Positions 1 to 45,160 of a DNA stretch of 45,160 nucleotides are shown piece after piece. Within the stretch, counting starts at the first letter, position 1. Each line of letters opens with the position of its first letter. The position numbers were made by a program, and so were the translations under genes. Below the pieces are notes generated by a model. That model was not told where the DNA came from and ran no database searches. It was given only the letters and a program-made list of their open reading frames with translations. Source of the DNA: a virus; the IMG/VR virus record IMGVR_UViG_3300013110_000446, positions 1 through 45,160 of that record; one strand, given 5' to 3'.

Positions 1-168
1 TTCGTCTACTAGTCCCATTTCATAAGAACCGCTTTGCAATTCTTTTCTAAGTTCAAGAAGACCTTTAGTTAAAATTTTGAGCTTTTCTGAATCTCGCCTA
101 CTAACGGCCTTATCAAATGTATCTACTTCTAGTATATTACTATATTTTCGTAAAAGTTTTCCACTCAT
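1..168 (-). CDS. hypothetical protein, 3' part outside window
   Basis: This open frame begins at an ATG (166-168) and runs off the left edge after 56 codons, so only the N-terminus is seen. An AGGA sequence lies about 9 bases upstream of the ATG, which supports the start. The visible part is basic and helical in character (MSGKLLRKYSNILEVDTFDK, then a Lys/Arg/Glu/Leu-rich stretch). It follows the clpA-like gene by about 30 bases and is probably co-transcribed. I do not recognise the family. Confidence 0.7.
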   Translation of the reverse strand, partial: MSGKLLRKYSNILEVDTFDKAVSRRDSEKLKILTKGLLELRKELQSGSYEMGLVDE

Positions 169-199
169 AGGTTATCTTCCTAGTTAGATATTACAGTAT

Positions 200-2398
200 T
201 TAGCTGAAAAAGACATCTAATTTTATCTTGTCCTTAACAATATCTAATGTTGCTGTGCCTTTTTTGCCAAAGTTTTTTCGGAATAACATTTCTTTGGCGA
301 GTGGTCGTTTAATTTCGTTATTAATTACACGTTGCATAGGCCTTGCACCCATTGCATCGTCATAGCCTTTTTCTACTAACCAATCTATAACTACTGGTTT
401 ATAAACTACTTCTATATCACGTGGTTTGGAAAGAATATTTAAATCATTAATAAATTTAATTGCTATTTGTTTAACATTTTCTATAGATAATTTATTAAAA
501 TTAACCATTGCATCTAATCTATTTCTAAATTCAGGCGAAAAGAATTTTTTAACTGCTTTTTCATGGGCATCATCATGTTTGTTACTTCCAAATCCTATAG
601 CATTTTCGTCTGCTTTTGCGGCACCCAAATTAGATGTCATTATAAGTGTGGCATGTCTGCCACTAACTTGTTTACCATTTGATCCTGTAATAATTCCGTC
701 ATCCATAAATTGTAATAAAATATTAAGAACATCAATATGTGCTTTTTCAACTTCATCGAGTAATAATACACAATTTGTTTTTTCTTCCAACTCATTTATT
801 AATGCTCCTGATCCTGCAGAACCATCTTCATAACCAACATATCCTGGAGGAGCACCAATCAATTTAGATACTGCATGTCGTTCTTGATATTCTGACATAT
901 CGAACTTAACCAGTGGCAGATCTAAATAATGTGCTAGTTGTCTTGCTGTTTCGGTCTTCCCACAACCCGTAGGACCTGTAAACAAATAACAACCAACAGG
1001 TTTCTTTGGATCCTTCAGTCCTGCTTTTGATATATAAATTGCATCTAATAATACAGTTAAAGCATCATCTTGCCCAAATACTTTTGTTTTTAAATTATTT
1101 TCTAAATCTATTATACTTTTATCCTGTTCTACATCTTTATGGCTTATTGTGTCTAAAGGTATTTTTGCTATTTTAGATATTTCTACTTTAATTTCTTCTG
1201 TATCAATAATAAGTTTTCTATCTGATTCTTTTGTAATACGTTGTCTTGCTCCGGCGGCATCGATTAAATCTATTGCTTTATCGGGCAATTTTTTATCTAA
1301 CAAGTATTGTGCTGATAAGTCTACTGCTGAATCTAATGCTTGATCTGTATAGTTTAAATTAAAAAAATCTGCATAATGTATTGAAGCACCTCGTACAATT
1401 TTCTTTGCATCTTCTATACTAGGTTCATCTATACTAAGTTTTTGAAATCTTCGTACTAACGCTCTATCTTTTTCAAAATGTTGTCTATATTCTTCTTGTG
1501 TAGTAGATCCGATGCAATGTAGTTTACCCTTTTGCAATGCAGGTTTAAGCATATTAGCAACATCCATAGAACCATTGCCGCCCGAACCTGCTCCCATAAT
1601 CATATGAATTTCGTCGATGAACAATATAGCATCATCACGTTCTTCGAGTTCATCTAATACTGCTTTTAATCGTTCTTCAAAATCACCTCTATATCTTGTA
1701 CCTGCTAATAATGCACCTATATCTAAGTTATATACTATATTTTCTTTAATAATTTCGGGCACATTCCCGTCAACAATTAATTTTGCCAAACCTTCTACTA
1801 TTGCAGTTTTTCCTACTCCAGGATCTCCTACCATTATTACATTATTCTTTTTACGCCGTGCAATAGTTTGGGCGAGTTGATCAACTTCCCATTCTCTACC
1901 TATAAGTGGATCTATTTTTTTCTTTAAGGCAAGATCATTAAGATTATCACAAAAAATTTCTAGAGCAGTACCGTCTTCATCATCCTCAGTTAATTTTTCT
2001 ATTAAAATTTCTTTGCTAATATTATTACGTTGCATGTAAAAACTAGCAGGGGAATGCTGTTCTGCTAAAATAGATAATAGCAGATCTCGAGGATCTAGTT
2101 TATTTTTACCTGTAAATAAACTTTGAGTAAATGCTCTATTAAATACTCGTTCTAAAGTATTTGTTTTTTTAGGTTTAGCATTAGAATCTATTTTTATATC
2201 ATTCATTTCATTAATGACATAATAGTCTACTTCTTTTAATACATCCTTAGAATCTACTTTAATTTCTTTTAAAAAAGATCCGATACTTCTATCACGAAGT
2301 AATGAATGCAATAAATGTTCTAATGTAACGTATTGATGTTTATGTTCCTCTGCTAACTTAAATGCTCGTTTAACAATAGGTTCAATCTTGTCCGCCAC
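200..2398 (-). CDS. clpA: ClpA-like AAA+ unfoldase of the ClpAP protease
   Basis: A 732-residue Hsp100 protein with ClpA architecture. A Clp N-terminal repeat region (about 1-140) is followed by AAA domain D1 with Walker A GDPGVGKT (191-198), Walker B ILFIDEIH (258-265) and a pore loop near GTRYRGDFEER (233-243). Domain D2 has Walker A GPTGCGKT (475-482), Walker B LLLDEVEK (545-552) and pore loop PPGYVGYEDG (517-526). There is no long ClpB-type middle domain. The tripeptide IGF at 601-603 sits where ClpA and ClpX carry the loop that docks on ClpP. The start is GTG, preceded by AGGAAAG and overlapping def by 17 bases. A ClpP is encoded at 33339-33935, so a viral ClpAP complex is the natural reading. 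The substrates are unknown. Confidence 0.93.
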   Translation of the reverse strand: MADKIEPIVKRAFKLAEEHKHQYVTLEHLLHSLLRDRSIGSFLKEIKVDSKDVLKEVDYYVINEMNDIKIDSNAKPKKTNTLERVFNRAFTQSLFTGKNKLDPRDLLLSILAEQHSPASFYMQRNNISKEILIEKLTEDDEDGTALEIFCDNLNDLALKKKIDPLIGREWEVDQLAQTIARRKKNNVIMVGDPGVGKTAIVEGLAKLIVDGNVPEIIKENIVYNLDIGALLAGTRYRGDFEERLKAVLDELEERDDAILFIDEIHMIMGAGSGGNGSMDVANMLKPALQKGKLHCIGSTTQEEYRQHFEKDRALVRRFQKLSIDEPSIEDAKKIVRGASIHYADFFNLNYTDQALDSAVDLSAQYLLDKKLPDKAIDLIDAAGARQRITKESDRKLIIDTEEIKVEISKIAKIPLDTISHKDVEQDKSIIDLENNLKTKVFGQDDALTVLLDAIYISKAGLKDPKKPVGCYLFTGPTGCGKTETARQLAHYLDLPLVKFDMSEYQERHAVSKLIGAPPGYVGYEDGSAGSGALINELEEKTNCVLLLDEVEKAHIDVLNILLQFMDDGIITGSNGKQVSGRHATLIMTSNLGAAKADENAIGFGSNKHDDAHEKAVKKFFSPEFRNRLDAMVNFNKLSIENVKQIAIKFINDLNILSKPRDIEVVYKPVVIDWLVEKGYDDAMGARPMQRVINNEIKRPLAKEMLFRKNFGKKGTATLDIVKDKIKLDVFFS

Positions 2399-2900
2399 GT
2401 TTTGCTTTCCTATGAAGTTTTCGTAATAACTTTTTTTGCTTTTGTCTAGCCATTTGTAAAGTTAATTTTGCAACTTTATCTGTATATAATACACCGTCTA
2501 AATGTTCCAATTCATGGCAATAACACCTAGCCATAATTTCAGTAAAAGTCATTGTTTGAACTTTACCATTAGAATCGGTAAATTCTACAACTACTTCTGC
2601 TGGTCGTCCTATTCTAAGAAACAATCCTGGAAAAGATAAACATCCTTCTACATCATATATCAGTTCGTCTGATGCATTTAAAATTTTTGGATTAAAACAC
2701 GCAATGGCTTCTTGTGGATCACCTATTAAAAACATTCTATAATTTAATCCTACTTGAGGTGCCGCTAAACCTATTCCACCATGTTCAAACATAAGTGGTG
2801 CCATTTCTGTAGATAATTTTTCTGGATCTACATCTCCATTAAAATCAAATTCAACAGAAGATTGTCTAAGAACCGGATCAGTATCTTTAACTAATTCCAT
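2382..2900 (-). CDS. def: peptide deformylase
   Basis: Removes the formyl group from the N-terminal Met of nascent proteins. All three family motifs are visible: GIGLAAPQ (42-49), EGCLS (85-89, with the metal-ligand Cys87) and HELEH (129-133, metal-ligand histidines and catalytic Glu). At 172 residues it is close to normal bacterial length, with a basic C-terminal helix. Phage deformylases are common in marine myoviruses. A GGAG-type ribosome site lies just upstream of the ATG. A weak promoter and an AATAAATA box lie in the 50 bases before it. The 3' end overlaps the GTG start of clpA by 17 bases, so the two are probably translationally coupled. Confidence 0.94.
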   Translation of the reverse strand: MELVKDTDPVLRQSSVEFDFNGDVDPEKLSTEMAPLMFEHGGIGLAAPQVGLNYRMFLIGDPQEAIACFNPKILNASDELIYDVEGCLSFPGLFLRIGRPAEVVVEFTDSNGKVQTMTFTEIMARCYCHELEHLDGVLYTDKVAKLTLQMARQKQKKLLRKLHRKAKRGGQD

Positions 2901-2914
2901 TTGTCTCCTTAAAA

Positions 2915-2922
2915 TATTTATT
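2915..2922 (-). promoter_or_regulatory. T4-late-promoter-like box upstream of def
   Basis: Minus-strand AATAAATA lies 15 bases before the def start, one base from the T4 late consensus TATAAATA. In AT-rich DNA this can arise by chance. It is listed because similar boxes stand before several other genes in the window. Confidence 0.25.
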
Positions 2923-2937
2923 GTTAACTAAAACTAT

Positions 2938-2966
2938 AGTATAACATATATCTTAATAATTTACAA
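2938..2966 (-). promoter_or_regulatory. candidate sigma-70 promoter for def-clpA
   Basis: On the minus strand TTGTAA (2961-2966) and TATACT (2938-2943) are separated by exactly 17 bases. The -35 matches 4 of 6 positions and the -10 matches 5 of 6. The -35 overlaps the 3' end of the gene upstream (2953-4047). It would drive def and clpA. Confidence 0.4.
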
Positions 2967-4047
2967 GAAATTTCATTCGTTTTTTGATTGATTCTACGGT
3001 AGGCTCTGTAGTAATTGTAGGATTCATAAAAATAGATTTATACAATGCTTTATCTAATGTAACATTTGTTTCTATGTTGTCTCTATTAAAATCCTTTGGT
3101 AAGGAATGTCTATATGATGAAAATTTCCAATCTTCGATATTAGTAATATTTTTAACATCTTTTAATATGTTTTCCATTTTCATAATGTAATTTTTATCTC
3201 GTTTAATTTCAACAAATACAAGATAATTACCATCTTCGTCTGATCCCGGAGATACTTCTACATCTAAAATATCATAACCACCCTGTTCAATAAAATGTGC
3301 AAGATCGTGTGCTGGTGGTTCATATTTAAGTACTTTAAATGATGTAACAATTGTCTCTTCTTCAGATCCTAATTTTGGTTGAAATGTATCAATTGCTATT
3401 ACATTGTCAATTACATCTCGCAAGTCGTTTGGTTCAAGTCCTTCACGTACAACTGATTCTGGAAGTTGTGCCGCCATATTAGGATCTGGTGCAGTTTGGT
3501 ATTGTTCTTCACCGCCTGCACCTTCATCGTAGGCATCTTTAACATCTTCTAATTCAACATCTTCGTCACCTGATGTACCGGCAGTATCTGCCAAAAATTC
3601 ATCAATAAAATGTCTCGGAATTTCTATTTTAACTAACCAACATGGAAGTTTTATAAGTTTTGCCCTGCGTTTACCTTCTGAAGGTTTCATTTGTCCTTCA
3701 TCGGTTAATTTTTCTTCATTAGCCCTAGGTTCGGCATCTTCGGGATGAACAAGTTTTGCAGGTTTTAAATAATGATCTTCTTTGAAACTACACTTGATAC
3801 CATGTTTTGTAAGACGTTTTGTTGCATCTGGATCGGGCATTAACTTATACGGATACATTAATGTACATGTAATCCAGTATTTTTCTACTTGGGGGCCGTC
3901 AACTAGCTCACCTTTTTTCCAGTTTTGAAATGCATAAATGTCTAAACTATCTAAAACATCTTCCCATTCTAATAGAAGATCGAGTAGTGTTTCACTACCA
4001 TGTATTGAGTTTATATTGTTATTGATTGTTTCGAATTCTTGTGGCAT
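2953..4047 (-). CDS. hypothetical protein beside clamp loader
   Basis: A 364-residue soluble protein. The N-terminal half has a Trp/Tyr-rich patch (WITCTLMYPYKLMPD, about 58-72) and a Lys/Glu-rich middle. A very acidic, probably disordered linker follows (about 155-190, Glu/Asp/Gly-rich). The C-terminal part is compact and includes VFVEIKRDKNYIMKMENILK. There is no signal peptide, membrane segment or nucleotide-binding motif. GGGAG precedes the ATG. It lies immediately downstream of gp44, the place of the small clamp-loader subunit gp62 in T4, but it is about twice gp62's length and I see no resemblance. The function is unknown. Confidence 0.85.
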   Translation of the reverse strand: MPQEFETINNNINSIHGSETLLDLLLEWEDVLDSLDIYAFQNWKKGELVDGPQVEKYWITCTLMYPYKLMPDPDATKRLTKHGIKCSFKEDHYLKPAKLVHPEDAEPRANEEKLTDEGQMKPSEGKRRAKLIKLPCWLVKIEIPRHFIDEFLADTAGTSGDEDVELEDVKDAYDEGAGGEEQYQTAPDPNMAAQLPESVVREGLEPNDLRDVIDNVIAIDTFQPKLGSEEETIVTSFKVLKYEPPAHDLAHFIEQGGYDILDVEVSPGSDEDGNYLVFVEIKRDKNYIMKMENILKDVKNITNIEDWKFSSYRHSLPKDFNRDNIETNVTLDKALYKSIFMNPTITTEPTVESIKKRMKFLVNY

Positions 4048-4073
4048 AATACTCCCAAGGCCATTTACTATAT

Positions 4074-4994
4074 TTAGCCTGTTTTTAACTTTTCTAATTC
4101 GATTAAAGTTGCAGATAAATTAATTTCAGGGTCGGCTATCATACCATGTTTAACCAATCCATTGCGAATTATAAGAATTGCTTCGTCTTGTTTATCTTCT
4201 TCACCCCAAAACTCTAAATTTCTATACAAAAATCTATATACATCCTCATATTCGTCTAATTTAACTTGTTCACATATAAGTTTTCTTGCATCTTTAATTT
4301 TACCTTCTCTAAATAAACCAACCATTGCTAGTTTATAATCATCTGAACTATCTACATCTGTTGGTAATGTAAGTTTATTATCTATACAATGTAATTGTAC
4401 ATTGTTTATAGTTTTACGTAAATCGGGATATGTTGCTTTTACATATGTATCTAATACATCTATTTCAAATTCTATATTCTCTTTTGCAAGTATTTCGCCT
4501 ACACGAACAATAAATTCTGTTTGATCTAAATTTTGTATATGGAAACCTTGGCACCTTGAATGTATTGCAGGAATAATTTTTTGTGGATAATTACAGGTTA
4601 TAATAAATCGAAGCACCTCGTGATATTGTTCCATTACTCCACGTAATGCTCCTTGTGCATTAGGAGATAGATAATCTCCTTCGTCTAGTAAAATAACTTT
4701 AAATTCACCCCAAGGCATTGTGCTTGCAAAATTTGTCATTTTATATCTTACATCATCTACTCCTGTTTGCCTTGAAGCATTTATTTGTAATACATCCGCA
4801 TCTTCAACTTCTAATGCTTTACATAAAACTTTTGCTAAAGTAGTTTTACCTGTACCTGGACCGCCACTAAACAATAAATGTGGTATTGATTTTTCTGCAA
4901 TCCAAGTTTCTACTTGTTGTCGTTGTGAATTGTCTCTAAATACGTATTCGTTTGCAGTTTCAGGTCTGTACTGCTCTGTCCAAAGTTTTTTCAT
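4074..4994 (-). CDS. 44: sliding clamp loader large subunit (T4 gp44-like)
   Basis: An RFC/gp44-type AAA+ ATPase that loads the sliding clamp on DNA at the replication fork. Motifs: N-terminal WTEQYRP, Walker A GGPGTGKT (44-51), Walker B ILLDEGD (101-107), sensor 1 region IITCNYP (131-137) and the arginine-finger SRC motif (146-148). Length 306 matches T4-like gp44. The stop of the preceding glycosyltransferase-like gene overlaps its ATG by 4 bases. This is the clearest marker that the window is T4-like viral DNA. No clamp, polymerase or gp62 is in the window. Confidence 0.95.
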   Translation of the reverse strand: MKKLWTEQYRPETANEYVFRDNSQRQQVETWIAEKSIPHLLFSGGPGTGKTTLAKVLCKALEVEDADVLQINASRQTGVDDVRYKMTNFASTMPWGEFKVILLDEGDYLSPNAQGALRGVMEQYHEVLRFIITCNYPQKIIPAIHSRCQGFHIQNLDQTEFIVRVGEILAKENIEFEIDVLDTYVKATYPDLRKTINNVQLHCIDNKLTLPTDVDSSDDYKLAMVGLFREGKIKDARKLICEQVKLDEYEDVYRFLYRNLEFWGEEDKQDEAILIIRNGLVKHGMIADPEINLSATLIELEKLKTG

Positions 4995-5704
4995 AATGTT
5001 AAATATGAATTTGTAAAACCGTACGAACGGTCAGTTTCATTAAAATAATAATTATTTGGATGCAACCAAATATTACCCATAGAACTATTTCCAAATGGTT
5101 GCGATGTGTTATTAAAAAATTTTATAAACTTAAATTCAATAAACACATTTACATTTGACATATATGCTTGTGCTAAATGAGATATCCAACTGTCAGTACC
5201 TATAAACATAATAGATTTACTTGCTATTTCTGCAAGATATTCCCATTCATAATCAGGTTTATCTATTTGTACTATTGTATAATGTTTTGAATATTTTGTT
5301 AACACATGATCAATAATATTATTTGGTAAAGGTAGTTTGCCTTGTGTATGTAATAATATTATATTTTCTTTCTCTACGCCTTCGTGAATATATAATTTAG
5401 GCCCTAATATTTTAGGTTTTATTTTAATGTTTAAATAATTAAATAATAAATCAGATCTAGAATTTATATTATATGGTTTACGTATAAATTCTAGATCTAG
5501 TTTATTAAAATTTAATTCTACTAAATTATCGTCATTATAATCTATTTTTGTTACATATGGGTTGTATTTTAAAAAAGGATTATTATATTTGTCGATAAAA
5601 GTATATCCTGCCTCATGTAAATTTTCAGGAAACTCTGTCAATATTAAATTATCACCTATTTTAGTTTTTTTATATGAATAGGTTATACAAATATTATTTT
5701 TCAT
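4991..5704 (-). CDS. GT9-like glycosyltransferase (heptosyltransferase-type C-terminus)
   Basis: A 237-residue protein whose C-terminal half has the pattern FIGTDSWISHLAQAYMSNVN (167-186). This matches the nucleotide-sugar-binding region of ADP-heptose/LPS glycosyltransferases (FIGxDSGxxHLAxAxGxP), although the usual Gly after Ser is Trp. The N-terminal half is divergent and Asn/Lys/Tyr-rich. It is shorter than cellular GT9 enzymes (about 320-350). It overlaps both neighbours (11 and 4 bases). Possible roles are modification of host surface sugar, phage DNA or virion glycans. The assignment rests on one motif. Confidence 0.6.
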   Translation of the reverse strand: MKNNICITYSYKKTKIGDNLILTEFPENLHEAGYTFIDKYNNPFLKYNPYVTKIDYNDDNLVELNFNKLDLEFIRKPYNINSRSDLLFNYLNIKIKPKILGPKLYIHEGVEKENIILLHTQGKLPLPNNIIDHVLTKYSKHYTIVQIDKPDYEWEYLAEIASKSIMFIGTDSWISHLAQAYMSNVNVFIEFKFIKFFNNTSQPFGNSSMGNIWLHPNNYYFNETDRSYGFTNSYLTL

Positions 5705-5960
5705 CCATTCCGCTAAAGTGATATAATAGTATACTATAATGTAACGCTTTTAGCAAGTCTTTTTTGTTTTTTCCTTCTTTATCTCCGAAACGATAAAGAT
5801 ATTTTATTGCATTTGCTCTGCAAAAAGGTTCGGCAATATTAAGATGTTTAAATACATCTTGTATTTGAAAATCATCAGCGGCATAATGTTCACCGTATGT
5901 TTTATTGATGTATTCTGTTAGTTCTTTTAATATTTCTCCTTCATTGTATCTATATTTCAT
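5694..5960 (-). CDS. DUF3310-like small phage protein
   Basis: An 88-residue protein with the pattern of the phage DUF3310 family: Cys-Arg-Ala-Asn-Ala-Ile-Lys-Tyr-Leu-Tyr-Arg-Phe-Gly-Asp-Lys (about 52-66), then KKDLLKALHYSILL (66-79). In other phages this reads NAIKYLWRYGxKxG followed by DLxKAxxYL. The family is often labelled nucleotide kinase-like, but its biochemical role is not established. It overlaps the next gene by 11 bases. An AAGGAG-like site precedes its ATG. Confidence 0.7.
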   Translation of the reverse strand: MKYRYNEGEILKELTEYINKTYGEHYAADDFQIQDVFKHLNIAEPFCRANAIKYLYRFGDKEGKNKKDLLKALHYSILLYHFSGMDEK

Positions 5961-5967
5961 TTTCTCC

Positions 5968-6411
5968 TTAATCTATCATTTTGACTCTGACTTCGTGCCT
6001 ACCACCTAAAAAGTCTGTTTCAAAAAATGTATTTGCTATATTAATTGCTTGGTATGGTGTTACTACTCTTGCTCCCATACATAATATATTTGCATTGTTA
6101 TGTTGTCTAGCCATCATTGCAGTATATACATCATGGCATAATGCGGCTCGTACACCTTTTACTTTATTAGCAACCATACTCATTCCGATACCTGTACCAC
6201 ATATGAGTATACCATAATCTGCATCGCTAGTGGCCACCAAATCAGCGACCATTTTTCCATATTCAGGATAATGTACACTATCAAGTGAATTGCATCCTAC
6301 GTCATGAAAACGTGTAGTATCGTCTTTTTTCATTAATGATGTATATAATGCATCTTTAACTGATTGTTTTATCTCATAACCGGCATGATCACATCCAATA
6401 ACAATTTTCAT
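5968..6411 (-). CDS. rpiB: ribose-5-phosphate isomerase B
   Basis: Interconverts ribulose-5-P and ribose-5-P, the precursor of PRPP. Family features: CDHAG (7-11), the HYPEYG segment (47-52), the active-site CGTGIGMSMVANK (71-83, base Cys71), RAALC (88-92) and ARQHNNANI (101-109, His104). At 147 residues it is full-length for RpiB. The LacA/LacB galactose-6-P isomerases share this fold, but the active-site Cys and the linkage to purine genes favour ribose-5-P. With PurF encoded in the same genome, its likely job is to push carbon to PRPP during infection. Confidence 0.88.
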   Translation of the reverse strand: MKIVIGCDHAGYEIKQSVKDALYTSLMKKDDTTRFHDVGCNSLDSVHYPEYGKMVADLVATSDADYGILICGTGIGMSMVANKVKGVRAALCHDVYTAMMARQHNNANILCMGARVVTPYQAINIANTFFETDFLGGRHEVRVKMID

Positions 6412-6419
6412 ATTTTCTC

Positions 6420-6662
6420 CTAATTCAAATAATAAGATGCTATCTCGTCCCCAGATGCCTCAGGCGATGCATCTGCCATTTTTATAATTATTTCATGTAA
6501 TTCATCGGCTTGATCTTCGTCCTCAGGATAGAAATGTGCTTCTTCTGCTCCGATACTTTGTAAATATTCTTTTGATTCTCGTAGCTCGTGAAGTTCAAAG
6601 ATTATGCCATTAATACATAATTTACCGTCCACTACACATATAACTGGGTTTTTATCAATCAT
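6420..6662 (-). CDS. hypothetical small acidic protein
   Basis: An 80-residue acidic protein with a short beta-rich N-terminus (VICVVDGKLCINGIIFEL, 8-25) and a helical Glu/Asp-rich C-terminus. There is no recognisable motif. It sits between the purH-type gene (3-base gap) and rpiB (8-base gap), so it is in the same transcript. Confidence 0.7.
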   Translation of the reverse strand: MIDKNPVICVVDGKLCINGIIFELHELRESKEYLQSIGAEEAHFYPEDEDQADELHEIIIKMADASPEASGDEIASYYLN

Positions 6663-6665
6663 AAT

Positions 6666-7610
6666 TTAATGATGGAAAAGTCTAATGCCTGAAAAAATCA
6701 TAACCATATCATGTTCATCGGCGGCTTCAATTACTTCATTGTCTTTAACACTACCACCTGCTTGTACTATATATTTTACTCCGCATTTAGCGGCATAATC
6801 TATGTTATCTCTAAATGGAAAAAATGCATCTGAGGCTAATGATACTTTATCAAGTTTTTGTTCTTTGGCCCAAGTTGTTGCTTTTGTGCCTGCCAACTCT
6901 GTACAATCTATACGGCTTTGCTGACCTGCTCCAATGCCTATCATTTGTCCGTTTAATGCATAACCTACAGAATTTGATTGAGTATATTTAAGAGTAATAG
7001 CCGCCAATACTAAATCGTTTTGTGCTATAGCTGATAGTTCTTTATTTTTTGTTACAATTTTAGTTATTAATGTTTCTTTGTTTAATATAATATCGTTCCG
7101 TTGTTGCGAAAAAACAACTCCATAAATTTCTCTAGTTTCAATAGGAGGAGGTAGGTACCCTGCATCCATTTGTAAGATTAAATATTTGCCATCCTTTTTT
7201 TCTTTTAATAATTCTAATGCATCATCGTCATATCCAGGTGCGGCAATTCCATCTGATACTACTGTTTTAATATACTTTGCACATTCTAAATCTACTTTTT
7301 GACTAAGAGCTATAAAGTCACCAAAGGAAGATTTAGGATCTGCACTCCTTGCTTTTCTATATGCATCTGTTATAGTTTTACCTACTGCGGCACCTGCAGG
7401 GCTAACATGTTTAAACGATGTTGCCGCAGGTAATCCTAATGCACTATCTAATTCTTTAACTAATTGCCATGCATTTATTGCATCTAACAAATTAATGTAA
7501 CCTGGTTGCCCATTCAATTCAGTAAAAGGCAAATTGCGTTTTGCACTTGCTACTGATGCCGATCCTTGATGTGGATTACAGCCATATTTTAAAGTTATAT
7601 AGTTACCCAT
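6666..7610 (-). CDS. purH: AICAR transformylase (PurH C-terminal domain only)
   Basis: Converts AICAR plus 10-formyl-THF to FAICAR. The protein begins directly at the transformylase domain: LKYGCNPHQ (7-15), catalytic KHVSPAGAA (67-75) with the essential Lys-His pair, and a C-terminus ending RLFHH. At 314 residues it lacks the entire roughly 190-residue N-terminal IMP cyclohydrolase (MGS-like) domain of normal PurH. The preceding gene is a glycosyltransferase, so the missing domain is not next door. The window holds no other visible cyclohydrolase. FAICAR must be closed to IMP by host PurH or an enzyme outside the window. It lies about 21 kb downstream of the main pur cluster, close to rpiB. 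Confidence 0.92.
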   Translation of the reverse strand: MGNYITLKYGCNPHQGSASVASAKRNLPFTELNGQPGYINLLDAINAWQLVKELDSALGLPAATSFKHVSPAGAAVGKTITDAYRKARSADPKSSFGDFIALSQKVDLECAKYIKTVVSDGIAAPGYDDDALELLKEKKDGKYLILQMDAGYLPPPIETREIYGVVFSQQRNDIILNKETLITKIVTKNKELSAIAQNDLVLAAITLKYTQSNSVGYALNGQMIGIGAGQQSRIDCTELAGTKATTWAKEQKLDKVSLASDAFFPFRDNIDYAAKCGVKYIVQAGGSVKDNEVIEAADEHDMVMIFSGIRLFHH

Positions 7611-8218
7611 TTGACATGTCCTACTTTAAGTGTTGGTATTACCTTTGGCTTAACGCCAGTTTTTTCATATACATTTCTTGCAAATATTAAATCTTCTGCT
7701 ACCCAAGTTGTTTCACCACTTGATCGTTCTATTTTAGGTACATAATAAAACGGAAATTCTAACTGTTGAATTAAACTGCTATGTATTTTCATGAAGCCTC
7801 CTGCAACATGATCTACTTCAAATATTTCTTTATGACTTAAAACTTCCTTTGGTGATAACAAAGTTGGTTCATCTTTCCAGTAACCTACTAAACTAGTTTG
7901 ATTATTAGGATTAAAAATATACCACCCGCTTACAAACTTTTCTTCCGAATACATTAATTCTTGCATTTGTTGCAAAGAAAATTTAATATCCGCATCTATA
8001 AAAATAAACCATTCTACTGTTTTTGCAAATTCGTATGGGTTAGATTGATTACCTTGTGTTAATAATTTGTTTCGGCCTTCAGTTTGGTTTGATGCAACCA
8101 TACTAATAATTTTACCATCTTCGTTTTTGGCAAGCCATTCCTGAAAAGGTACCCATTGTTGAAACAATATATTAGGTACCATTTGTTGCCCTGACGGTAT
8201 TAAAAATGCATATTTCAT
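7595..8218 (-). CDS. GT2-like (GT-A fold) glycosyltransferase
   Basis: The protein starts KYAFLIPSGQQ and has a DxD-type motif in WFIFIDADIKF, followed by a GFMKIHSSL-type acceptor segment (about 160-168) and ETTWVAEDLIFARNV, where an acidic residue is expected in GT-A enzymes. About 207 residues. I prefer the ATG at 8216-8218, which overlaps the upstream stop as ATGA. An in-frame ATG 15 bases further upstream (8233) is possible. The donor and acceptor sugars are unknown. Confidence 0.72.
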   Translation of the reverse strand: MKYAFLIPSGQQMVPNILFQQWVPFQEWLAKNEDGKIISMVASNQTEGRNKLLTQGNQSNPYEFAKTVEWFIFIDADIKFSLQQMQELMYSEEKFVSGWYIFNPNNQTSLVGYWKDEPTLLSPKEVLSHKEIFEVDHVAGGFMKIHSSLIQQLEFPFYYVPKIERSSGETTWVAEDLIFARNVYEKTGVKPKVIPTLKVGHVKWVTI

Positions 8219-8871
8219 ATTGTTTTTAACCATTCTTGTAATGGCTTTGATACTAGTTCTCCTATCGCTTTGTTACCTTCTAACGTAGGATGTCCTATAA
8301 TTTGTCCGCCTTGTTGCCACGGGCCTAGTTCCATATACATTTCATTATGGTAGTTTGGATTTTTATATATTACTTCGTCTATAGAAGGCTTCACTTCTAA
8401 TACAGTTGTATTACCATAATTAAATTGTTTTGTATCTCGTCTGCAATGAAACATTGCACATGGCTTATTAATAGAACTAATATAAGCAACCGCAAAACGA
8501 CTAAAGGATAATTGGTTATCTGTTGTTTCTTTTTCGCTTCTAATGCTTATTGTTTTACAACTATCTTTTAACGTATAATGGTCTATATCATTTGCTTTAA
8601 TGAAATCAAAATCATCATTATTAGTAAGCAAAAATCTAGGTTCAAATGATTCTTGTAGTAATATATAATCAAATTTAGATATGTCTATTTTATCTAGTAA
8701 TGTTGCATAATTTAAATACCCGCCTCCAGGAAACGAATACACTACAAGATTAGATATTCCTAAAAAATTATACCAACCTATTTGATTCTCTACAACTTCG
8801 CCTAAAGGATTTGACGGATCTAATTTATGTGTTCCGGCTGATATACTACAACCTAATATTAATCCCCTCAT
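8215..8871 (-). CDS. SGNH/GDSL-like hydrolase
   Basis: A 218-residue protein with a block-I-like GCSISAG (7-13, candidate nucleophile Ser9), a glycine-rich FPGGGYLN (47-54) and a block-V-like GHPTLEGN (193-200, candidate catalytic His194). The Asp usually three residues before that His is not obvious, so activity is uncertain. The fold would suit an esterase or carbohydrate deacetylase. A second protein of this type is encoded at 27620-28420. It overlaps both neighbours by 4 bases and lies in a surface-sugar-like group with the GT2 and GT9-type proteins. Confidence 0.62.
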   Translation of the reverse strand: MRGLILGCSISAGTHKLDPSNPLGEVVENQIGWYNFLGISNLVVYSFPGGGYLNYATLLDKIDISKFDYILLQESFEPRFLLTNNDDFDFIKANDIDHYTLKDSCKTISIRSEKETTDNQLSFSRFAVAYISSINKPCAMFHCRRDTKQFNYGNTTVLEVKPSIDEVIYKNPNYHNEMYMELGPWQQGGQIIGHPTLEGNKAIGELVSKPLQEWLKTI

Positions 8872-9083
8872 ATACCACTAACTCTCTCCTCATCATCTAT
8901 AATACTATTGGGCTTAATTTCTACATTTTTTGTTTGGCCACAATGCATACAATGTACTTTTTCGTCAGATGAAAGGGTCAAATTATAATTAGTTAATTTA
9001 GTAGGAGATACAGCATAACTCCACCATAAATGACATAGATCGCATTCGAAATGATATATTATTTCTGCCGTATATCTGTGCAT
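8868..9083 (-). CDS. small zinc-ribbon protein
   Basis: A 71-residue protein with two Cys pairs, CDLC (14-17) and CMHC (45-48), spaced like a zinc ribbon with an aromatic strand between. It could be a nucleic-acid or protein contact module. It overlaps the SGNH gene by 4 bases. The family is not recognised. Confidence 0.68.
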   Translation of the reverse strand: MHRYTAEIIYHFECDLCHLWWSYAVSPTKLTNYNLTLSSDEKVHCMHCGQTKNVEIKPNSIIDDEERVSGI

Positions 9084-9093
9084 ATTATTTTTA

Positions 9094-9537
9094 TTAAGTA
9101 CAATATTCTCGTCCTGTAAATAACTCTTCAGGATTAACCATTGTTTTGATTTCTAATATATTGCCGTTTGGATCTTCTATAAACATTGTTTCTTGTTCTA
9201 AAATTTTTCCTTTAAATCTTACAAAAGGTTCTTCGACAAATTTTATATTATTGTTTATTAATTTTTCTTTTAATGACTTAAATACATCTGGATCAAGATG
9301 TACACCAAAATGCGGTACTTGCACCCTACCCATATCAACATTGTGCCCTTCATTTTTTGGTTCGCCTCCGCACGAGGCATGTAATGTAAGCTCATTACCC
9401 CAAAAATTTATATCGCACCATGAATCAGGTGGTTTAATTTCTGAATTACCTTTTGTGCATCCTAGCACATTACAATAAAAATCAATTGCTGTATCTAAGT
9501 CACCTGCAAGAATTGCTAAGTGAAAAGTGTTTGCCAT
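9094..9537 (-). CDS. VOC (glyoxalase/dioxygenase fold) family protein
   Basis: A 147-residue protein made of two beta-alpha-beta-beta-beta repeats. The start HLAILAGDLDTAIDFYCNVL (6-25) is the classic VOC N-terminus. PHFGVHL (75-81) begins the second repeat and DPNGNILEI (122-130) ends it. Candidate metal ligands are His6, His76 and Glu129. VOC proteins include glyoxalase I, ring-cleaving dioxygenases and antibiotic-binding proteins, and the substrate cannot be told from sequence. It is a single-gene unit with a 67-base leader holding an ATAAATA-type box. Confidence 0.82.
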   Translation of the reverse strand: MANTFHLAILAGDLDTAIDFYCNVLGCTKGNSEIKPPDSWCDINFWGNELTLHASCGGEPKNEGHNVDMGRVQVPHFGVHLDPDVFKSLKEKLINNNIKFVEEPFVRFKGKILEQETMFIEDPNGNILEIKTMVNPEELFTGREYCT

Positions 9538-9601
9538 TTTATATTACCGCTACTTTGCCCTCTATCACTATCCTAATAGGCTTGTGTAGTGGCTTCAACT
9601 A

Positions 9602-9609
9602 TATTTATT
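9602..9609 (-). promoter_or_regulatory. T4-late-promoter-like box before VOC gene
   Basis: Minus-strand AATAAATA, 65 bases before the VOC start, at the 3' end of the amino-acid-binding protein gene. It is one mismatch from TATAAATA. The 9538-9604 leader contains no other clear signal. Confidence 0.3.
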
Positions 9610-10804
9610 TTAATGGCGGGGCGTATAACAATCCCCCTTTATTATACAATCTATTTAAACCTCTGTCAAGGCCTAATCTTGTTTCTTTACCTAAATACAT
9701 TTCAAATATTTCTCTATAATTTCCTATAATAGAAATAATGTCAAAGGCAAAGGTGTTACTAATACCTAATTTTTCACCTAGATTGCCTTGCTCGCCCATA
9801 AACATTTGAACCAACGGATCTTTATGATTAGTAAAATCATCTATGTTAACTTGGTCTATACCAAACTCTTCTGCAAGAAATAAAACATATATTGCCCATC
9901 TAGCAATATCTGAAAACTGCTGGTCGCCATATTTTATTGCTGGACTTAACGGTTCCTTTGATATAACTTCAGGTAAAATAACATGAGCAGTAGGATTAGA
10001 AAATATAGATTTTTTACCCGCTAGTGCTGAACGATCAGAACCAAACATATCACACTCACCATCCATATAAGCATCTGGTGCAGATTCACCTACTTTTAGT
10101 GGTACAGGGATAAAGTCTACATCCCAGAGCTCAAAGAAATCTTTGATATTTTGTGCGGCAGTAGATTCTTCATTATAACATACCCTTGCTCCGGTTAAAT
10201 CCTTTGCACTTTTAACACCTAAACTTTTGCGTACAATAAACCCTTGCCCATCATAATATGTTGTAGGTAAAAATTCTATACGCCATTTTACATCACGTGA
10301 ATATGTCCATGTTGTTGTAGCACTAATAACATCTACAGTACCATCAAATAAATATTCAAATCTAGTTTTACCGTCAACTTCAACGGTTTTCATTACCCAA
10401 TCTTCGCCCATAACTGCAATAGCAATTGCGGTACAAATATCTACATCAAATCCTTCCCAATGGGCTGTTCCAAAACTTTGACTAAATCCAGGTTTATCGT
10501 TATACGAACCACATATCATATATCCCCGATCTCGAATACGTTTTACTGTTTGTCCGAATGTAGGTTTGTATTCCTCACCTAGTTTATAAGGAGGAGGCTC
10601 ATGTTTAGCATGTTTCTTTTTTAATGCCTCAAGTTCTTTTTTTACTCCTTCAAATTTATCTCTATAGTAATTAACATTAGATGCTTTTTCAGGAGGATAG
10701 CCGGCTATTTCGTCAGCAGGATTGCCTGCACTAGAAGGTACTCCGATGCCTAGTAGTACGCAAATACTAATTGTTGTAAAAATCTTCCTATAGGTTTCCC
10801 ACAT
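9605..10804 (-). CDS. aapJ: general L-amino-acid ABC transporter substrate-binding protein (AapJ/BztA-like)
   Basis: An exported periplasmic binding protein of 399 residues. A signal peptide (about 1-26, hydrophobic TTISICVLLGIGVPSSA, cleavage near Ala26-Gly27) is followed by an unusual insert with a short Lys/Glu coiled segment (about 47-70). The binding domain then starts near VKRIRDRGYMICGS (87-100). It carries AapJ hallmarks: GFDVDICTAIA, TTWTYSRDV, YYDGQGF(I)VRKSLGV, ILPEVISKEPL and the terminal GLNRLYNKGGLLYAPPLK. No permease or ATPase genes are near, so it must work with host AapQMP, or bind ligand alone. Its start overlaps the stop of the cytochrome-like gene by one base. An amino-acid SBP is unusual cargo for a phage. 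Confidence 0.92.
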   Translation of the reverse strand: MWETYRKIFTTISICVLLGIGVPSSAGNPADEIAGYPPEKASNVNYYRDKFEGVKKELEALKKKHAKHEPPPYKLGEEYKPTFGQTVKRIRDRGYMICGSYNDKPGFSQSFGTAHWEGFDVDICTAIAIAVMGEDWVMKTVEVDGKTRFEYLFDGTVDVISATTTWTYSRDVKWRIEFLPTTYYDGQGFIVRKSLGVKSAKDLTGARVCYNEESTAAQNIKDFFELWDVDFIPVPLKVGESAPDAYMDGECDMFGSDRSALAGKKSIFSNPTAHVILPEVISKEPLSPAIKYGDQQFSDIARWAIYVLFLAEEFGIDQVNIDDFTNHKDPLVQMFMGEQGNLGEKLGISNTFAFDIISIIGNYREIFEMYLGKETRLGLDRGLNRLYNKGGLLYAPPLK

Positions 10805-11271
10805 TACTTCAACGTCCTATATATTTCCATCAGCTCAGTGTCGGATATAGGAGTTGCCATTGTGTAATATTTTTGGTGTCCGACAGACATAAAACCTTTT
10901 AAGTCTGCGAAACTTGGATATGTACTTTGCAAACCGGAAATTAAATGGTCAGGATCTAAATGACATTCAGCACATTCGTTACCTTTTGACATAACTCTAG
11001 TGGCCGCCTTATATCTTTCACTTTGTACTAATACTGAGTTTAAATCTTTTTCAATCCAGTCGACTTTTTCTTGCATGTCGGGAATAATGAAAAATATTAA
11101 CCATGCTAATAAAGCAATAATAATATAATCTAAAGTTTTAATGCCTTTGACTGATTCAAAGGTTTCACTCTCAATTTGCTTTACAGGTTCAAATTTCACT
11201 TCTTCTTCGCCATTTGTAGTTACCGTCGTCTGAACAGTATCTTTTGTAGTTTTAGTTTTTTGTTCTGCCAT
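10804..11271 (-). CDS. membrane-anchored c-type cytochrome-like protein
   Basis: A 155-residue protein. A charged, Thr/Glu-rich cytoplasmic N-terminus (1-45) is followed by one membrane helix (about 48-64, YIIIALLAWLIFFIIP), then a periplasmic part with a single heme-binding CxxCH motif, CAECH (100-104). Met138 or Met128 could be the distal ligand. The heme domain is short (about 60 residues), near the lower limit for class I cytochrome c. Heme would have to be attached by the host Ccm system. The adjacent genes are an exported amino-acid-binding protein and a small membrane protein. The electron-transfer partner is unknown. Confidence 0.75.
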   Translation of the reverse strand: MAEQKTKTTKDTVQTTVTTNGEEEVKFEPVKQIESETFESVKGIKTLDYIIIALLAWLIFFIIPDMQEKVDWIEKDLNSVLVQSERYKAATRVMSKGNECAECHLDPDHLISGLQSTYPSFADLKGFMSVGHQKYYTMATPISDTELMEIYRTLK

Positions 11272-11287
11272 GTTAACCTAACTTAAT

Positions 11288-11632
11288 TTACTTTGCTTTT
11301 CCAATCTGCGTAAGTTTTTTAGTTATTTGTTGTTGGAACCATTTAAGTACAATAGGTATACTTACATTAGATGTTAATCCAAACAAATATCCAACCGGAT
11401 ATTTATAACTTGCATAAGGTGCAAGTTGTGGAATATTTGAAAAAACAATCGATATGAGTAAATATCCTGTTACTGCCATACCAAGATTTATAAACCAGTC
11501 AAAGACAATCAAACCTCTGTGTCCTGCATATTTGTCTCTGTTATCTTGTCTGTAATTGAATAAGAATATAAATGTAGACGAAAATGCTACTACACCCATC
11601 ATTACTAATTCATCTATTGCAAATAAATCCAT
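11288..11632 (-). CDS. small three-helix membrane protein
   Basis: A 114-residue integral membrane protein with likely helices at about 7-25, 42-64 and 79-97 and a basic C-terminus (QQQITKKLTQIGKAK). An AGGAGG ribosome site stands before the ATG. The size and topology fit a holin, but the window already has a better 3TM holin at 21643-22107. A partner of the adjacent cytochrome-like protein is equally possible. The function is not assigned. Confidence 0.72.
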   Translation of the reverse strand: MDLFAIDELVMMGVVAFSSTFIFLFNYRQDNRDKYAGHRGLIVFDWFINLGMAVTGYLLISIVFSNIPQLAPYASYKYPVGYLFGLTSNVSIPIVLKWFQQQITKKLTQIGKAK

Positions 11633-11647
11633 ATAGTTCCTCCTAAA

Positions 11648-11655
11648 TATTTATC
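11648..11655 (-). promoter_or_regulatory. T4-late-promoter-like box
   Basis: Minus-strand GATAAATA directly before the AGGAGG site of the 114-residue membrane protein, overlapping the stop codon of the preceding gene. Seven of eight bases match the T4 late consensus. Confidence 0.3.
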
Positions 11656-12229
11656 TTTTATCATGGTACTTAATAGAACTATTCGGATAATATTTGTTTA
11701 TTAATTCTGTTCTTTTATTTGCAAACCCTTTGATAATACAGTTGTTTATACACCCTATCGGCAAGGTTGTTACCTTATCAAATCTATCTTCTGACCAAAG
11801 CATACAAGTTTTATATACATCCTCGGGTTTTCCTGTTATTTTCTTTTTATTAAATACACATCCATAATTTATGGTAATAGGAATATCATTAGGTGGTTCA
11901 AGAAATACAGGAAAACCTACGGTGTTATTTAAATCTACTAATGTGTCATCAGTAGCAATAACTTTAGGCTGAAAAATAACAAAAGTTTTATCTGTGGGAT
12001 GTTCGTGTACTGTAAAATATTTTTCTACGAACTTTTTAAATGATAAATTTTTAGGGAAGGGTAACTTATTTTGCTTGTATAACTTATAAATTTCTATGAC
12101 ATTTTCTAACGAGGCAGGCCCAGGGTTTGTACAACACGGATCTTTAATACATTCCTGGCAAGGTTGGTCAGTGCATTTTGTATATTTTTGTCCGTTTATT
12201 AAAAATTGTTTAAATTCATCATGTAACAT
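11651..12229 (-). CDS. cysteine-rich hypothetical protein
   Basis: A 192-residue protein with a Cys cluster near the N-terminus (TKCTDQPCQECIKDPCC, about 17-33). Further cysteines lie in TCMLW and GCINNCI near the C-terminus. This arrangement recalls metal-binding YkgJ-type domains, but the match is loose. A longer frame would extend into the tRNA-Tyr gene upstream, so I use the ATG at 12227-12229, which lies just outside the tRNA. It may bind zinc or an iron-sulfur cluster. Confidence 0.72.
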   Translation of the reverse strand: MLHDEFKQFLINGQKYTKCTDQPCQECIKDPCCTNPGPASLENVIEIYKLYKQNKLPFPKNLSFKKFVEKYFTVHEHPTDKTFVIFQPKVIATDDTLVDLNNTVGFPVFLEPPNDIPITINYGCVFNKKKITGKPEDVYKTCMLWSEDRFDKVTTLPIGCINNCIIKGFANKRTELINKYYPNSSIKYHDKR

Positions 12230-12234
12230 AAGTT

Positions 12235-12319
12235 TGGTGGGCAGGGAAGGAATTTGCACCCTCACAGCATTATGCGGCGGATTTACAGTCCGTTGAGCTC
12301 ACTCTTGCTCAGCCTACCC
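12235..12319 (-). tRNA. tRNA-Tyr (anticodon GTA), CCA encoded
   Basis: A class II tRNA with a 7-bp acceptor GGGTAGG/CCTGCCC, loop CTGTAAA giving anticodon GTA, a long variable arm (GCATAATGC region) and T-loop TGCAAAT. Discriminator A and the terminal CCA are encoded (12235-12237 on the complement). The first anticodon-stem pair is A-C. Confidence 0.92.
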
Positions 12320-12326
12320 ATGTGTT

Positions 12327-12401
12327 TGGCACGCCTGCAAGGATTTGAACCCTGACTTAGTGGTTTGGAATCACTTGTGCTACCGTTGACACTACAGACG
12401 T
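12327..12401 (-). tRNA. tRNA-Trp (anticodon CCA), CCA end encoded
   Basis: Acceptor ACGTCTG/CAGGCGT, D-stem GTGT/GCAC, anticodon loop TTCCAAA giving CCA, and T-arm CAGGG TTCAAAT CCTTG. Discriminator G is followed by an encoded CCA. One mismatch (A-C) closes the anticodon stem at the loop. It lies 7 bases upstream of tRNA-Tyr, so the two are likely processed from one transcript. Confidence 0.9.
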
Positions 12402-12550
12402 ATTGGGATAGTTATTGCAATAAAACAATACCTGTCGCCAATAGTAAATTGGTAATGTGTGTGAAACTAACATAATGATTCCTTTTTTAATGTTAATATG
12501 CTGACTACCCGCATCCTAGCACCTCCGCCACCCTCATCAGCTAAAATTAT
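12402..12550 (-). other. noncoding leader upstream of tRNA pair
   Basis: The longest gene-free stretch in the window, 149 bases. On the minus strand it holds a G-rich segment (about 12495-12545: GATGAGGGTGGCGGAGGTGC) bracketed by GCTGA and TCAGC, which could close a stem. I see no convincing promoter, terminator or ORF. It may be part of the tRNA precursor or a small RNA. Confidence 0.35.
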
Positions 12551-12622
12551 TTATGACAATACGACCCAAGTCCAGGCCCATACAAGTAATATAACTCCAA
12601 TAAAAACTGCTACTCCTGCCAT
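12551..12622 (-). CDS. 23-residue single-helix membrane peptide
   Basis: ATG at 12620-12622, preceded by AAAGAGGTAAC (a good ribosome site). It reads MAGVAVFIGVILLVWAWTWV and three more residues, almost entirely one hydrophobic helix. It overlaps the 3' end of the upstream 53-residue gene by 13 bases, in the coupled style of this region. The function is unknown. It could be membrane-acting, like other phage microproteins. Confidence 0.5.
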   Translation of the reverse strand: MAGVAVFIGVILLVWAWTWVVLS

Positions 12623-12771
12623 GTTACCTCTTTAACTGAATTAACTGAAACACCTTCGCTTAACCCTGCAAAGTAATTTGCTTGTTTAACTGCATCACTA
12701 AAATCTACGGCCTTAATAAAAGTAGTATCTATTATCGTGTCTACTAAAAATTTAATTTCGTAAAATTTCAT
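12610..12771 (-). CDS. small hypothetical protein (53 aa)
   Basis: A complete frame from ATG (12769-12771) to TAG. The ATG overlaps the preceding stop as ATGA. The product starts MKFYEIKFLVDTIID and looks like a small alpha/beta soluble protein. No family is recognised. It belongs to the microgene chain transcribed from the promoter at 13594-13622. Confidence 0.6.
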   Translation of the reverse strand: MKFYEIKFLVDTIIDTTFIKAVDFSDAVKQANYFAGLSEGVSVNSVKEVTWQE

Positions 12772-12956
12772 TTCTTTATTGAATTAATTAAGGTTTCTAA
12801 TTGTTCAACCGGAGAAAGATCAACTGGTTTTGGCACATATATTGAATTGATTAAGGTTTCTAATTGTTCCATCGGAGAAGGACCAAAACCCGACTGTGGA
12901 TGCTCCGTTCCTTGGGCGTTACCTAATTCTTGTTCTAGTTTTTTTCGTTCTTTCAT
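12768..12956 (-). CDS. small protein with internal duplication
   Basis: A 62-residue protein with a Lys/Glu-rich N-terminus (MKERKKLEQELG) followed by two copies of the motif SPxEQLETLINSI (about 27-39 and 48-60), separated by a Pro-rich linker. The duplication is visible at DNA level too. It overlaps both neighbours by 4 bases. The repeated amphipathic helix suggests a docking or oligomerisation peptide. The function is unknown. Confidence 0.65.
   Translation of the reverse strand: MKERKKLEQELGNAQGTEHPQSGFGPSPMEQLETLINSIYVPKPVDLSPVEQLETLINSIKK
12778..12884 (-). repeat. direct repeat pair within small gene
   Basis: Two 44-base direct repeats at 12778-12821 and 12841-12884 with about 37-38 identical positions. 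The repeat period is 63 bases, exactly 21 codons, so the frame is kept. It encodes the duplicated EQLETLINSI helix. Confidence 0.75.
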
Positions 12957-13174
12957 ACATCCTCCTTTGGAACTATTTGGTATCCGCCTTTGTTATAATT
13001 AATTGCTACTGTAAATCCTTCTGGTATTTTTACTTCTTTCTTTTCTTTTTTAACTCCGCCGCCTTTTCCTGCTCCTGCCATCATGCGTTCTGCAAAGTTA
13101 TCAGGTATGTCATCTAAGACAGAATGCCGAGTATATTGTAAATACCCGGCATTTTCTTTTATAATTTTATCCAT
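12953..13174 (-). CDS. small hypothetical protein (73 aa)
   Basis: A 73-residue basic protein. A helical N-terminus (MDKIIKENAGYLQYTRHSVL) is followed by a flexible Gly/Lys linker (AGAGKGGGVKKEKKEVK, about 33-49) and a beta-like C-terminus. AGGAGG lies within the overlap that starts the next gene. Unknown family. Part of the microgene chain. Confidence 0.65.
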   Translation of the reverse strand: MDKIIKENAGYLQYTRHSVLDDIPDNFAERMMAGAGKGGGVKKEKKEVKIPEGFTVAINYNKGGYQIVPKEDV

Positions 13175-13388
13175 GTAATCTATATTCTTTATCCCAGCGA
13201 GTATAATGCCTAACGTTTTGATCTAACAATCTATTACTGCGGATAATGTATGCTACATTCTTATCAAGCATCTTTCTTGTTAGTGGGGACATTTCCTTGT
13301 CTAACTTTTGAAGATGCATACATTCTGCAACTTTTTCTGCTTTTTTTTGTTGTGCCCTTACATATTGTTGGAAAGTTAAATCTGCCAT
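13167..13388 (-). CDS. small basic helical protein (73 aa)
   Basis: A 73-residue Lys/Arg-rich, mainly helical protein (MADLTFQQYVRAQQKKAEKV at the start, NRLLDQNVRHYTRWDKEYRL near the end). It has one Cys and no known motif. AAGGAGATAAC precedes the ATG. It overlaps the next gene by 8 bases. A nucleic-acid or host-protein binder is possible but unsupported. Confidence 0.65.
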   Translation of the reverse strand: MADLTFQQYVRAQQKKAEKVAECMHLQKLDKEMSPLTRKMLDKNVAYIIRSNRLLDQNVRHYTRWDKEYRLHG

Positions 13389-13389
13389 G

Positions 13390-13551
13390 TTATCTCCTTG
13401 AACCTAGGTTAACTGTTCTATACTTAACTCCGCCTAACTCTATTACTTCATCTCCGAGCGTCATTGTTGGTCTTTCTTCCTTAGTCGTTAACACCTTTTC
13501 TAAATGCTTTAATTGTTCGCCTAACCTGTCTTTGTATTCTTTCTTGGCCAT
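13390..13551 (-). CDS. small hypothetical protein (53 aa)
   Basis: ATG at 13549-13551 with an AGGAGATAGG ribosome site. The frame ends in TAA just before the next ATG. The product starts MAKKEYKDRLGEQLKHLEKV and ends VKYRTVNLGSRR. It is charged, part helix and part strand. It is the first gene after the consensus promoter at 13594-13622, so probably highly expressed early. Confidence 0.65.
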   Translation of the reverse strand: MAKKEYKDRLGEQLKHLEKVLTTKEERPTMTLGDEVIELGGVKYRTVNLGSRR

Positions 13552-13593
13552 CCTATCTCCTAGTTAATGTTAACTAATTTACTTTATGTATAT

Positions 13594-13622
13594 ATTATAC
13601 TATCTAGGATTAAAAATGTCAA
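13594..13622 (-). promoter_or_regulatory. perfect-consensus sigma-70 promoter
   Basis: Minus-strand TTGACA (13617-13622) and TATAAT (13594-13599) with a 17-base spacer: all 12 consensus bases. The -35 box overlaps the stop codon (TGA, 13619-13621) of the gene upstream. It should drive the microgene chain down to about 12.55 kb and perhaps the tRNA pair. It is typical of early phage promoters read by unmodified host polymerase. Confidence 0.88.
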
Positions 13623-13969
13623 CCTTTATATTCAATTCCTCGCCAGCCGATTTTATTTAAATCATCAGAGATGTCATCTGCGATAAGTCCTTCATTACCT
13701 GAGCAGTAATAGTCGAGATAATCTTCTCCGCTACCTCTGAGTGTTGCGACCAAATCCCCAGCATAACGCCAACTACAATGCCAAGCGTCATCTTCATTCC
13801 CATTGCCATGTAACTGACTATCGTGATACCAATTAATATTGCATAAAGCACCATAGAGTCTTGTAGCATATCCATCTTCACTCCTTATTTTATCTTTAAT
13901 AAATTGACAATCAATTAGATCTTGTTCTAGATCTTTCCTCGGACTCGTCTTAAAATTAAAATTCCTCAT
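13619..13969 (-). CDS. hypothetical protein (116 aa)
   Basis: A 116-residue acidic protein with a Trp/Cys/His-rich centre (NINWYHDSQL, DAWHCSWRYAGD). It ends KIGWRGIEYKG. I place the start at the ATG at 13967-13969 (MRNFNFKTSPRKDLEQDL), because upstream codons would run into the preceding gene. Its TGA stop lies inside the -35 box of the next promoter. The family is not recognised. Confidence 0.68.
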   Translation of the reverse strand: MRNFNFKTSPRKDLEQDLIDCQFIKDKIRSEDGYATRLYGALCNINWYHDSQLHGNGNEDDAWHCSWRYAGDLVATLRGSGEDYLDYYCSGNEGLIADDISDDLNKIGWRGIEYKG

Positions 13970-13982
13970 CTTCTTCTTCCAT

Positions 13983-14414
13983 TTAATCCCACAAATGTTC
14001 GTACCACTTAGCAAACAAATGCAATCCTTCATTTACAGTATTGTAATATTCATTCATATACTCATTATAATTTCTATCACCATCCATTGCCTCCGTTTCG
14101 TGGTCGTCCTTATGAATAATTAAACCAAATGCACGACACATCTTATCAAGGCGGGTGTTCCAAAGCTCTTCATAATATTTACTTTCTGCGTCACGATCCA
14201 AAATCTCTTCAAATGCCATTTGTCGGTCATATTCACGGTGACATCCATCTTCGTTACGATCGACATCTGGGTAACTTTGATGTTCATCTTTAAACTTGCA
14301 AAGCAACGGGTGTATAATTGTTGCCATTGTGTAATCAGCATTCCAAGTATCATAACCATCAATATGTACGTGATACGCCCTATTCTTTCTATATGGTCCG
14401 ATTTTAACTTTCAT
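13983..14414 (-). CDS. conserved-looking phage hypothetical protein (143 aa)
   Basis: Start taken as the ATG at 14412-14414, which overlaps the upstream stop as ATGA. An in-frame TTG 9 bases upstream is less likely. The 143-residue product is rich in Tyr, His, Asp and Glu, with segments YHVHIDGYDTWNADYTMATI near the start and LHLFAKWYEHLWD at the end. It is soluble and acidic. It resembles hypothetical proteins of marine T4-like phages by style only. The function is unknown. Confidence 0.7.
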   Translation of the reverse strand: MKVKIGPYRKNRAYHVHIDGYDTWNADYTMATIIHPLLCKFKDEHQSYPDVDRNEDGCHREYDRQMAFEEILDRDAESKYYEELWNTRLDKMCRAFGLIIHKDDHETEAMDGDRNYNEYMNEYYNTVNEGLHLFAKWYEHLWD

Positions 14415-14644
14415 TTTTCCCAAAACCTATTTTGAGTTTCTTCAATTGCTTCTTCTTTTGACATGCCTTCTTCTCTACATTCTTTATACAAGTAATATGG
14501 AATGTCAGTTAATTCACGTAATTTGTCTTCTACTTCTCCCCACCAGCCAATATCATCTTCTTCACCTATTCTATTTCGTTCTTCTTCTTCCATTTTTTCT
14601 TCAAAACGGAGTTCATCTAACCAATCATTACCAGGGTGGCTCAT
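14411..14644 (-). CDS. small acidic helical protein (77 aa)
   Basis: A 77-residue very acidic protein (ELRFEEKMEEEERNRIGEED, then DKLRELTDIPYYLYKECREE). It is probably all-helical. It overlaps the preceding 31-residue gene and the following gene by 4 bases each. The strong negative charge raises the possibility of a DNA-mimic or protein-binding role, which is only a guess. Confidence 0.65.
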   Translation of the reverse strand: MSHPGNDWLDELRFEEKMEEEERNRIGEEDDIGWWGEVEDKLRELTDIPYYLYKECREEGMSKEEAIEETQNRFWEK

Positions 14645-14736
14645 ACATACCTCACTTTATTAAGTTTACGATTTCGTTTACGATCATAGAGCTTCTTGTT
14701 CTTTTTAATGAACGGTCGTTGTCGTGTTATTAACAT
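14641..14736 (-). CDS. 31-residue basic microprotein
   Basis: ATG at 14734-14736 sits in the TAATG overlap with the upstream gene, and its TGA overlaps the next ATG. The product MLITRQRPFIKKNKKLYDRK continues with more Arg/Lys and is strongly basic. The seamless overlaps on both sides are the main support. The function is unknown. Confidence 0.5.
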   Translation of the reverse strand: MLITRQRPFIKKNKKLYDRKRNRKLNKVRYV

Positions 14737-14912
14737 TATAGTGCTCCAAAAAATATGTATTGATCCATAAATGCCCAAACTTCGTGTGGTAATTCGGCCC
14801 ATCTACAAAATTTAATGAATTTAAGATGCCAGAACGAATACCATTCTGCACTAATAAAACTGTATGCATAACCTAGTAAAAATCCTAGTAATAGTATAAC
14901 TGTTGTTTTCAT
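14736..14912 (-). CDS. 58-residue protein with N-terminal membrane/signal helix
   Basis: ATG at 14910-14912 overlaps the upstream stop as ATGA. The start MKTTVILLLGFLLGYAYSFI is a clear hydrophobic helix (signal anchor), followed by an aromatic-rich tail with several Trp residues. It probably sits in the inner membrane with the tail outside. Unknown function. Confidence 0.6.
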   Translation of the reverse strand: MKTTVILLLGFLLGYAYSFISAEWYSFWHLKFIKFCRWAELPHEVWAFMDQYIFFGAL

Positions 14913-15169
14913 ACAAGAGTTATATTTTTTTCAATGTTACGGATTTGCCATCGCTCCCAAACAATAGTACCAAATTCATCTTCATCGGTACCTATAAGAG
15001 CAAATGTTTTGAATACTTGAGCTGGACGATATCCGTCCATGGTGTGCAAGGTATGAGTAGCACCTTGATCTTCTGACCACTTGCAAGGTGCGCCTAAATT
15101 ACAGAAGTGCCTAAGTCCTACTTCTACCTCGTTAAAACTGACGTTGTGATTTTGAAGTTGTCTTAGCAT
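14909..15169 (-). CDS. hypothetical protein (86 aa)
   Basis: The first gene after the promoter at 15207-15235, with AGGAGATTC before its ATG. The 86-residue product has HFCNLGAPCKW (about 21-31), a Thr/His-rich turn (ATHTLHTMDGYRPAQVFKTF) and a beta-like end. Cys and His could bind metal. I do not recognise it. Confidence 0.68.
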   Translation of the reverse strand: MLRQLQNHNVSFNEVEVGLRHFCNLGAPCKWSEDQGATHTLHTMDGYRPAQVFKTFALIGTDEDEFGTIVWERWQIRNIEKNITLV

Positions 15170-15206
15170 GGAATCTCCTATGCAAGTGTTTAATTATTAT
15201 ACTAGT

Positions 15207-15235
15207 ATTATACTACCTAAGATACTAGAAGTCAA
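15207..15235 (-). promoter_or_regulatory. near-perfect sigma-70 promoter
   Basis: Minus-strand TTGACT (15230-15235) and TATAAT (15207-15212) with a 17-base spacer, 11 of 12 consensus bases. A second TATAAT lies a few bases downstream. It should drive the small-gene chain from 15169 leftward, in tandem with the promoter at 13594-13622. Confidence 0.87.
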
Positions 15236-15242
15236 CCTTTTT

Positions 15243-15824
15243 TTACCTAAATGGCTCTCCTGTTGCCCATGAAACTAAGGCATATCTAGTTCCAGTGAAT
15301 ACTGGTGTTGCCTCATGTAGTAAGTATGAAGGGAAGAATGTAGCCGAGTTGTATTTTTTATTAATGCAAAAAGGCTCGTGGCTTAAATGTAAAAGGGTGT
15401 CGCCTCCAGTATATTCATTTTCGTTTGATAGTTGCACAACCAATGATAATTTTCTATTAGTAGCATTACCACCTAAATCTAAATGTGCTTTATAAAAATT
15501 ATCTGCTTCATATTTTAATAAAAATACATCATAGATCATTGAAAGATTATAACAAAAATACCTGTTGTTAACATCTACAAATTTTCGCATTAATGTTTGG
15601 TACAAATAATTTGAATCATTATGTTGTTCAATAATAATATTTTTTGAATTTCGCACATCTGTTGCTTTAGGCTTTTTTGGATCTCCGACCCAGGCATATT
15701 CCCATTTTTCGGTATCCATAAGATGATTAATATATTCTAAACATGATGCATCAAAGAAATCATCTTGATTAAAAACATTGGGTTGGGCTATGTGAGGTGC
15801 AAGTAAGTTTGGAGGTATTAACAT
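15243..15824 (-). CDS. 2OG-Fe(II) oxygenase (prolyl 4-hydroxylase type)
   Basis: A 193-residue dioxygenase of the P4H/PiuC type. The iron triad is His114-x-Asp116 (KAHLDLG) and His170 (FFPSYLLHEATPV), and the 2OG-binding Arg is Arg180 (GTRYALVSW). YTGGDTLLH (138-146) is the usual GGxL core strand. The full double-stranded beta-helix appears intact, so activity is likely. Substrates could be a protein side chain or a small molecule. Its ATG overlaps the next oxygenase gene by 7 bases. It is one of six such enzymes in the window. Confidence 0.88.
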   Translation of the reverse strand: MLIPPNLLAPHIAQPNVFNQDDFFDASCLEYINHLMDTEKWEYAWVGDPKKPKATDVRNSKNIIIEQHNDSNYLYQTLMRKFVDVNNRYFCYNLSMIYDVFLLKYEADNFYKAHLDLGGNATNRKLSLVVQLSNENEYTGGDTLLHLSHEPFCINKKYNSATFFPSYLLHEATPVFTGTRYALVSWATGEPFR

Positions 15825-16483
15825 GGTATTATCCTTGCATTAACTGCTATAATATATCTATCAGATTTACCATAATATGGAATTGCCGCATGATCCAAGA
15901 AGCCAGGAAATACTATTATTTGTCCGTCTTTTGGAATAAAATCTATTAAATCATTTTGAATCCAATTTAATCCTATATCACCAACAGGAACAATGGTATT
16001 AAATGGTTTATAAAATCTCATACTACCATTTTTATAATCACATTCCGAAACATCTAAAAAATAGATAGCAGAAAAAGACGAATGTGCATGATTATGTAAA
16101 TCGTGATAACCTCCAGTTTTTGTTATATGATACCAACTTTCAGTAACTTCACATTTTTCATCTTGATAGTTAGTATTTTTGGTTAATGTTTTAGTGCCAG
16201 TTCGAGAACATAAAACTCTATATAACTCAACTATTATTGTTTCGAAATGTTTTTTTAAATTATTTAATACATCATTATTTGCTTCTTCAAAAAACTTTAA
16301 ATTAGGAGCAGATTCTGCTAGGTTATATTTTATATGAGGAGATACAAAATCCTTATCTTTTATTTTATTTTGTTTGTCATACTCTTTAATAAAAGTTACT
16401 AGTTGATCTTTATGTTGTTCGTGATCAGGATACACCGTATCTGCTAAAAAACAATCAGAAAAAATATTACCTATATTACTCAT
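15818..16483 (-). CDS. putative 2OG-Fe(II) oxygenase, marine-phage type
   Basis: A 221-residue protein with the pattern of phage oxygenases in which the first ligand lies in a His-rich loop: GGYHDLHNHAHSSFSAIYFL (124-143). These are followed by GQIIVFPGFLDHAAIP (187-202, distal His198) and Arg209. In this family an H-x-H or H-x(3)-H arrangement replaces the strict HxD. Start is the ATG at 16481-16483, 8 bases inside the upstream gene's end. The same family recurs at 32466-33122. Confidence 0.78.
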   Translation of the reverse strand: MSNIGNIFSDCFLADTVYPDHEQHKDQLVTFIKEYDKQNKIKDKDFVSPHIKYNLAESAPNLKFFEEANNDVLNNLKKHFETIIVELYRVLCSRTGTKTLTKNTNYQDEKCEVTESWYHITKTGGYHDLHNHAHSSFSAIYFLDVSECDYKNGSMRFYKPFNTIVPVGDIGLNWIQNDLIDFIPKDGQIIVFPGFLDHAAIPYYGKSDRYIIAVNARIIPC

Positions 16484-17177
16484 CAAATTCCCTATACATT
16501 ATATGCGAATCTTTTCTAAGATTAACTGCTTGATCATAATATTCTTTACTTGCTTGCATAGAAGGATCGCCTAGTCGAAGTTCTACTGTTTTTTCTTTTC
16601 GTTCTACAGGTATAATACACATTAACGGATCTCCTGCTTTTAATGTTATATAACTAAACTCAGTAAGAGGTTTTGTTCGTTTTAGAAACAAAGGAAATAT
16701 TAAATCATGATGATAATTTGTGTTTAATGCACCAGGTATAACTTCATAATCTTTGTCATATTGGAACCACATTGGAGTTTGTATAACAGCATATTTTTTT
16801 TGAGTTTTACATTGCCAAGGACAATGTAATTTTAATATGCTATGAAAAAAGTTATCTGGCAGATGGGGTCGAACAGTCGCAACTTCTGGATAATGCCATG
16901 AACAAAATTCTTTAGTAACATTTGAATTAAGGGTAACTTCTTGGTCTTCCCAGCGTTCTGCCGGACCAAGTGCAATTTGTAAATCAAACCACATTGGTAC
17001 AACATAGCCATGTTTATATAAATCTTGAAACCCCGGACATCTAGCAGGCGGCGGATGTTTAATGTACTCGTGTTTGTAGTTTACCGCCGACTGTATAGGA
17101 TATCTATCATAAATGTATTTCCATTTAGGATCTATATTAAAAATAACATCTTTTTCTTTTTTTAAAAAATTAAACAT
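16476..17177 (-). CDS. hypothetical protein, paralogue of 19012-19812 product
   Basis: A 233-residue protein sharing a chain of motifs with the product of 19012-19812: CPGFQDLYKHGYVVPMW here against CPGIFDHMRAGYILPMW there, then a (C/T)PW motif, IPGAL/VPGII and GDPLMCIIPV/GQPLMQIIPF. It is beta-rich with many Pro and Trp. There is no signal peptide or membrane helix. Start is the ATG at 17175-17177, since upstream in-frame codons are only TTG. It sits among 2OG oxygenases and a GT9-like gene, so a role in the same modification is plausible. I cannot name the family. Confidence 0.75.
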   Translation of the reverse strand: MFNFLKKEKDVIFNIDPKWKYIYDRYPIQSAVNYKHEYIKHPPPARCPGFQDLYKHGYVVPMWFDLQIALGPAERWEDQEVTLNSNVTKEFCSWHYPEVATVRPHLPDNFFHSILKLHCPWQCKTQKKYAVIQTPMWFQYDKDYEVIPGALNTNYHHDLIFPLFLKRTKPLTEFSYITLKAGDPLMCIIPVERKEKTVELRLGDPSMQASKEYYDQAVNLRKDSHIMYREFDE

Positions 17178-17964
17178 TAGGTCCAATTCCTTGTTTTACA
17201 TTCATACATTTAAATAATAATGTTGTACGTAATCCTGGAAAGAACTTATTTGGTTGCATACCTGTCCTAGGTATCATAGAACTAAAAAATAAAAATCGTC
17301 CTGGTTTTGGATACACAGATTTAATAATTTCTGGCTCACTATCTTTTAATGTATCTACACCTTTATAAAATACTGTTGCTCCGTCCCATTCTGGTTTCCA
17401 CATAGGATTAACATAGTATAATACATTCCAAATATGTCCATCTTTATCGTCTGCATGGGGCAAGCCAAATCTACTTTCTGTGATACCATGAGCAGAACAA
17501 TCCAAAATATCTAATTCCATGTCGACAAATTCTTCTGCTAGTTTAACCCGAATTGCTTTCCATAAATCATGTACTCTAAAATTATTTTGTTGCCACGAAT
17601 ACAATAGATCGCCATTAAAAGACATTTCCCAATGTTGATCTAAAAATTTTACTCCATATTCTTTAGAATCATATTTTTTATCAGATAAATTATACGACCA
17701 TTCCTCATATCTATGATTTCCGATATGACCATATTGCCAACCAGGTGCAGTAATTATTTTTGTTAATTCTTCTTGTATTTCTTTATCGATCAAATCATCA
17801 TATTGATATATATGTTCATACCACATTTTACCGGATTGATCTTGTTCGCCTATATAACGATCTTTTCCATCTACCTTCCATTTTTTTGGCATAGTTGTGT
17901 ATTCTTTTTCTTCAATCGTGTATTCTGGCAATGTTTCTTTTAACTGTTTCTTTTTATCTTCCAT
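17170..17964 (-). CDS. 2OG-Fe(II) oxygenase-like protein lacking the usual distal His
   Basis: A 264-residue protein with the double-stranded beta-helix pattern. It carries LPHADDKDGHIWNVLYYVNP (168-187), with His170-x-Asp172 as iron ligands, DGATVFY (194-200), and PKPGRFLFFSSMIPRTGMQP (219-238). The C-terminal Arg246 is in GLRTTLLF. The position where the second iron His normally lies (FSSxxxHxGxxP) is Arg233. It may be an inactive or halogenase-like or otherwise altered enzyme. The N-terminal 60 residues are an extra charged region. Confidence 0.78.
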   Translation of the reverse strand: MEDKKKQLKETLPEYTIEEKEYTTMPKKWKVDGKDRYIGEQDQSGKMWYEHIYQYDDLIDKEIQEELTKIITAPGWQYGHIGNHRYEEWSYNLSDKKYDSKEYGVKFLDQHWEMSFNGDLLYSWQQNNFRVHDLWKAIRVKLAEEFVDMELDILDCSAHGITESRFGLPHADDKDGHIWNVLYYVNPMWKPEWDGATVFYKGVDTLKDSEPEIIKSVYPKPGRFLFFSSMIPRTGMQPNKFFPGLRTTLLFKCMNVKQGIGPNV

Positions 17965-17975
17965 TTTATTTCCTT

Positions 17976-19019
17976 TTAAAGAACTTTATCTAATTGTGGT
18001 TTAAAATTTTCAAACGTCATGTGTTCTTCAACACATTTATAATCATCGTATAAACATTGCATCATTATATTAACTGTTCTAGCATGAATAGTATTTTCTA
18101 TACAAAATCTACATTTTAATGTTTCATCAGGCATTACAGGATATGCTTCCCATCCTAATTCATTATGTCTATATGGCATTCGCATTTCTGGTGTCCATCC
18201 GTTAATACCAATAATCATTGGAGTGTCGGTCATTCCGCAAAATTGCATTAATCCACCTTCGGGCCCAATATAACAATGTGATTTGTCTAATATTGCAATT
18301 GCTTCATCTAATGTTGTTTTATGTATCAAGTCGATACATCCTGTTAAATCTAATTCCTCATGAAATCGTGGTCCTATTGACATTTTTTTGTCGCCTATTT
18401 GCAAATTAAAAAAATATTTTCCTCCTAATATTACTACTTCATACCCTTTATTTTTACAATATGTTATTATGTCATTTATTGTATGAGCTGGTAATTGGCA
18501 AATAGTTTTAGTAGTACCTGGTCCTATTGTAACAAATTTTTTAGGTAAATTAAATCTAGATAAATCTATTTGTTCTACAGGAAATTTAGGATAATTTCGT
18601 TCTTCCATAGGTACATTTATTCTACCATCTATTAAATGAAAGTAATGATCAACTGGATGACATTGATGCGGAGCATGAATAGTCATTGAAGTATTGTAAG
18701 ATATTACTTGTTGGGCCATCGAACCTATAAAAATAGGATCTGTTTCTAATTTTTCTGCATTTGAATCATAAAAAGGATAAAGATTATTTTCATCTATAAA
18801 ATATTTTAATATCGGAAGATGATGCTCGTGGCATTTTAAAAATAAATCTTGGTATCTATTTTTAATACTTAATATTACTGGTAAAGTAGTTACCGACATA
18901 CCTATACCTATTTGTTCCATTTGAAGTACAATAGGCGGTCTATGAAAATAAGATGGTGGATCTTCTCTTAACTTTTCCTCACTATAATCACGGGTTCCTG
19001 TTGATAACTTTTTAGACAT
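17976..19019 (-). CDS. GT9-like glycosyltransferase
   Basis: A 347-residue protein, close to normal GT9 length. Motifs: VTIGPGTTKTICQLP (163-177), where heptosyltransferases have a phosphate-binding PGxxxxxKxWP, GYEVVILGG (192-200), and CYIGPEGGLMQFCGMTDTPM (249-268), the nucleotide-sugar site. A Cys-rich tail (CRFCIENTIHARTVNIMMQC) is unusual. It overlaps the upstream gene by 8 bases. It probably transfers a sugar in a phage-specific modification. The acceptor is unknown. Confidence 0.75.
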   Translation of the reverse strand: MSKKLSTGTRDYSEEKLREDPPSYFHRPPIVLQMEQIGIGMSVTTLPVILSIKNRYQDLFLKCHEHHLPILKYFIDENNLYPFYDSNAEKLETDPIFIGSMAQQVISYNTSMTIHAPHQCHPVDHYFHLIDGRINVPMEERNYPKFPVEQIDLSRFNLPKKFVTIGPGTTKTICQLPAHTINDIITYCKNKGYEVVILGGKYFFNLQIGDKKMSIGPRFHEELDLTGCIDLIHKTTLDEAIAILDKSHCYIGPEGGLMQFCGMTDTPMIIGINGWTPEMRMPYRHNELGWEAYPVMPDETLKCRFCIENTIHARTVNIMMQCLYDDYKCVEEHMTFENFKPQLDKVL

Positions 19020-19812
19020 TGTATTTTTTTGGAATTCTATTATTTTGTAATTTTTTTATAGGATCTTGTGCAAAATCTTCTATTTTAGTTCTATGTTTTA
19101 TATTTAATATTTCTAATTCCTGTTCGCCTTCAATTTCTATTGGTACATTATTTTCAAATTCATAGTCTGTTCGTACAAAAGGAATTATTTGCATCAAAGG
19201 TTGGCCTTGATTTAATTTAATTGTTACATTTGGTTTATTCAATTTAATAAAACAATTAACTTCTTTGTTTGGCAAATGATCAATGTCTGCATCAATGATG
19301 CCTGGTACAACTGTAAAATCACTATTAATATGATAAAATGGGGTTGTATAAAATAAACTAACACCTTTAGGTACATTAGCATACCAAGGCGTATTTAATT
19401 TTATTAAATTGGAACAGCCATCTTCTAAAAACGGTACGCCTTTAGCTTGTTGATAGTCGTGCATTTCCACAGGTTTACTTATAGTATTATTAATTATATC
19501 TGGTAACATAGAATCCCATCCTCGATTACTTTCACTCCTGCCATCGTCATGAAATCTAAAACACATATCGGTCCACATAGGCAGAATATACCCCGCTCTC
19601 ATATGATCAAAGATACCTGGACACCCTTTTGCTGTTGGTTGAGGAGGCGCTTCAGGTTCATGTTGATACATTTTATCTAAATGAGTATGCCAACTAGGTT
19701 TAAAATCTACTGCTGGTCTAATAGGCCATGCATGAGCTAACAATTTATATATTTTTTGCTCATCTACAGTAGTACCTCTACTAGGATAAAATTCTATTTT
19801 ATGTGTTTCCAT
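19012..19812 (-). CDS. hypothetical protein, paralogue of 16476-17177 product
   Basis: A 266-residue protein with the motif series described for its paralogue: CPGIFDHMRAGYILPMWTD (about 82-100), LNTPWYANVPKGVSLFYTTP (about 145-164), VVPGIIDADID and GQPLMQIIPF. It is predicted soluble and beta-rich. The gene begins just downstream of tRNA-Arg. The two copies are separated by an oxygenase and a glycosyltransferase gene, so they duplicated long ago or were gathered for a shared pathway. The function is unknown. Confidence 0.75.
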   Translation of the reverse strand: METHKIEFYPSRGTTVDEQKIYKLLAHAWPIRPAVDFKPSWHTHLDKMYQHEPEAPPQPTAKGCPGIFDHMRAGYILPMWTDMCFRFHDDGRSESNRGWDSMLPDIINNTISKPVEMHDYQQAKGVPFLEDGCSNLIKLNTPWYANVPKGVSLFYTTPFYHINSDFTVVPGIIDADIDHLPNKEVNCFIKLNKPNVTIKLNQGQPLMQIIPFVRTDYEFENNVPIEIEGEQELEILNIKHRTKIEDFAQDPIKKLQNNRIPKKYNV

Positions 19813-19822
19813 ATTTTCCTTG

Positions 19823-19897
19823 TGGTACCCCGACTAGGAATCGAACCTAGATCAATGGCTTAGAAGGCCATTGCTCTATCCATTGAGCTACCGGGGC
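19823..19897 (-). tRNA. tRNA-Arg (anticodon TCT), CCA encoded
   Basis: Acceptor GCCCCGG/TCGGGGT (two G-T pairs), anticodon stem ATGGC/GCCAT with loop CTTCTAA giving TCT, and T-arm CTAGG TTCGATT CCTAG. Discriminator A plus CCA is encoded. It reads AGA, a frequent Arg codon in these AT-rich genes. Its first bases overlap the 3' end of the upstream oxygenase gene. Confidence 0.94.
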
Positions 19898-20442
19898 AAT
19901 ACGTATTCCATATCCGCCGCTACAATAAACCTATTATCGTAACTTTGTAATATGCCTGGCCTATGCCAATAATAACTATCGTAAACTACCCACTTGCCTA
20001 TACATGGTTCGACCCATGTTCGTTTCTTTTTACCTACACCATTTGGTGCAAATTCTGTTCCTGCCTTTTTAAAGTCATCTACATCTTCTGGTATATGTAC
20101 ATAATATATACCACTTAATAACTTATGCTCTCGTTTATGATCATGATTATGCCAAAGATTTTTTCTGTCTTCTGGATATTCTAACGATGTCATGTAACTC
20201 CAAGATTGAACTTTACTTATTTGTGCTTCTTTTTCTAAATAGAAAAAACATGCACTATAAAAGCTCATTCTAAGTTTTAACCAATGTATTCCTGGTAATG
20301 TAAAGACATCAAAATTTGTTTGGTAACGTGGACTATTGGTATAATATTTTCCTTCATTAATAGATGCTTTGACATCTTTGCATATGTTTTTGCGATCTTT
20401 TTCGGTGATTAAACTTGTATAATCAAATACTTTATATTTCAT
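19888..20442 (-). CDS. 2OG-Fe(II) oxygenase, marine-phage type
   Basis: A 184-residue protein. The His-rich loop NLWHNHDHKREHKLLSGIYY (95-114) carries the first iron ligands, followed by GTEF (128-131), GKWVVYDSYYWHRPG (149-163, distal His160) and Arg171. The last codons and the TAG stop (19888-19890) lie inside the tRNA-Arg gene. Its ATG overlaps the upstream gene's stop by 4 bases. Confidence 0.8.
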   Translation of the reverse strand: MKYKVFDYTSLITEKDRKNICKDVKASINEGKYYTNSPRYQTNFDVFTLPGIHWLKLRMSFYSACFFYLEKEAQISKVQSWSYMTSLEYPEDRKNLWHNHDHKREHKLLSGIYYVHIPEDVDDFKKAGTEFAPNGVGKKKRTWVEPCIGKWVVYDSYYWHRPGILQSYDNRFIVAADMEYVLPR

Positions 20443-20717
20443 ATTAATATTTTAAATTGTGCCGCATCTTTATAATCCCTAAACCGTACATTAAAATACC
20501 CTAAAAGATTACGAGAATATGACCATCGCTTTTCAGCAGGACCATATTCTTTAGTCATAAATTTTACAAAATTCTTAAAAAATCGTTTTTCGTTATCTGG
20601 CCATTGTTTTAAGAGAGTAAAAGAATGGGTAAATTTAACTTCACCCAAATTTTGATATATAATTACATCAAATTTTACGAAGGCATTTGAAAAAGTGCTT
20701 TTACCCATGGAGGACAT
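20439..20717 (-). CDS. hypothetical protein (92 aa)
   Basis: An aromatic- and Lys-rich soluble protein of about 92 residues (LLKQWPDNEKRFFKNFVKFM in the middle, LLGYFNVRFRDYKDAAQFKI at the end). The start is uncertain: ATG at 20715-20717 or 9 bases downstream (20706-20708). Both lie inside the phosphoribosyltransferase gene, so overlap is 34-43 bases. Unknown family. Confidence 0.62.
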   Translation of the reverse strand: MSSMGKSTFSNAFVKFDVIIYQNLGEVKFTHSFTLLKQWPDNEKRFFKNFVKFMTKEYGPAEKRWSYSRNLLGYFNVRFRDYKDAAQFKILI

Positions 20718-21055
20718 TGTGTTCTCGCAAATACTACCCAACCAATTGCAGTAAAAGGTCTACGATTGCGTTGGTATTGTGATAAAAAATATTCCATAGA
20801 TCCGCCTGTCGTTAACACATCATCGACTATACAAATCGGATCTCCTTCTTTGCCTGTTGCATGTTCATTAAGTAAATCACCTAATTTAACACCACCTCTA
20901 GGAATACCTACTGCCTCTCTAAACGGTGGTGTTATTTCCATTATCATTTTTTTAATGGTAAACCAGTCTTGCTCACTTAAGGCATCCATTTCTATTTTCC
21001 AAGTTAAATTTAACCCGGAATGTGATTTAAAATTTACTGATTGAAATAAATCCAT
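20675..21055 (-). CDS. type I phosphoribosyltransferase
   Basis: A 126-residue protein with the PRPP-binding signature CIVDDVLTTGGSM (75-87) and an upstream GIPRGG (50-55) that resembles the PPi loop. It is shorter than orotate PRTase (about 210) and most like compact PRTase-domain proteins. Possible roles are base salvage or an amidophosphoribosyl or competence-type function. Given the PRPP-centred gene content of this genome, nucleobase salvage is plausible but the substrate is not readable. Its ATG overlaps the upstream stop by one base (TAATG). Confidence 0.82.
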   Translation of the reverse strand: MDLFQSVNFKSHSGLNLTWKIEMDALSEQDWFTIKKMIMEITPPFREAVGIPRGGVKLGDLLNEHATGKEGDPICIVDDVLTTGGSMEYFLSQYQRNRRPFTAIGWVVFARTQCPPWVKALFQMPS

Positions 21056-21231
21056 TACATTGAATTTTTCTTTTCTTGAATCTCAGCTCGTCGATGCTTT
21101 GATAATTTACCAATTTCGCCCAATGCCTTGCGGGCTCTAGTGGCCGCGGCTTTTACACCTTTGTCTTCCCACTTTTCATGTTCTGCTATATAAGCATTAA
21201 AATTTTCTACTATTTGTTCATGTATTGACAT
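21055..21231 (-). CDS. Hc1/histone H1-like small basic protein
   Basis: A 58-residue protein, ATG at 21229-21231 after an AGGAGAAA ribosome site. An acidic helical start (MSIHEQIVENFNAYIAEHEK) is followed by KAAATRARKALGEIGKLSKH (about 27-46) and a Lys-rich end. That core resembles the chlamydial Hc1-type DNA-binding helix (KAAxxRxRKxxxxLxKLxKxxR). It is likely a nucleoid-type DNA-binding protein. The size is small but typical of the bacterial and phage versions. Confidence 0.66.
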   Translation of the reverse strand: MSIHEQIVENFNAYIAEHEKWEDKGVKAAATRARKALGEIGKLSKHRRAEIQEKKNSM

Positions 21232-21239
21232 ATTTTCTC

Positions 21240-21641
21240 CTAATTATCATAGTTTGTTTGGTCTGAATAACCTTTTTTATCTCTATCTACTTTATGAACA
21301 CCAGGTAAGTAAAGTTCGTCTACTTCCATGGCTTCTCCTTTTATATCATCACGTTGACCTTGATCCCAGCCCATATCGCGAGCTGATTTATCAAGAGTTG
21401 TATCTTCAAACGTTTTATTACCTTGTCCCCAAGGATTATGATAACTATCTTTTTCCCATCCTGGTCCTGCAAAATGAAACGATGTTTTATTTGCTGATAG
21501 TTTTTCTAGCTCTCCGTCACAACTATAGGGTATAGGACCATCTGCGACGGCTCTACATTCAGTTAGTGGTGGGTCAGAGAACTTTTGAATTTCTTCAAAT
21601 TTATTGTTGCATTTTTTACAGCGATAAACGTATATTGGCAT
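21240..21641 (-). CDS. FmdB-like zinc-ribbon protein
   Basis: A 133-residue protein beginning MPIYVYRCKKCNNKFEEIQK. This is the FmdB-type regulatory zinc ribbon with Cys8, Cys11, and later Cys29 and Cys41. After ELEKLSANKTSFHFAGPGW (about 44-62) comes a hydrophilic tail. FmdB-like proteins are short putative regulators and this version is common in marine phages. It lies 1 base from the holin gene stop. Confidence 0.78.
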   Translation of the reverse strand: MPIYVYRCKKCNNKFEEIQKFSDPPLTECRAVADGPIPYSCDGELEKLSANKTSFHFAGPGWEKDSYHNPWGQGNKTFEDTTLDKSARDMGWDQGQRDDIKGEAMEVDELYLPGVHKVDRDKKGYSDQTNYDN

Positions 21642-21642
21642 A

Positions 21643-22107
21643 TTATTTGTTAAGTTGCTTTATTTTAGGCATTGCCCTAGATCCAAACCAAAAACTAATG
21701 ATAGCGGCAAATAATGCTTCTGTTTGATCATCCCATACAACTTCAAGAGTTGCATTTAGATCGCTTCCATTTTTAATGGCTTGATATACTAAAGTAACTT
21801 TAACTCCGATAAATGTTAAAAAGAATACATAAGTTATAAACGGTCTTACAAATGCTCGTAATGCATTTATAAATCCCGGTTGACTTCCTAATGCGGCGTC
21901 ATGTGCTAACAACATTTTTTGTTCTTCAAAGTCTTTCTTTGCATCGAACAATTTTATGTCTAAATCAACACCTTCTTTTTTTGCTTGTAATTGAAGTTTA
22001 AATTCTTCTGTTTTTTGTTTTTTTTCTTCTTTGTCTTTAAAATAGTCTATTACGCTAGGAACTGCTGATCCAGCAAAGCCTAATAAACTTCCTAATACTG
22101 TAAGCAT
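21643..22107 (-). CDS. three-TM holin (gene-transfer-agent holin type)
   Basis: A 154-residue protein matching the 3TM holin pattern. An N-terminal glycine-rich helix (LTVLGSLLGFAGSAVPSVID) is followed by a long charged coiled segment (about 24-70), then FVRPFITYVFFLTFIGVKVT (about 87-106) and FAAIISFWFGSRAM (about 133-146) as membrane helices. The FWFGSR signature near the end is typical. It would permeabilise the inner membrane at lysis. A full TATAAATA box stands about 30 bases upstream, which fits late expression. Confidence 0.83.
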   Translation of the reverse strand: MLTVLGSLLGFAGSAVPSVIDYFKDKEEKKQKTEEFKLQLQAKKEGVDLDIKLFDAKKDFEEQKMLLAHDAALGSQPGFINALRAFVRPFITYVFFLTFIGVKVTLVYQAIKNGSDLNATLEVVWDDQTEALFAAIISFWFGSRAMPKIKQLNK

Positions 22108-22129
22108 GTTAACCTTTATAATTACTCTG

Positions 22130-22705
22130 TTAATTATTTATATTATTAAAAACTGTTTTTTTCATTAAAAGCCTGCATATGATGTTTATTCGCATGGAAA
22201 AGTATATATGACTAGGTCCTTTTCCATAATGTAATATACTTCCGTCTATGACAATTGCTCTATTATATTTTGGAATAAAAACTTTACCTGTATACTCATC
22301 ATCTGTTAATAAAATGGTTTCTCCTCCCCATGACGGAGCCCATTTCTTTTCCATAAGTACAGGATATATAAAAGAATATTCTGTATAATCATCTACGTTT
22401 TCTACTGTATTTCCTAATAATACACCCAATTCTGCTTTATTTGATTTATCAAGATGTGGTGTACTGTCCAATCCTTTTGTTTGGCCGTTAGCAAATATAG
22501 ATGAAATATAAACATCATCCCATAAGGCATGAACTTTATCTTCAAATAAATTCCAGATAGGTGTATGTTTTAAAGTGGATTTCCAAAAAGGGGGGCAAAT
22601 GTCATCGGGCTTATTTCCATAAACCCAATGAGAAGTTTTAAAATATTCTATAACATCTGTTGCTTGTGATTCAGATAATAAATCATCTAGTATTTTGTAT
22701 TGCAA
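22130..22705 (-). CDS. 2OG-Fe(II) oxygenase
   Basis: A 191-residue dioxygenase with His84-x-Asp86 (STPHLDKS), a GGETILL core (127-133), FIPKYNRAIVIDGSILHYG (143-161, distal His159) and Arg172 (SMRINIICRL). All ligands are intact. No ATG is available at the conserved start, and I use TTG at 22703-22705 preceded by GAGAGAC. This gives a 19-base overlap with the metallopeptidase gene. Confidence 0.84.
   Translation of the reverse strand: MQYKILDDLLSESQATDVIEYFKTSHWVYGNKPDDICPPFWKSTLKHTPIWNLFEDKVHALWDDVYISSIFANGQTKGLDSTPHLDKSNKAELGVLLGNTVENVDDYTEYSFIYPVLMEKKWAPSWGGETILLTDDEYTGKVFIPKYNRAIVIDGSILHYGKGPSHIYFSMRINIICRLLMKKTVFNNINN
22135..22142 (-). promoter_or_regulatory. T4-type late promoter TATAAATA
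   Basis: An exact minus-strand TATAAATA, 28 bases before the holin ATG and overlapping the 3' end of the oxygenase gene. The match to the T4 late consensus and its position before a lysis gene support it. Confidence 0.55.
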
Positions 22706-23139
22706 TAGTCTCTCTTGTATATATCTATATGTGGTGCCGTTGCCACTCTACCTGTTTTCTTATTATAAAAATGAAGTTGCATTAAATACACAGGAATTTC
22801 ATAATGCGGAGGACAATCCCAATCTATCACATTATTTTTATCTTGAACATAATGGGCTAACTCATGTACAAGATCTGCTTGATATTCTACAATTGAATAA
22901 TCGTTGAATTTCATATAAATCACACCTCCATAATAAAATCCTCGTATTTCTGTAGTTCCTTGGGCCAATGAACCATTACGTTTTTCAAATTCTTTTAGTA
23001 ATTTTCTTTCCGACATCATTACTATTTTAGGTACTGGTAAATCAAAACCCATATTACAAAAATTTTGTGATTCATGGACCCCTGGTACATTGCAGTTTGC
23101 CTGCATCCACATCATTATTCCAATTGCTAGTGATTTCAT
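22687..23139 (-). CDS. putative zinc metallopeptidase (HExxH)
   Basis: A 150-residue protein with a zinc-protease helix DLVHELAHYVQD (89-100, HELAH at 92-96). A preceding strand GGVIYMKF and a possible third ligand in a C-terminal His (PPHYEIPVYLMQLH region) follow the usual layout. A short hydrophobic start (MKSLAIGIMMWMQANC) looks like a signal peptide or lipoprotein signal, so the enzyme may act in the periplasm. It may help lysis or modify host envelope proteins. The family is not certain. Confidence 0.68.
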   Translation of the reverse strand: MKSLAIGIMMWMQANCNVPGVHESQNFCNMGFDLPVPKIVMMSERKLLKEFEKRNGSLAQGTTEIRGFYYGGVIYMKFNDYSIVEYQADLVHELAHYVQDKNNVIDWDCPPHYEIPVYLMQLHFYNKKTGRVATAPHIDIYKRDYCNTKY

Positions 23140-23149
23140 GTTATTTTCT

Positions 23150-23377
23150 CTATATTAATGTTACTGGAAAGGAATAGGGCGAATGAAGTTTTACCAACTT
23201 GTTCAACATGCAATAAACAAAATGCAACAAACATTGACCGGCCTGGGAGCAACTCATCAACAAACACATCAAAGTTTTTCTTATCCCAGGAGCAATCCTT
23301 CTGTCGTAAAGTTCATCCATTGTTGCCACCAATTTGGTGTAGTAGTCGATGCCACTCCGTTCGCCCAGCCGACTCAA
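23150..23377 (-). CDS. possible small protein, TTG start, in a GC-rich patch
   Basis: A 75-codon frame starting at TTG (23375-23377), overlapping the upstream stop as TTGA, with GAGGG about 7 bases before it. The start (SRLGERSGIDYYTKLVATMD) looks protein-like. The second half is Cys/Leu-rich (CLLMSCSQAGQCLLHFVYCM) and could be a membrane helix. Base composition here is about 46 percent G+C, far above its neighbours. It could be a recently acquired or noncoding segment instead. Confidence 0.42.
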   Translation of the reverse strand: MSRLGERSGIDYYTKLVATMDELYDRRIAPGIRKTLMCLLMSCSQAGQCLLHFVYCMLNKLVKLHSPYSFPVTLI

Positions 23378-23937
23378 AGTAGTCCCTCATCGCTGAGTAA
23401 CTGCTCCTCATCAGCAGAAAGTTCTATGGTTCGCTTAACATTTACTTCAAGAATTACATCATTAAGATCTTGAAAATTCTTTTTAAGAGTTTTAACTGTT
23501 TGTTTAAACTCTTTGATGTCGTCTTTATCAAAGACATTAGTACTAAAAGAATCTCTACCGTACCTAGATTCTTCGCCTCGTTCTTTAAGTTTCTCTATTC
23601 GTTGCCTAACTTCAAATAAGTCCGGTCGAGGTTTTCGTTCACATAAATTAGTATAAAGATTAATACATGCTTTAATGCGTTCTTGTTCTGCAAGCATTTT
23701 ATTAACATCCCATTTGGCGTTAACTATTCCGGTTTTTGCTCGCAATGAATACAATACACTTAATAGATTTTGTTTATAAACTATGTTGTCTGTAACTTCT
23801 TTAAGTTGAGTTTCAATGACCTGTTTAGGATCATTGTATTCATTTATTTCAATGTCTGTATCTATCTCAATAGCATGAACTCGTTGAAATAGTTCTTTTT
23901 GAATTGCTGATGATTTTCTAAGATTGATTTTTGTCAT
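23374..23937 (-). CDS. hypothetical coiled-coil protein (187 aa)
   Basis: A charged, mainly helical 187-residue protein. It has a motif NLLSVLYSLRAKTGIVNAKW (about 58-77), a helix with LAEQERIKACINLYTNLCER, a basic linker and a coiled coil with KEFKQTVKTLKKNFQDLNDV (about 143-162). There is no membrane segment. The consensus promoter at 24056-24084 lies directly upstream, so this is probably an early, well-expressed gene. Function unknown. Confidence 0.78.
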   Translation of the reverse strand: MTKINLRKSSAIQKELFQRVHAIEIDTDIEINEYNDPKQVIETQLKEVTDNIVYKQNLLSVLYSLRAKTGIVNAKWDVNKMLAEQERIKACINLYTNLCERKPRPDLFEVRQRIEKLKERGEESRYGRDSFSTNVFDKDDIKEFKQTVKTLKKNFQDLNDVILEVNVKRTIELSADEEQLLSDEGLL

Positions 23938-24088
23938 TTTGTTTCTCCAGTATTAGCCTAATCTTTTCTTTAGTAGCCTGAATATCTTGTCTAACAATTA
24001 TTCGTTCTGACATGATTTCCTGTCTAAAAAGTTCTTTTTCTAACTCTTTTAAACTATTATACAGGAATTCTAGTTCATTGTCAACCAT
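23918..24088 (-). CDS. small coiled-coil protein (56 aa)
   Basis: A complete frame from ATG 24086-24088 to TAG, reading MVDNELEFLYNSLKELEKEL and on through a helical Lys/Glu/Gln-rich sequence. A perfect sigma-70 promoter lies inside its first 11 codons. Transcripts from that promoter could only use the internal ATG at codon 26 (AGGAAATC ahead of ATG TCA GAA), giving a 31-residue form. It overlaps the next gene by 20 bases. Confidence 0.55.
   Translation of the reverse strand: MVDNELEFLYNSLKELEKELFRQEIMSERIIVRQDIQATKEKIRLILEKQNDKNQS
24056..24084 (-). promoter_or_regulatory. perfect-consensus sigma-70 promoter, inside a small ORF
   Basis: Minus-strand TTGACA (24079-24084) and TATAAT (24056-24061) with a 17-base spacer, 12 of 12 consensus bases. 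The same geometry as the promoters at 13.6 and 15.2 kb. It would drive the 187-residue coiled-coil gene and what follows. Confidence 0.82.
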
Positions 24089-24093
24089 TTTCT

Positions 24094-24270
24094 TCAATAA
24101 TGTACTCGTCTTATAAAGGTTTCATTATAATGGCATCGAGGACACATTTGTCCTGCACCTTCAATGTAACCCAATCTGCTATCAATATGATCGCTTGTTT
24201 TATACTTTGTTTCTTTACCACAACTAACACATAATTCTACTTCTTCTTCTTCCGTACTTGAACTATCCAT
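24094..24270 (-). CDS. small zinc-ribbon protein (58 aa)
   Basis: ATG at 24268-24270 after AAAGG. An acidic start (MDSSSTEEEEVEL) is followed by CVSC (14-17) and CPRC (43-46) in zinc-ribbon spacing and a basic end. It overlaps the upstream 52-residue gene by 34 bases in another frame. A likely nucleic-acid or polymerase-associated micro-ribbon. Unknown family. Confidence 0.6.
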   Translation of the reverse strand: MDSSSTEEEEVELCVSCGKETKYKTSDHIDSRLGYIEGAGQMCPRCHYNETFIRRVHY

Positions 24271-24395
24271 CCTTTGCCTCCGTCTGGTGGTATGTAAGAT
24301 AATCGTGTTATGATTTCTAATTCTTCTTCTAATCCACTGCTTCTTAAATGTTTTATTACTGTAATTGATTCATATTCTTTATTTGCCTTGGCCAC
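24237..24395 (-). CDS. small hypothetical protein (52 aa), GTG start
   Basis: A frame from GTG (24393-24395) to TAG. After the GTG-encoded Met the product reads AKANKEYESITVIKHLRSSG, then a Leu/Glu helix, and ends GWIVQVRKKKK. It overlaps both neighbouring small genes (17 and 34 bases). A weak ribosome site (GGAAAC) precedes it. Support comes mainly from the continuous overlapping chain. Confidence 0.48.
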   Translation of the reverse strand: MAKANKEYESITVIKHLRSSGLEEELEIITRLSYIPPDGGKGWIVQVRKKKK

Positions 24396-24507
24396 GATAC
24401 CGTTTCCAGTTTTTCCTTTTGTGCTTGTTTAAAGGTCTTGACGACCGAGATCTACCTATGCTTGTTTTTTTAGGTGTTGTAGTTTTTTTCTTAACTTTTA
24501 TTATCAT
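24379..24507 (-). CDS. small highly basic protein (42 aa)
   Basis: ATG at 24505-24507 lies in the TAATG overlap with the upstream gene. The product is Lys/Arg/Ser-rich (KKTSIGRSRSSRPLNKHKRK, then NWKRYRGQGK at the end) and must bind nucleic acid or an acidic partner if folded. Short basic proteins ending in this style occur in marine T4-like phages. Confidence 0.55.
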   Translation of the reverse strand: MIIKVKKKTTTPKKTSIGRSRSSRPLNKHKRKNWKRYRGQGK

Positions 24508-24674
24508 TATATTTCTCTTGTTTTATAAACAGTCCCATCATCATAAAACCATATTTCTTTTATTATATGGCCTTTACCATAATAAGGTAATAATTTTTCT
24601 GCTATCTCTTTAGAATCGCATAACTCTACTCTTTTATTATTTGGCCAGTGAATTATTTCCCATTTTTGTTTCAT
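24507..24674 (-). CDS. small hypothetical protein (55 aa)
   Basis: ATG at 24672-24674, overlapping the upstream TAA as TAATG. It starts MKQKWEIIHWPNNKRVELCD and ends WFYDDGTVYKTREI, with an alternating beta pattern and a central helix. It looks like a compact soluble alpha/beta microprotein. Unknown family. Confidence 0.6.
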   Translation of the reverse strand: MKQKWEIIHWPNNKRVELCDSKEIAEKLLPYYGKGHIIKEIWFYDDGTVYKTREI

Positions 24675-24880
24675 TACATATTGTGTCGCATTTTATATAT
24701 TTGGGCTTCAGCATCTATAGGTGGATCGCCCCAATCTATATCTGTTGGATCTCCGCCCATATTTACTTTAGCCCCACCTGCTTCTAATTTTCTTGCCCAA
24801 TAATCCTCTAAACGGCAAGTTCGCAAATATTCTTCTATATCAACAGATGTTCGAGACATCTGAATTTCTTCGTTACTCAT
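24674..24880 (-). CDS. small acidic protein (68 aa)
   Basis: A 68-residue protein: a helical N-terminus (SVDIEEYLRTCRLEDYWARK, 12-31), then Gly/Asp/Pro-rich turns (GGDPTDIDWGDPP) and a short helix. It overlaps the 26-residue upstream ORF by 8 bases and the next gene by one. No known motif. Confidence 0.62.
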   Translation of the reverse strand: MSNEEIQMSRTSVDIEEYLRTCRLEDYWARKLEAGGAKVNMGGDPTDIDWGDPPIDAEAQIYKMRHNM

Positions 24881-24953
24881 CTTTATATAAAGCCTTCATC
24901 CATAACCAAAAGGATACTGTACCTTCGTCACCTTCATGTCTTGTCCTTTTCAT
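24873..24953 (-). CDS. 26-residue microprotein
   Basis: ATG at 24951-24953 overlaps the upstream TGA as ATGA, and it ends in TAA 8 bases inside the next gene. The product begins MKRTRHEGDEGTVSFWLWMK. Without homologues its reality rests on the seamless overlaps and on filling an otherwise empty gap. Confidence 0.42.
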   Translation of the reverse strand: MKRTRHEGDEGTVSFWLWMKALYKDE

Positions 24954-25099
24954 TCTGTTCCTTTTAACATTTGTTTTCTAGTTGAATGTCTAAATCTTTC
25001 TTTCATATTACCCATCCATCGGAAGGGTGTACATAGAGTACATCTTGGAATTCGTTTCCTCCAAGATTTAGACTTGCGTTTTCCTATCTTCTTCTTCAT
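24950..25099 (-). CDS. small basic protein with Cys pair (49 aa)
   Basis: ATG at 25097-25099, inside the 3' end of the upstream gene (32-base overlap). The product is very basic at its start (MKKKIGKRKSKSWRKRIPRC), then has a CTLC pair (20-23, with only two Cys in total) and an Arg/Lys-rich end. Probably binds nucleic acid. Similar tiny basic proteins with a single Cys pair are common in phages. Confidence 0.55.
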   Translation of the reverse strand: MKKKIGKRKSKSWRKRIPRCTLCTPFRWMGNMKERFRHSTRKQMLKGTE

Positions 25100-25259
25100 A
25101 TTCTACCCATTGCATTAATTGTTCTTCACCTGTCCATTTGGCAGAAACTACTGGATAATTTTTCCATGCTCGTCGAACAGCATCTTCACCGCCCCGACAT
25201 AATACCTTTGATCCGTCTTCTAATGTTAACTCTACTACTTTAACTGTCTTTGAATGCAT
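25068..25259 (-). CDS. small hypothetical protein (63 aa)
   Basis: Start taken as ATG 25257-25259. An upstream in-frame TTG is less likely. The protein starts MHSKTVKVVELTLEDGSKVL, with a central RGGEDAVRRAWKNYP helix and a C-terminus WTGEEQLMQWVEYEEEDRKT. Beta-beta-alpha pattern, soluble. Unknown family. It lies 7 bases after the transporter gene. Confidence 0.65.
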   Translation of the reverse strand: MHSKTVKVVELTLEDGSKVLCRGGEDAVRRAWKNYPVVSAKWTGEEQLMQWVEYEEEDRKTQV

Positions 25260-25266
25260 TGTCAAG

Positions 25267-26232
25267 TTATTTTAATTTGGCCTCAAATTCTCTTAAACGC
25301 CTATAAACACTCATTAATTCAATAATAGTAGGCCATGCTTTTAATAGATATTGCATCGATCCTTCTACTCTACCAAATGCTCTTATTATTTGTTGCATTA
25401 CACCTAGAGTCATTACTCCTGCAACTATTGCTGGTGCTAGGAATACATAAGCGGATAATACATTTGCTTGTAAGTAAGCCATTCGACCAATATTAAAATA
25501 TAGATAACGTATATAACTTAAAAAATGAATTTTACGAACATCATCAAAGAATTCTTCTATTTTCTTTGGTCTAACAGTTCCATCATCTTCTGCAATAACA
25601 AGTATTTTTCTATATGCCGCTTCTTTTGCTTGTATATCATATTCTATACCAACTAAACGCAATATCCACCCTAATCCAATTAAAAAGGCAGTACCACCTA
25701 ATGTCCAAAGTAACGCACCTGCAATCAATCCATATTCCCAATCACCAAAAAAGAATATTGGAATACCCAATGATAATCCAAATAATATAGGAACAAACTG
25801 AACTAAAACCATAACTGATTCGATTAAAGATGTTCCTAAACTTTCCATTATACGACTAAATTTAATTGTATCTTCTTGAACTCTTTGCGATGCACCTTCT
25901 ATTTTTCTGGCTTTGTCATACACACTATGATACCATTCAACCATTGCTGTACGCCATCTAAACAAATAGTGAGCTGTAAAAAAACTTATTACAACATAGA
26001 GTCCAACATATATTCCTGCTAGTGTAATAAATGACAATAAACTTGCAAAATATTCTTCTATTGTAATTGCATTTGGTGTAGCAAGTGCTTTTTGAATCAT
26101 ATCATAAAATTGACCAAACCATTCATTTATTTTTACATCAATCTTTACTTGAACCCAAAGTGATCCTAAAATAATTATTGAGCCAAGCCAAGACCATAAC
26201 AACCATTTTTTATTTAAAAAAAATCTAAACAT
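25267..26232 (-). CDS. SbmA/BacA-like peptide transporter
   Basis: A 321-residue inner-membrane protein with 6-7 hydrophobic helices. It matches SbmA/BacA in FFTAHYLFRWRTAMVEWYHS (84-103), the QRVQEDTIKFSRIMESL region (116-132) and the hallmark LVGIEYDIQAKEAAYRKILV (212-231), followed by the AEDDGTVRP loop. In bacteria these proteins import antimicrobial peptides, B12-like compounds and certain antibiotics by proton coupling. It is shorter than E. coli SbmA (about 400), losing mainly terminal segments. There is no ABC ATPase domain. It overlaps the upstream 85-residue gene by 8 bases. Confidence 0.87.
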   Translation of the reverse strand: MFRFFLNKKWLLWSWLGSIIILGSLWVQVKIDVKINEWFGQFYDMIQKALATPNAITIEEYFASLLSFITLAGIYVGLYVVISFFTAHYLFRWRTAMVEWYHSVYDKARKIEGASQRVQEDTIKFSRIMESLGTSLIESVMVLVQFVPILFGLSLGIPIFFFGDWEYGLIAGALLWTLGGTAFLIGLGWILRLVGIEYDIQAKEAAYRKILVIAEDDGTVRPKKIEEFFDDVRKIHFLSYIRYLYFNIGRMAYLQANVLSAYVFLAPAIVAGVMTLGVMQQIIRAFGRVEGSMQYLLKAWPTIIELMSVYRRLREFEAKLK

Positions 26233-26482
26233 AATATCTCTCTATTTCTTTCTCAACTTCATTTATTGCTTTCAAGTATTCTTCTTTATTTTCGCCTGAA
26301 GTGTTTACTTGTGATAAGCGAAATTTTAAATCTTTTAAAGTTAGCGACACCTCACCTGCTGTAAAACATTTTTTCCATTCCATAACTGCTTTAACAACAG
26401 GTTTTTGTTGGTCGTATATAATTCTTGTTCGTTTAAAATACGGATCCAATTTGTTAATCCCTTGATAGTATACACCTATCAT
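26225..26482 (-). CDS. hypothetical helical protein (85 aa)
   Basis: A soluble, charged, mostly helical 85-residue protein (KAVMEWKKCFTAGEVSLTLK, then KDLKFRLSQV and a C-terminal KEEYLKAINEVEKEIERYY helix). Its start overlaps the upstream small membrane gene as ATGA, and its end overlaps the SbmA-like gene by 8 bases. It may be translated with the transporter. Unknown family. Confidence 0.68.
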   Translation of the reverse strand: MIGVYYQGINKLDPYFKRTRIIYDQQKPVVKAVMEWKKCFTAGEVSLTLKDLKFRLSQVNTSGENKEEYLKAINEVEKEIERYYV

Positions 26483-26628
26483 GTTCCTCTTGGTGGTTTA
26501 GGTCCTCCATTTTCTATCCATTCTATTAAACTATACACAATGGCTATTTCTAAAGAAGTCCACATTATATTACCACCTGCTAATCCGACAAAAAGTAGTA
26601 TACATATACCTATAACGTATTTAATCAT
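26479..26628 (-). CDS. small membrane protein (49 aa)
   Basis: ATG at 26626-26628, overlapping the SET gene by 8 bases. The product MIKYVIGICILLFVGLAGGN continues with a second, weaker hydrophobic stretch and ends NGGPKPPRGT. One or two membrane helices. It lies between the SET-domain gene and the transporter group. The function is unknown. Confidence 0.6.
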   Translation of the reverse strand: MIKYVIGICILLFVGLAGGNIMWTSLEIAIVYSLIEWIENGGPKPPRGT

Positions 26629-26926
26629 TTATTCTATATAGTGTGTACTTAACGGTAAGTTCTTCGTTATCTTTGATATCTTTAATAGCAACTAAATGAT
26701 AATGATTAGTAACCAAATCTTTCCATTTGATTATATTAGGTTCTTCTGAATGATTAATAAATCCGCCTAATGGAGTTCTAATCCAACCGTCTTCAAAATC
26801 TGCATTATATACATGTGATATGCCTAAATTTGTTCCTTTTGAAATAGAACAGGTAGTAAATAGTCCTAACCCTTCAATATTTGATTTTTTAATAGTTAGA
26901 CTATCTAGCAATGGTTTATACATCAT
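26621..26926 (-). CDS. SET-domain protein
   Basis: A compact 101-residue SET-domain protein. It has the GLGLF motif (19-23) after SNIE, ISKGTNLG (28-35), the hallmark GFINHSEEPN (55-64, SAM-site NHS) and EELTVKYTLY (88-97, catalytic Tyr region). Family members methylate lysine, on histones in eukaryotes and on other proteins in bacteria and viruses. There is no pre- or post-SET zinc region, as in viral and bacterial minimal SET proteins. It overlaps the SAM methyltransferase gene as ATGA. Confidence 0.85.
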   Translation of the reverse strand: MMYKPLLDSLTIKKSNIEGLGLFTTCSISKGTNLGISHVYNADFEDGWIRTPLGGFINHSEEPNIIKWKDLVTNHYHLVAIKDIKDNEELTVKYTLYRIND

Positions 26927-27627
26927 GTATTTATTTTAGAAAAATAAATGTAATGGACTCCATTTTCGTCATGCGAGGTATCCCATAATACTTCGTCTGG
27001 ATTAAACAATCCGTCTATTAGTTTTTTTATTAGTTTATGATTTAAACCATAAACTGGTATTTTACCTTTTACTCCTGACATAAATTGATCATCTCCTAAA
27101 TCAAAATAAAATATAGGAGTAGTATTATCGTCATTATATTCATCGGGCACATGAAACAATCTAAAAAATAATTTACCATTAGGCTTGAGTATTCTATAAT
27201 ACTGATTTATTATTTTTTGATGTTGCATAGGATGATTGCAATGAAGACATCCTACATCTATTATAGCATCAAACATTTCATTTGTAAAGTCCAAATATGC
27301 CGCATCTTGTGCAGAAAAAACAACATCAGGAAATTCTTTTTGTGCATTATCTATTGCTGTTTGGGATATATCAACACCATAAACATTATTAAATTGTTCT
27401 AATAATCTTATGTTTTTTCCTTCTCCGCATCCACTGTCTAATATTGTAATATCTTTAGAAAAATTATAATGCTTCAAAAACCATTTTACATGAGGATCTG
27501 GATCTTGTTTAGACGACCATATGTTACCAGGATCTTTAGCCGCAAAAAATGTTTCCCAATTTGTATTTGCACAATTGCTAGGACTATCTACAAATGTTTT
27601 TCGTATTCCATCAAATTCTTTACTCAT
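26923..27627 (-). CDS. class I SAM-dependent methyltransferase
   Basis: A 234-residue Rossmann methyltransferase. Motif I is ILDSGCGEGKN (62-72), then VYGVDIS (82-88) for the ribose-binding Asp, an SAQDAAYLDF acidic loop, FDAIIDVGCLHC for motif IV, and ILKPNGKLFF for the beta-5 region. The DVGCLHCNH segment is typical of thiopurine-methyltransferase-like or small-molecule enzymes, not of DNA methylases, which would show NPPY. Substrate unknown. Overlaps the SGNH gene by 8 bases. Confidence 0.84.
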   Translation of the reverse strand: MSKEFDGIRKTFVDSPSNCANTNWETFFAAKDPGNIWSSKQDPDPHVKWFLKHYNFSKDITILDSGCGEGKNIRLLEQFNNVYGVDISQTAIDNAQKEFPDVVFSAQDAAYLDFTNEMFDAIIDVGCLHCNHPMQHQKIINQYYRILKPNGKLFFRLFHVPDEYNDDNTTPIFYFDLGDDQFMSGVKGKIPVYGLNHKLIKKLIDGLFNPDEVLWDTSHDENGVHYIYFSKINT

Positions 27628-28420
27628 TCATAAACTCATCTAATATATCTTTTAAATAAACATCTAATAATATTTTCTGTCCTTTTTCGTTATGGTGATA
27701 ATTATCCATTACTGTTATATCATCAAGTTCATAATTACGAGTGATATATTTACTAAATGATTGGTCTTTATAACATTTAAAGGCAGATAACCTTTTTAGT
27801 TTTTCTAATGATAAACAGGTATCTGCTATACCTCCTTCGTTTTCTAGCCAACCATAAGGAAATATTAAAAATTTTGAATTTAAAGAATCTATGTAACTTA
27901 AAATATGATCAATTTCTTTAACTGCAAAGTTTGATCTGGCATAATTTACTACACCAAATAACGGATCTCGTTTTGTTTTATCGTCTTCTTTGATCAAATT
28001 AAATCTTGTTTTAAGTTGCCATAAATTTATAAAATCTGGTAAATGTCCTTGACCCGAGTTTGACAAAATATCGTAATAGAAAAAATTCTCTTTGCTTTCT
28101 CGAATACCAAAAGTATATTCTTTATATAATACTTGTCTTGGTTCGCTTGATGATAATGATATTATAATTTTATCAAAAAAATCTAATCCGTATTTGCTCT
28201 GTATTTCATCAATAAAAAATCTAGTTCCGTTTAAACCATCACCACCATGACAAAAAACATGTGTCTCAACATTATATTTTTTATGTAATTCGTATGGCCA
28301 TCCTTTAAAATGATCTATATTATAATCGTCTACAAATGTATCTATTGCTATTTGTTTTTTAGCAGGAATAGGATTATATTCGCCGGCTACAAAACTGCAA
28401 CCTATTATTGCTATTCTCAT
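27620..28420 (-). CDS. SGNH/GDSL-like hydrolase
   Basis: A 266-residue protein with block I GCSFVAGE (7-14, candidate Ser9), a glycine-rich block (CHGGDGLNGTRF, 57-68), a mid-chain IIISLSSSEPRQ strand, and block V MDNYHHNEKGQ (238-248). Asp239 and His242 are spaced as the catalytic DxxH. It is better conserved than the copy at 8215-8871. It may remove acyl groups from a glycan or other ester. Overlaps PurN by 4 bases. Confidence 0.72.
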   Translation of the reverse strand: MRIAIIGCSFVAGEYNPIPAKKQIAIDTFVDDYNIDHFKGWPYELHKKYNVETHVFCHGGDGLNGTRFFIDEIQSKYGLDFFDKIIISLSSSEPRQVLYKEYTFGIRESKENFFYYDILSNSGQGHLPDFINLWQLKTRFNLIKEDDKTKRDPLFGVVNYARSNFAVKEIDHILSYIDSLNSKFLIFPYGWLENEGGIADTCLSLEKLKRLSAFKCYKDQSFSKYITRNYELDDITVMDNYHHNEKGQKILLDVYLKDILDEFMNE

Positions 28421-28983
28421 TTTATAAGTTGTTTAATTACATACGGATACATAAAATGTTCGACATAAGTGTGTATCATTTTTTTTACTTCATCTAATGG
28501 CATATCTTGTAATTGCATTGCTCGTTGCTCAATTATTGCTCCGCCATCTACTTCTGATGTTACCCAATGTACAGTAGCACCAAATACTGTACAACCATAA
28601 TTGTATGCGTCTTCGATTGCATTTGTTGATCCTTTAAATGCGGGAAGCAAAGACGGGTGTATGTTAATTATTTTACCTGCCCATTTATCACAAAACCAAT
28701 GGGATAAAATTCGCATCCAGCCAGCAAGTACAATTAAATCAGGCTTAAACTTATCTGGTCCGGTACCCCCAAGTGCAAAGTCTATCTTTTTATCGTACTC
28801 TTCTCGTGTTTCCCCTTTATAATGTTTAATTAAACAAGAACTTACCCCAGCATCCTTTGCTCGGTTAATTACTCCTGCATTAGGATTATTTGTAATTACT
28901 TGATCTACTTCTATATCATTATTAACAATGGCACTAAAATTTGAGCCTTCTCCAGAAGCCATTACTATTATTTTTTTACTCAT
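28417..28983 (-). CDS. purN: phosphoribosylglycinamide formyltransferase
   Basis: Transfers the formyl group of 10-formyl-THF to GAR. The 188-residue protein has ASGEGSNF (9-16, substrate loop), LAGWMRIL (86-93), the catalytic NIHPSLLPAFKG (107-118) with Asn107 and His109, and SEVDGG (143-148) with Asp146. These equal the E. coli triad Asn106, His108, Asp144. Length is near normal. It is the last gene of the main pur cluster in the transcription direction, 27 bases after purB, and overlaps the nested lipoprotein ORF by 8 bases. Confidence 0.94.
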   Translation of the reverse strand: MSKKIIVMASGEGSNFSAIVNNDIEVDQVITNNPNAGVINRAKDAGVSSCLIKHYKGETREEYDKKIDFALGGTGPDKFKPDLIVLAGWMRILSHWFCDKWAGKIINIHPSLLPAFKGSTNAIEDAYNYGCTVFGATVHWVTSEVDGGAIIEQRAMQLQDMPLDEVKKMIHTYVEHFMYPYVIKQLIK

Positions 28984-29080
28984 AACTTTCGTATAATTCT
29001 TCTACTTGATCAGGCAAATCCCCGCAACTCGTAAGAAGTGCAAGGAGTACTAAAAACTTTATGAAATATGTAATCCACAT
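28976..29080 (-). CDS. small lipoprotein nested in purB 3' end
   Basis: A 34-residue frame from ATG 29078-29080 to TAA 28976-28978. It overlaps the end of purB out of frame by 71 bases and overlaps the purN start by 8 bases (ATGAGTAA). The product MWITYFIKFLVLLALLTSCG plus an acidic tail (DLPDQVEELYESYE) is a textbook lipoprotein signal with lipobox LTSC. The mature lipid-anchored part is only 16 residues. The ribosome site is weak. It recalls Rz1-like nested lipoproteins, but purB is not an Rz gene. Confidence 0.5.
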   Translation of the reverse strand: MWITYFIKFLVLLALLTSCGDLPDQVEELYESYE

Positions 29081-30335
29081 TCTTTGTATAATATCCTACA
29101 TTAAAAATATCGTTTACTTCGTCCATAGATAAAACGTTATTTGCTATTAAATTATCTTTAAATGCGCCATCACCATGGGCGGCAGTTTGTACTTCTTTAT
29201 ACGCTTGTTCTCTTGTTAAGCCCTTATTATTAATTAAAAAGAGAAGAACTTGTTGAGAATAAACTAAACCGCCAGTAATATTCAGATTTTCTTGCATTCG
29301 CTTTGTATTTACTTCCATATTTATAACAACTTTTGTAAGCCGTGTTAATGCAAATGATACATAAGAAAATGTATCAGGTAAAGTAATACGTTCGACACTT
29401 GAATGGCTAATATCTCTTTCGTGCCATAATGCTATATTATCTAATGATGGTGCGACTGCACTTTTTATAAGTCTTGCAAGTCCTGTTAAGTTTTCTGTTA
29501 ATATAGGATTCTTTTTGTGTGGCATTGCACTAGAACCTTTTTGTCCTTTAGTAAATTGTTCTATTACTTCGCCTACTTCAGTACGTTGTAAATGTCTTAT
29601 TTCAACTGCTAAGTTTTCTATACAGCCACCTATAATTCCTAAGTAACTCATTAATAACGCAAAACGATCTCGCGGAACAACTTGCGTACTAACATCTTCA
29701 GCTAACATGCCAAGTTCGTCTGCTAAGTATTCTTCTATTTTTGGGTCAATAACAGAATAAGTTCCTACTGCTCCACTACATTTTACTCTACAAATATCAT
29801 GTTCTGCCTGCTCCAATAACTTTAAGCATCTTTGAAATGCTCTGTAATGCCCTAATAATTTTAATCCAAACGTTGTTGGTTCTGCGTGTATACCATGCGA
29901 TCTACCTACACATACTGTATTTTTATGATCTTCTGCTCGTTGTTCTAATACACTTACAATGCTTTTTAAAGCATCTTCTATAACAATTAATGATTGTTTT
30001 ATTTGCAAGGCATTGCAAGTGTCTAATAAATCTTGACTTGTCATGCCCATGTGTATATACTTTGCATTAGGACCTATCATATTAGAACAATGGGTTAAAA
30101 ACGCTAATACATCATGTTTAGTTGTCTTTTCTATTTCATTTATTTTTTCAACAAAATTTCCACTTTCAACACAAAGCCATCTGCATTTGCGTATATCGTT
30201 TACTGCTTCTTTAGGAATGTTTCCATATTTTGCTTGTGCTTCACAAACAATTTCCTCAATATCAAACCAATGTTGAAATCTACTTTCGTCTGACCAAATA
30301 TTTTCTATATCAGGGCATGTATATCTTTTATGCAT
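29010..30335 (-). CDS. purB: adenylosuccinate lyase
   Basis: Acts twice in purine synthesis, on SAICAR (to AICAR) and adenylosuccinate (to AMP). The 441-residue fumarase-fold protein has MGMTSQDLLDT (96-106), GRSHGIHAEPT (144-154, catalytic His) and the signature GSSAMPHKKNP (267-277, catalytic Ser loop). Length is normal. Overlaps purQ by 8 bases. The C-terminus ends in an unusual short tail (STPCTSYELRGFA) coinciding with the nested lipoprotein frame. Confidence 0.95.
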   Translation of the reverse strand: MHKRYTCPDIENIWSDESRFQHWFDIEEIVCEAQAKYGNIPKEAVNDIRKCRWLCVESGNFVEKINEIEKTTKHDVLAFLTHCSNMIGPNAKYIHMGMTSQDLLDTCNALQIKQSLIVIEDALKSIVSVLEQRAEDHKNTVCVGRSHGIHAEPTTFGLKLLGHYRAFQRCLKLLEQAEHDICRVKCSGAVGTYSVIDPKIEEYLADELGMLAEDVSTQVVPRDRFALLMSYLGIIGGCIENLAVEIRHLQRTEVGEVIEQFTKGQKGSSAMPHKKNPILTENLTGLARLIKSAVAPSLDNIALWHERDISHSSVERITLPDTFSYVSFALTRLTKVVINMEVNTKRMQENLNITGGLVYSQQVLLFLINNKGLTREQAYKEVQTAAHGDGAFKDNLIANNVLSMDEVNDIFNVGYYTKNVDYIFHKVFSTPCTSYELRGFA

Positions 30336-30939
30336 TAAAGTCTTCTAGTATTTTGAATCCGTCTTGTGAGCAATGATAAGTTTCAAATGCTCGTTCCGGA
30401 TGTGGCATCATACCTAATACATTATTATTACGTATTCCACAAATGCCCATTGTGGAACCATTTGGATTGTTTTTACGCAAATAATATGAATATGCTACTT
30501 TTTGTTCTTCTACTAACTTTGCAGGGTTAGGGTGATAGTAATTACCTTCTGCATGAGCAATAGGTATTCTACGTTGATAGTGTACAGGCCAAGTAATTAT
30601 ATCCATTGGCTTACATATAAATTTTTCTGTACTGTTTATTCGTAACGTTCCTGGTAACAAACCTGCTTCACATAATATTTGAAATCCGTTGCAAATGCCT
30701 AGTATTTTTCTATCTGTTTTTTTAAGTTCTTTTATAACAGGACTAAGATTTGCTATTGCACCTGCACGTAAATAATCACCATAACTAAAGCCTCCTGGTA
30801 TTACATACATATCAACTTTTGGTAATGTTGTTTCTTTGTGCCAGACACGTATAGGTTTAATTCCTGTATGTGCATACAAGAATCTTTCCATTTCATTATC
30901 GCAGTTACTACCTGGAAATATTATAATCGCTGTTTTCAT
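30328..30939 (-). CDS. purQ: FGAM synthase glutaminase subunit
   Basis: A class I glutamine amidotransferase that feeds ammonia to PurL. The 203-residue protein has FPGSNCDNE (8-16), [13 protein letters not shown] (49-61), the nucleophile in GICNGFQ (81-87, Cys83) and MMPHPER (177-183, His180 and Glu182). It is slightly short of the usual 225. It overlaps the purL stop by 32 bases. With PurL and PurS it forms the small-type FGAM synthase complex. Confidence 0.94.
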
Positions 30940-32479
30940 AATTTTCTATTAATCCTACTCCACCTATTACTGGTGTTGGCATAATGCCTTTACCTAAAGT
31001 TTCGTTATAAAAACTTACATTACCACTAACAACCGGAAATTCTAATTCTTTACATATTTCTGCCATGCCTAAACATACTTCTTTAAAGTCATGCATAACA
31101 TTTGGATTTTCCGGATTACCAAAATTTAAACAATTTGTTATACCTAACGGTTTTGCATTTACAGATAATAACTTATTATAACAATCATATATAATATATC
31201 TAATCCCACTTCTAGGATTATAATGGCAAAATGGGGCACTACTCATAGTTGTCATTGCTATTGCTTTTTTACTATTTGGTATCCTAACAATAGCAGGATC
31301 TGCTTGTGGTCCTTGTATTGTATTCCCTATTACTTGCGAATCATATTGCTCCCATACCCAATTCATATCAAAATCTGTTACTATAGGTATATCTATAAAT
31401 TCTGATTTATAAGGCTCTACTGGTCGTTGTAATTCAGGTGCATCTAATGCTTCTAGTGGTACATCACATACTACTTTATCTTTAACACGAACAGTATAAT
31501 TATTTGTATCTGTTAGTGTTCCTATTTCGACATAATCTAAATCCCATTTATTAAATATACTTTCTACTTCTGCATCAGGATTTAAAACAAATAACATTCG
31601 TTCTTGGCTTTCGCTTAAAAGTATCTCCCAAGGTTCCATTTTTTCTTCTCTTAAAGGAATTTTTGATATATCAATATCAATACCATAATTTCCTTTAAGT
31701 GCTACTTCCGAAGTTGAAGAAAGTATACCTGCCGCACCCATATCCTGTGCCGCAATTACTGTGCCTGTTTCAAATAATTCTAATGATGCTTCTAGTAATA
31801 GTTTTTCTTGAAATGGATCGCCTACTTGTACTGTAGGGCGTTTAACCTCACATTCAGTAAATTCCTCGCTTGCCATAATAGCACCACCTATACCATCACG
31901 CCCTGTTTTAGCACCTACATAAACAACAATGCCTTTTTTATTTGGAATACTTGTAAATATTTCTTTATTAGTATAACCTACTGTCATAGCATTTACAAGA
32001 GGATTTTCAGCATAACAATCAAAAAAATGGCATTTGCTACTAACAGTAGGAACCCCGACACAATTCCCATAATCAGCAATCCCTTTAACCACTCCATCAA
32101 TAACTCTCCTATCGTCTGTTGAACCAAAATGTAACGAATTTAAATTTGCAATAGGTCGAGCCCCCATTGTAAAAACATCACGCATGATGCCGCCTACTCC
32201 TGTTGCGGCTCCTTGATAAGGTTCTATATAACTAGGATGATTATGACTCTCTATTTTAAAAACTAGTTTATCACCGTCACCTATATTGACTACACCTGCA
32301 TTTTCACCAGGGCCAGATATGACTTGCTTGCCTTCAGTGTATAATTGTTTTAGCCAAAATTTAGAACTTTTATAAGAGCAATGTTCACTCCACATTGCAT
32401 CAAATACATGAGTTTCGGTTACGTTAGGTGCCCGACCTAATCTTTCGTCTATTAATTTTATTTCGTCATTCGTTAACAT
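30908..32479 (-). CDS. purL: FGAM synthase synthetase subunit, C-terminally short
   Basis: Makes FGAM from FGAR, ATP and ammonia. The N-terminus has [10 protein letters not shown] (30-39) and KIESHNHPS (75-83), then [12 protein letters not shown] (90-101) and later [14 protein letters not shown] and SGNVSFYNE. It ends at 523 residues, soon after [13 protein letters not shown], where normal small PurL (about 720-740) continues with a last ATP-fold domain of about 150-200 residues. The last codons run into the purQ start (32-base overlap). So this copy is truncated, or the last domain was dispensable. Confidence 0.92.
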
Positions 32480-33122
32480 GTTTTTCCCAATTTACATAAC
32501 TTAATTGTCTATCATTACCTAATTCTTTAGCAAATGTATTAAACGCCAAAGTGTATCTAATATCATTTTGCTGATTAATATTAACAGAATGCATTATATC
32601 TGATGGAAACATAATTAAGTCTCCATTGGTCATTGGTGCATCTACATATTCTGCATTCATACTATTATGGGTAGACTGTTGTAATTGAATCATAGGTAGA
32701 TGCCTATTATAAAATTGCGTAGGAGGCATTGAGCTGGTTACATTTAAATAAAATATTCCACTAATAATACTATTTTGATGATGGTGCGTCGGATGGCCTG
32801 CCCCGGACTCATTTTTATTAACCCAAGAATTTGTAATAATCAATTCTGTTTTGGTAGAAATAACATCTATTGCATAATTTTTTATTTTTTCTTCAATCCA
32901 ATTTTTAATTTTAGATAATTTTTTATGCCGTAATATGTACGAATCTTCTGTTTTACAATTTCCGTTATATGATCCTTCTTGTCTAAATGGTAACTTTTGT
33001 ATGTATTCAAATTCTTCATCATATGTATCAGGATATTTACTTACAAACATTGTAGTTGGAAAAACATGCAATATTGTATCATCGCCCTTAACAAATTTTG
33101 TTACATGATCTAATACATTCAT
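32466..33122 (-). CDS. putative 2OG-Fe(II) oxygenase, marine-phage type
   Basis: A 218-residue protein with the loop [20 protein letters not shown] (108-127), a segment [15 protein letters not shown] (166-180, distal His178) and Arg189 in RYTLAFN. It belongs to the same family as the product of 15818-16483. It lies inside the purine operon between purS and purL, overlapping both (4 and 14 bases), so the phage co-expresses it with purine enzymes. Substrate unknown. Confidence 0.8.
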
Positions 33123-33337
33123 TCTTCCTCTATTTCATAATCATACAATAAGGTATTAACAAGAACTGTTTCGCATAATTCTTTAATTTTATGATGAGGG
33201 GCATTAAAATAAAATACTTGTCCTACTTTCATATTTTCTACTTGCCATCCATTAGCATTTACGTTTAATGATATATTATCGCCTTGTATATCTTTAATAC
33301 CTTTTCTTAATTTTGTTGTGATTTTGTATTTTTTCAT
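33119..33337 (-). CDS. purS: FGAM synthase PurS subunit
   Basis: A 72-residue protein with the PurS pattern: YKITTKLRKGIKDIQGDNIS (4-23), VGQVFYFNA (38-46) and [18 protein letters not shown] (55-72), matching the family's LxxGVxDPQG, VGKxxxL and CxxLLxNxVxExYxIE. It dimerises and bridges PurL and PurQ. Its presence confirms the small-type three-subunit FGAM synthase. It overlaps the oxygenase gene by 4 bases. Confidence 0.88.
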   Translation of the reverse strand: MKKYKITTKLRKGIKDIQGDNISLNVNANGWQVENMKVGQVFYFNAPHHKIKELCETVLVNTLLYDYEIEEE

Positions 33338-33338
33338 A

Positions 33339-33935
33339 TTAATAAATTTGTTCTATCTTATCGCATAATCCTAATTTTTTTGCTTCTTTAGCACCAAGCC
33401 AAACATCATGTGCAGGAAGTAAGTATTTTCTAATATCTGATTCTTTAAGACCAGTACATTTTTTATAATGATTGATCATACGCTCTGTTGTTAGTTCTAA
33501 CTCTTTAACTCTAGCAAATAGTTCGTGTTCTTTTCCTATACTGCCCCATGAATATTGGTGCGATAAAATACTTGTGTTTGGTGTTAGAACTCGTCTACCT
33601 TTTGCACCAGTTATAAACATAAGTAATCCACACGAGGCAATCATGCCTAGTCCAACTGTTTTGATAGGAATTTTAGATCCTTTCATTACATCTACTAATG
33701 CAAAACATGCATTAAGATCTCCGCCTCTAGAACATATACCTAATGTCAATTCTTTTTGCTTTTTTGGTTTATAATTTTCTGCAAGTATCCAGTCAATTAA
33801 CGGACTCATTGATTCTACTGTAACATCACCCATAAAAACCACTACACCATTCATTAATAGTTCCATTTTAGGAACCATTGCTTCAGGACTTGACGGTCCT
33901 TGGGGAACTCCTTGATCTTCGTCTTCGTTTCTCAT
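33339..33935 (-). CDS. clpP: ClpP-type serine protease
   Basis: A 198-residue protease with the ClpP triad. Ser101 lies in GMIASCGLLM (97-106, equivalent to the GxxASMG site), His126 in SILSHQYS (122-129) and Asp177 in LPAHDVWLGAKEAKKLGLCD (173-192). The first 25 residues are a Pro/Glu/Asp-rich extension where ClpP has its axial loop or propeptide. With the ClpA-like ATPase at 200-2398 it could form a phage ClpAP protease, or dock onto host ClpX/ClpA. Its position inside the purine operon is odd. Confidence 0.9.
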   Translation of the reverse strand: MRNEDEDQGVPQGPSSPEAMVPKMELLMNGVVVFMGDVTVESMSPLIDWILAENYKPKKQKELTLGICSRGGDLNACFALVDVMKGSKIPIKTVGLGMIASCGLLMFITGAKGRRVLTPNTSILSHQYSWGSIGKEHELFARVKELELTTERMINHYKKCTGLKESDIRKYLLPAHDVWLGAKEAKKLGLCDKIEQIY

Positions 33936-33944
33936 TTTATTCCT

Positions 33945-34988
33945 TTAAAATATTTTATTTTGTTGATTGTTTACCATTACAAAGGTTGTACATTTTGGAA
34001 TATCTTTTATTCTTCTTGCACCAATCATTGTACATGCACTTCTAAGTCCGCCTAAAATATTTTTTACTGTATCTCTAACAGGCCCTCTTGAATCCATTGT
34101 AACTCGTTTACCTTCTGTACTAGTATAGCCATCTTTTCGAGATCCATGCACTTCTTTTGCACGATCAGAACTCATGCCGTAAAATTCATATTTTCCATCT
34201 TGTTTTGGTAAATCGCATTCATCATGAAATGCCAGCATACCTCCTAACATAACAAAGTCTGCTCCCGCTCCAAATGCTTTTGTTATATCACCCGGAACAG
34301 TACATCCACCATCTGCAATTATATATCCCCCCAAACCATGTGCGGCATCTGCACATTCCATTACTCCACTTATTTGTGGCATACCTACTCCGGTTTGCTC
34401 TCGTGTTGTACATACACTACCTGGACCTATACCACATTTAACCACATCTGCACCCGATATACATAATTGCTCGGTCATTTCTCCAGTAATAACATTACCT
34501 GCAATTATAATTTTATCAGGAAAATCATCTCGTACTTTAACAACAAAATCTGCAAAATTTTGCTGATAACCATTTGCTACATCTATACAAATAAATTTAA
34601 CTTCTGGCCATTCTGTTAATACTGCTTTTGCAGTAGCATAATCTGTTGCGTTGTCGTCCCAAATAGCATTGGTACCTGTACTAACTACTACATTATTTAA
34701 ACGTAATCCTTTACTTGCCGCTTCTTTCCAGTCATCAAATGAATAATGCTTTCTAATTGTAGTAAGCATATTAAACTCTTGCAGTACCATTGCCATCGAA
34801 AATGTACCTACCCCATCCATGTTTGATGACATAATAGGAGTACCTGCCCATTTTTGGGAAGATTCGTCCCAATGCCTAAACGTAAACTCTCTTTCTAAGT
34901 TTATACTTCGTCTACTAGATATTGTAGAACGTTTAGGTTGTAATAATACATCTGAATAATCTAATTTTATTTCAGTGTCTACTCTCAT
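33945..34988 (-). CDS. guaC: GMP reductase
   Basis: Reduces GMP to IMP with NADPH. At 347 residues it equals E. coli GuaC in length. It begins with LDYSDVLLQPKRSTISSR (9-26), then MSSNMDGVGTFSMA (53-66), CIDVANGY (134-141), GIGPGSVCTTREQTGVGMPQ (187-206, nucleophile Cys193), DGGCTVPGDITKAFGAGADF and, near the end, GGLRSACTMIGA. IMP dehydrogenases carry a CBS domain that is absent here. Its presence beside guaA but without guaB suggests purine interconversion rather than net GMP production. Confidence 0.93.
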   Translation of the reverse strand: MRVDTEIKLDYSDVLLQPKRSTISSRRSINLEREFTFRHWDESSQKWAGTPIMSSNMDGVGTFSMAMVLQEFNMLTTIRKHYSFDDWKEAASKGLRLNNVVVSTGTNAIWDDNATDYATAKAVLTEWPEVKFICIDVANGYQQNFADFVVKVRDDFPDKIIIAGNVITGEMTEQLCISGADVVKCGIGPGSVCTTREQTGVGMPQISGVMECADAAHGLGGYIIADGGCTVPGDITKAFGAGADFVMLGGMLAFHDECDLPKQDGKYEFYGMSSDRAKEVHGSRKDGYTSTEGKRVTMDSRGPVRDTVKNILGGLRSACTMIGARRIKDIPKCTTFVMVNNQQNKIF

Positions 34989-35407
34989 TATGCACCATAT
35001 GGCTGTTCAAAGTTTATTATGTCTAGGATACGTTTTGCGTATAATGCGGCATTAATTGCACCATGCTTGCCAACTGACATACATGCAACTGGTACACCTT
35101 TTGGCATTTGTACTATACTTAGTAAACTATCAATACCCATTAAATCACTTTTCATTGGTACACCTATTACTGGTAAATTTGTTTGGGATGCAACCACACC
35201 TGGCAATGCGGCAGACATTCCTGCGGCCGCAATAATAATTTTATATCCGGATGCTTCCCATTTTTTAATATACTCGGTTACTTTTTCTGGATTTCTATGT
35301 GCAGATGCAGTAACTATTTCATTGCCGATATTTAATTCGTTTAATTTATCAACGCAATTATTCATCGTCTCTAGGTCGCTGTCGCTTCCCACTATTATTC
35401 CTATCAT
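34988..35407 (-). CDS. purE: N5-CAIR mutase / AIR carboxylase catalytic subunit
   Basis: Makes CAIR. Class I PurE motifs: GSDSD (7-11), ASAHRNP (34-40) and AAGMSAALPGVVA (61-73), where typical enzymes have AGGAAHLPG. The C-terminal block has IDSLLSIVQMPKGVPV. At 139 residues it is slightly short of the usual 160. Class I enzymes need PurK to make N5-CAIR, but no purK is in the window, so host PurK or non-enzymatic bicarbonate would serve. Overlaps guaC by one base. Confidence 0.9.
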   Translation of the reverse strand: MIGIIVGSDSDLETMNNCVDKLNELNIGNEIVTASAHRNPEKVTEYIKKWEASGYKIIIAAAGMSAALPGVVASQTNLPVIGVPMKSDLMGIDSLLSIVQMPKGVPVACMSVGKHGAINAALYAKRILDIINFEQPYGA

Positions 35408-35546
35408 TTTTCTCCTTAGTTTGAAATTCTTCTAATATTTCAAGTAATCGTTTATATTGTTTAGATGTTAATTTTCTTAACTGTCCAATACTTGCTCCAT
35501 CAAACCCCATTTTATAAAGTTCATCATGTCCAATACCTGCTATCAA
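35358..35546 (-). CDS. small hypothetical protein (62 aa)
   Basis: I place the start at TTG 35544-35546, overlapping the HAD stop as TTGA and preceded by GAGG. An ATG 30 bases upstream (35576) would overlap HAD by 34 bases. The product includes GIGHDELYKMGFDGASIGQL, a helical LTSKQYKRLLEILEEF segment and a basic/acidic tail. It may be a small regulatory or DNA-associated helix protein. It overlaps the purE start by 50 bases. Confidence 0.6.
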   Translation of the reverse strand: MIAGIGHDELYKMGFDGASIGQLRKLTSKQYKRLLEILEEFQTKEKNDRNNSGKRQRPRDDE

Positions 35547-35902
35547 GGTAAGCCTCGTTCTTTTGCTTGAAACCATGATTCTGAATTATATGATTTATCA
35601 CAAATGTACATATCAAAATGTGGTTTATTTCCTACTTGTACATCATGGTATTTACATCCCCATTCTAGTAATTGACTTTTGGTTAATTCTGTATGGTCTA
35701 ATCCAGAATGGATACCACGGGCAGTCCAATAAACAATTTTATGACCTTCATCGTATAATTCGTTTATATGCTTAATTCTTTCTGGTTTCGGAGTTGCTTT
35801 TGTATAATCCATAGGTTGGTCATCAAAATTTGGCAACTCTGGATTATCACAAATAGTACCATCTACGTCAACGTAGATAATTTTATGTTTTTTTAATTTC
35901 AT
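35543..35902 (-). CDS. HAD-superfamily phosphatase
   Basis: A 119-residue compact HAD protein with VDVDGTI (11-17) holding the nucleophile and acid Asp residues. It has YWTARG (59-64, threonine motif) and a motif-III/IV segment KPHFDMYICDKS (about 93-104). It resembles the phosphatase domain of polynucleotide kinase or phage HAD proteins of similar size. Candidate substrates are nucleotides or 3'-phosphates. Start is the ATG 35900-35902 after AAAGGAAAA, not the upstream TTG. Confidence 0.78.
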   Translation of the reverse strand: MKLKKHKIIYVDVDGTICDNPELPNFDDQPMDYTKATPKPERIKHINELYDEGHKIVYWTARGIHSGLDHTELTKSQLLEWGCKYHDVQVGNKPHFDMYICDKSYNSESWFQAKERGLP

Positions 35903-35909
35903 TTTTCCT

Positions 35910-36518
35910 TTAATATTCTGCAACAAAAATGTGATACTTTATAATGGTATATATAAATCCTATAAAAAAGATCCCCATACCAATTTCATGTAATTTTTTA
36001 CTATTACTGAATATCATTGGAGTCATAATGCAAAGCATAAGAACTCTACCTATTACTTTCAATGACATTAATTCTCCTTTAAAGAATACAAAGAGATTTG
36101 CAAGTAGACAACATTGTAATGCTACTGCCAATCCTAAAATAACCTTATGGTTTTCGTAATAGTATTCACATAAATCAACCGATTTATCTTTATATGTCTC
36201 CGGTTGTGGAGCAACTACTTCAGTTACCATAAAAAATATTAATGGTACTGAAAGATATAAAAGAAACGTAAATAAATTCCAATCTTCATTTGAAAAATAT
36301 GCTAAGTCTCTTAGTGGATACGAAGTCCACCAAAATAATATAATAGTAAAAAAAGTTATAAAACTAAAAGCCGTATGTGGCCAATAGAAATAAACATCAT
36401 CGTCTGGATTATCATTGTAATTTTTTGCTAATAATGAACTGTAATTTATCATTAACCTAACCATAGACATGGCTAAAACTACAAAGGGTATCATAGATAA
36501 ATGTGAAAATGCGACCAT
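35910..36518 (-). CDS. polytopic membrane protein (202 aa)
   Basis: A 202-residue protein with about five membrane helices, for example LSMIPFVVLAMSMVRL (7-22), AFSFITFFTIILFWW (50-64), FTFLLYLSVPLIFFMV (about 84-99), ILGLAVALQCCLLANLFVFF (about 127-146) and a last pair ending IYTIIKYHIF. It has no known transporter motif. It directly follows purM (TGA then ATG). A purine or metabolite transporter is tempting but unsupported. Unknown family. Confidence 0.72.
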   Translation of the reverse strand: MVAFSHLSMIPFVVLAMSMVRLMINYSSLLAKNYNDNPDDDVYFYWPHTAFSFITFFTIILFWWTSYPLRDLAYFSNEDWNLFTFLLYLSVPLIFFMVTEVVAPQPETYKDKSVDLCEYYYENHKVILGLAVALQCCLLANLFVFFKGELMSLKVIGRVLMLCIMTPMIFSNSKKLHEIGMGIFFIGFIYTIIKYHIFVAEY

Positions 36519-37457
36519 TCATTTTTCCTCCAACTCGCCTAAAATAAGATGTTCAGTTAATACATTACTTAAATACTGCCATTCACTATCTTCTGGAACA
36601 ATTATAACCATTCCTACACCGCAATTAAATGTTTTCATCATTTGTTTTTTAGTTAAGTTTGCCTCTGCTTGTATCCATTGAAACAAACTTTCGTGTCTAA
36701 AAAATCTAGTCTCATTTGATTTATTGCCACTTTTTACAGAATGATATAATCTATAATTACATACTAAGTTCTTTGGTAATATTCTTTTTGTATTAGTATG
36801 ACCACCTCCTGTTATATGTGCTATTCCTTTTATTTCTATACCTGCTTCTTTAAGTGCATCCAATTCTTTTTTATATATTTTTGTTGGCTCAAGCAACGAA
36901 TACATAAATTCTTTTTCGTCTACGTTATTCGGAGTTTTATGTGCATATTCTCGTATCATTGTGTAACCATTAGAGTGAAATCCTGTAGAAGGCAAACCTA
37001 TTACTTTATCTCCTGGTTGCATATTATTTTTAGGCAATTGATCCATTGATATACCTACACCAAATCCGCAAACATCAAATGTACCTTGTTCAATTATGCC
37101 AGGCAACTCAGCAGTCTCGCCTCCTACTAATTCTATTCCTACTTGAGAACATCCAAAATATATTCCTTCTAATACTTCTTTAAAATCTTCCTCGTTAACA
37201 TTTGCTGAACAAAAATAATCCAAAAAGAACAACGGTTCACATCCATTACATAATAAATCATTAATAACCATTGCTACACAATCTACTCCTATTGATTGCA
37301 ACGGCCTACCATATTTTTCCTTTGCTTGTTGTGCTAATAGTATCTTTGTTCCAACACCGTCACAACTTGAAATAAGATTGCCATGCCTAGCCGCAAAGCC
37401 TCCTATCTGTTCTGAATATTGTGAAATACTTTTAACTAGTTTATCATTTTTATTCAT
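36519..37457 (-). CDS. purM: AIR synthetase
   Basis: Closes FGAM to AIR using ATP. The 312-residue protein has ISSCDGVGTK (29-38, ATP-site loop), DCVAMVINDLLCNGCEPLFF (59-78), VGGETAELPG (111-120) and a Gly-rich HITGGGHTN segment. It lacks about 15-30 N-terminal residues compared with typical PurM (about 345), but the N-terminus KLVKSISQYSEQIGGFAARH is conserved-looking. It ends one codon before the membrane protein gene. Confidence 0.94.
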   Translation of the reverse strand: MNKNDKLVKSISQYSEQIGGFAARHGNLISSCDGVGTKILLAQQAKEKYGRPLQSIGVDCVAMVINDLLCNGCEPLFFLDYFCSANVNEEDFKEVLEGIYFGCSQVGIELVGGETAELPGIIEQGTFDVCGFGVGISMDQLPKNNMQPGDKVIGLPSTGFHSNGYTMIREYAHKTPNNVDEKEFMYSLLEPTKIYKKELDALKEAGIEIKGIAHITGGGHTNTKRILPKNLVCNYRLYHSVKSGNKSNETRFFRHESLFQWIQAEANLTKKQMMKTFNCGVGMVIIVPEDSEWQYLSNVLTEHLILGELEEK

Positions 37458-37464
37458 TATTACC

Positions 37465-39012
37465 TTATTCCCATTCTATTGTTCCTGGTGGCTTAGAAGT
37501 TATGTCGTAAACTACTCTATTTACTCCTGATACATTATTAATAATTTCAGTAGAACATTTACTAAGCACTTCATGTGGTAAATTAAACCAATCAGCAGTC
37601 ATACCATCTTCACTTGAGACTGCTCGTAATGCAATAAGATTTTCGTATGTTCTATCATCGCCCATTACACCTACTGTTTTAATAGGTATCAAAACTGCAA
37701 ATGCTTGCCAAATACCTTCGATATCACCTAACGTCTTTAAAAATACACTATCTGCCTCACGTAATATTCGTAATCTTTCATGTGTTACTTCGCCCATTAT
37801 TCGTACTGCTAGTCCTGGTCCGGGAAATGGCTGGCGGGTTAAAACAGTATCTGGCAACCCTAATTCTTTGCCCAATAATCTTACTTCATCTTTAAATAAA
37901 TTCCTAAGTGGTTCAATTAAAGTAAATTCCATATTGTCGGGTAATCCACCTACATTATGGTGCGACTTAATTGTTGCCGCTATATCTTTTCCTGATTCAA
38001 TAACATCAGGATACAATGTACCTTGTGCTAAAAACTTTGCATCCTTTGTAACATCTTCAAAGCATCTAATAAATTCTCTTCCAATTACTTTTCGTTTAAC
38101 TTCCGGATCAGTAATGTTTTCTAATACTTTCCAAAACCTTTGTGTAAAATCATACTTTGTAATGTTTAATCCTAGCTCTTGCATGGATTTCATTATTTCG
38201 TTTGCTTCGTTTTTACGAAGTAACCCTGTATCAATAAAAACACATTTTGACTGTTTACCTATTGCTTTGTGTAATAATTTTCCTACTACTGCGGAATCAA
38301 CTCCTCCACTAATTGCAGTTATAACTTCTCCATCACCTACTTGTTCTCTTATAGATTTAATAGCATCTTCAATAATATATTTTGAAATCCAATCTTTATC
38401 ACATTGTGCTACTTTAAATAAAAAGTTTCTAAATACATCTCTTCCAATAAGTGAATGTACTACTTCCGGATGAAATTGTACTCCGTAAATAGGTTTTTCT
38501 TTATGCTTAACCGCCGCTATAACATTGTTAGAAGATCTTGCTATAATATCAAATACTTTTGGTAATGTTTGTATTTCATCTGCATGACTCATCCATACTT
38601 GGGCTCCTTCTATCCAATCTTTGTCACATTCTGCTAATAATGGATCTGGCTTTTCTACGTATATGTTTGCAAGTCCGTATTCGCCTGTGCCACGAATAAT
38701 TTTTCCGCCTTCTTTGTGTACTATTTCTTGTAAGCCATAACATATACCTAAAATAGGAATACCTAAGTTTAAAATATCAGGATCTAACTTAGGTGCTTCG
38801 GTTTCGTATACACCTGATCTGCTTCCTGATAATATTATTGCTTTAGCATTTTTTAATTCTTCTGCTTTAACAGACGGAGCATATATTTTGGAATAAACAT
38901 TTTGTTCTCTAACTCTCCTGGCAATGAGTTGTGTATATTGGGCACCAAAATCTATTACTGCTACAGGATTATGTGTGTACTTTGCTCCAAAATCTATTAC
39001 CGCGACTGTCAT
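37465..39012 (-). CDS. guaA: GMP synthase (glutamine-hydrolysing)
   Basis: Converts XMP to GMP. N-terminal glutaminase: GICYGLQ (89-95, Cys91), His181 and Glu183 in QFHPEV. Then the ATP-PPase domain with SGGVDS (235-240), and the dimer domain to 515. The N-terminus is odd: VAVIDFGAKYT (3-13) and VAVIDFGAQYT (17-27) are tandem copies of the usual starting strand. The second copy is the one continuous with the family, so the first 14 codons are extra. Overlaps the purD stop by 4 bases. Confidence 0.94.
   Translation of the reverse strand: MTVAVIDFGAKYTHNPVAVIDFGAQYTQLIARRVREQNVYSKIYAPSVKAEELKNAKAIILSGSRSGVYETEAPKLDPDILNLGIPILGICYGLQEIVHKEGGKIIRGTGEYGLANIYVEKPDPLLAECDKDWIEGAQVWMSHADEIQTLPKVFDIIARSSNNVIAAVKHKEKPIYGVQFHPEVVHSLIGRDVFRNFLFKVAQCDKDWISKYIIEDAIKSIREQVGDGEVITAISGGVDSAVVGKLLHKAIGKQSKCVFIDTGLLRKNEANEIMKSMQELGLNITKYDFTQRFWKVLENITDPEVKRKVIGREFIRCFEDVTKDAKFLAQGTLYPDVIESGKDIAATIKSHHNVGGLPDNMEFTLIEPLRNLFKDEVRLLGKELGLPDTVLTRQPFPGPGLAVRIMGEVTHERLRILREADSVFLKTLGDIEGIWQAFAVLIPIKTVGVMGDDRTYENLIALRAVSSEDGMTADWFNLPHEVLSKCSTEIINNVSGVNRVVYDITSKPPGTIEWE
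38932..39006 (-). repeat. tandem duplication at guaA 5' end
   Basis: Two 33-base copies (38974-39006 and 38932-38964) with a 42-base period encode the doubled VAVIDFGAxYT. They differ at about 7 positions, mostly synonymous, so the duplication is not very recent. Confidence 0.85.
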
Positions 39013-40178
39013 AATGCTTTATATCCAATATCCTTTCGATAAAAACTATCTTCCCAATGTATTTTTTCACATATTTGATATGCTTTATTTCGTGCTTCTT
39101 GTAATGTTTCTCCTCTAGCAGTTATATTTAAAACTCTACCACCTTTTGTAATATATCTATCATCTATTTTTTGAGTACCTGCATGAAACACTTGTACATC
39201 AGGATCATCTATTTTATCTAAACCTTTTATTTCAAATCCCTTACCATATTTTTCTGGATAACCTCCTGAACACATACAAACAGTTATCGCAGATCCATTG
39301 TAAAAATTAGGTGCCGGTAACTCTTTTAATGTACCATTAACACATGCTTCTAAATATGGAGACAAATCACTCTCCATTAACATCATTAATACTTGACATT
39401 CAGGATCACCAAAACGTACATTGTATTCTATTACATATGGATCTCCATTGCAAATCATTAAACCAATATATAATACACCTCTGTAAGGGATACCTTCTTC
39501 TCGCATTCCCCTAAGTGTTGGTTCGATTATTTCTCTTCTAATTCTTGTGTCTAGTTCATTTGTTATTAATGGTGCTGGTGCGTATGCACCCATTCCTCCT
39601 GTGTTAGGTCCAGTATCTCTTTCACCTACACGTTTATGATCTTGACAATAAGGAAGTACTTTATAATCTTTTCCATCTGTTAATACAAAACAACTTGCTT
39701 CGTCGCCTTGTATAAATTCTTCTATTAATATTTTATTTGATTTAGACTCAAATTTATTATCAATAAATGTTTGTTGAACATTAATAGCATCCTCTAATGC
39801 ATCACAAACTGATACACCTTTTCCTCCGCATAATCCGTCCTCTTTAATAACAATAGGAAATTTTTCATTAGGACGCATTATTGCTTCTTCTATTGTTGAT
39901 CGATTATATGTTTCCCATCTTGCAGTAGGAATATCATTACGAAGCATAAATTGTTTCGCCCATAATTTACTTGTTTCTAATCGACCCGCAAGTTTACTTG
40001 GAGCAAATACTTTTTTAAGCATACCTTCATAATGCTCAGTAAGTCCGTCTGCTATAGGTTGTTCTGGTCCTATAATAACAAATTCCGAATTTTCTTTAAT
40101 CGGAATGCTTTCTTTTTCCAATTTCCAACGTAAGGAATCTTCTCTTCCTCCGTCGCCTATCATAATAGTCGAAATCAT
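39009..40178 (-). CDS. purD: glycinamide ribonucleotide synthetase
   Basis: Joins glycine to phosphoribosylamine with ATP (ATP-grasp). It starts IMIGDGGREDSLRW, where GDGGRED (8-14) is the family's GxGGREH motif with Asp for His. It has FVIIGPEQPIADGL (33-46), then the ATP-grasp core with GGKGVSV and, later, DTGPNTGGMGAYAPAP, GVLYIGLM and EYNVRFGDPECQ. At 389 residues it is about 30 shorter than usual. Overlaps purF by 4 bases. Confidence 0.95.
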   Translation of the reverse strand: MISTIMIGDGGREDSLRWKLEKESIPIKENSEFVIIGPEQPIADGLTEHYEGMLKKVFAPSKLAGRLETSKLWAKQFMLRNDIPTARWETYNRSTIEEAIMRPNEKFPIVIKEDGLCGGKGVSVCDALEDAINVQQTFIDNKFESKSNKILIEEFIQGDEASCFVLTDGKDYKVLPYCQDHKRVGERDTGPNTGGMGAYAPAPLITNELDTRIRREIIEPTLRGMREEGIPYRGVLYIGLMICNGDPYVIEYNVRFGDPECQVLMMLMESDLSPYLEACVNGTLKELPAPNFYNGSAITVCMCSGGYPEKYGKGFEIKGLDKIDDPDVQVFHAGTQKIDDRYITKGGRVLNITARGETLQEARNKAYQICEKIHWEDSFYRKDIGYKAL

Positions 40179-41683
40179 GCTACCTGTTGTTTATATCTGA
40201 GTGTGCCTTCTTGTGTAGGATATTTAGATGTTAAACATGCCATACAAAGTTCACTACTATTTTTATTTAACGCTTTTACCATACCCTCTAACGACAAATA
40301 TTGTAAACTATCTGCACCAAAATCGCTTGCTTTAGGTTTATTAGTACTTGTGTATAATTCTTTTATAGTTGGAAAATCTATTCCATAAAAACAAGGCGAA
40401 GTAATAGGAGGACATCCAATTCGTAAATGTACTTCTTTTGCTCCGCTCCATTCTTTTAAATTTGTTACTAATGCTCGCATTGTTGTACCACGTACAATAG
40501 AATCATCTATAAGTATAATTTTTTTACCCCGTAATACCTCACGCAAATGTGTAAATTTTAATTGTATATTGTATGTTCTATTTGTATTATCTATAAATGT
40601 TCTTCCTATAGAATGATTTTTAAGTAAGCCTTGTACAAAAGGTATATGGGTTTCTTGTGCATATTTTGCTCCTGCAACATACGAAGTTTCAGGTACAGGT
40701 ACTACAATATAATCACCGTTAAATTTAACTGTTTCTTCTATTGCTAATTGTTTTCCTATATTTTCTCGTACATGATATACAGATTCGCCATCCATTACAG
40801 ATGCAAGATGCCCAAAATAAATCCATTCAAAAAAACAATAACTAGTATTTTTTTTAGAATGTGTTTCTATTAATTTACTTGGACCAGAATAATATAAACT
40901 ATTACTTGGATATTGTAAATCCTTATCTATATAACTTTTTACAGTAAAATTATCGCCATCAGCAATAATCATTTCACCGGGTTTCAAATCTGTTGCTTCT
41001 ATTTGTAAATTAGAGAGAACTACGCTTTCTGATGTAAAAACTAATATGCCATCATCAGTAACACCATAACACATAGGTTTTAGCCCTAGTGGATCTCTGA
41101 CAGCAACCATTTTCCCGTCAGCATTTACAAAGGCAATGTTCCATGATCCGTCAAAATCTTTTAATAACGTTTTAAATATTTCAACAAAGTTTAATTCTTC
41201 TTGAGGCTTATGTGATTGGACTTCACGACTAAGAAAATGCATTATGACTTCTGTATCAGAATCATAAGTCATATTGTAACCTACTTTTTCTAAGCCACTT
41301 TTTAGTTTATCATAATTTGCTAGGTTGCCATTAAAGGCTAAACTAAACCATTTTGATTTTCTACCATGTGGACGTTCAAATGGTTGTGCTAATTGATCTC
41401 CATTATCACCACTTGTTGCATAACGAGTGTGACCTATTGCGGCATGACCACTATAATCTTCTAATAATTTTTTACTTTTATATTGATGGTTGATTTGAAA
41501 TACTTCGTGTACTTTACCATTGTCTTTATGTGTTTGGAGTATTCTCTTTCTATTTTGATTGTAAGAAGTAAGACCGGCACTAAGTTGACCCCGGTGTTGT
41601 AAATCTAATAATCCTCTAACAATGAGGGGGTAAACGTTTTTGGTTTTATCCTTTAACGAATACGCCCCAATAACTCCACACAT
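40175..41683 (-). CDS. purF: amidophosphoribosyltransferase
   Basis: First committed step of purine synthesis: PRPP plus glutamine to phosphoribosylamine. The N-terminal Ntn glutaminase nucleophile is Cys2 in MCGVIGAYS. It has RGLLDLQHRGQLSAGL (23-38), HTRYATSG (85-92), FNGNLAN (117-123) and the PRPP loop ILIDDSIVRGTTMRAL (390-405). A Cys pair CMAC (480-483) at the C-terminus is the family's Fe-S ligand region. At 502 residues it is near full length, with no propeptide. It ends exactly adjacent to aceA. Confidence 0.95.
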   Translation of the reverse strand: MCGVIGAYSLKDKTKNVYPLIVRGLLDLQHRGQLSAGLTSYNQNRKRILQTHKDNGKVHEVFQINHQYKSKKLLEDYSGHAAIGHTRYATSGDNGDQLAQPFERPHGRKSKWFSLAFNGNLANYDKLKSGLEKVGYNMTYDSDTEVIMHFLSREVQSHKPQEELNFVEIFKTLLKDFDGSWNIAFVNADGKMVAVRDPLGLKPMCYGVTDDGILVFTSESVVLSNLQIEATDLKPGEMIIADGDNFTVKSYIDKDLQYPSNSLYYSGPSKLIETHSKKNTSYCFFEWIYFGHLASVMDGESVYHVRENIGKQLAIEETVKFNGDYIVVPVPETSYVAGAKYAQETHIPFVQGLLKNHSIGRTFIDNTNRTYNIQLKFTHLREVLRGKKIILIDDSIVRGTTMRALVTNLKEWSGAKEVHLRIGCPPITSPCFYGIDFPTIKELYTSTNKPKASDFGADSLQYLSLEGMVKALNKNSSELCMACLTSKYPTQEGTLRYKQQVA

Positions 41684-42916
41684 TTAAAATTGCTCGTCTT
41701 CTGTTGACCCTTTAATTGCACTTAATGTATTACTACCAGTACATACTTGACTTATTTCGTCAAAGTAACCTGCACCTACTTCACGTTGGTGTTTTACTGC
41801 TGTAAATCCTAATTCTTGTGCTTTAAATTCTTTTTGTTGTAAATCTACAAATCCTGTCATACCAGTATTTTTATAATTTAAAGATAAATCAAACATACTA
41901 TAATTTAAACTATGAAAACCTGCGAGTGTAATAAACTGATATGTTACTCCTAGTTCGCCTAGTTCATCTTTGAAATTGCGTATTTCAGTATCGCTTAATT
42001 TTGACTTCCAATTAAATGATGGTGAACAATTATATGCAAACATTTTATTTGGAAACTCCTTACGAATTTCTGCACAAAATTCCCTGCATTCGCCTATGTC
42101 GGGTAAAGATGTTTCCATCCAAAGCAAATCACAGTAAGGCGCATATGCAAGTCCTCTTGAAACCGCTTGTGCCATTCCTGCATTTGTTTTATAAAATCCT
42201 TCGGTTGTTCTTTCACCTGTAATAAACGTATGATCATATTCGTCAGCATCAGTTACTAACAATGCACCTGCTAATGAATCTGTTCTTGCAATTAAAACAG
42301 TATCAACGCCCATTATATCTGCGGCAAGTCTAGAAGCAATAAGTTTTGATACCATTTCTTTAGTAGGTACTAACACTTTACCACCCATGTGTCCGCATTT
42401 TTTAGCAGAAGATAATTGGTCTTCTAAATGCACACCGGCGGCACCGGCTTCAATCATGTCTTTCATTAATTCATGGGCATTAAGGACTCCTCCGAATCCT
42501 GATTCCATGTCTGCAACAATAGGAAGAAAATAATCTATATCTCCTTCACCTTCCATTGTTTGTATTTGATCTGCACGGATAAACGTATTATTAATTCGTT
42601 TTACTACGATTGGTACACTATTGGCCGCATATAATGATTGATCTGGATACATCTCCATACTATCATTTGCATCGCCTGCTACTTGCCAACCACTAAGATA
42701 TACCGAATCTAACCCAGCCTTTGCTTGTTGCATTGCTTGGTTACCTGTTAATGCACCTAAGGCACTAACGTAAGGTTGATTGTGTAATTTGTGCCATAAC
42801 TTTTTAGCACCATTTTGTGCTAATGTATATTCAACTTTAACTGACCCACTTAGTCGCTTTACGTCTGAGTCGGCATATGGTCGGATAATCCCGTCCCATC
42901 TATTTTCTTTGCTCAA
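41684..42916 (-). CDS. aceA: isocitrate lyase
   Basis: Cleaves isocitrate to glyoxylate and succinate. The 410-residue protein has [14 protein letters not shown] (71-84), [14 protein letters not shown] (130-143), [17 protein letters not shown] (164-180) with the catalytic Cys174 in KKCGH, then [23 protein letters not shown] and [11 protein letters not shown]. This separates it from methylisocitrate lyase. A glyoxylate-shunt enzyme between purC and purF is very unusual in a phage. Glyoxylate can be transaminated to glycine for PurD. Confidence 0.94.
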
Positions 42917-42927
42917 TTTTTATCTCC

Positions 42928-43770
42928 TTAAAATTTGCTTGTATACTCTGTCACGATAGCATACTTTCGTTGAACATCAGTTAAATTTTCTCCGTCTCTA
43001 AATGATTGTTTATCTAATTGTTGTTTTGGATCGCCATGTGGCCATATACGCCAACTATCATTATCTATAACGTCTGCAATAACAATTTCTTTATTTGAAT
43101 TAATACCTACTTCTATTTTCATATCTATTAAATCTACATTAACTTTTTTCCATGCTTTTTCTATTGTTTCAAAACATGGTATCATTAATGAATTTCTAAT
43201 ATATTCTAATGTTACAGGATCTACTACAGGTATTATGTCCATTAATGGTTGCATATCATGTCGTGGTTGCTTAGGAGGATAAAGTAACCACGTTTCATCA
43301 TGTGGTTCTATTAAAGGGTCTGTGTATACAGTTTCTGTCCATTCTCCGTTTCGTAGGTATAATTCTCGAGCTTTATCTTCAGAAATCATTTCACCTTTAA
43401 CTATTGCATGTTTATGAAAAAATTCAGTTTTTACAGGATCAAATAAATCTGAAGAGGATGCTTGAGGTTCTCGTTTAATATAACTACCATATGGCCTTCT
43501 ACGTATAACACATTCAATAGGAATCATTCTACATTTATCTGCAACAAATGATGTTTCGTCATTTCTGCTTTTATATGCAACTGGTATTCCTTCACGTTTC
43601 AGTAACGCAAATACATGAATTGTCTGGCTTGTTTTATCTTGTGCTACAGGTAGGTCTGCTTGTATTGCGGCATCATTTGCCGTAAGTGAATCTTTTGTTC
43701 GTATTCTAACTAAACTTTTATCATCTAAGGATTCTATTAGTTTAGTTTTACCTTCAATTAGTATTTCCAT
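42928..43770 (-). CDS. purC: SAICAR synthetase
   Basis: Joins CAIR to aspartate with ATP. The 280-residue protein starts ILIEGKTKLIESLDDKSLVR and has KDSLTANDAA (26-35) and IECVIRRRPYGSYIKRE (84-100). It also has IKIEVGI-type and IADVIDNDSWRIWP (about 232-245) segments near the C-terminus. It lies upstream of aceA by 11 bases. Its start overlaps the small gene at 43754-43969 by 17 bases. Confidence 0.93.
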   Translation of the reverse strand: MEILIEGKTKLIESLDDKSLVRIRTKDSLTANDAAIQADLPVAQDKTSQTIHVFALLKREGIPVAYKSRNDETSFVADKCRMIPIECVIRRRPYGSYIKREPQASSSDLFDPVKTEFFHKHAIVKGEMISEDKARELYLRNGEWTETVYTDPLIEPHDETWLLYPPKQPRHDMQPLMDIIPVVDPVTLEYIRNSLMIPCFETIEKAWKKVNVDLIDMKIEVGINSNKEIVIADVIDNDSWRIWPHGDPKQQLDKQSFRDGENLTDVQRKYAIVTEYTSKF

Positions 43771-43969
43771 GTCCGTCTTGTTTTATTGACACATGATACC
43801 CTTGATCAAAAAGACTTTTTGCAAGGTTCTGTGCTTCTTTTAAAGTTTGACAAAATCTTTTTCTAACGTCCTTGGGATCAGGCGGAATCCATTTTGCCTG
43901 CTCTTTCATTTGGGCATGATTATTGTTTCTATTATCGTTATACTTAAAATATTCTACCCAAATATTCAT
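43754..43969 (-). CDS. small hypothetical protein (71 aa)
   Basis: A hydrophilic 71-residue protein, rich in Asn and Gln early (MNIWVEYFKYNDNRNNNHAQ) with KRFCQTLKEAQNLAKSLFDQ as a helix and a Gly/His/Asn tail. The early WVEYFKYND and late GYHVSIKQDGHG patterns suggest a compact beta/helix unit. It sits between speD and purC with short overlaps. Unknown family. Confidence 0.66.
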   Translation of the reverse strand: MNIWVEYFKYNDNRNNNHAQMKEQAKWIPPDPKDVRKRFCQTLKEAQNLAKSLFDQGYHVSIKQDGHGNTN

Positions 43970-43977
43970 ATTATATC

Positions 43978-44397
43978 CTAAATAAATTTCGGATCACCGT
44001 AGTCGACAAGACCTGACCAATGTGCTTTTGTCGAAAATGTAGGTTTTAATTCATGTTCTCTATCCATTAACGTATATGCAACTTTTTCAGGTTCCATTAT
44101 GTTTAGGTGTTGCAAAACGTCATGTTTACTAAACTCTGCACAACTATATACATCAAATTGTACTAATGCTGGATCTGTTTCATCCCATATGTGAATAGCA
44201 ATATGTGATGTTTCAATCATTACAAATCCTGTAATTCCTCTATTTCCACATACATCAATGTAACTAGCGAAAGGCCCTTTGATAATTTTCATATCAATTA
44301 ATTTAACTAGTTGTTTAAGCCATTTCTTTAATACTTTTTCTTCTTTAATTGGTTTAGTAACTTCAGCTCGAACCAATAAATGTTTGTGTACCGGCAT
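43978..44397 (-). CDS. speD: S-adenosylmethionine decarboxylase (SpeD type)
   Basis: A pyruvoyl-enzyme precursor that supplies aminopropyl groups for polyamines. The 139-residue protein has the self-processing site TSHIAIHIW (63-71): cleavage before Ser64 forms the pyruvoyl group. His69 and Cys86 (FDVYSC, 81-86) match the processing and catalytic His68 and Cys83 of the bacterial enzyme. TGFVMIE (57-63... overlapping) is the usual leading strand. SpeD is known from marine T4-like phages. It heads the purine cluster. Confidence 0.88.
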   Translation of the reverse strand: MPVHKHLLVRAEVTKPIKEEKVLKKWLKQLVKLIDMKIIKGPFASYIDVCGNRGITGFVMIETSHIAIHIWDETDPALVQFDVYSCAEFSKHDVLQHLNIMEPEKVAYTLMDREHELKPTFSTKAHWSGLVDYGDPKFI

Positions 44398-44402
44398 TCA
44401 TA

Positions 44403-44573
44403 TTACCTCTCTGCTGGGTGAATCGGATTATGTAAATATTTCATAGGTTCCCGATTATGTTCTTCATTTATTATTTGTTCTAACTTTTCTCTTAAAGATT
44501 TGTCTCTTTCTTTGTATTCTTCGTAGTTTTTTTCTATTGCTTCCATGTAAAGTTGGACAACAGAATTACTCAC
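44403..44573 (-). CDS. small coiled-coil protein (56 aa), GTG start
   Basis: A frame from GTG 44571-44573 to TAA. An excellent AAGGAG site lies 7 bases upstream of the GTG. The product reads SNSVVQLYMEAIEKNYEEYK (after Met), then DKSLREKLEQIINEEHNR as one long charged helix, and a Pro/His-rich tail. It overlaps the upstream gene by 8 bases. Function unknown. Confidence 0.62.
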   Translation of the reverse strand: MSNSVVQLYMEAIEKNYEEYKERDKSLREKLEQIINEEHNREPMKYLHNPIHPAER

Positions 44574-44787
44574 TGTTTAACTCCTTTTCACATTCACTAT
44601 CTAGTAGGCCACCAGAACAATTCTTCCACGATGGTTTTGTATCGCACATACCAGTTTTGTATTCGCATTTGTAATGAGTCTTTTTGTATCTTTGTCTCTC
44701 TTTCTCTTTGTTGATTGATATAATTATACCACTCGTAAGAACAACAAGAGAAACTATACCAAGCACCCATTTAGTTACGTCTCCCAC
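44566..44787 (-). CDS. small membrane protein with external Cys (73 aa)
   Basis: A single N-terminal membrane helix (WVLGIVSLVVLTSGIIISI, 7-25) is followed by a basic stretch (KEKERQRYKKTHYK) and four Cys residues in the tail (CEYKTGMCD, NCSGG, SEC). The Cys residues suggest disulfides in the periplasm. The next gene upstream encodes a lipoprotein. Together they recall a spanin-type pair (Rz with membrane anchor, Rz1 lipoprotein), but the lengths and lack of a coiled coil make this only a guess. Confidence 0.62.
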   Translation of the reverse strand: MGDVTKWVLGIVSLVVLTSGIIISINKEKERQRYKKTHYKCEYKTGMCDTKPSWKNCSGGLLDSECEKELNSE

Positions 44788-44795
44788 ATATTACC

Positions 44796-44993
44796 TCATA
44801 GCCATATAGCCGGATCATATTTACATCCTCTGCATTTTCGTGGCACCCATGCTTCTTTAACAGGATCATATTTTTGTGTTTTCGATTTTCCATTTAATAA
44901 CCAAGGATAAAGCCCTGTTCTTTTTTTATGCGTTGAATCTGTTGAACACGAAAACATTAACATACCTAATAGAAAGACTGTTAAAAGTTTCAT
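44796..44993 (-). CDS. small lipoprotein (65 aa)
   Basis: A lipoprotein signal MKLLTVFLLGMLMFSCSTDS with lipobox MFSC, lipid-modified at Cys16, then a hydrophilic mature part with CRGC (54-57). It is likely in the outer or inner membrane. Its start is 16 bases after tRNA-Ile and just after an AATAAATA box. A phage lysis or superinfection-exclusion role is possible. Confidence 0.68.
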   Translation of the reverse strand: MKLLTVFLLGMLMFSCSTDSTHKKRTGLYPWLLNGKSKTQKYDPVKEAWVPRKCRGCKYDPAIWL

Positions 44994-45001
44994 CTTAACA
45001 G

Positions 45002-45009
45002 TATTTATT
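45002..45009 (-). promoter_or_regulatory. T4-late-promoter-like box before lipoprotein gene
   Basis: Minus-strand AATAAATA directly after the 3' CCA of tRNA-Ile and 9 bases before the lipoprotein ATG. Weak on its own. Confidence 0.28.
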
Positions 45010-45086
45010 TGGTAGGCATGGTTGGACTCGAACCAACGACTTCCACCGTATCAGAGTGGCGTTCTAACCAGCTGAACTACACGCCT
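45010..45086 (-). tRNA. tRNA-Ile (anticodon GAT), CCA encoded
   Basis: Acceptor AGGCGTG/CATGCCT, D-arm GTTCAGCTGGTTAGAAC, anticodon loop CTGATAC giving GAT, and T-arm GTTGG TTCGAGT CCAAC. Discriminator A and CCA are encoded at 45010-45012 on the complement. All arms pair. Confidence 0.94.
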
Positions 45087-45088
45087 AT

Positions 45089-45160
45089 TGGGTCGACAGA
45101 CGAGGCTCGAACTCGCAACCTTTGGAACCACAATCCAATGCTCTACCAATTGAGCTACTG
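45089..45160 (-). tRNA. tRNA-His (anticodon GTG), 5' end outside window
   Basis: An anticodon stem TTGGA/TCCAA with loop TTGTGGT gives GTG. T-arm GCGAG TTCGAGC CTCGT and D-arm GCTCAATTGGTAGAGC are intact. The 3' acceptor CTGTCGA is followed by discriminator C and encoded CCA. Only the first few acceptor bases lie beyond the right edge. Two bases separate it from tRNA-Ile. Confidence 0.9.

Follow-up and report, generated by a model that had tools for sequence, protein, structure and literature searches.

A virus-restricted ClpP with an intact catalytic triad probably does not serve as docking partner for the ClpA encoded in the same phage genome

Introduction

Jumbo phages encoding ClpA, ClpP, ClpS, and ClpX are already known (PMC6102473, PMC7824862). 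The combination of ClpA with ClpP was reported in 2018 for Atu_ph07, which also has ClpS, and ClpA is likewise known from Rak2-like jumbo phages (PMC6102473). An axial loop is one determinant of ClpX recognition, and the ClpX of C. trachomatis binds ClpP2 but not the loop-less ClpP1; C. trachomatis ClpP1 and P. aeruginosa ClpP2 are both second ClpPs that keep the protease fold and are not engaged by ClpX (PMC9823225). Mutants of B. subtilis ClpP at Y62 and F82 no longer have caseinolytic activity (PMC11005422), which links these pocket residues to unfoldase engagement. ClpR, a specialized ClpP paralogue of cyanobacteria and plastids, has lost catalysis, and the S14 head-maturation proteases (phrog_94) share the ClpP-like fold. 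In one marine viral genome survey, ClpP appears as a protease with Fe-S proteins as its substrates (PMC5332604).

Here we describe a ClpP and a ClpA of a marine phage, encoded on one stretch of 45,160 bases from an IMG/VR virus record (the window), which is very likely a piece of a larger phage genome. Like canonical S14 ClpPs (E. coli, S. aureus), the window ClpP has the Ser-His-Asp triad, the glycine-rich oxyanion segment, the handle region, and the fold, but it lacks the axial loop, the hydrophobic pocket, and Arg170 and falls in a separate clade. That clade differs from ClpR in its catalytic triad, which all 77 sequences retain, and from the S14 head-maturation proteases in its location away from head genes. 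C. trachomatis ClpP1 and P. aeruginosa ClpP2 are bacterial and share their cells with a ClpP that does dock, whereas members of the viral clade also occur without a phage-encoded partner and, unlike the two bacterial proteins, have replaced pocket side chains. The window ClpA is 44 to 47% identical to those of Atu_ph07 and Sinorhizobium phage Phosso; the ClpP of Atu_ph07 and the Rak2-like jumbo phages, in contrast to that of the window, is canonical and has the pocket, and Phosso has a divergent ClpP besides.

Results

Gene coordinates and assembly

The window ClpP gene encodes 198 aa and the ClpA gene 732 aa. The first-pass annotation had located both proteins correctly and had named no strand, which is minus for both.

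33339 to 33935, minus strand: divergent, virus-restricted ClpP with a peptidase S14 fold (PF00574, AlphaFold model, clade support 99/97)
200 to 2398, minus strand: ClpA, a double-AAA+ unfoldase of 732 aa (Pfam, PDB match, conserved catalytic residues)
2382 to 2900, minus strand: peptide deformylase, overlapping the ClpA start (PF01327, E 1.1e-38)

Both clp genes are real, with chance excluded, and the plus-strand frames at their positions contain many stops. The two genes recur at 100% identity, with about 31 kb between them, in another assembly (109,853 bp), and because it shows the same arrangement, an assembly chimera uniting ClpA with ClpP is ruled out. An in-frame stop lies 4 codons ahead of the ATG of the window ClpP, whose ribosome-binding site is plausible; therefore, no canonical N terminus has been missed upstream, and an overlooked start concealing an axial loop is likewise ruled out. 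The gene order peptide deformylase-ClpA is common to the window and Phosso. No match to a ClpS adaptor was found among the window ORFs scanned with Pfam, which were all but a few small ones.

Fold, catalytic site, and handle of the window ClpP

The window ClpP, which is ~29% identical to E. coli ClpP, matches PF00574 with an E value of 4.6e-28 and 98.8 bits against a curated cut-off of 20.2, placing it in the S14 family. Structures were modeled as monomers from 28 aligned sequences each for the window ClpP and for a canonical phage ClpP control. The AlphaFold monomer of the window ClpP has a core pLDDT of ~90, with low confidence at the N terminus and handle; its best PDB matches are ClpPs, and its core reaches a TM score of 0.79 against S. 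aureus ClpP, identifying a ClpP fold. The triad recognized in the first reading of the sequence, Ser101-His126-Asp177, is indeed intact and aligns with that of E. coli.

33633 to 33635, minus strand: codon of Ser101, the catalytic nucleophile (Ser in 77/77 divergent sequences)
33558 to 33560, minus strand: codon of catalytic His126 (His in 77/77)
33405 to 33407, minus strand: codon of catalytic Asp177 (Asp in 77/77)
33492 to 33560, minus strand: handle segment, residues 126 to 148 (HQYSWGSIGKEHELFARVKELEL), the presumed ring-ring interface (conservation)

Pairwise dN/dS (NG86) of divergent ClpP is ~0.05 to 0.12 in five of six pairs; the sixth, a very close pair, gives ~0.5 on few changes. These ratios indicate that divergent ClpP is under purifying selection and, together with the invariant triad, rule out a ClpR-like or decaying gene.

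Mean conservation of the handle is 0.74 in the divergent clade versus 0.64 in canonical ClpPs. Residue 131, a Gln in E. coli, is Lys in 57 of 59 divergent ClpPs, and Arg170 is present in none of 77 divergent sequences (His in the window ClpP) versus 29 of 34 canonical ones. A handle that is conserved yet distinct in its charges suggests that divergent ClpPs may have their own ring pairing; considered along with general knowledge of ClpP ring contacts, it would slightly favor self-pairing. Three canonical ClpPs (L172, L173, and L174) have a 10-residue handle insertion and IHR instead of IHQ.

Replacement of the unfoldase-docking surfaces

The ClpAP complex proposed in the first-pass annotation depended on a hydrophobic docking pocket on the phage ClpP. 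At the sequence level this pocket is absent, as is the axial loop; in the comparisons below and in the paragraph that follows, the 34 canonical sequences were picked partly by strong Pfam match, which biases them toward pocket retention.

33861 to 33935, minus strand: residues 1 to 25, a disordered tail replacing the canonical axial loop (AlphaFold model, alignment)
33738 to 33746, minus strand: Thr64-Leu65-Gly66, replacing pocket Tyr60 and Tyr62 (alignment)
33678 to 33680, minus strand: Gly86, replacing pocket Phe82 (aromatic or Met in 0/77 divergent versus 33/34 canonical)
33582 to 33584, minus strand: Thr118, replacing pocket Leu114 (hydrophobic in 0/77 divergent versus 29/34 canonical)
33351 to 33353, minus strand: Glu195, replacing pocket Leu189 (hydrophobic in 14/77 divergent versus 34/34 canonical)

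At the positions of E. coli Y62, F82, L114, and L189, which form part of the pocket for IGF/IGL, the window ClpP has G, G, T, and E. The alignment from E. coli Y60 to H122 is gapless, and the pocket residue assignments are therefore firm and independent of gap placement. Position 62 (G66 in the window) is aromatic or His in only 10 of 77 divergent sequences versus all 34 canonical ones, and position 114 is Thr in 59 of 59 aligned divergent ClpPs. In ten of the 77 divergent ClpPs, positions 62, 90, and 112 are still aromatic, and the predicted docking loss may therefore be incomplete in parts of the clade.

The N terminus departs from the canonical form in both alignment and model. Residues 1 to 20 of the window ClpP model have a pLDDT of ~40 and no hairpin, whereas the canonical phage ClpP control, modeled by the same method and at the same depth, has an ordered N-terminal hairpin (E7-12/E15-20) and a helix. 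An equivalent of E. coli R15, in the axial loop, is found in 0 of 77 divergent sequences versus 33 of 34 canonical ones. N-terminal tails are nonetheless retained across the divergent clade, where they are often Pro/Gln-rich and vary in sequence and length. Because the hydrophobic pocket of the apical face appears to be lost along with the axial loops of the N terminus, the window ClpP is probably not the direct docking partner of the window ClpA.

The window ClpA

The window ClpA matches E. coli ClpA (1ksf) over its length (E 5.4e-184) and contains the Pfam domains Clp_N, AAA, AAA_2, and D2-small. Its Walker A/B residues and Arg fingers belong to a set that is invariant across all 72 phage ClpA rows of the alignment. 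An IGF tripeptide had been noticed at the docking position, and the alignment with E. coli ClpA bears this out.

590 to 598, minus strand: IGF docking tripeptide, ClpA aa 601 to 603 (aligns with E. coli IGL617-619)

The tripeptide conforms to I/L/V-G-x in 73 of 73 rows (72 phage sequences plus E. coli ClpA) and is IGF in 66; the other forms are IGV, IGL, LGF, LGM, IGY, and VGF. Judged by these features, the window ClpA appears fully competent for docking on a normal ClpP.

In isolates with a non-IGF ClpA loop (RaK2, GAP32, 2.275.O, SCTP-2, and XaC1), the pocket of the canonical ClpP tends to depart as well. This joint deviation, a pattern noticed post hoc in a small sample, may point to co-evolution between canonical ClpP and phage ClpA. 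Among the individual sequences (L190, L191, L193, L194, and L199 and L203 and L205 to L208), the ClpA loops IGV, LGM, IGV, IGY, and VGF stand alongside an altered canonical ClpP pocket.

A virus-restricted ClpP clade

Our ClpP tree comprised 119 sequences, of which 77 are divergent, 34 are canonical, and 8 fall in neither group, several of these on very long branches. Divergent and canonical ClpPs lie on opposite sides of one branch, which has a support of 99/97 and is present in 100% of bootstrap trees. Three overlapping scans of IMG/VR returned 124, 458, and 154 candidate stretches for divergent ClpP, and an exact-motif scan of 84,980 bacterial and archaeal species matched only 6 metagenome-assembled contigs. 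No named viral ClpP subfamily was found in literature searches, and a triad-intact, virus-restricted ClpP clade that is predicted not to dock, often encoded beside a canonical ClpP, appears to be new within searchable papers.

Which ClpP accompanies ClpA

A canonical-type ClpP is encoded by all eight ClpA-bearing isolates (Phosso, Atu_ph07, RaK2, GAP32, PA5oct, Vibrio 2.275.O, SCTP-2, and XaC1), which we counted as complete, the 349 kb genome record of Vibrio 2.275.O being marked as partial. The first-pass annotation had called a matched unfoldase in the same genome less usual; these eight isolates, and the precedent of Atu_ph07 (PMC6102473), speak otherwise. Large contigs give a similar picture: among 13 chosen for canonical ClpP, 10 have a full-length ClpA and 1 has a piece of ClpA at the contig end.

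The divergent clade and ClpA separate in both directions, a pattern that the first-pass annotation had named as counting against its pairing. Seven of the eight ClpA isolates lack the divergent clade, Phosso being the exception. Conversely, the complete cyanophage BUCT-ZZ01 (a Synechococcus phage, hereafter ZZ01) and the 174 kb contig G075 encode a divergent ClpP without a canonical ClpP, and in neither did we find ClpA, a Clp D2-small domain, or a Clp unfoldase domain. Divergent ClpP without an unfoldase is thus seen in one complete genome, one large contig, and fragments; most contigs are fragments, and absence there is therefore weak evidence.

Divergent ClpP and ClpA do occur together in the window lineage and several others (G046, G053, G056, G057, Phosso, G016, G017, G087, G088, G091, and G093). 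Canonical and divergent ClpPs share a genome or contig in Phosso, G016, G017, G077, G078, G079, G087, G088, G091, and G093, and in the related large phage contigs G091 and G093 (L498 and L499) the two genes are ~2.4 kb apart. A canonical ClpP was not found in the 109,853 bp contig of the window phage, nor was one present on contigs from this phage's samples among the matches listed in two IMG/VR scans.

Genomic neighborhood

As first annotated, the window ClpP lies inside a purine cluster, with IMPDH/GMP reductase upstream and PurS downstream (Pfam). Purine genes are its neighbors in the window lineage; in other phages, divergent ClpP is found mostly among replication, late-transcription, or other genes, including sets with a SleB-type hydrolase, gp33, and gp32; with DNA polymerase and a UvsX-like recombinase; and with primase, ThyX, and a DnaB-like helicase. 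The purine-cluster position of ClpP thus looks lineage-specific, and a purine-linked function is weakened because the neighbors differ in other lineages. Divergent ClpP did not lie among portal or capsid genes in the contigs covered, the window phage's own head genes lying outside the fragment.

The window also encodes a near-complete de novo purine pathway (6666 to 7610 and 28417 to 43770, minus strand), unusually full for a phage, with PurF, PurD, PurN, PurL, PurQ, PurS, PurM, PurE, PurC, PurB, PurH (AICARFT part), GuaA, and IMPDH/GMP reductase. Other genes encode an isocitrate lyase-family protein (41684 to 42916), SpeD (S-adenosylmethionine decarboxylase; 43978 to 44397), an RpiB-like isomerase (5968 to 6411), an SbmA/BacA-like domain (25267 to 26232; PF05992, E 2.9e-134), an extracellular solute-binding protein (9605 to 10804), and a 101-aa protein with a SET-domain match (26621 to 26926; PF00856). 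The stretch from 10804 to 11271 has a weak SoxA/TsdA cytochrome c match, under the curated cut-off.

Discussion

We give about even chances to the reading that, as a whole, we prefer: the window ClpP would be a viral paralogue that does not dock and works independently of an unfoldase, and ClpA would drive a canonical ClpP instead. The divergent ClpP keeps its triad and the ring-ring handle and seems to have lost both surfaces that engage an unfoldase, the apical pocket and the axial loops. It would most likely assemble with its own copies and cleave peptides or already unfolded protein. ClpA, a complete motor with an IGF loop, would most likely find its canonical partner either in the unsequenced part of the phage genome, since related jumbo phages encode one, or in the host.

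The main rival, which we judge possible but on balance unlikely, is a mixed barrel in which divergent ClpP forms a ring or part-ring with a canonical ClpP of phage or host, ClpA docks on the canonical face only, with the phage subunit modifying cleavage specificity, gating, or access by host unfoldases. Such a barrel can be likened to C. trachomatis ClpP1/P2 or actinobacterial ClpP1P2, and a non-docking ClpP paralogue has bacterial precedent (PMC9823225). The strong conservation of the handle and the 10 genomes and contigs shared by canonical and divergent ClpPs, closely spaced in two of them, are consistent with it. The handle charges, however, are unlike those of canonical ClpPs (Lys131, no Arg170) and may disfavor cross-pairing, and in ZZ01, where the phage encodes no canonical ClpP, the barrel partner could only be host ClpP. 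We consider it rather improbable that the virus-only ClpP inserts into or competes with canonical barrels of host or phage and removes their docking faces, which would rewire or blunt the ATP-dependent proteolysis of the infected host but keep peptidase activity on.

The first-pass annotation had proposed that the phage builds its own ClpAP, with ClpA docking on the window ClpP, to remodel host protein turnover or recycle amino acids. The components stand: one genome contains the two genes in intact form, as does the second assembly, ClpA has its IGF loop and all catalytic residues and looks competent to dock, ClpP has its triad, and ClpA co-occurs with divergent ClpP in 11 named genomes and contigs. 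It is their matched pairing that is not supported, with the IGF pocket and axial loop missing clade-wide, ClpA tracking canonical ClpP instead, and divergent ClpP found without any Clp unfoldase; a phage ClpAP of this composition is accordingly very doubtful. An unfoldase might alternatively dock in a nonstandard way, through the divergent ClpP's own apical surface and N-terminal tail, as the retained Pro/Gln-rich tails and the conserved residues at apical positions (such as Thr at 114) could suggest, but the tails differ in sequence and length and no unfoldase co-occurs consistently, which makes such docking highly improbable.

That the window ClpP is an S14-type head-maturation (prohead) protease can be set aside as scarcely credible, despite a best PHROG match to phrog_94 (head maturation protease, E 1.1e-21) and the likewise ClpP-like nature of such proteases, because a T4-type S77 prohead protease is present along with divergent ClpP in six relatives (Phosso, ZZ01, G016, G017, G058, and G064), and the neighbors of divergent ClpP are DNA polymerase, UvsX-like, primase, gp33, and gp32 genes rather than head genes, while the single S14 head protease tested sits on a very long branch.

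Marine phage clpP has so far been read as ordinary ClpP, and that reading would need revision if many of these genes fall in a clade unable to engage ClpA or ClpX. The divergent clade is common in IMG/VR, and genomes that encode both a canonical ClpP and a putatively dock-less one beside ClpA may offer a natural system in which to test unfoldase-free ClpP.
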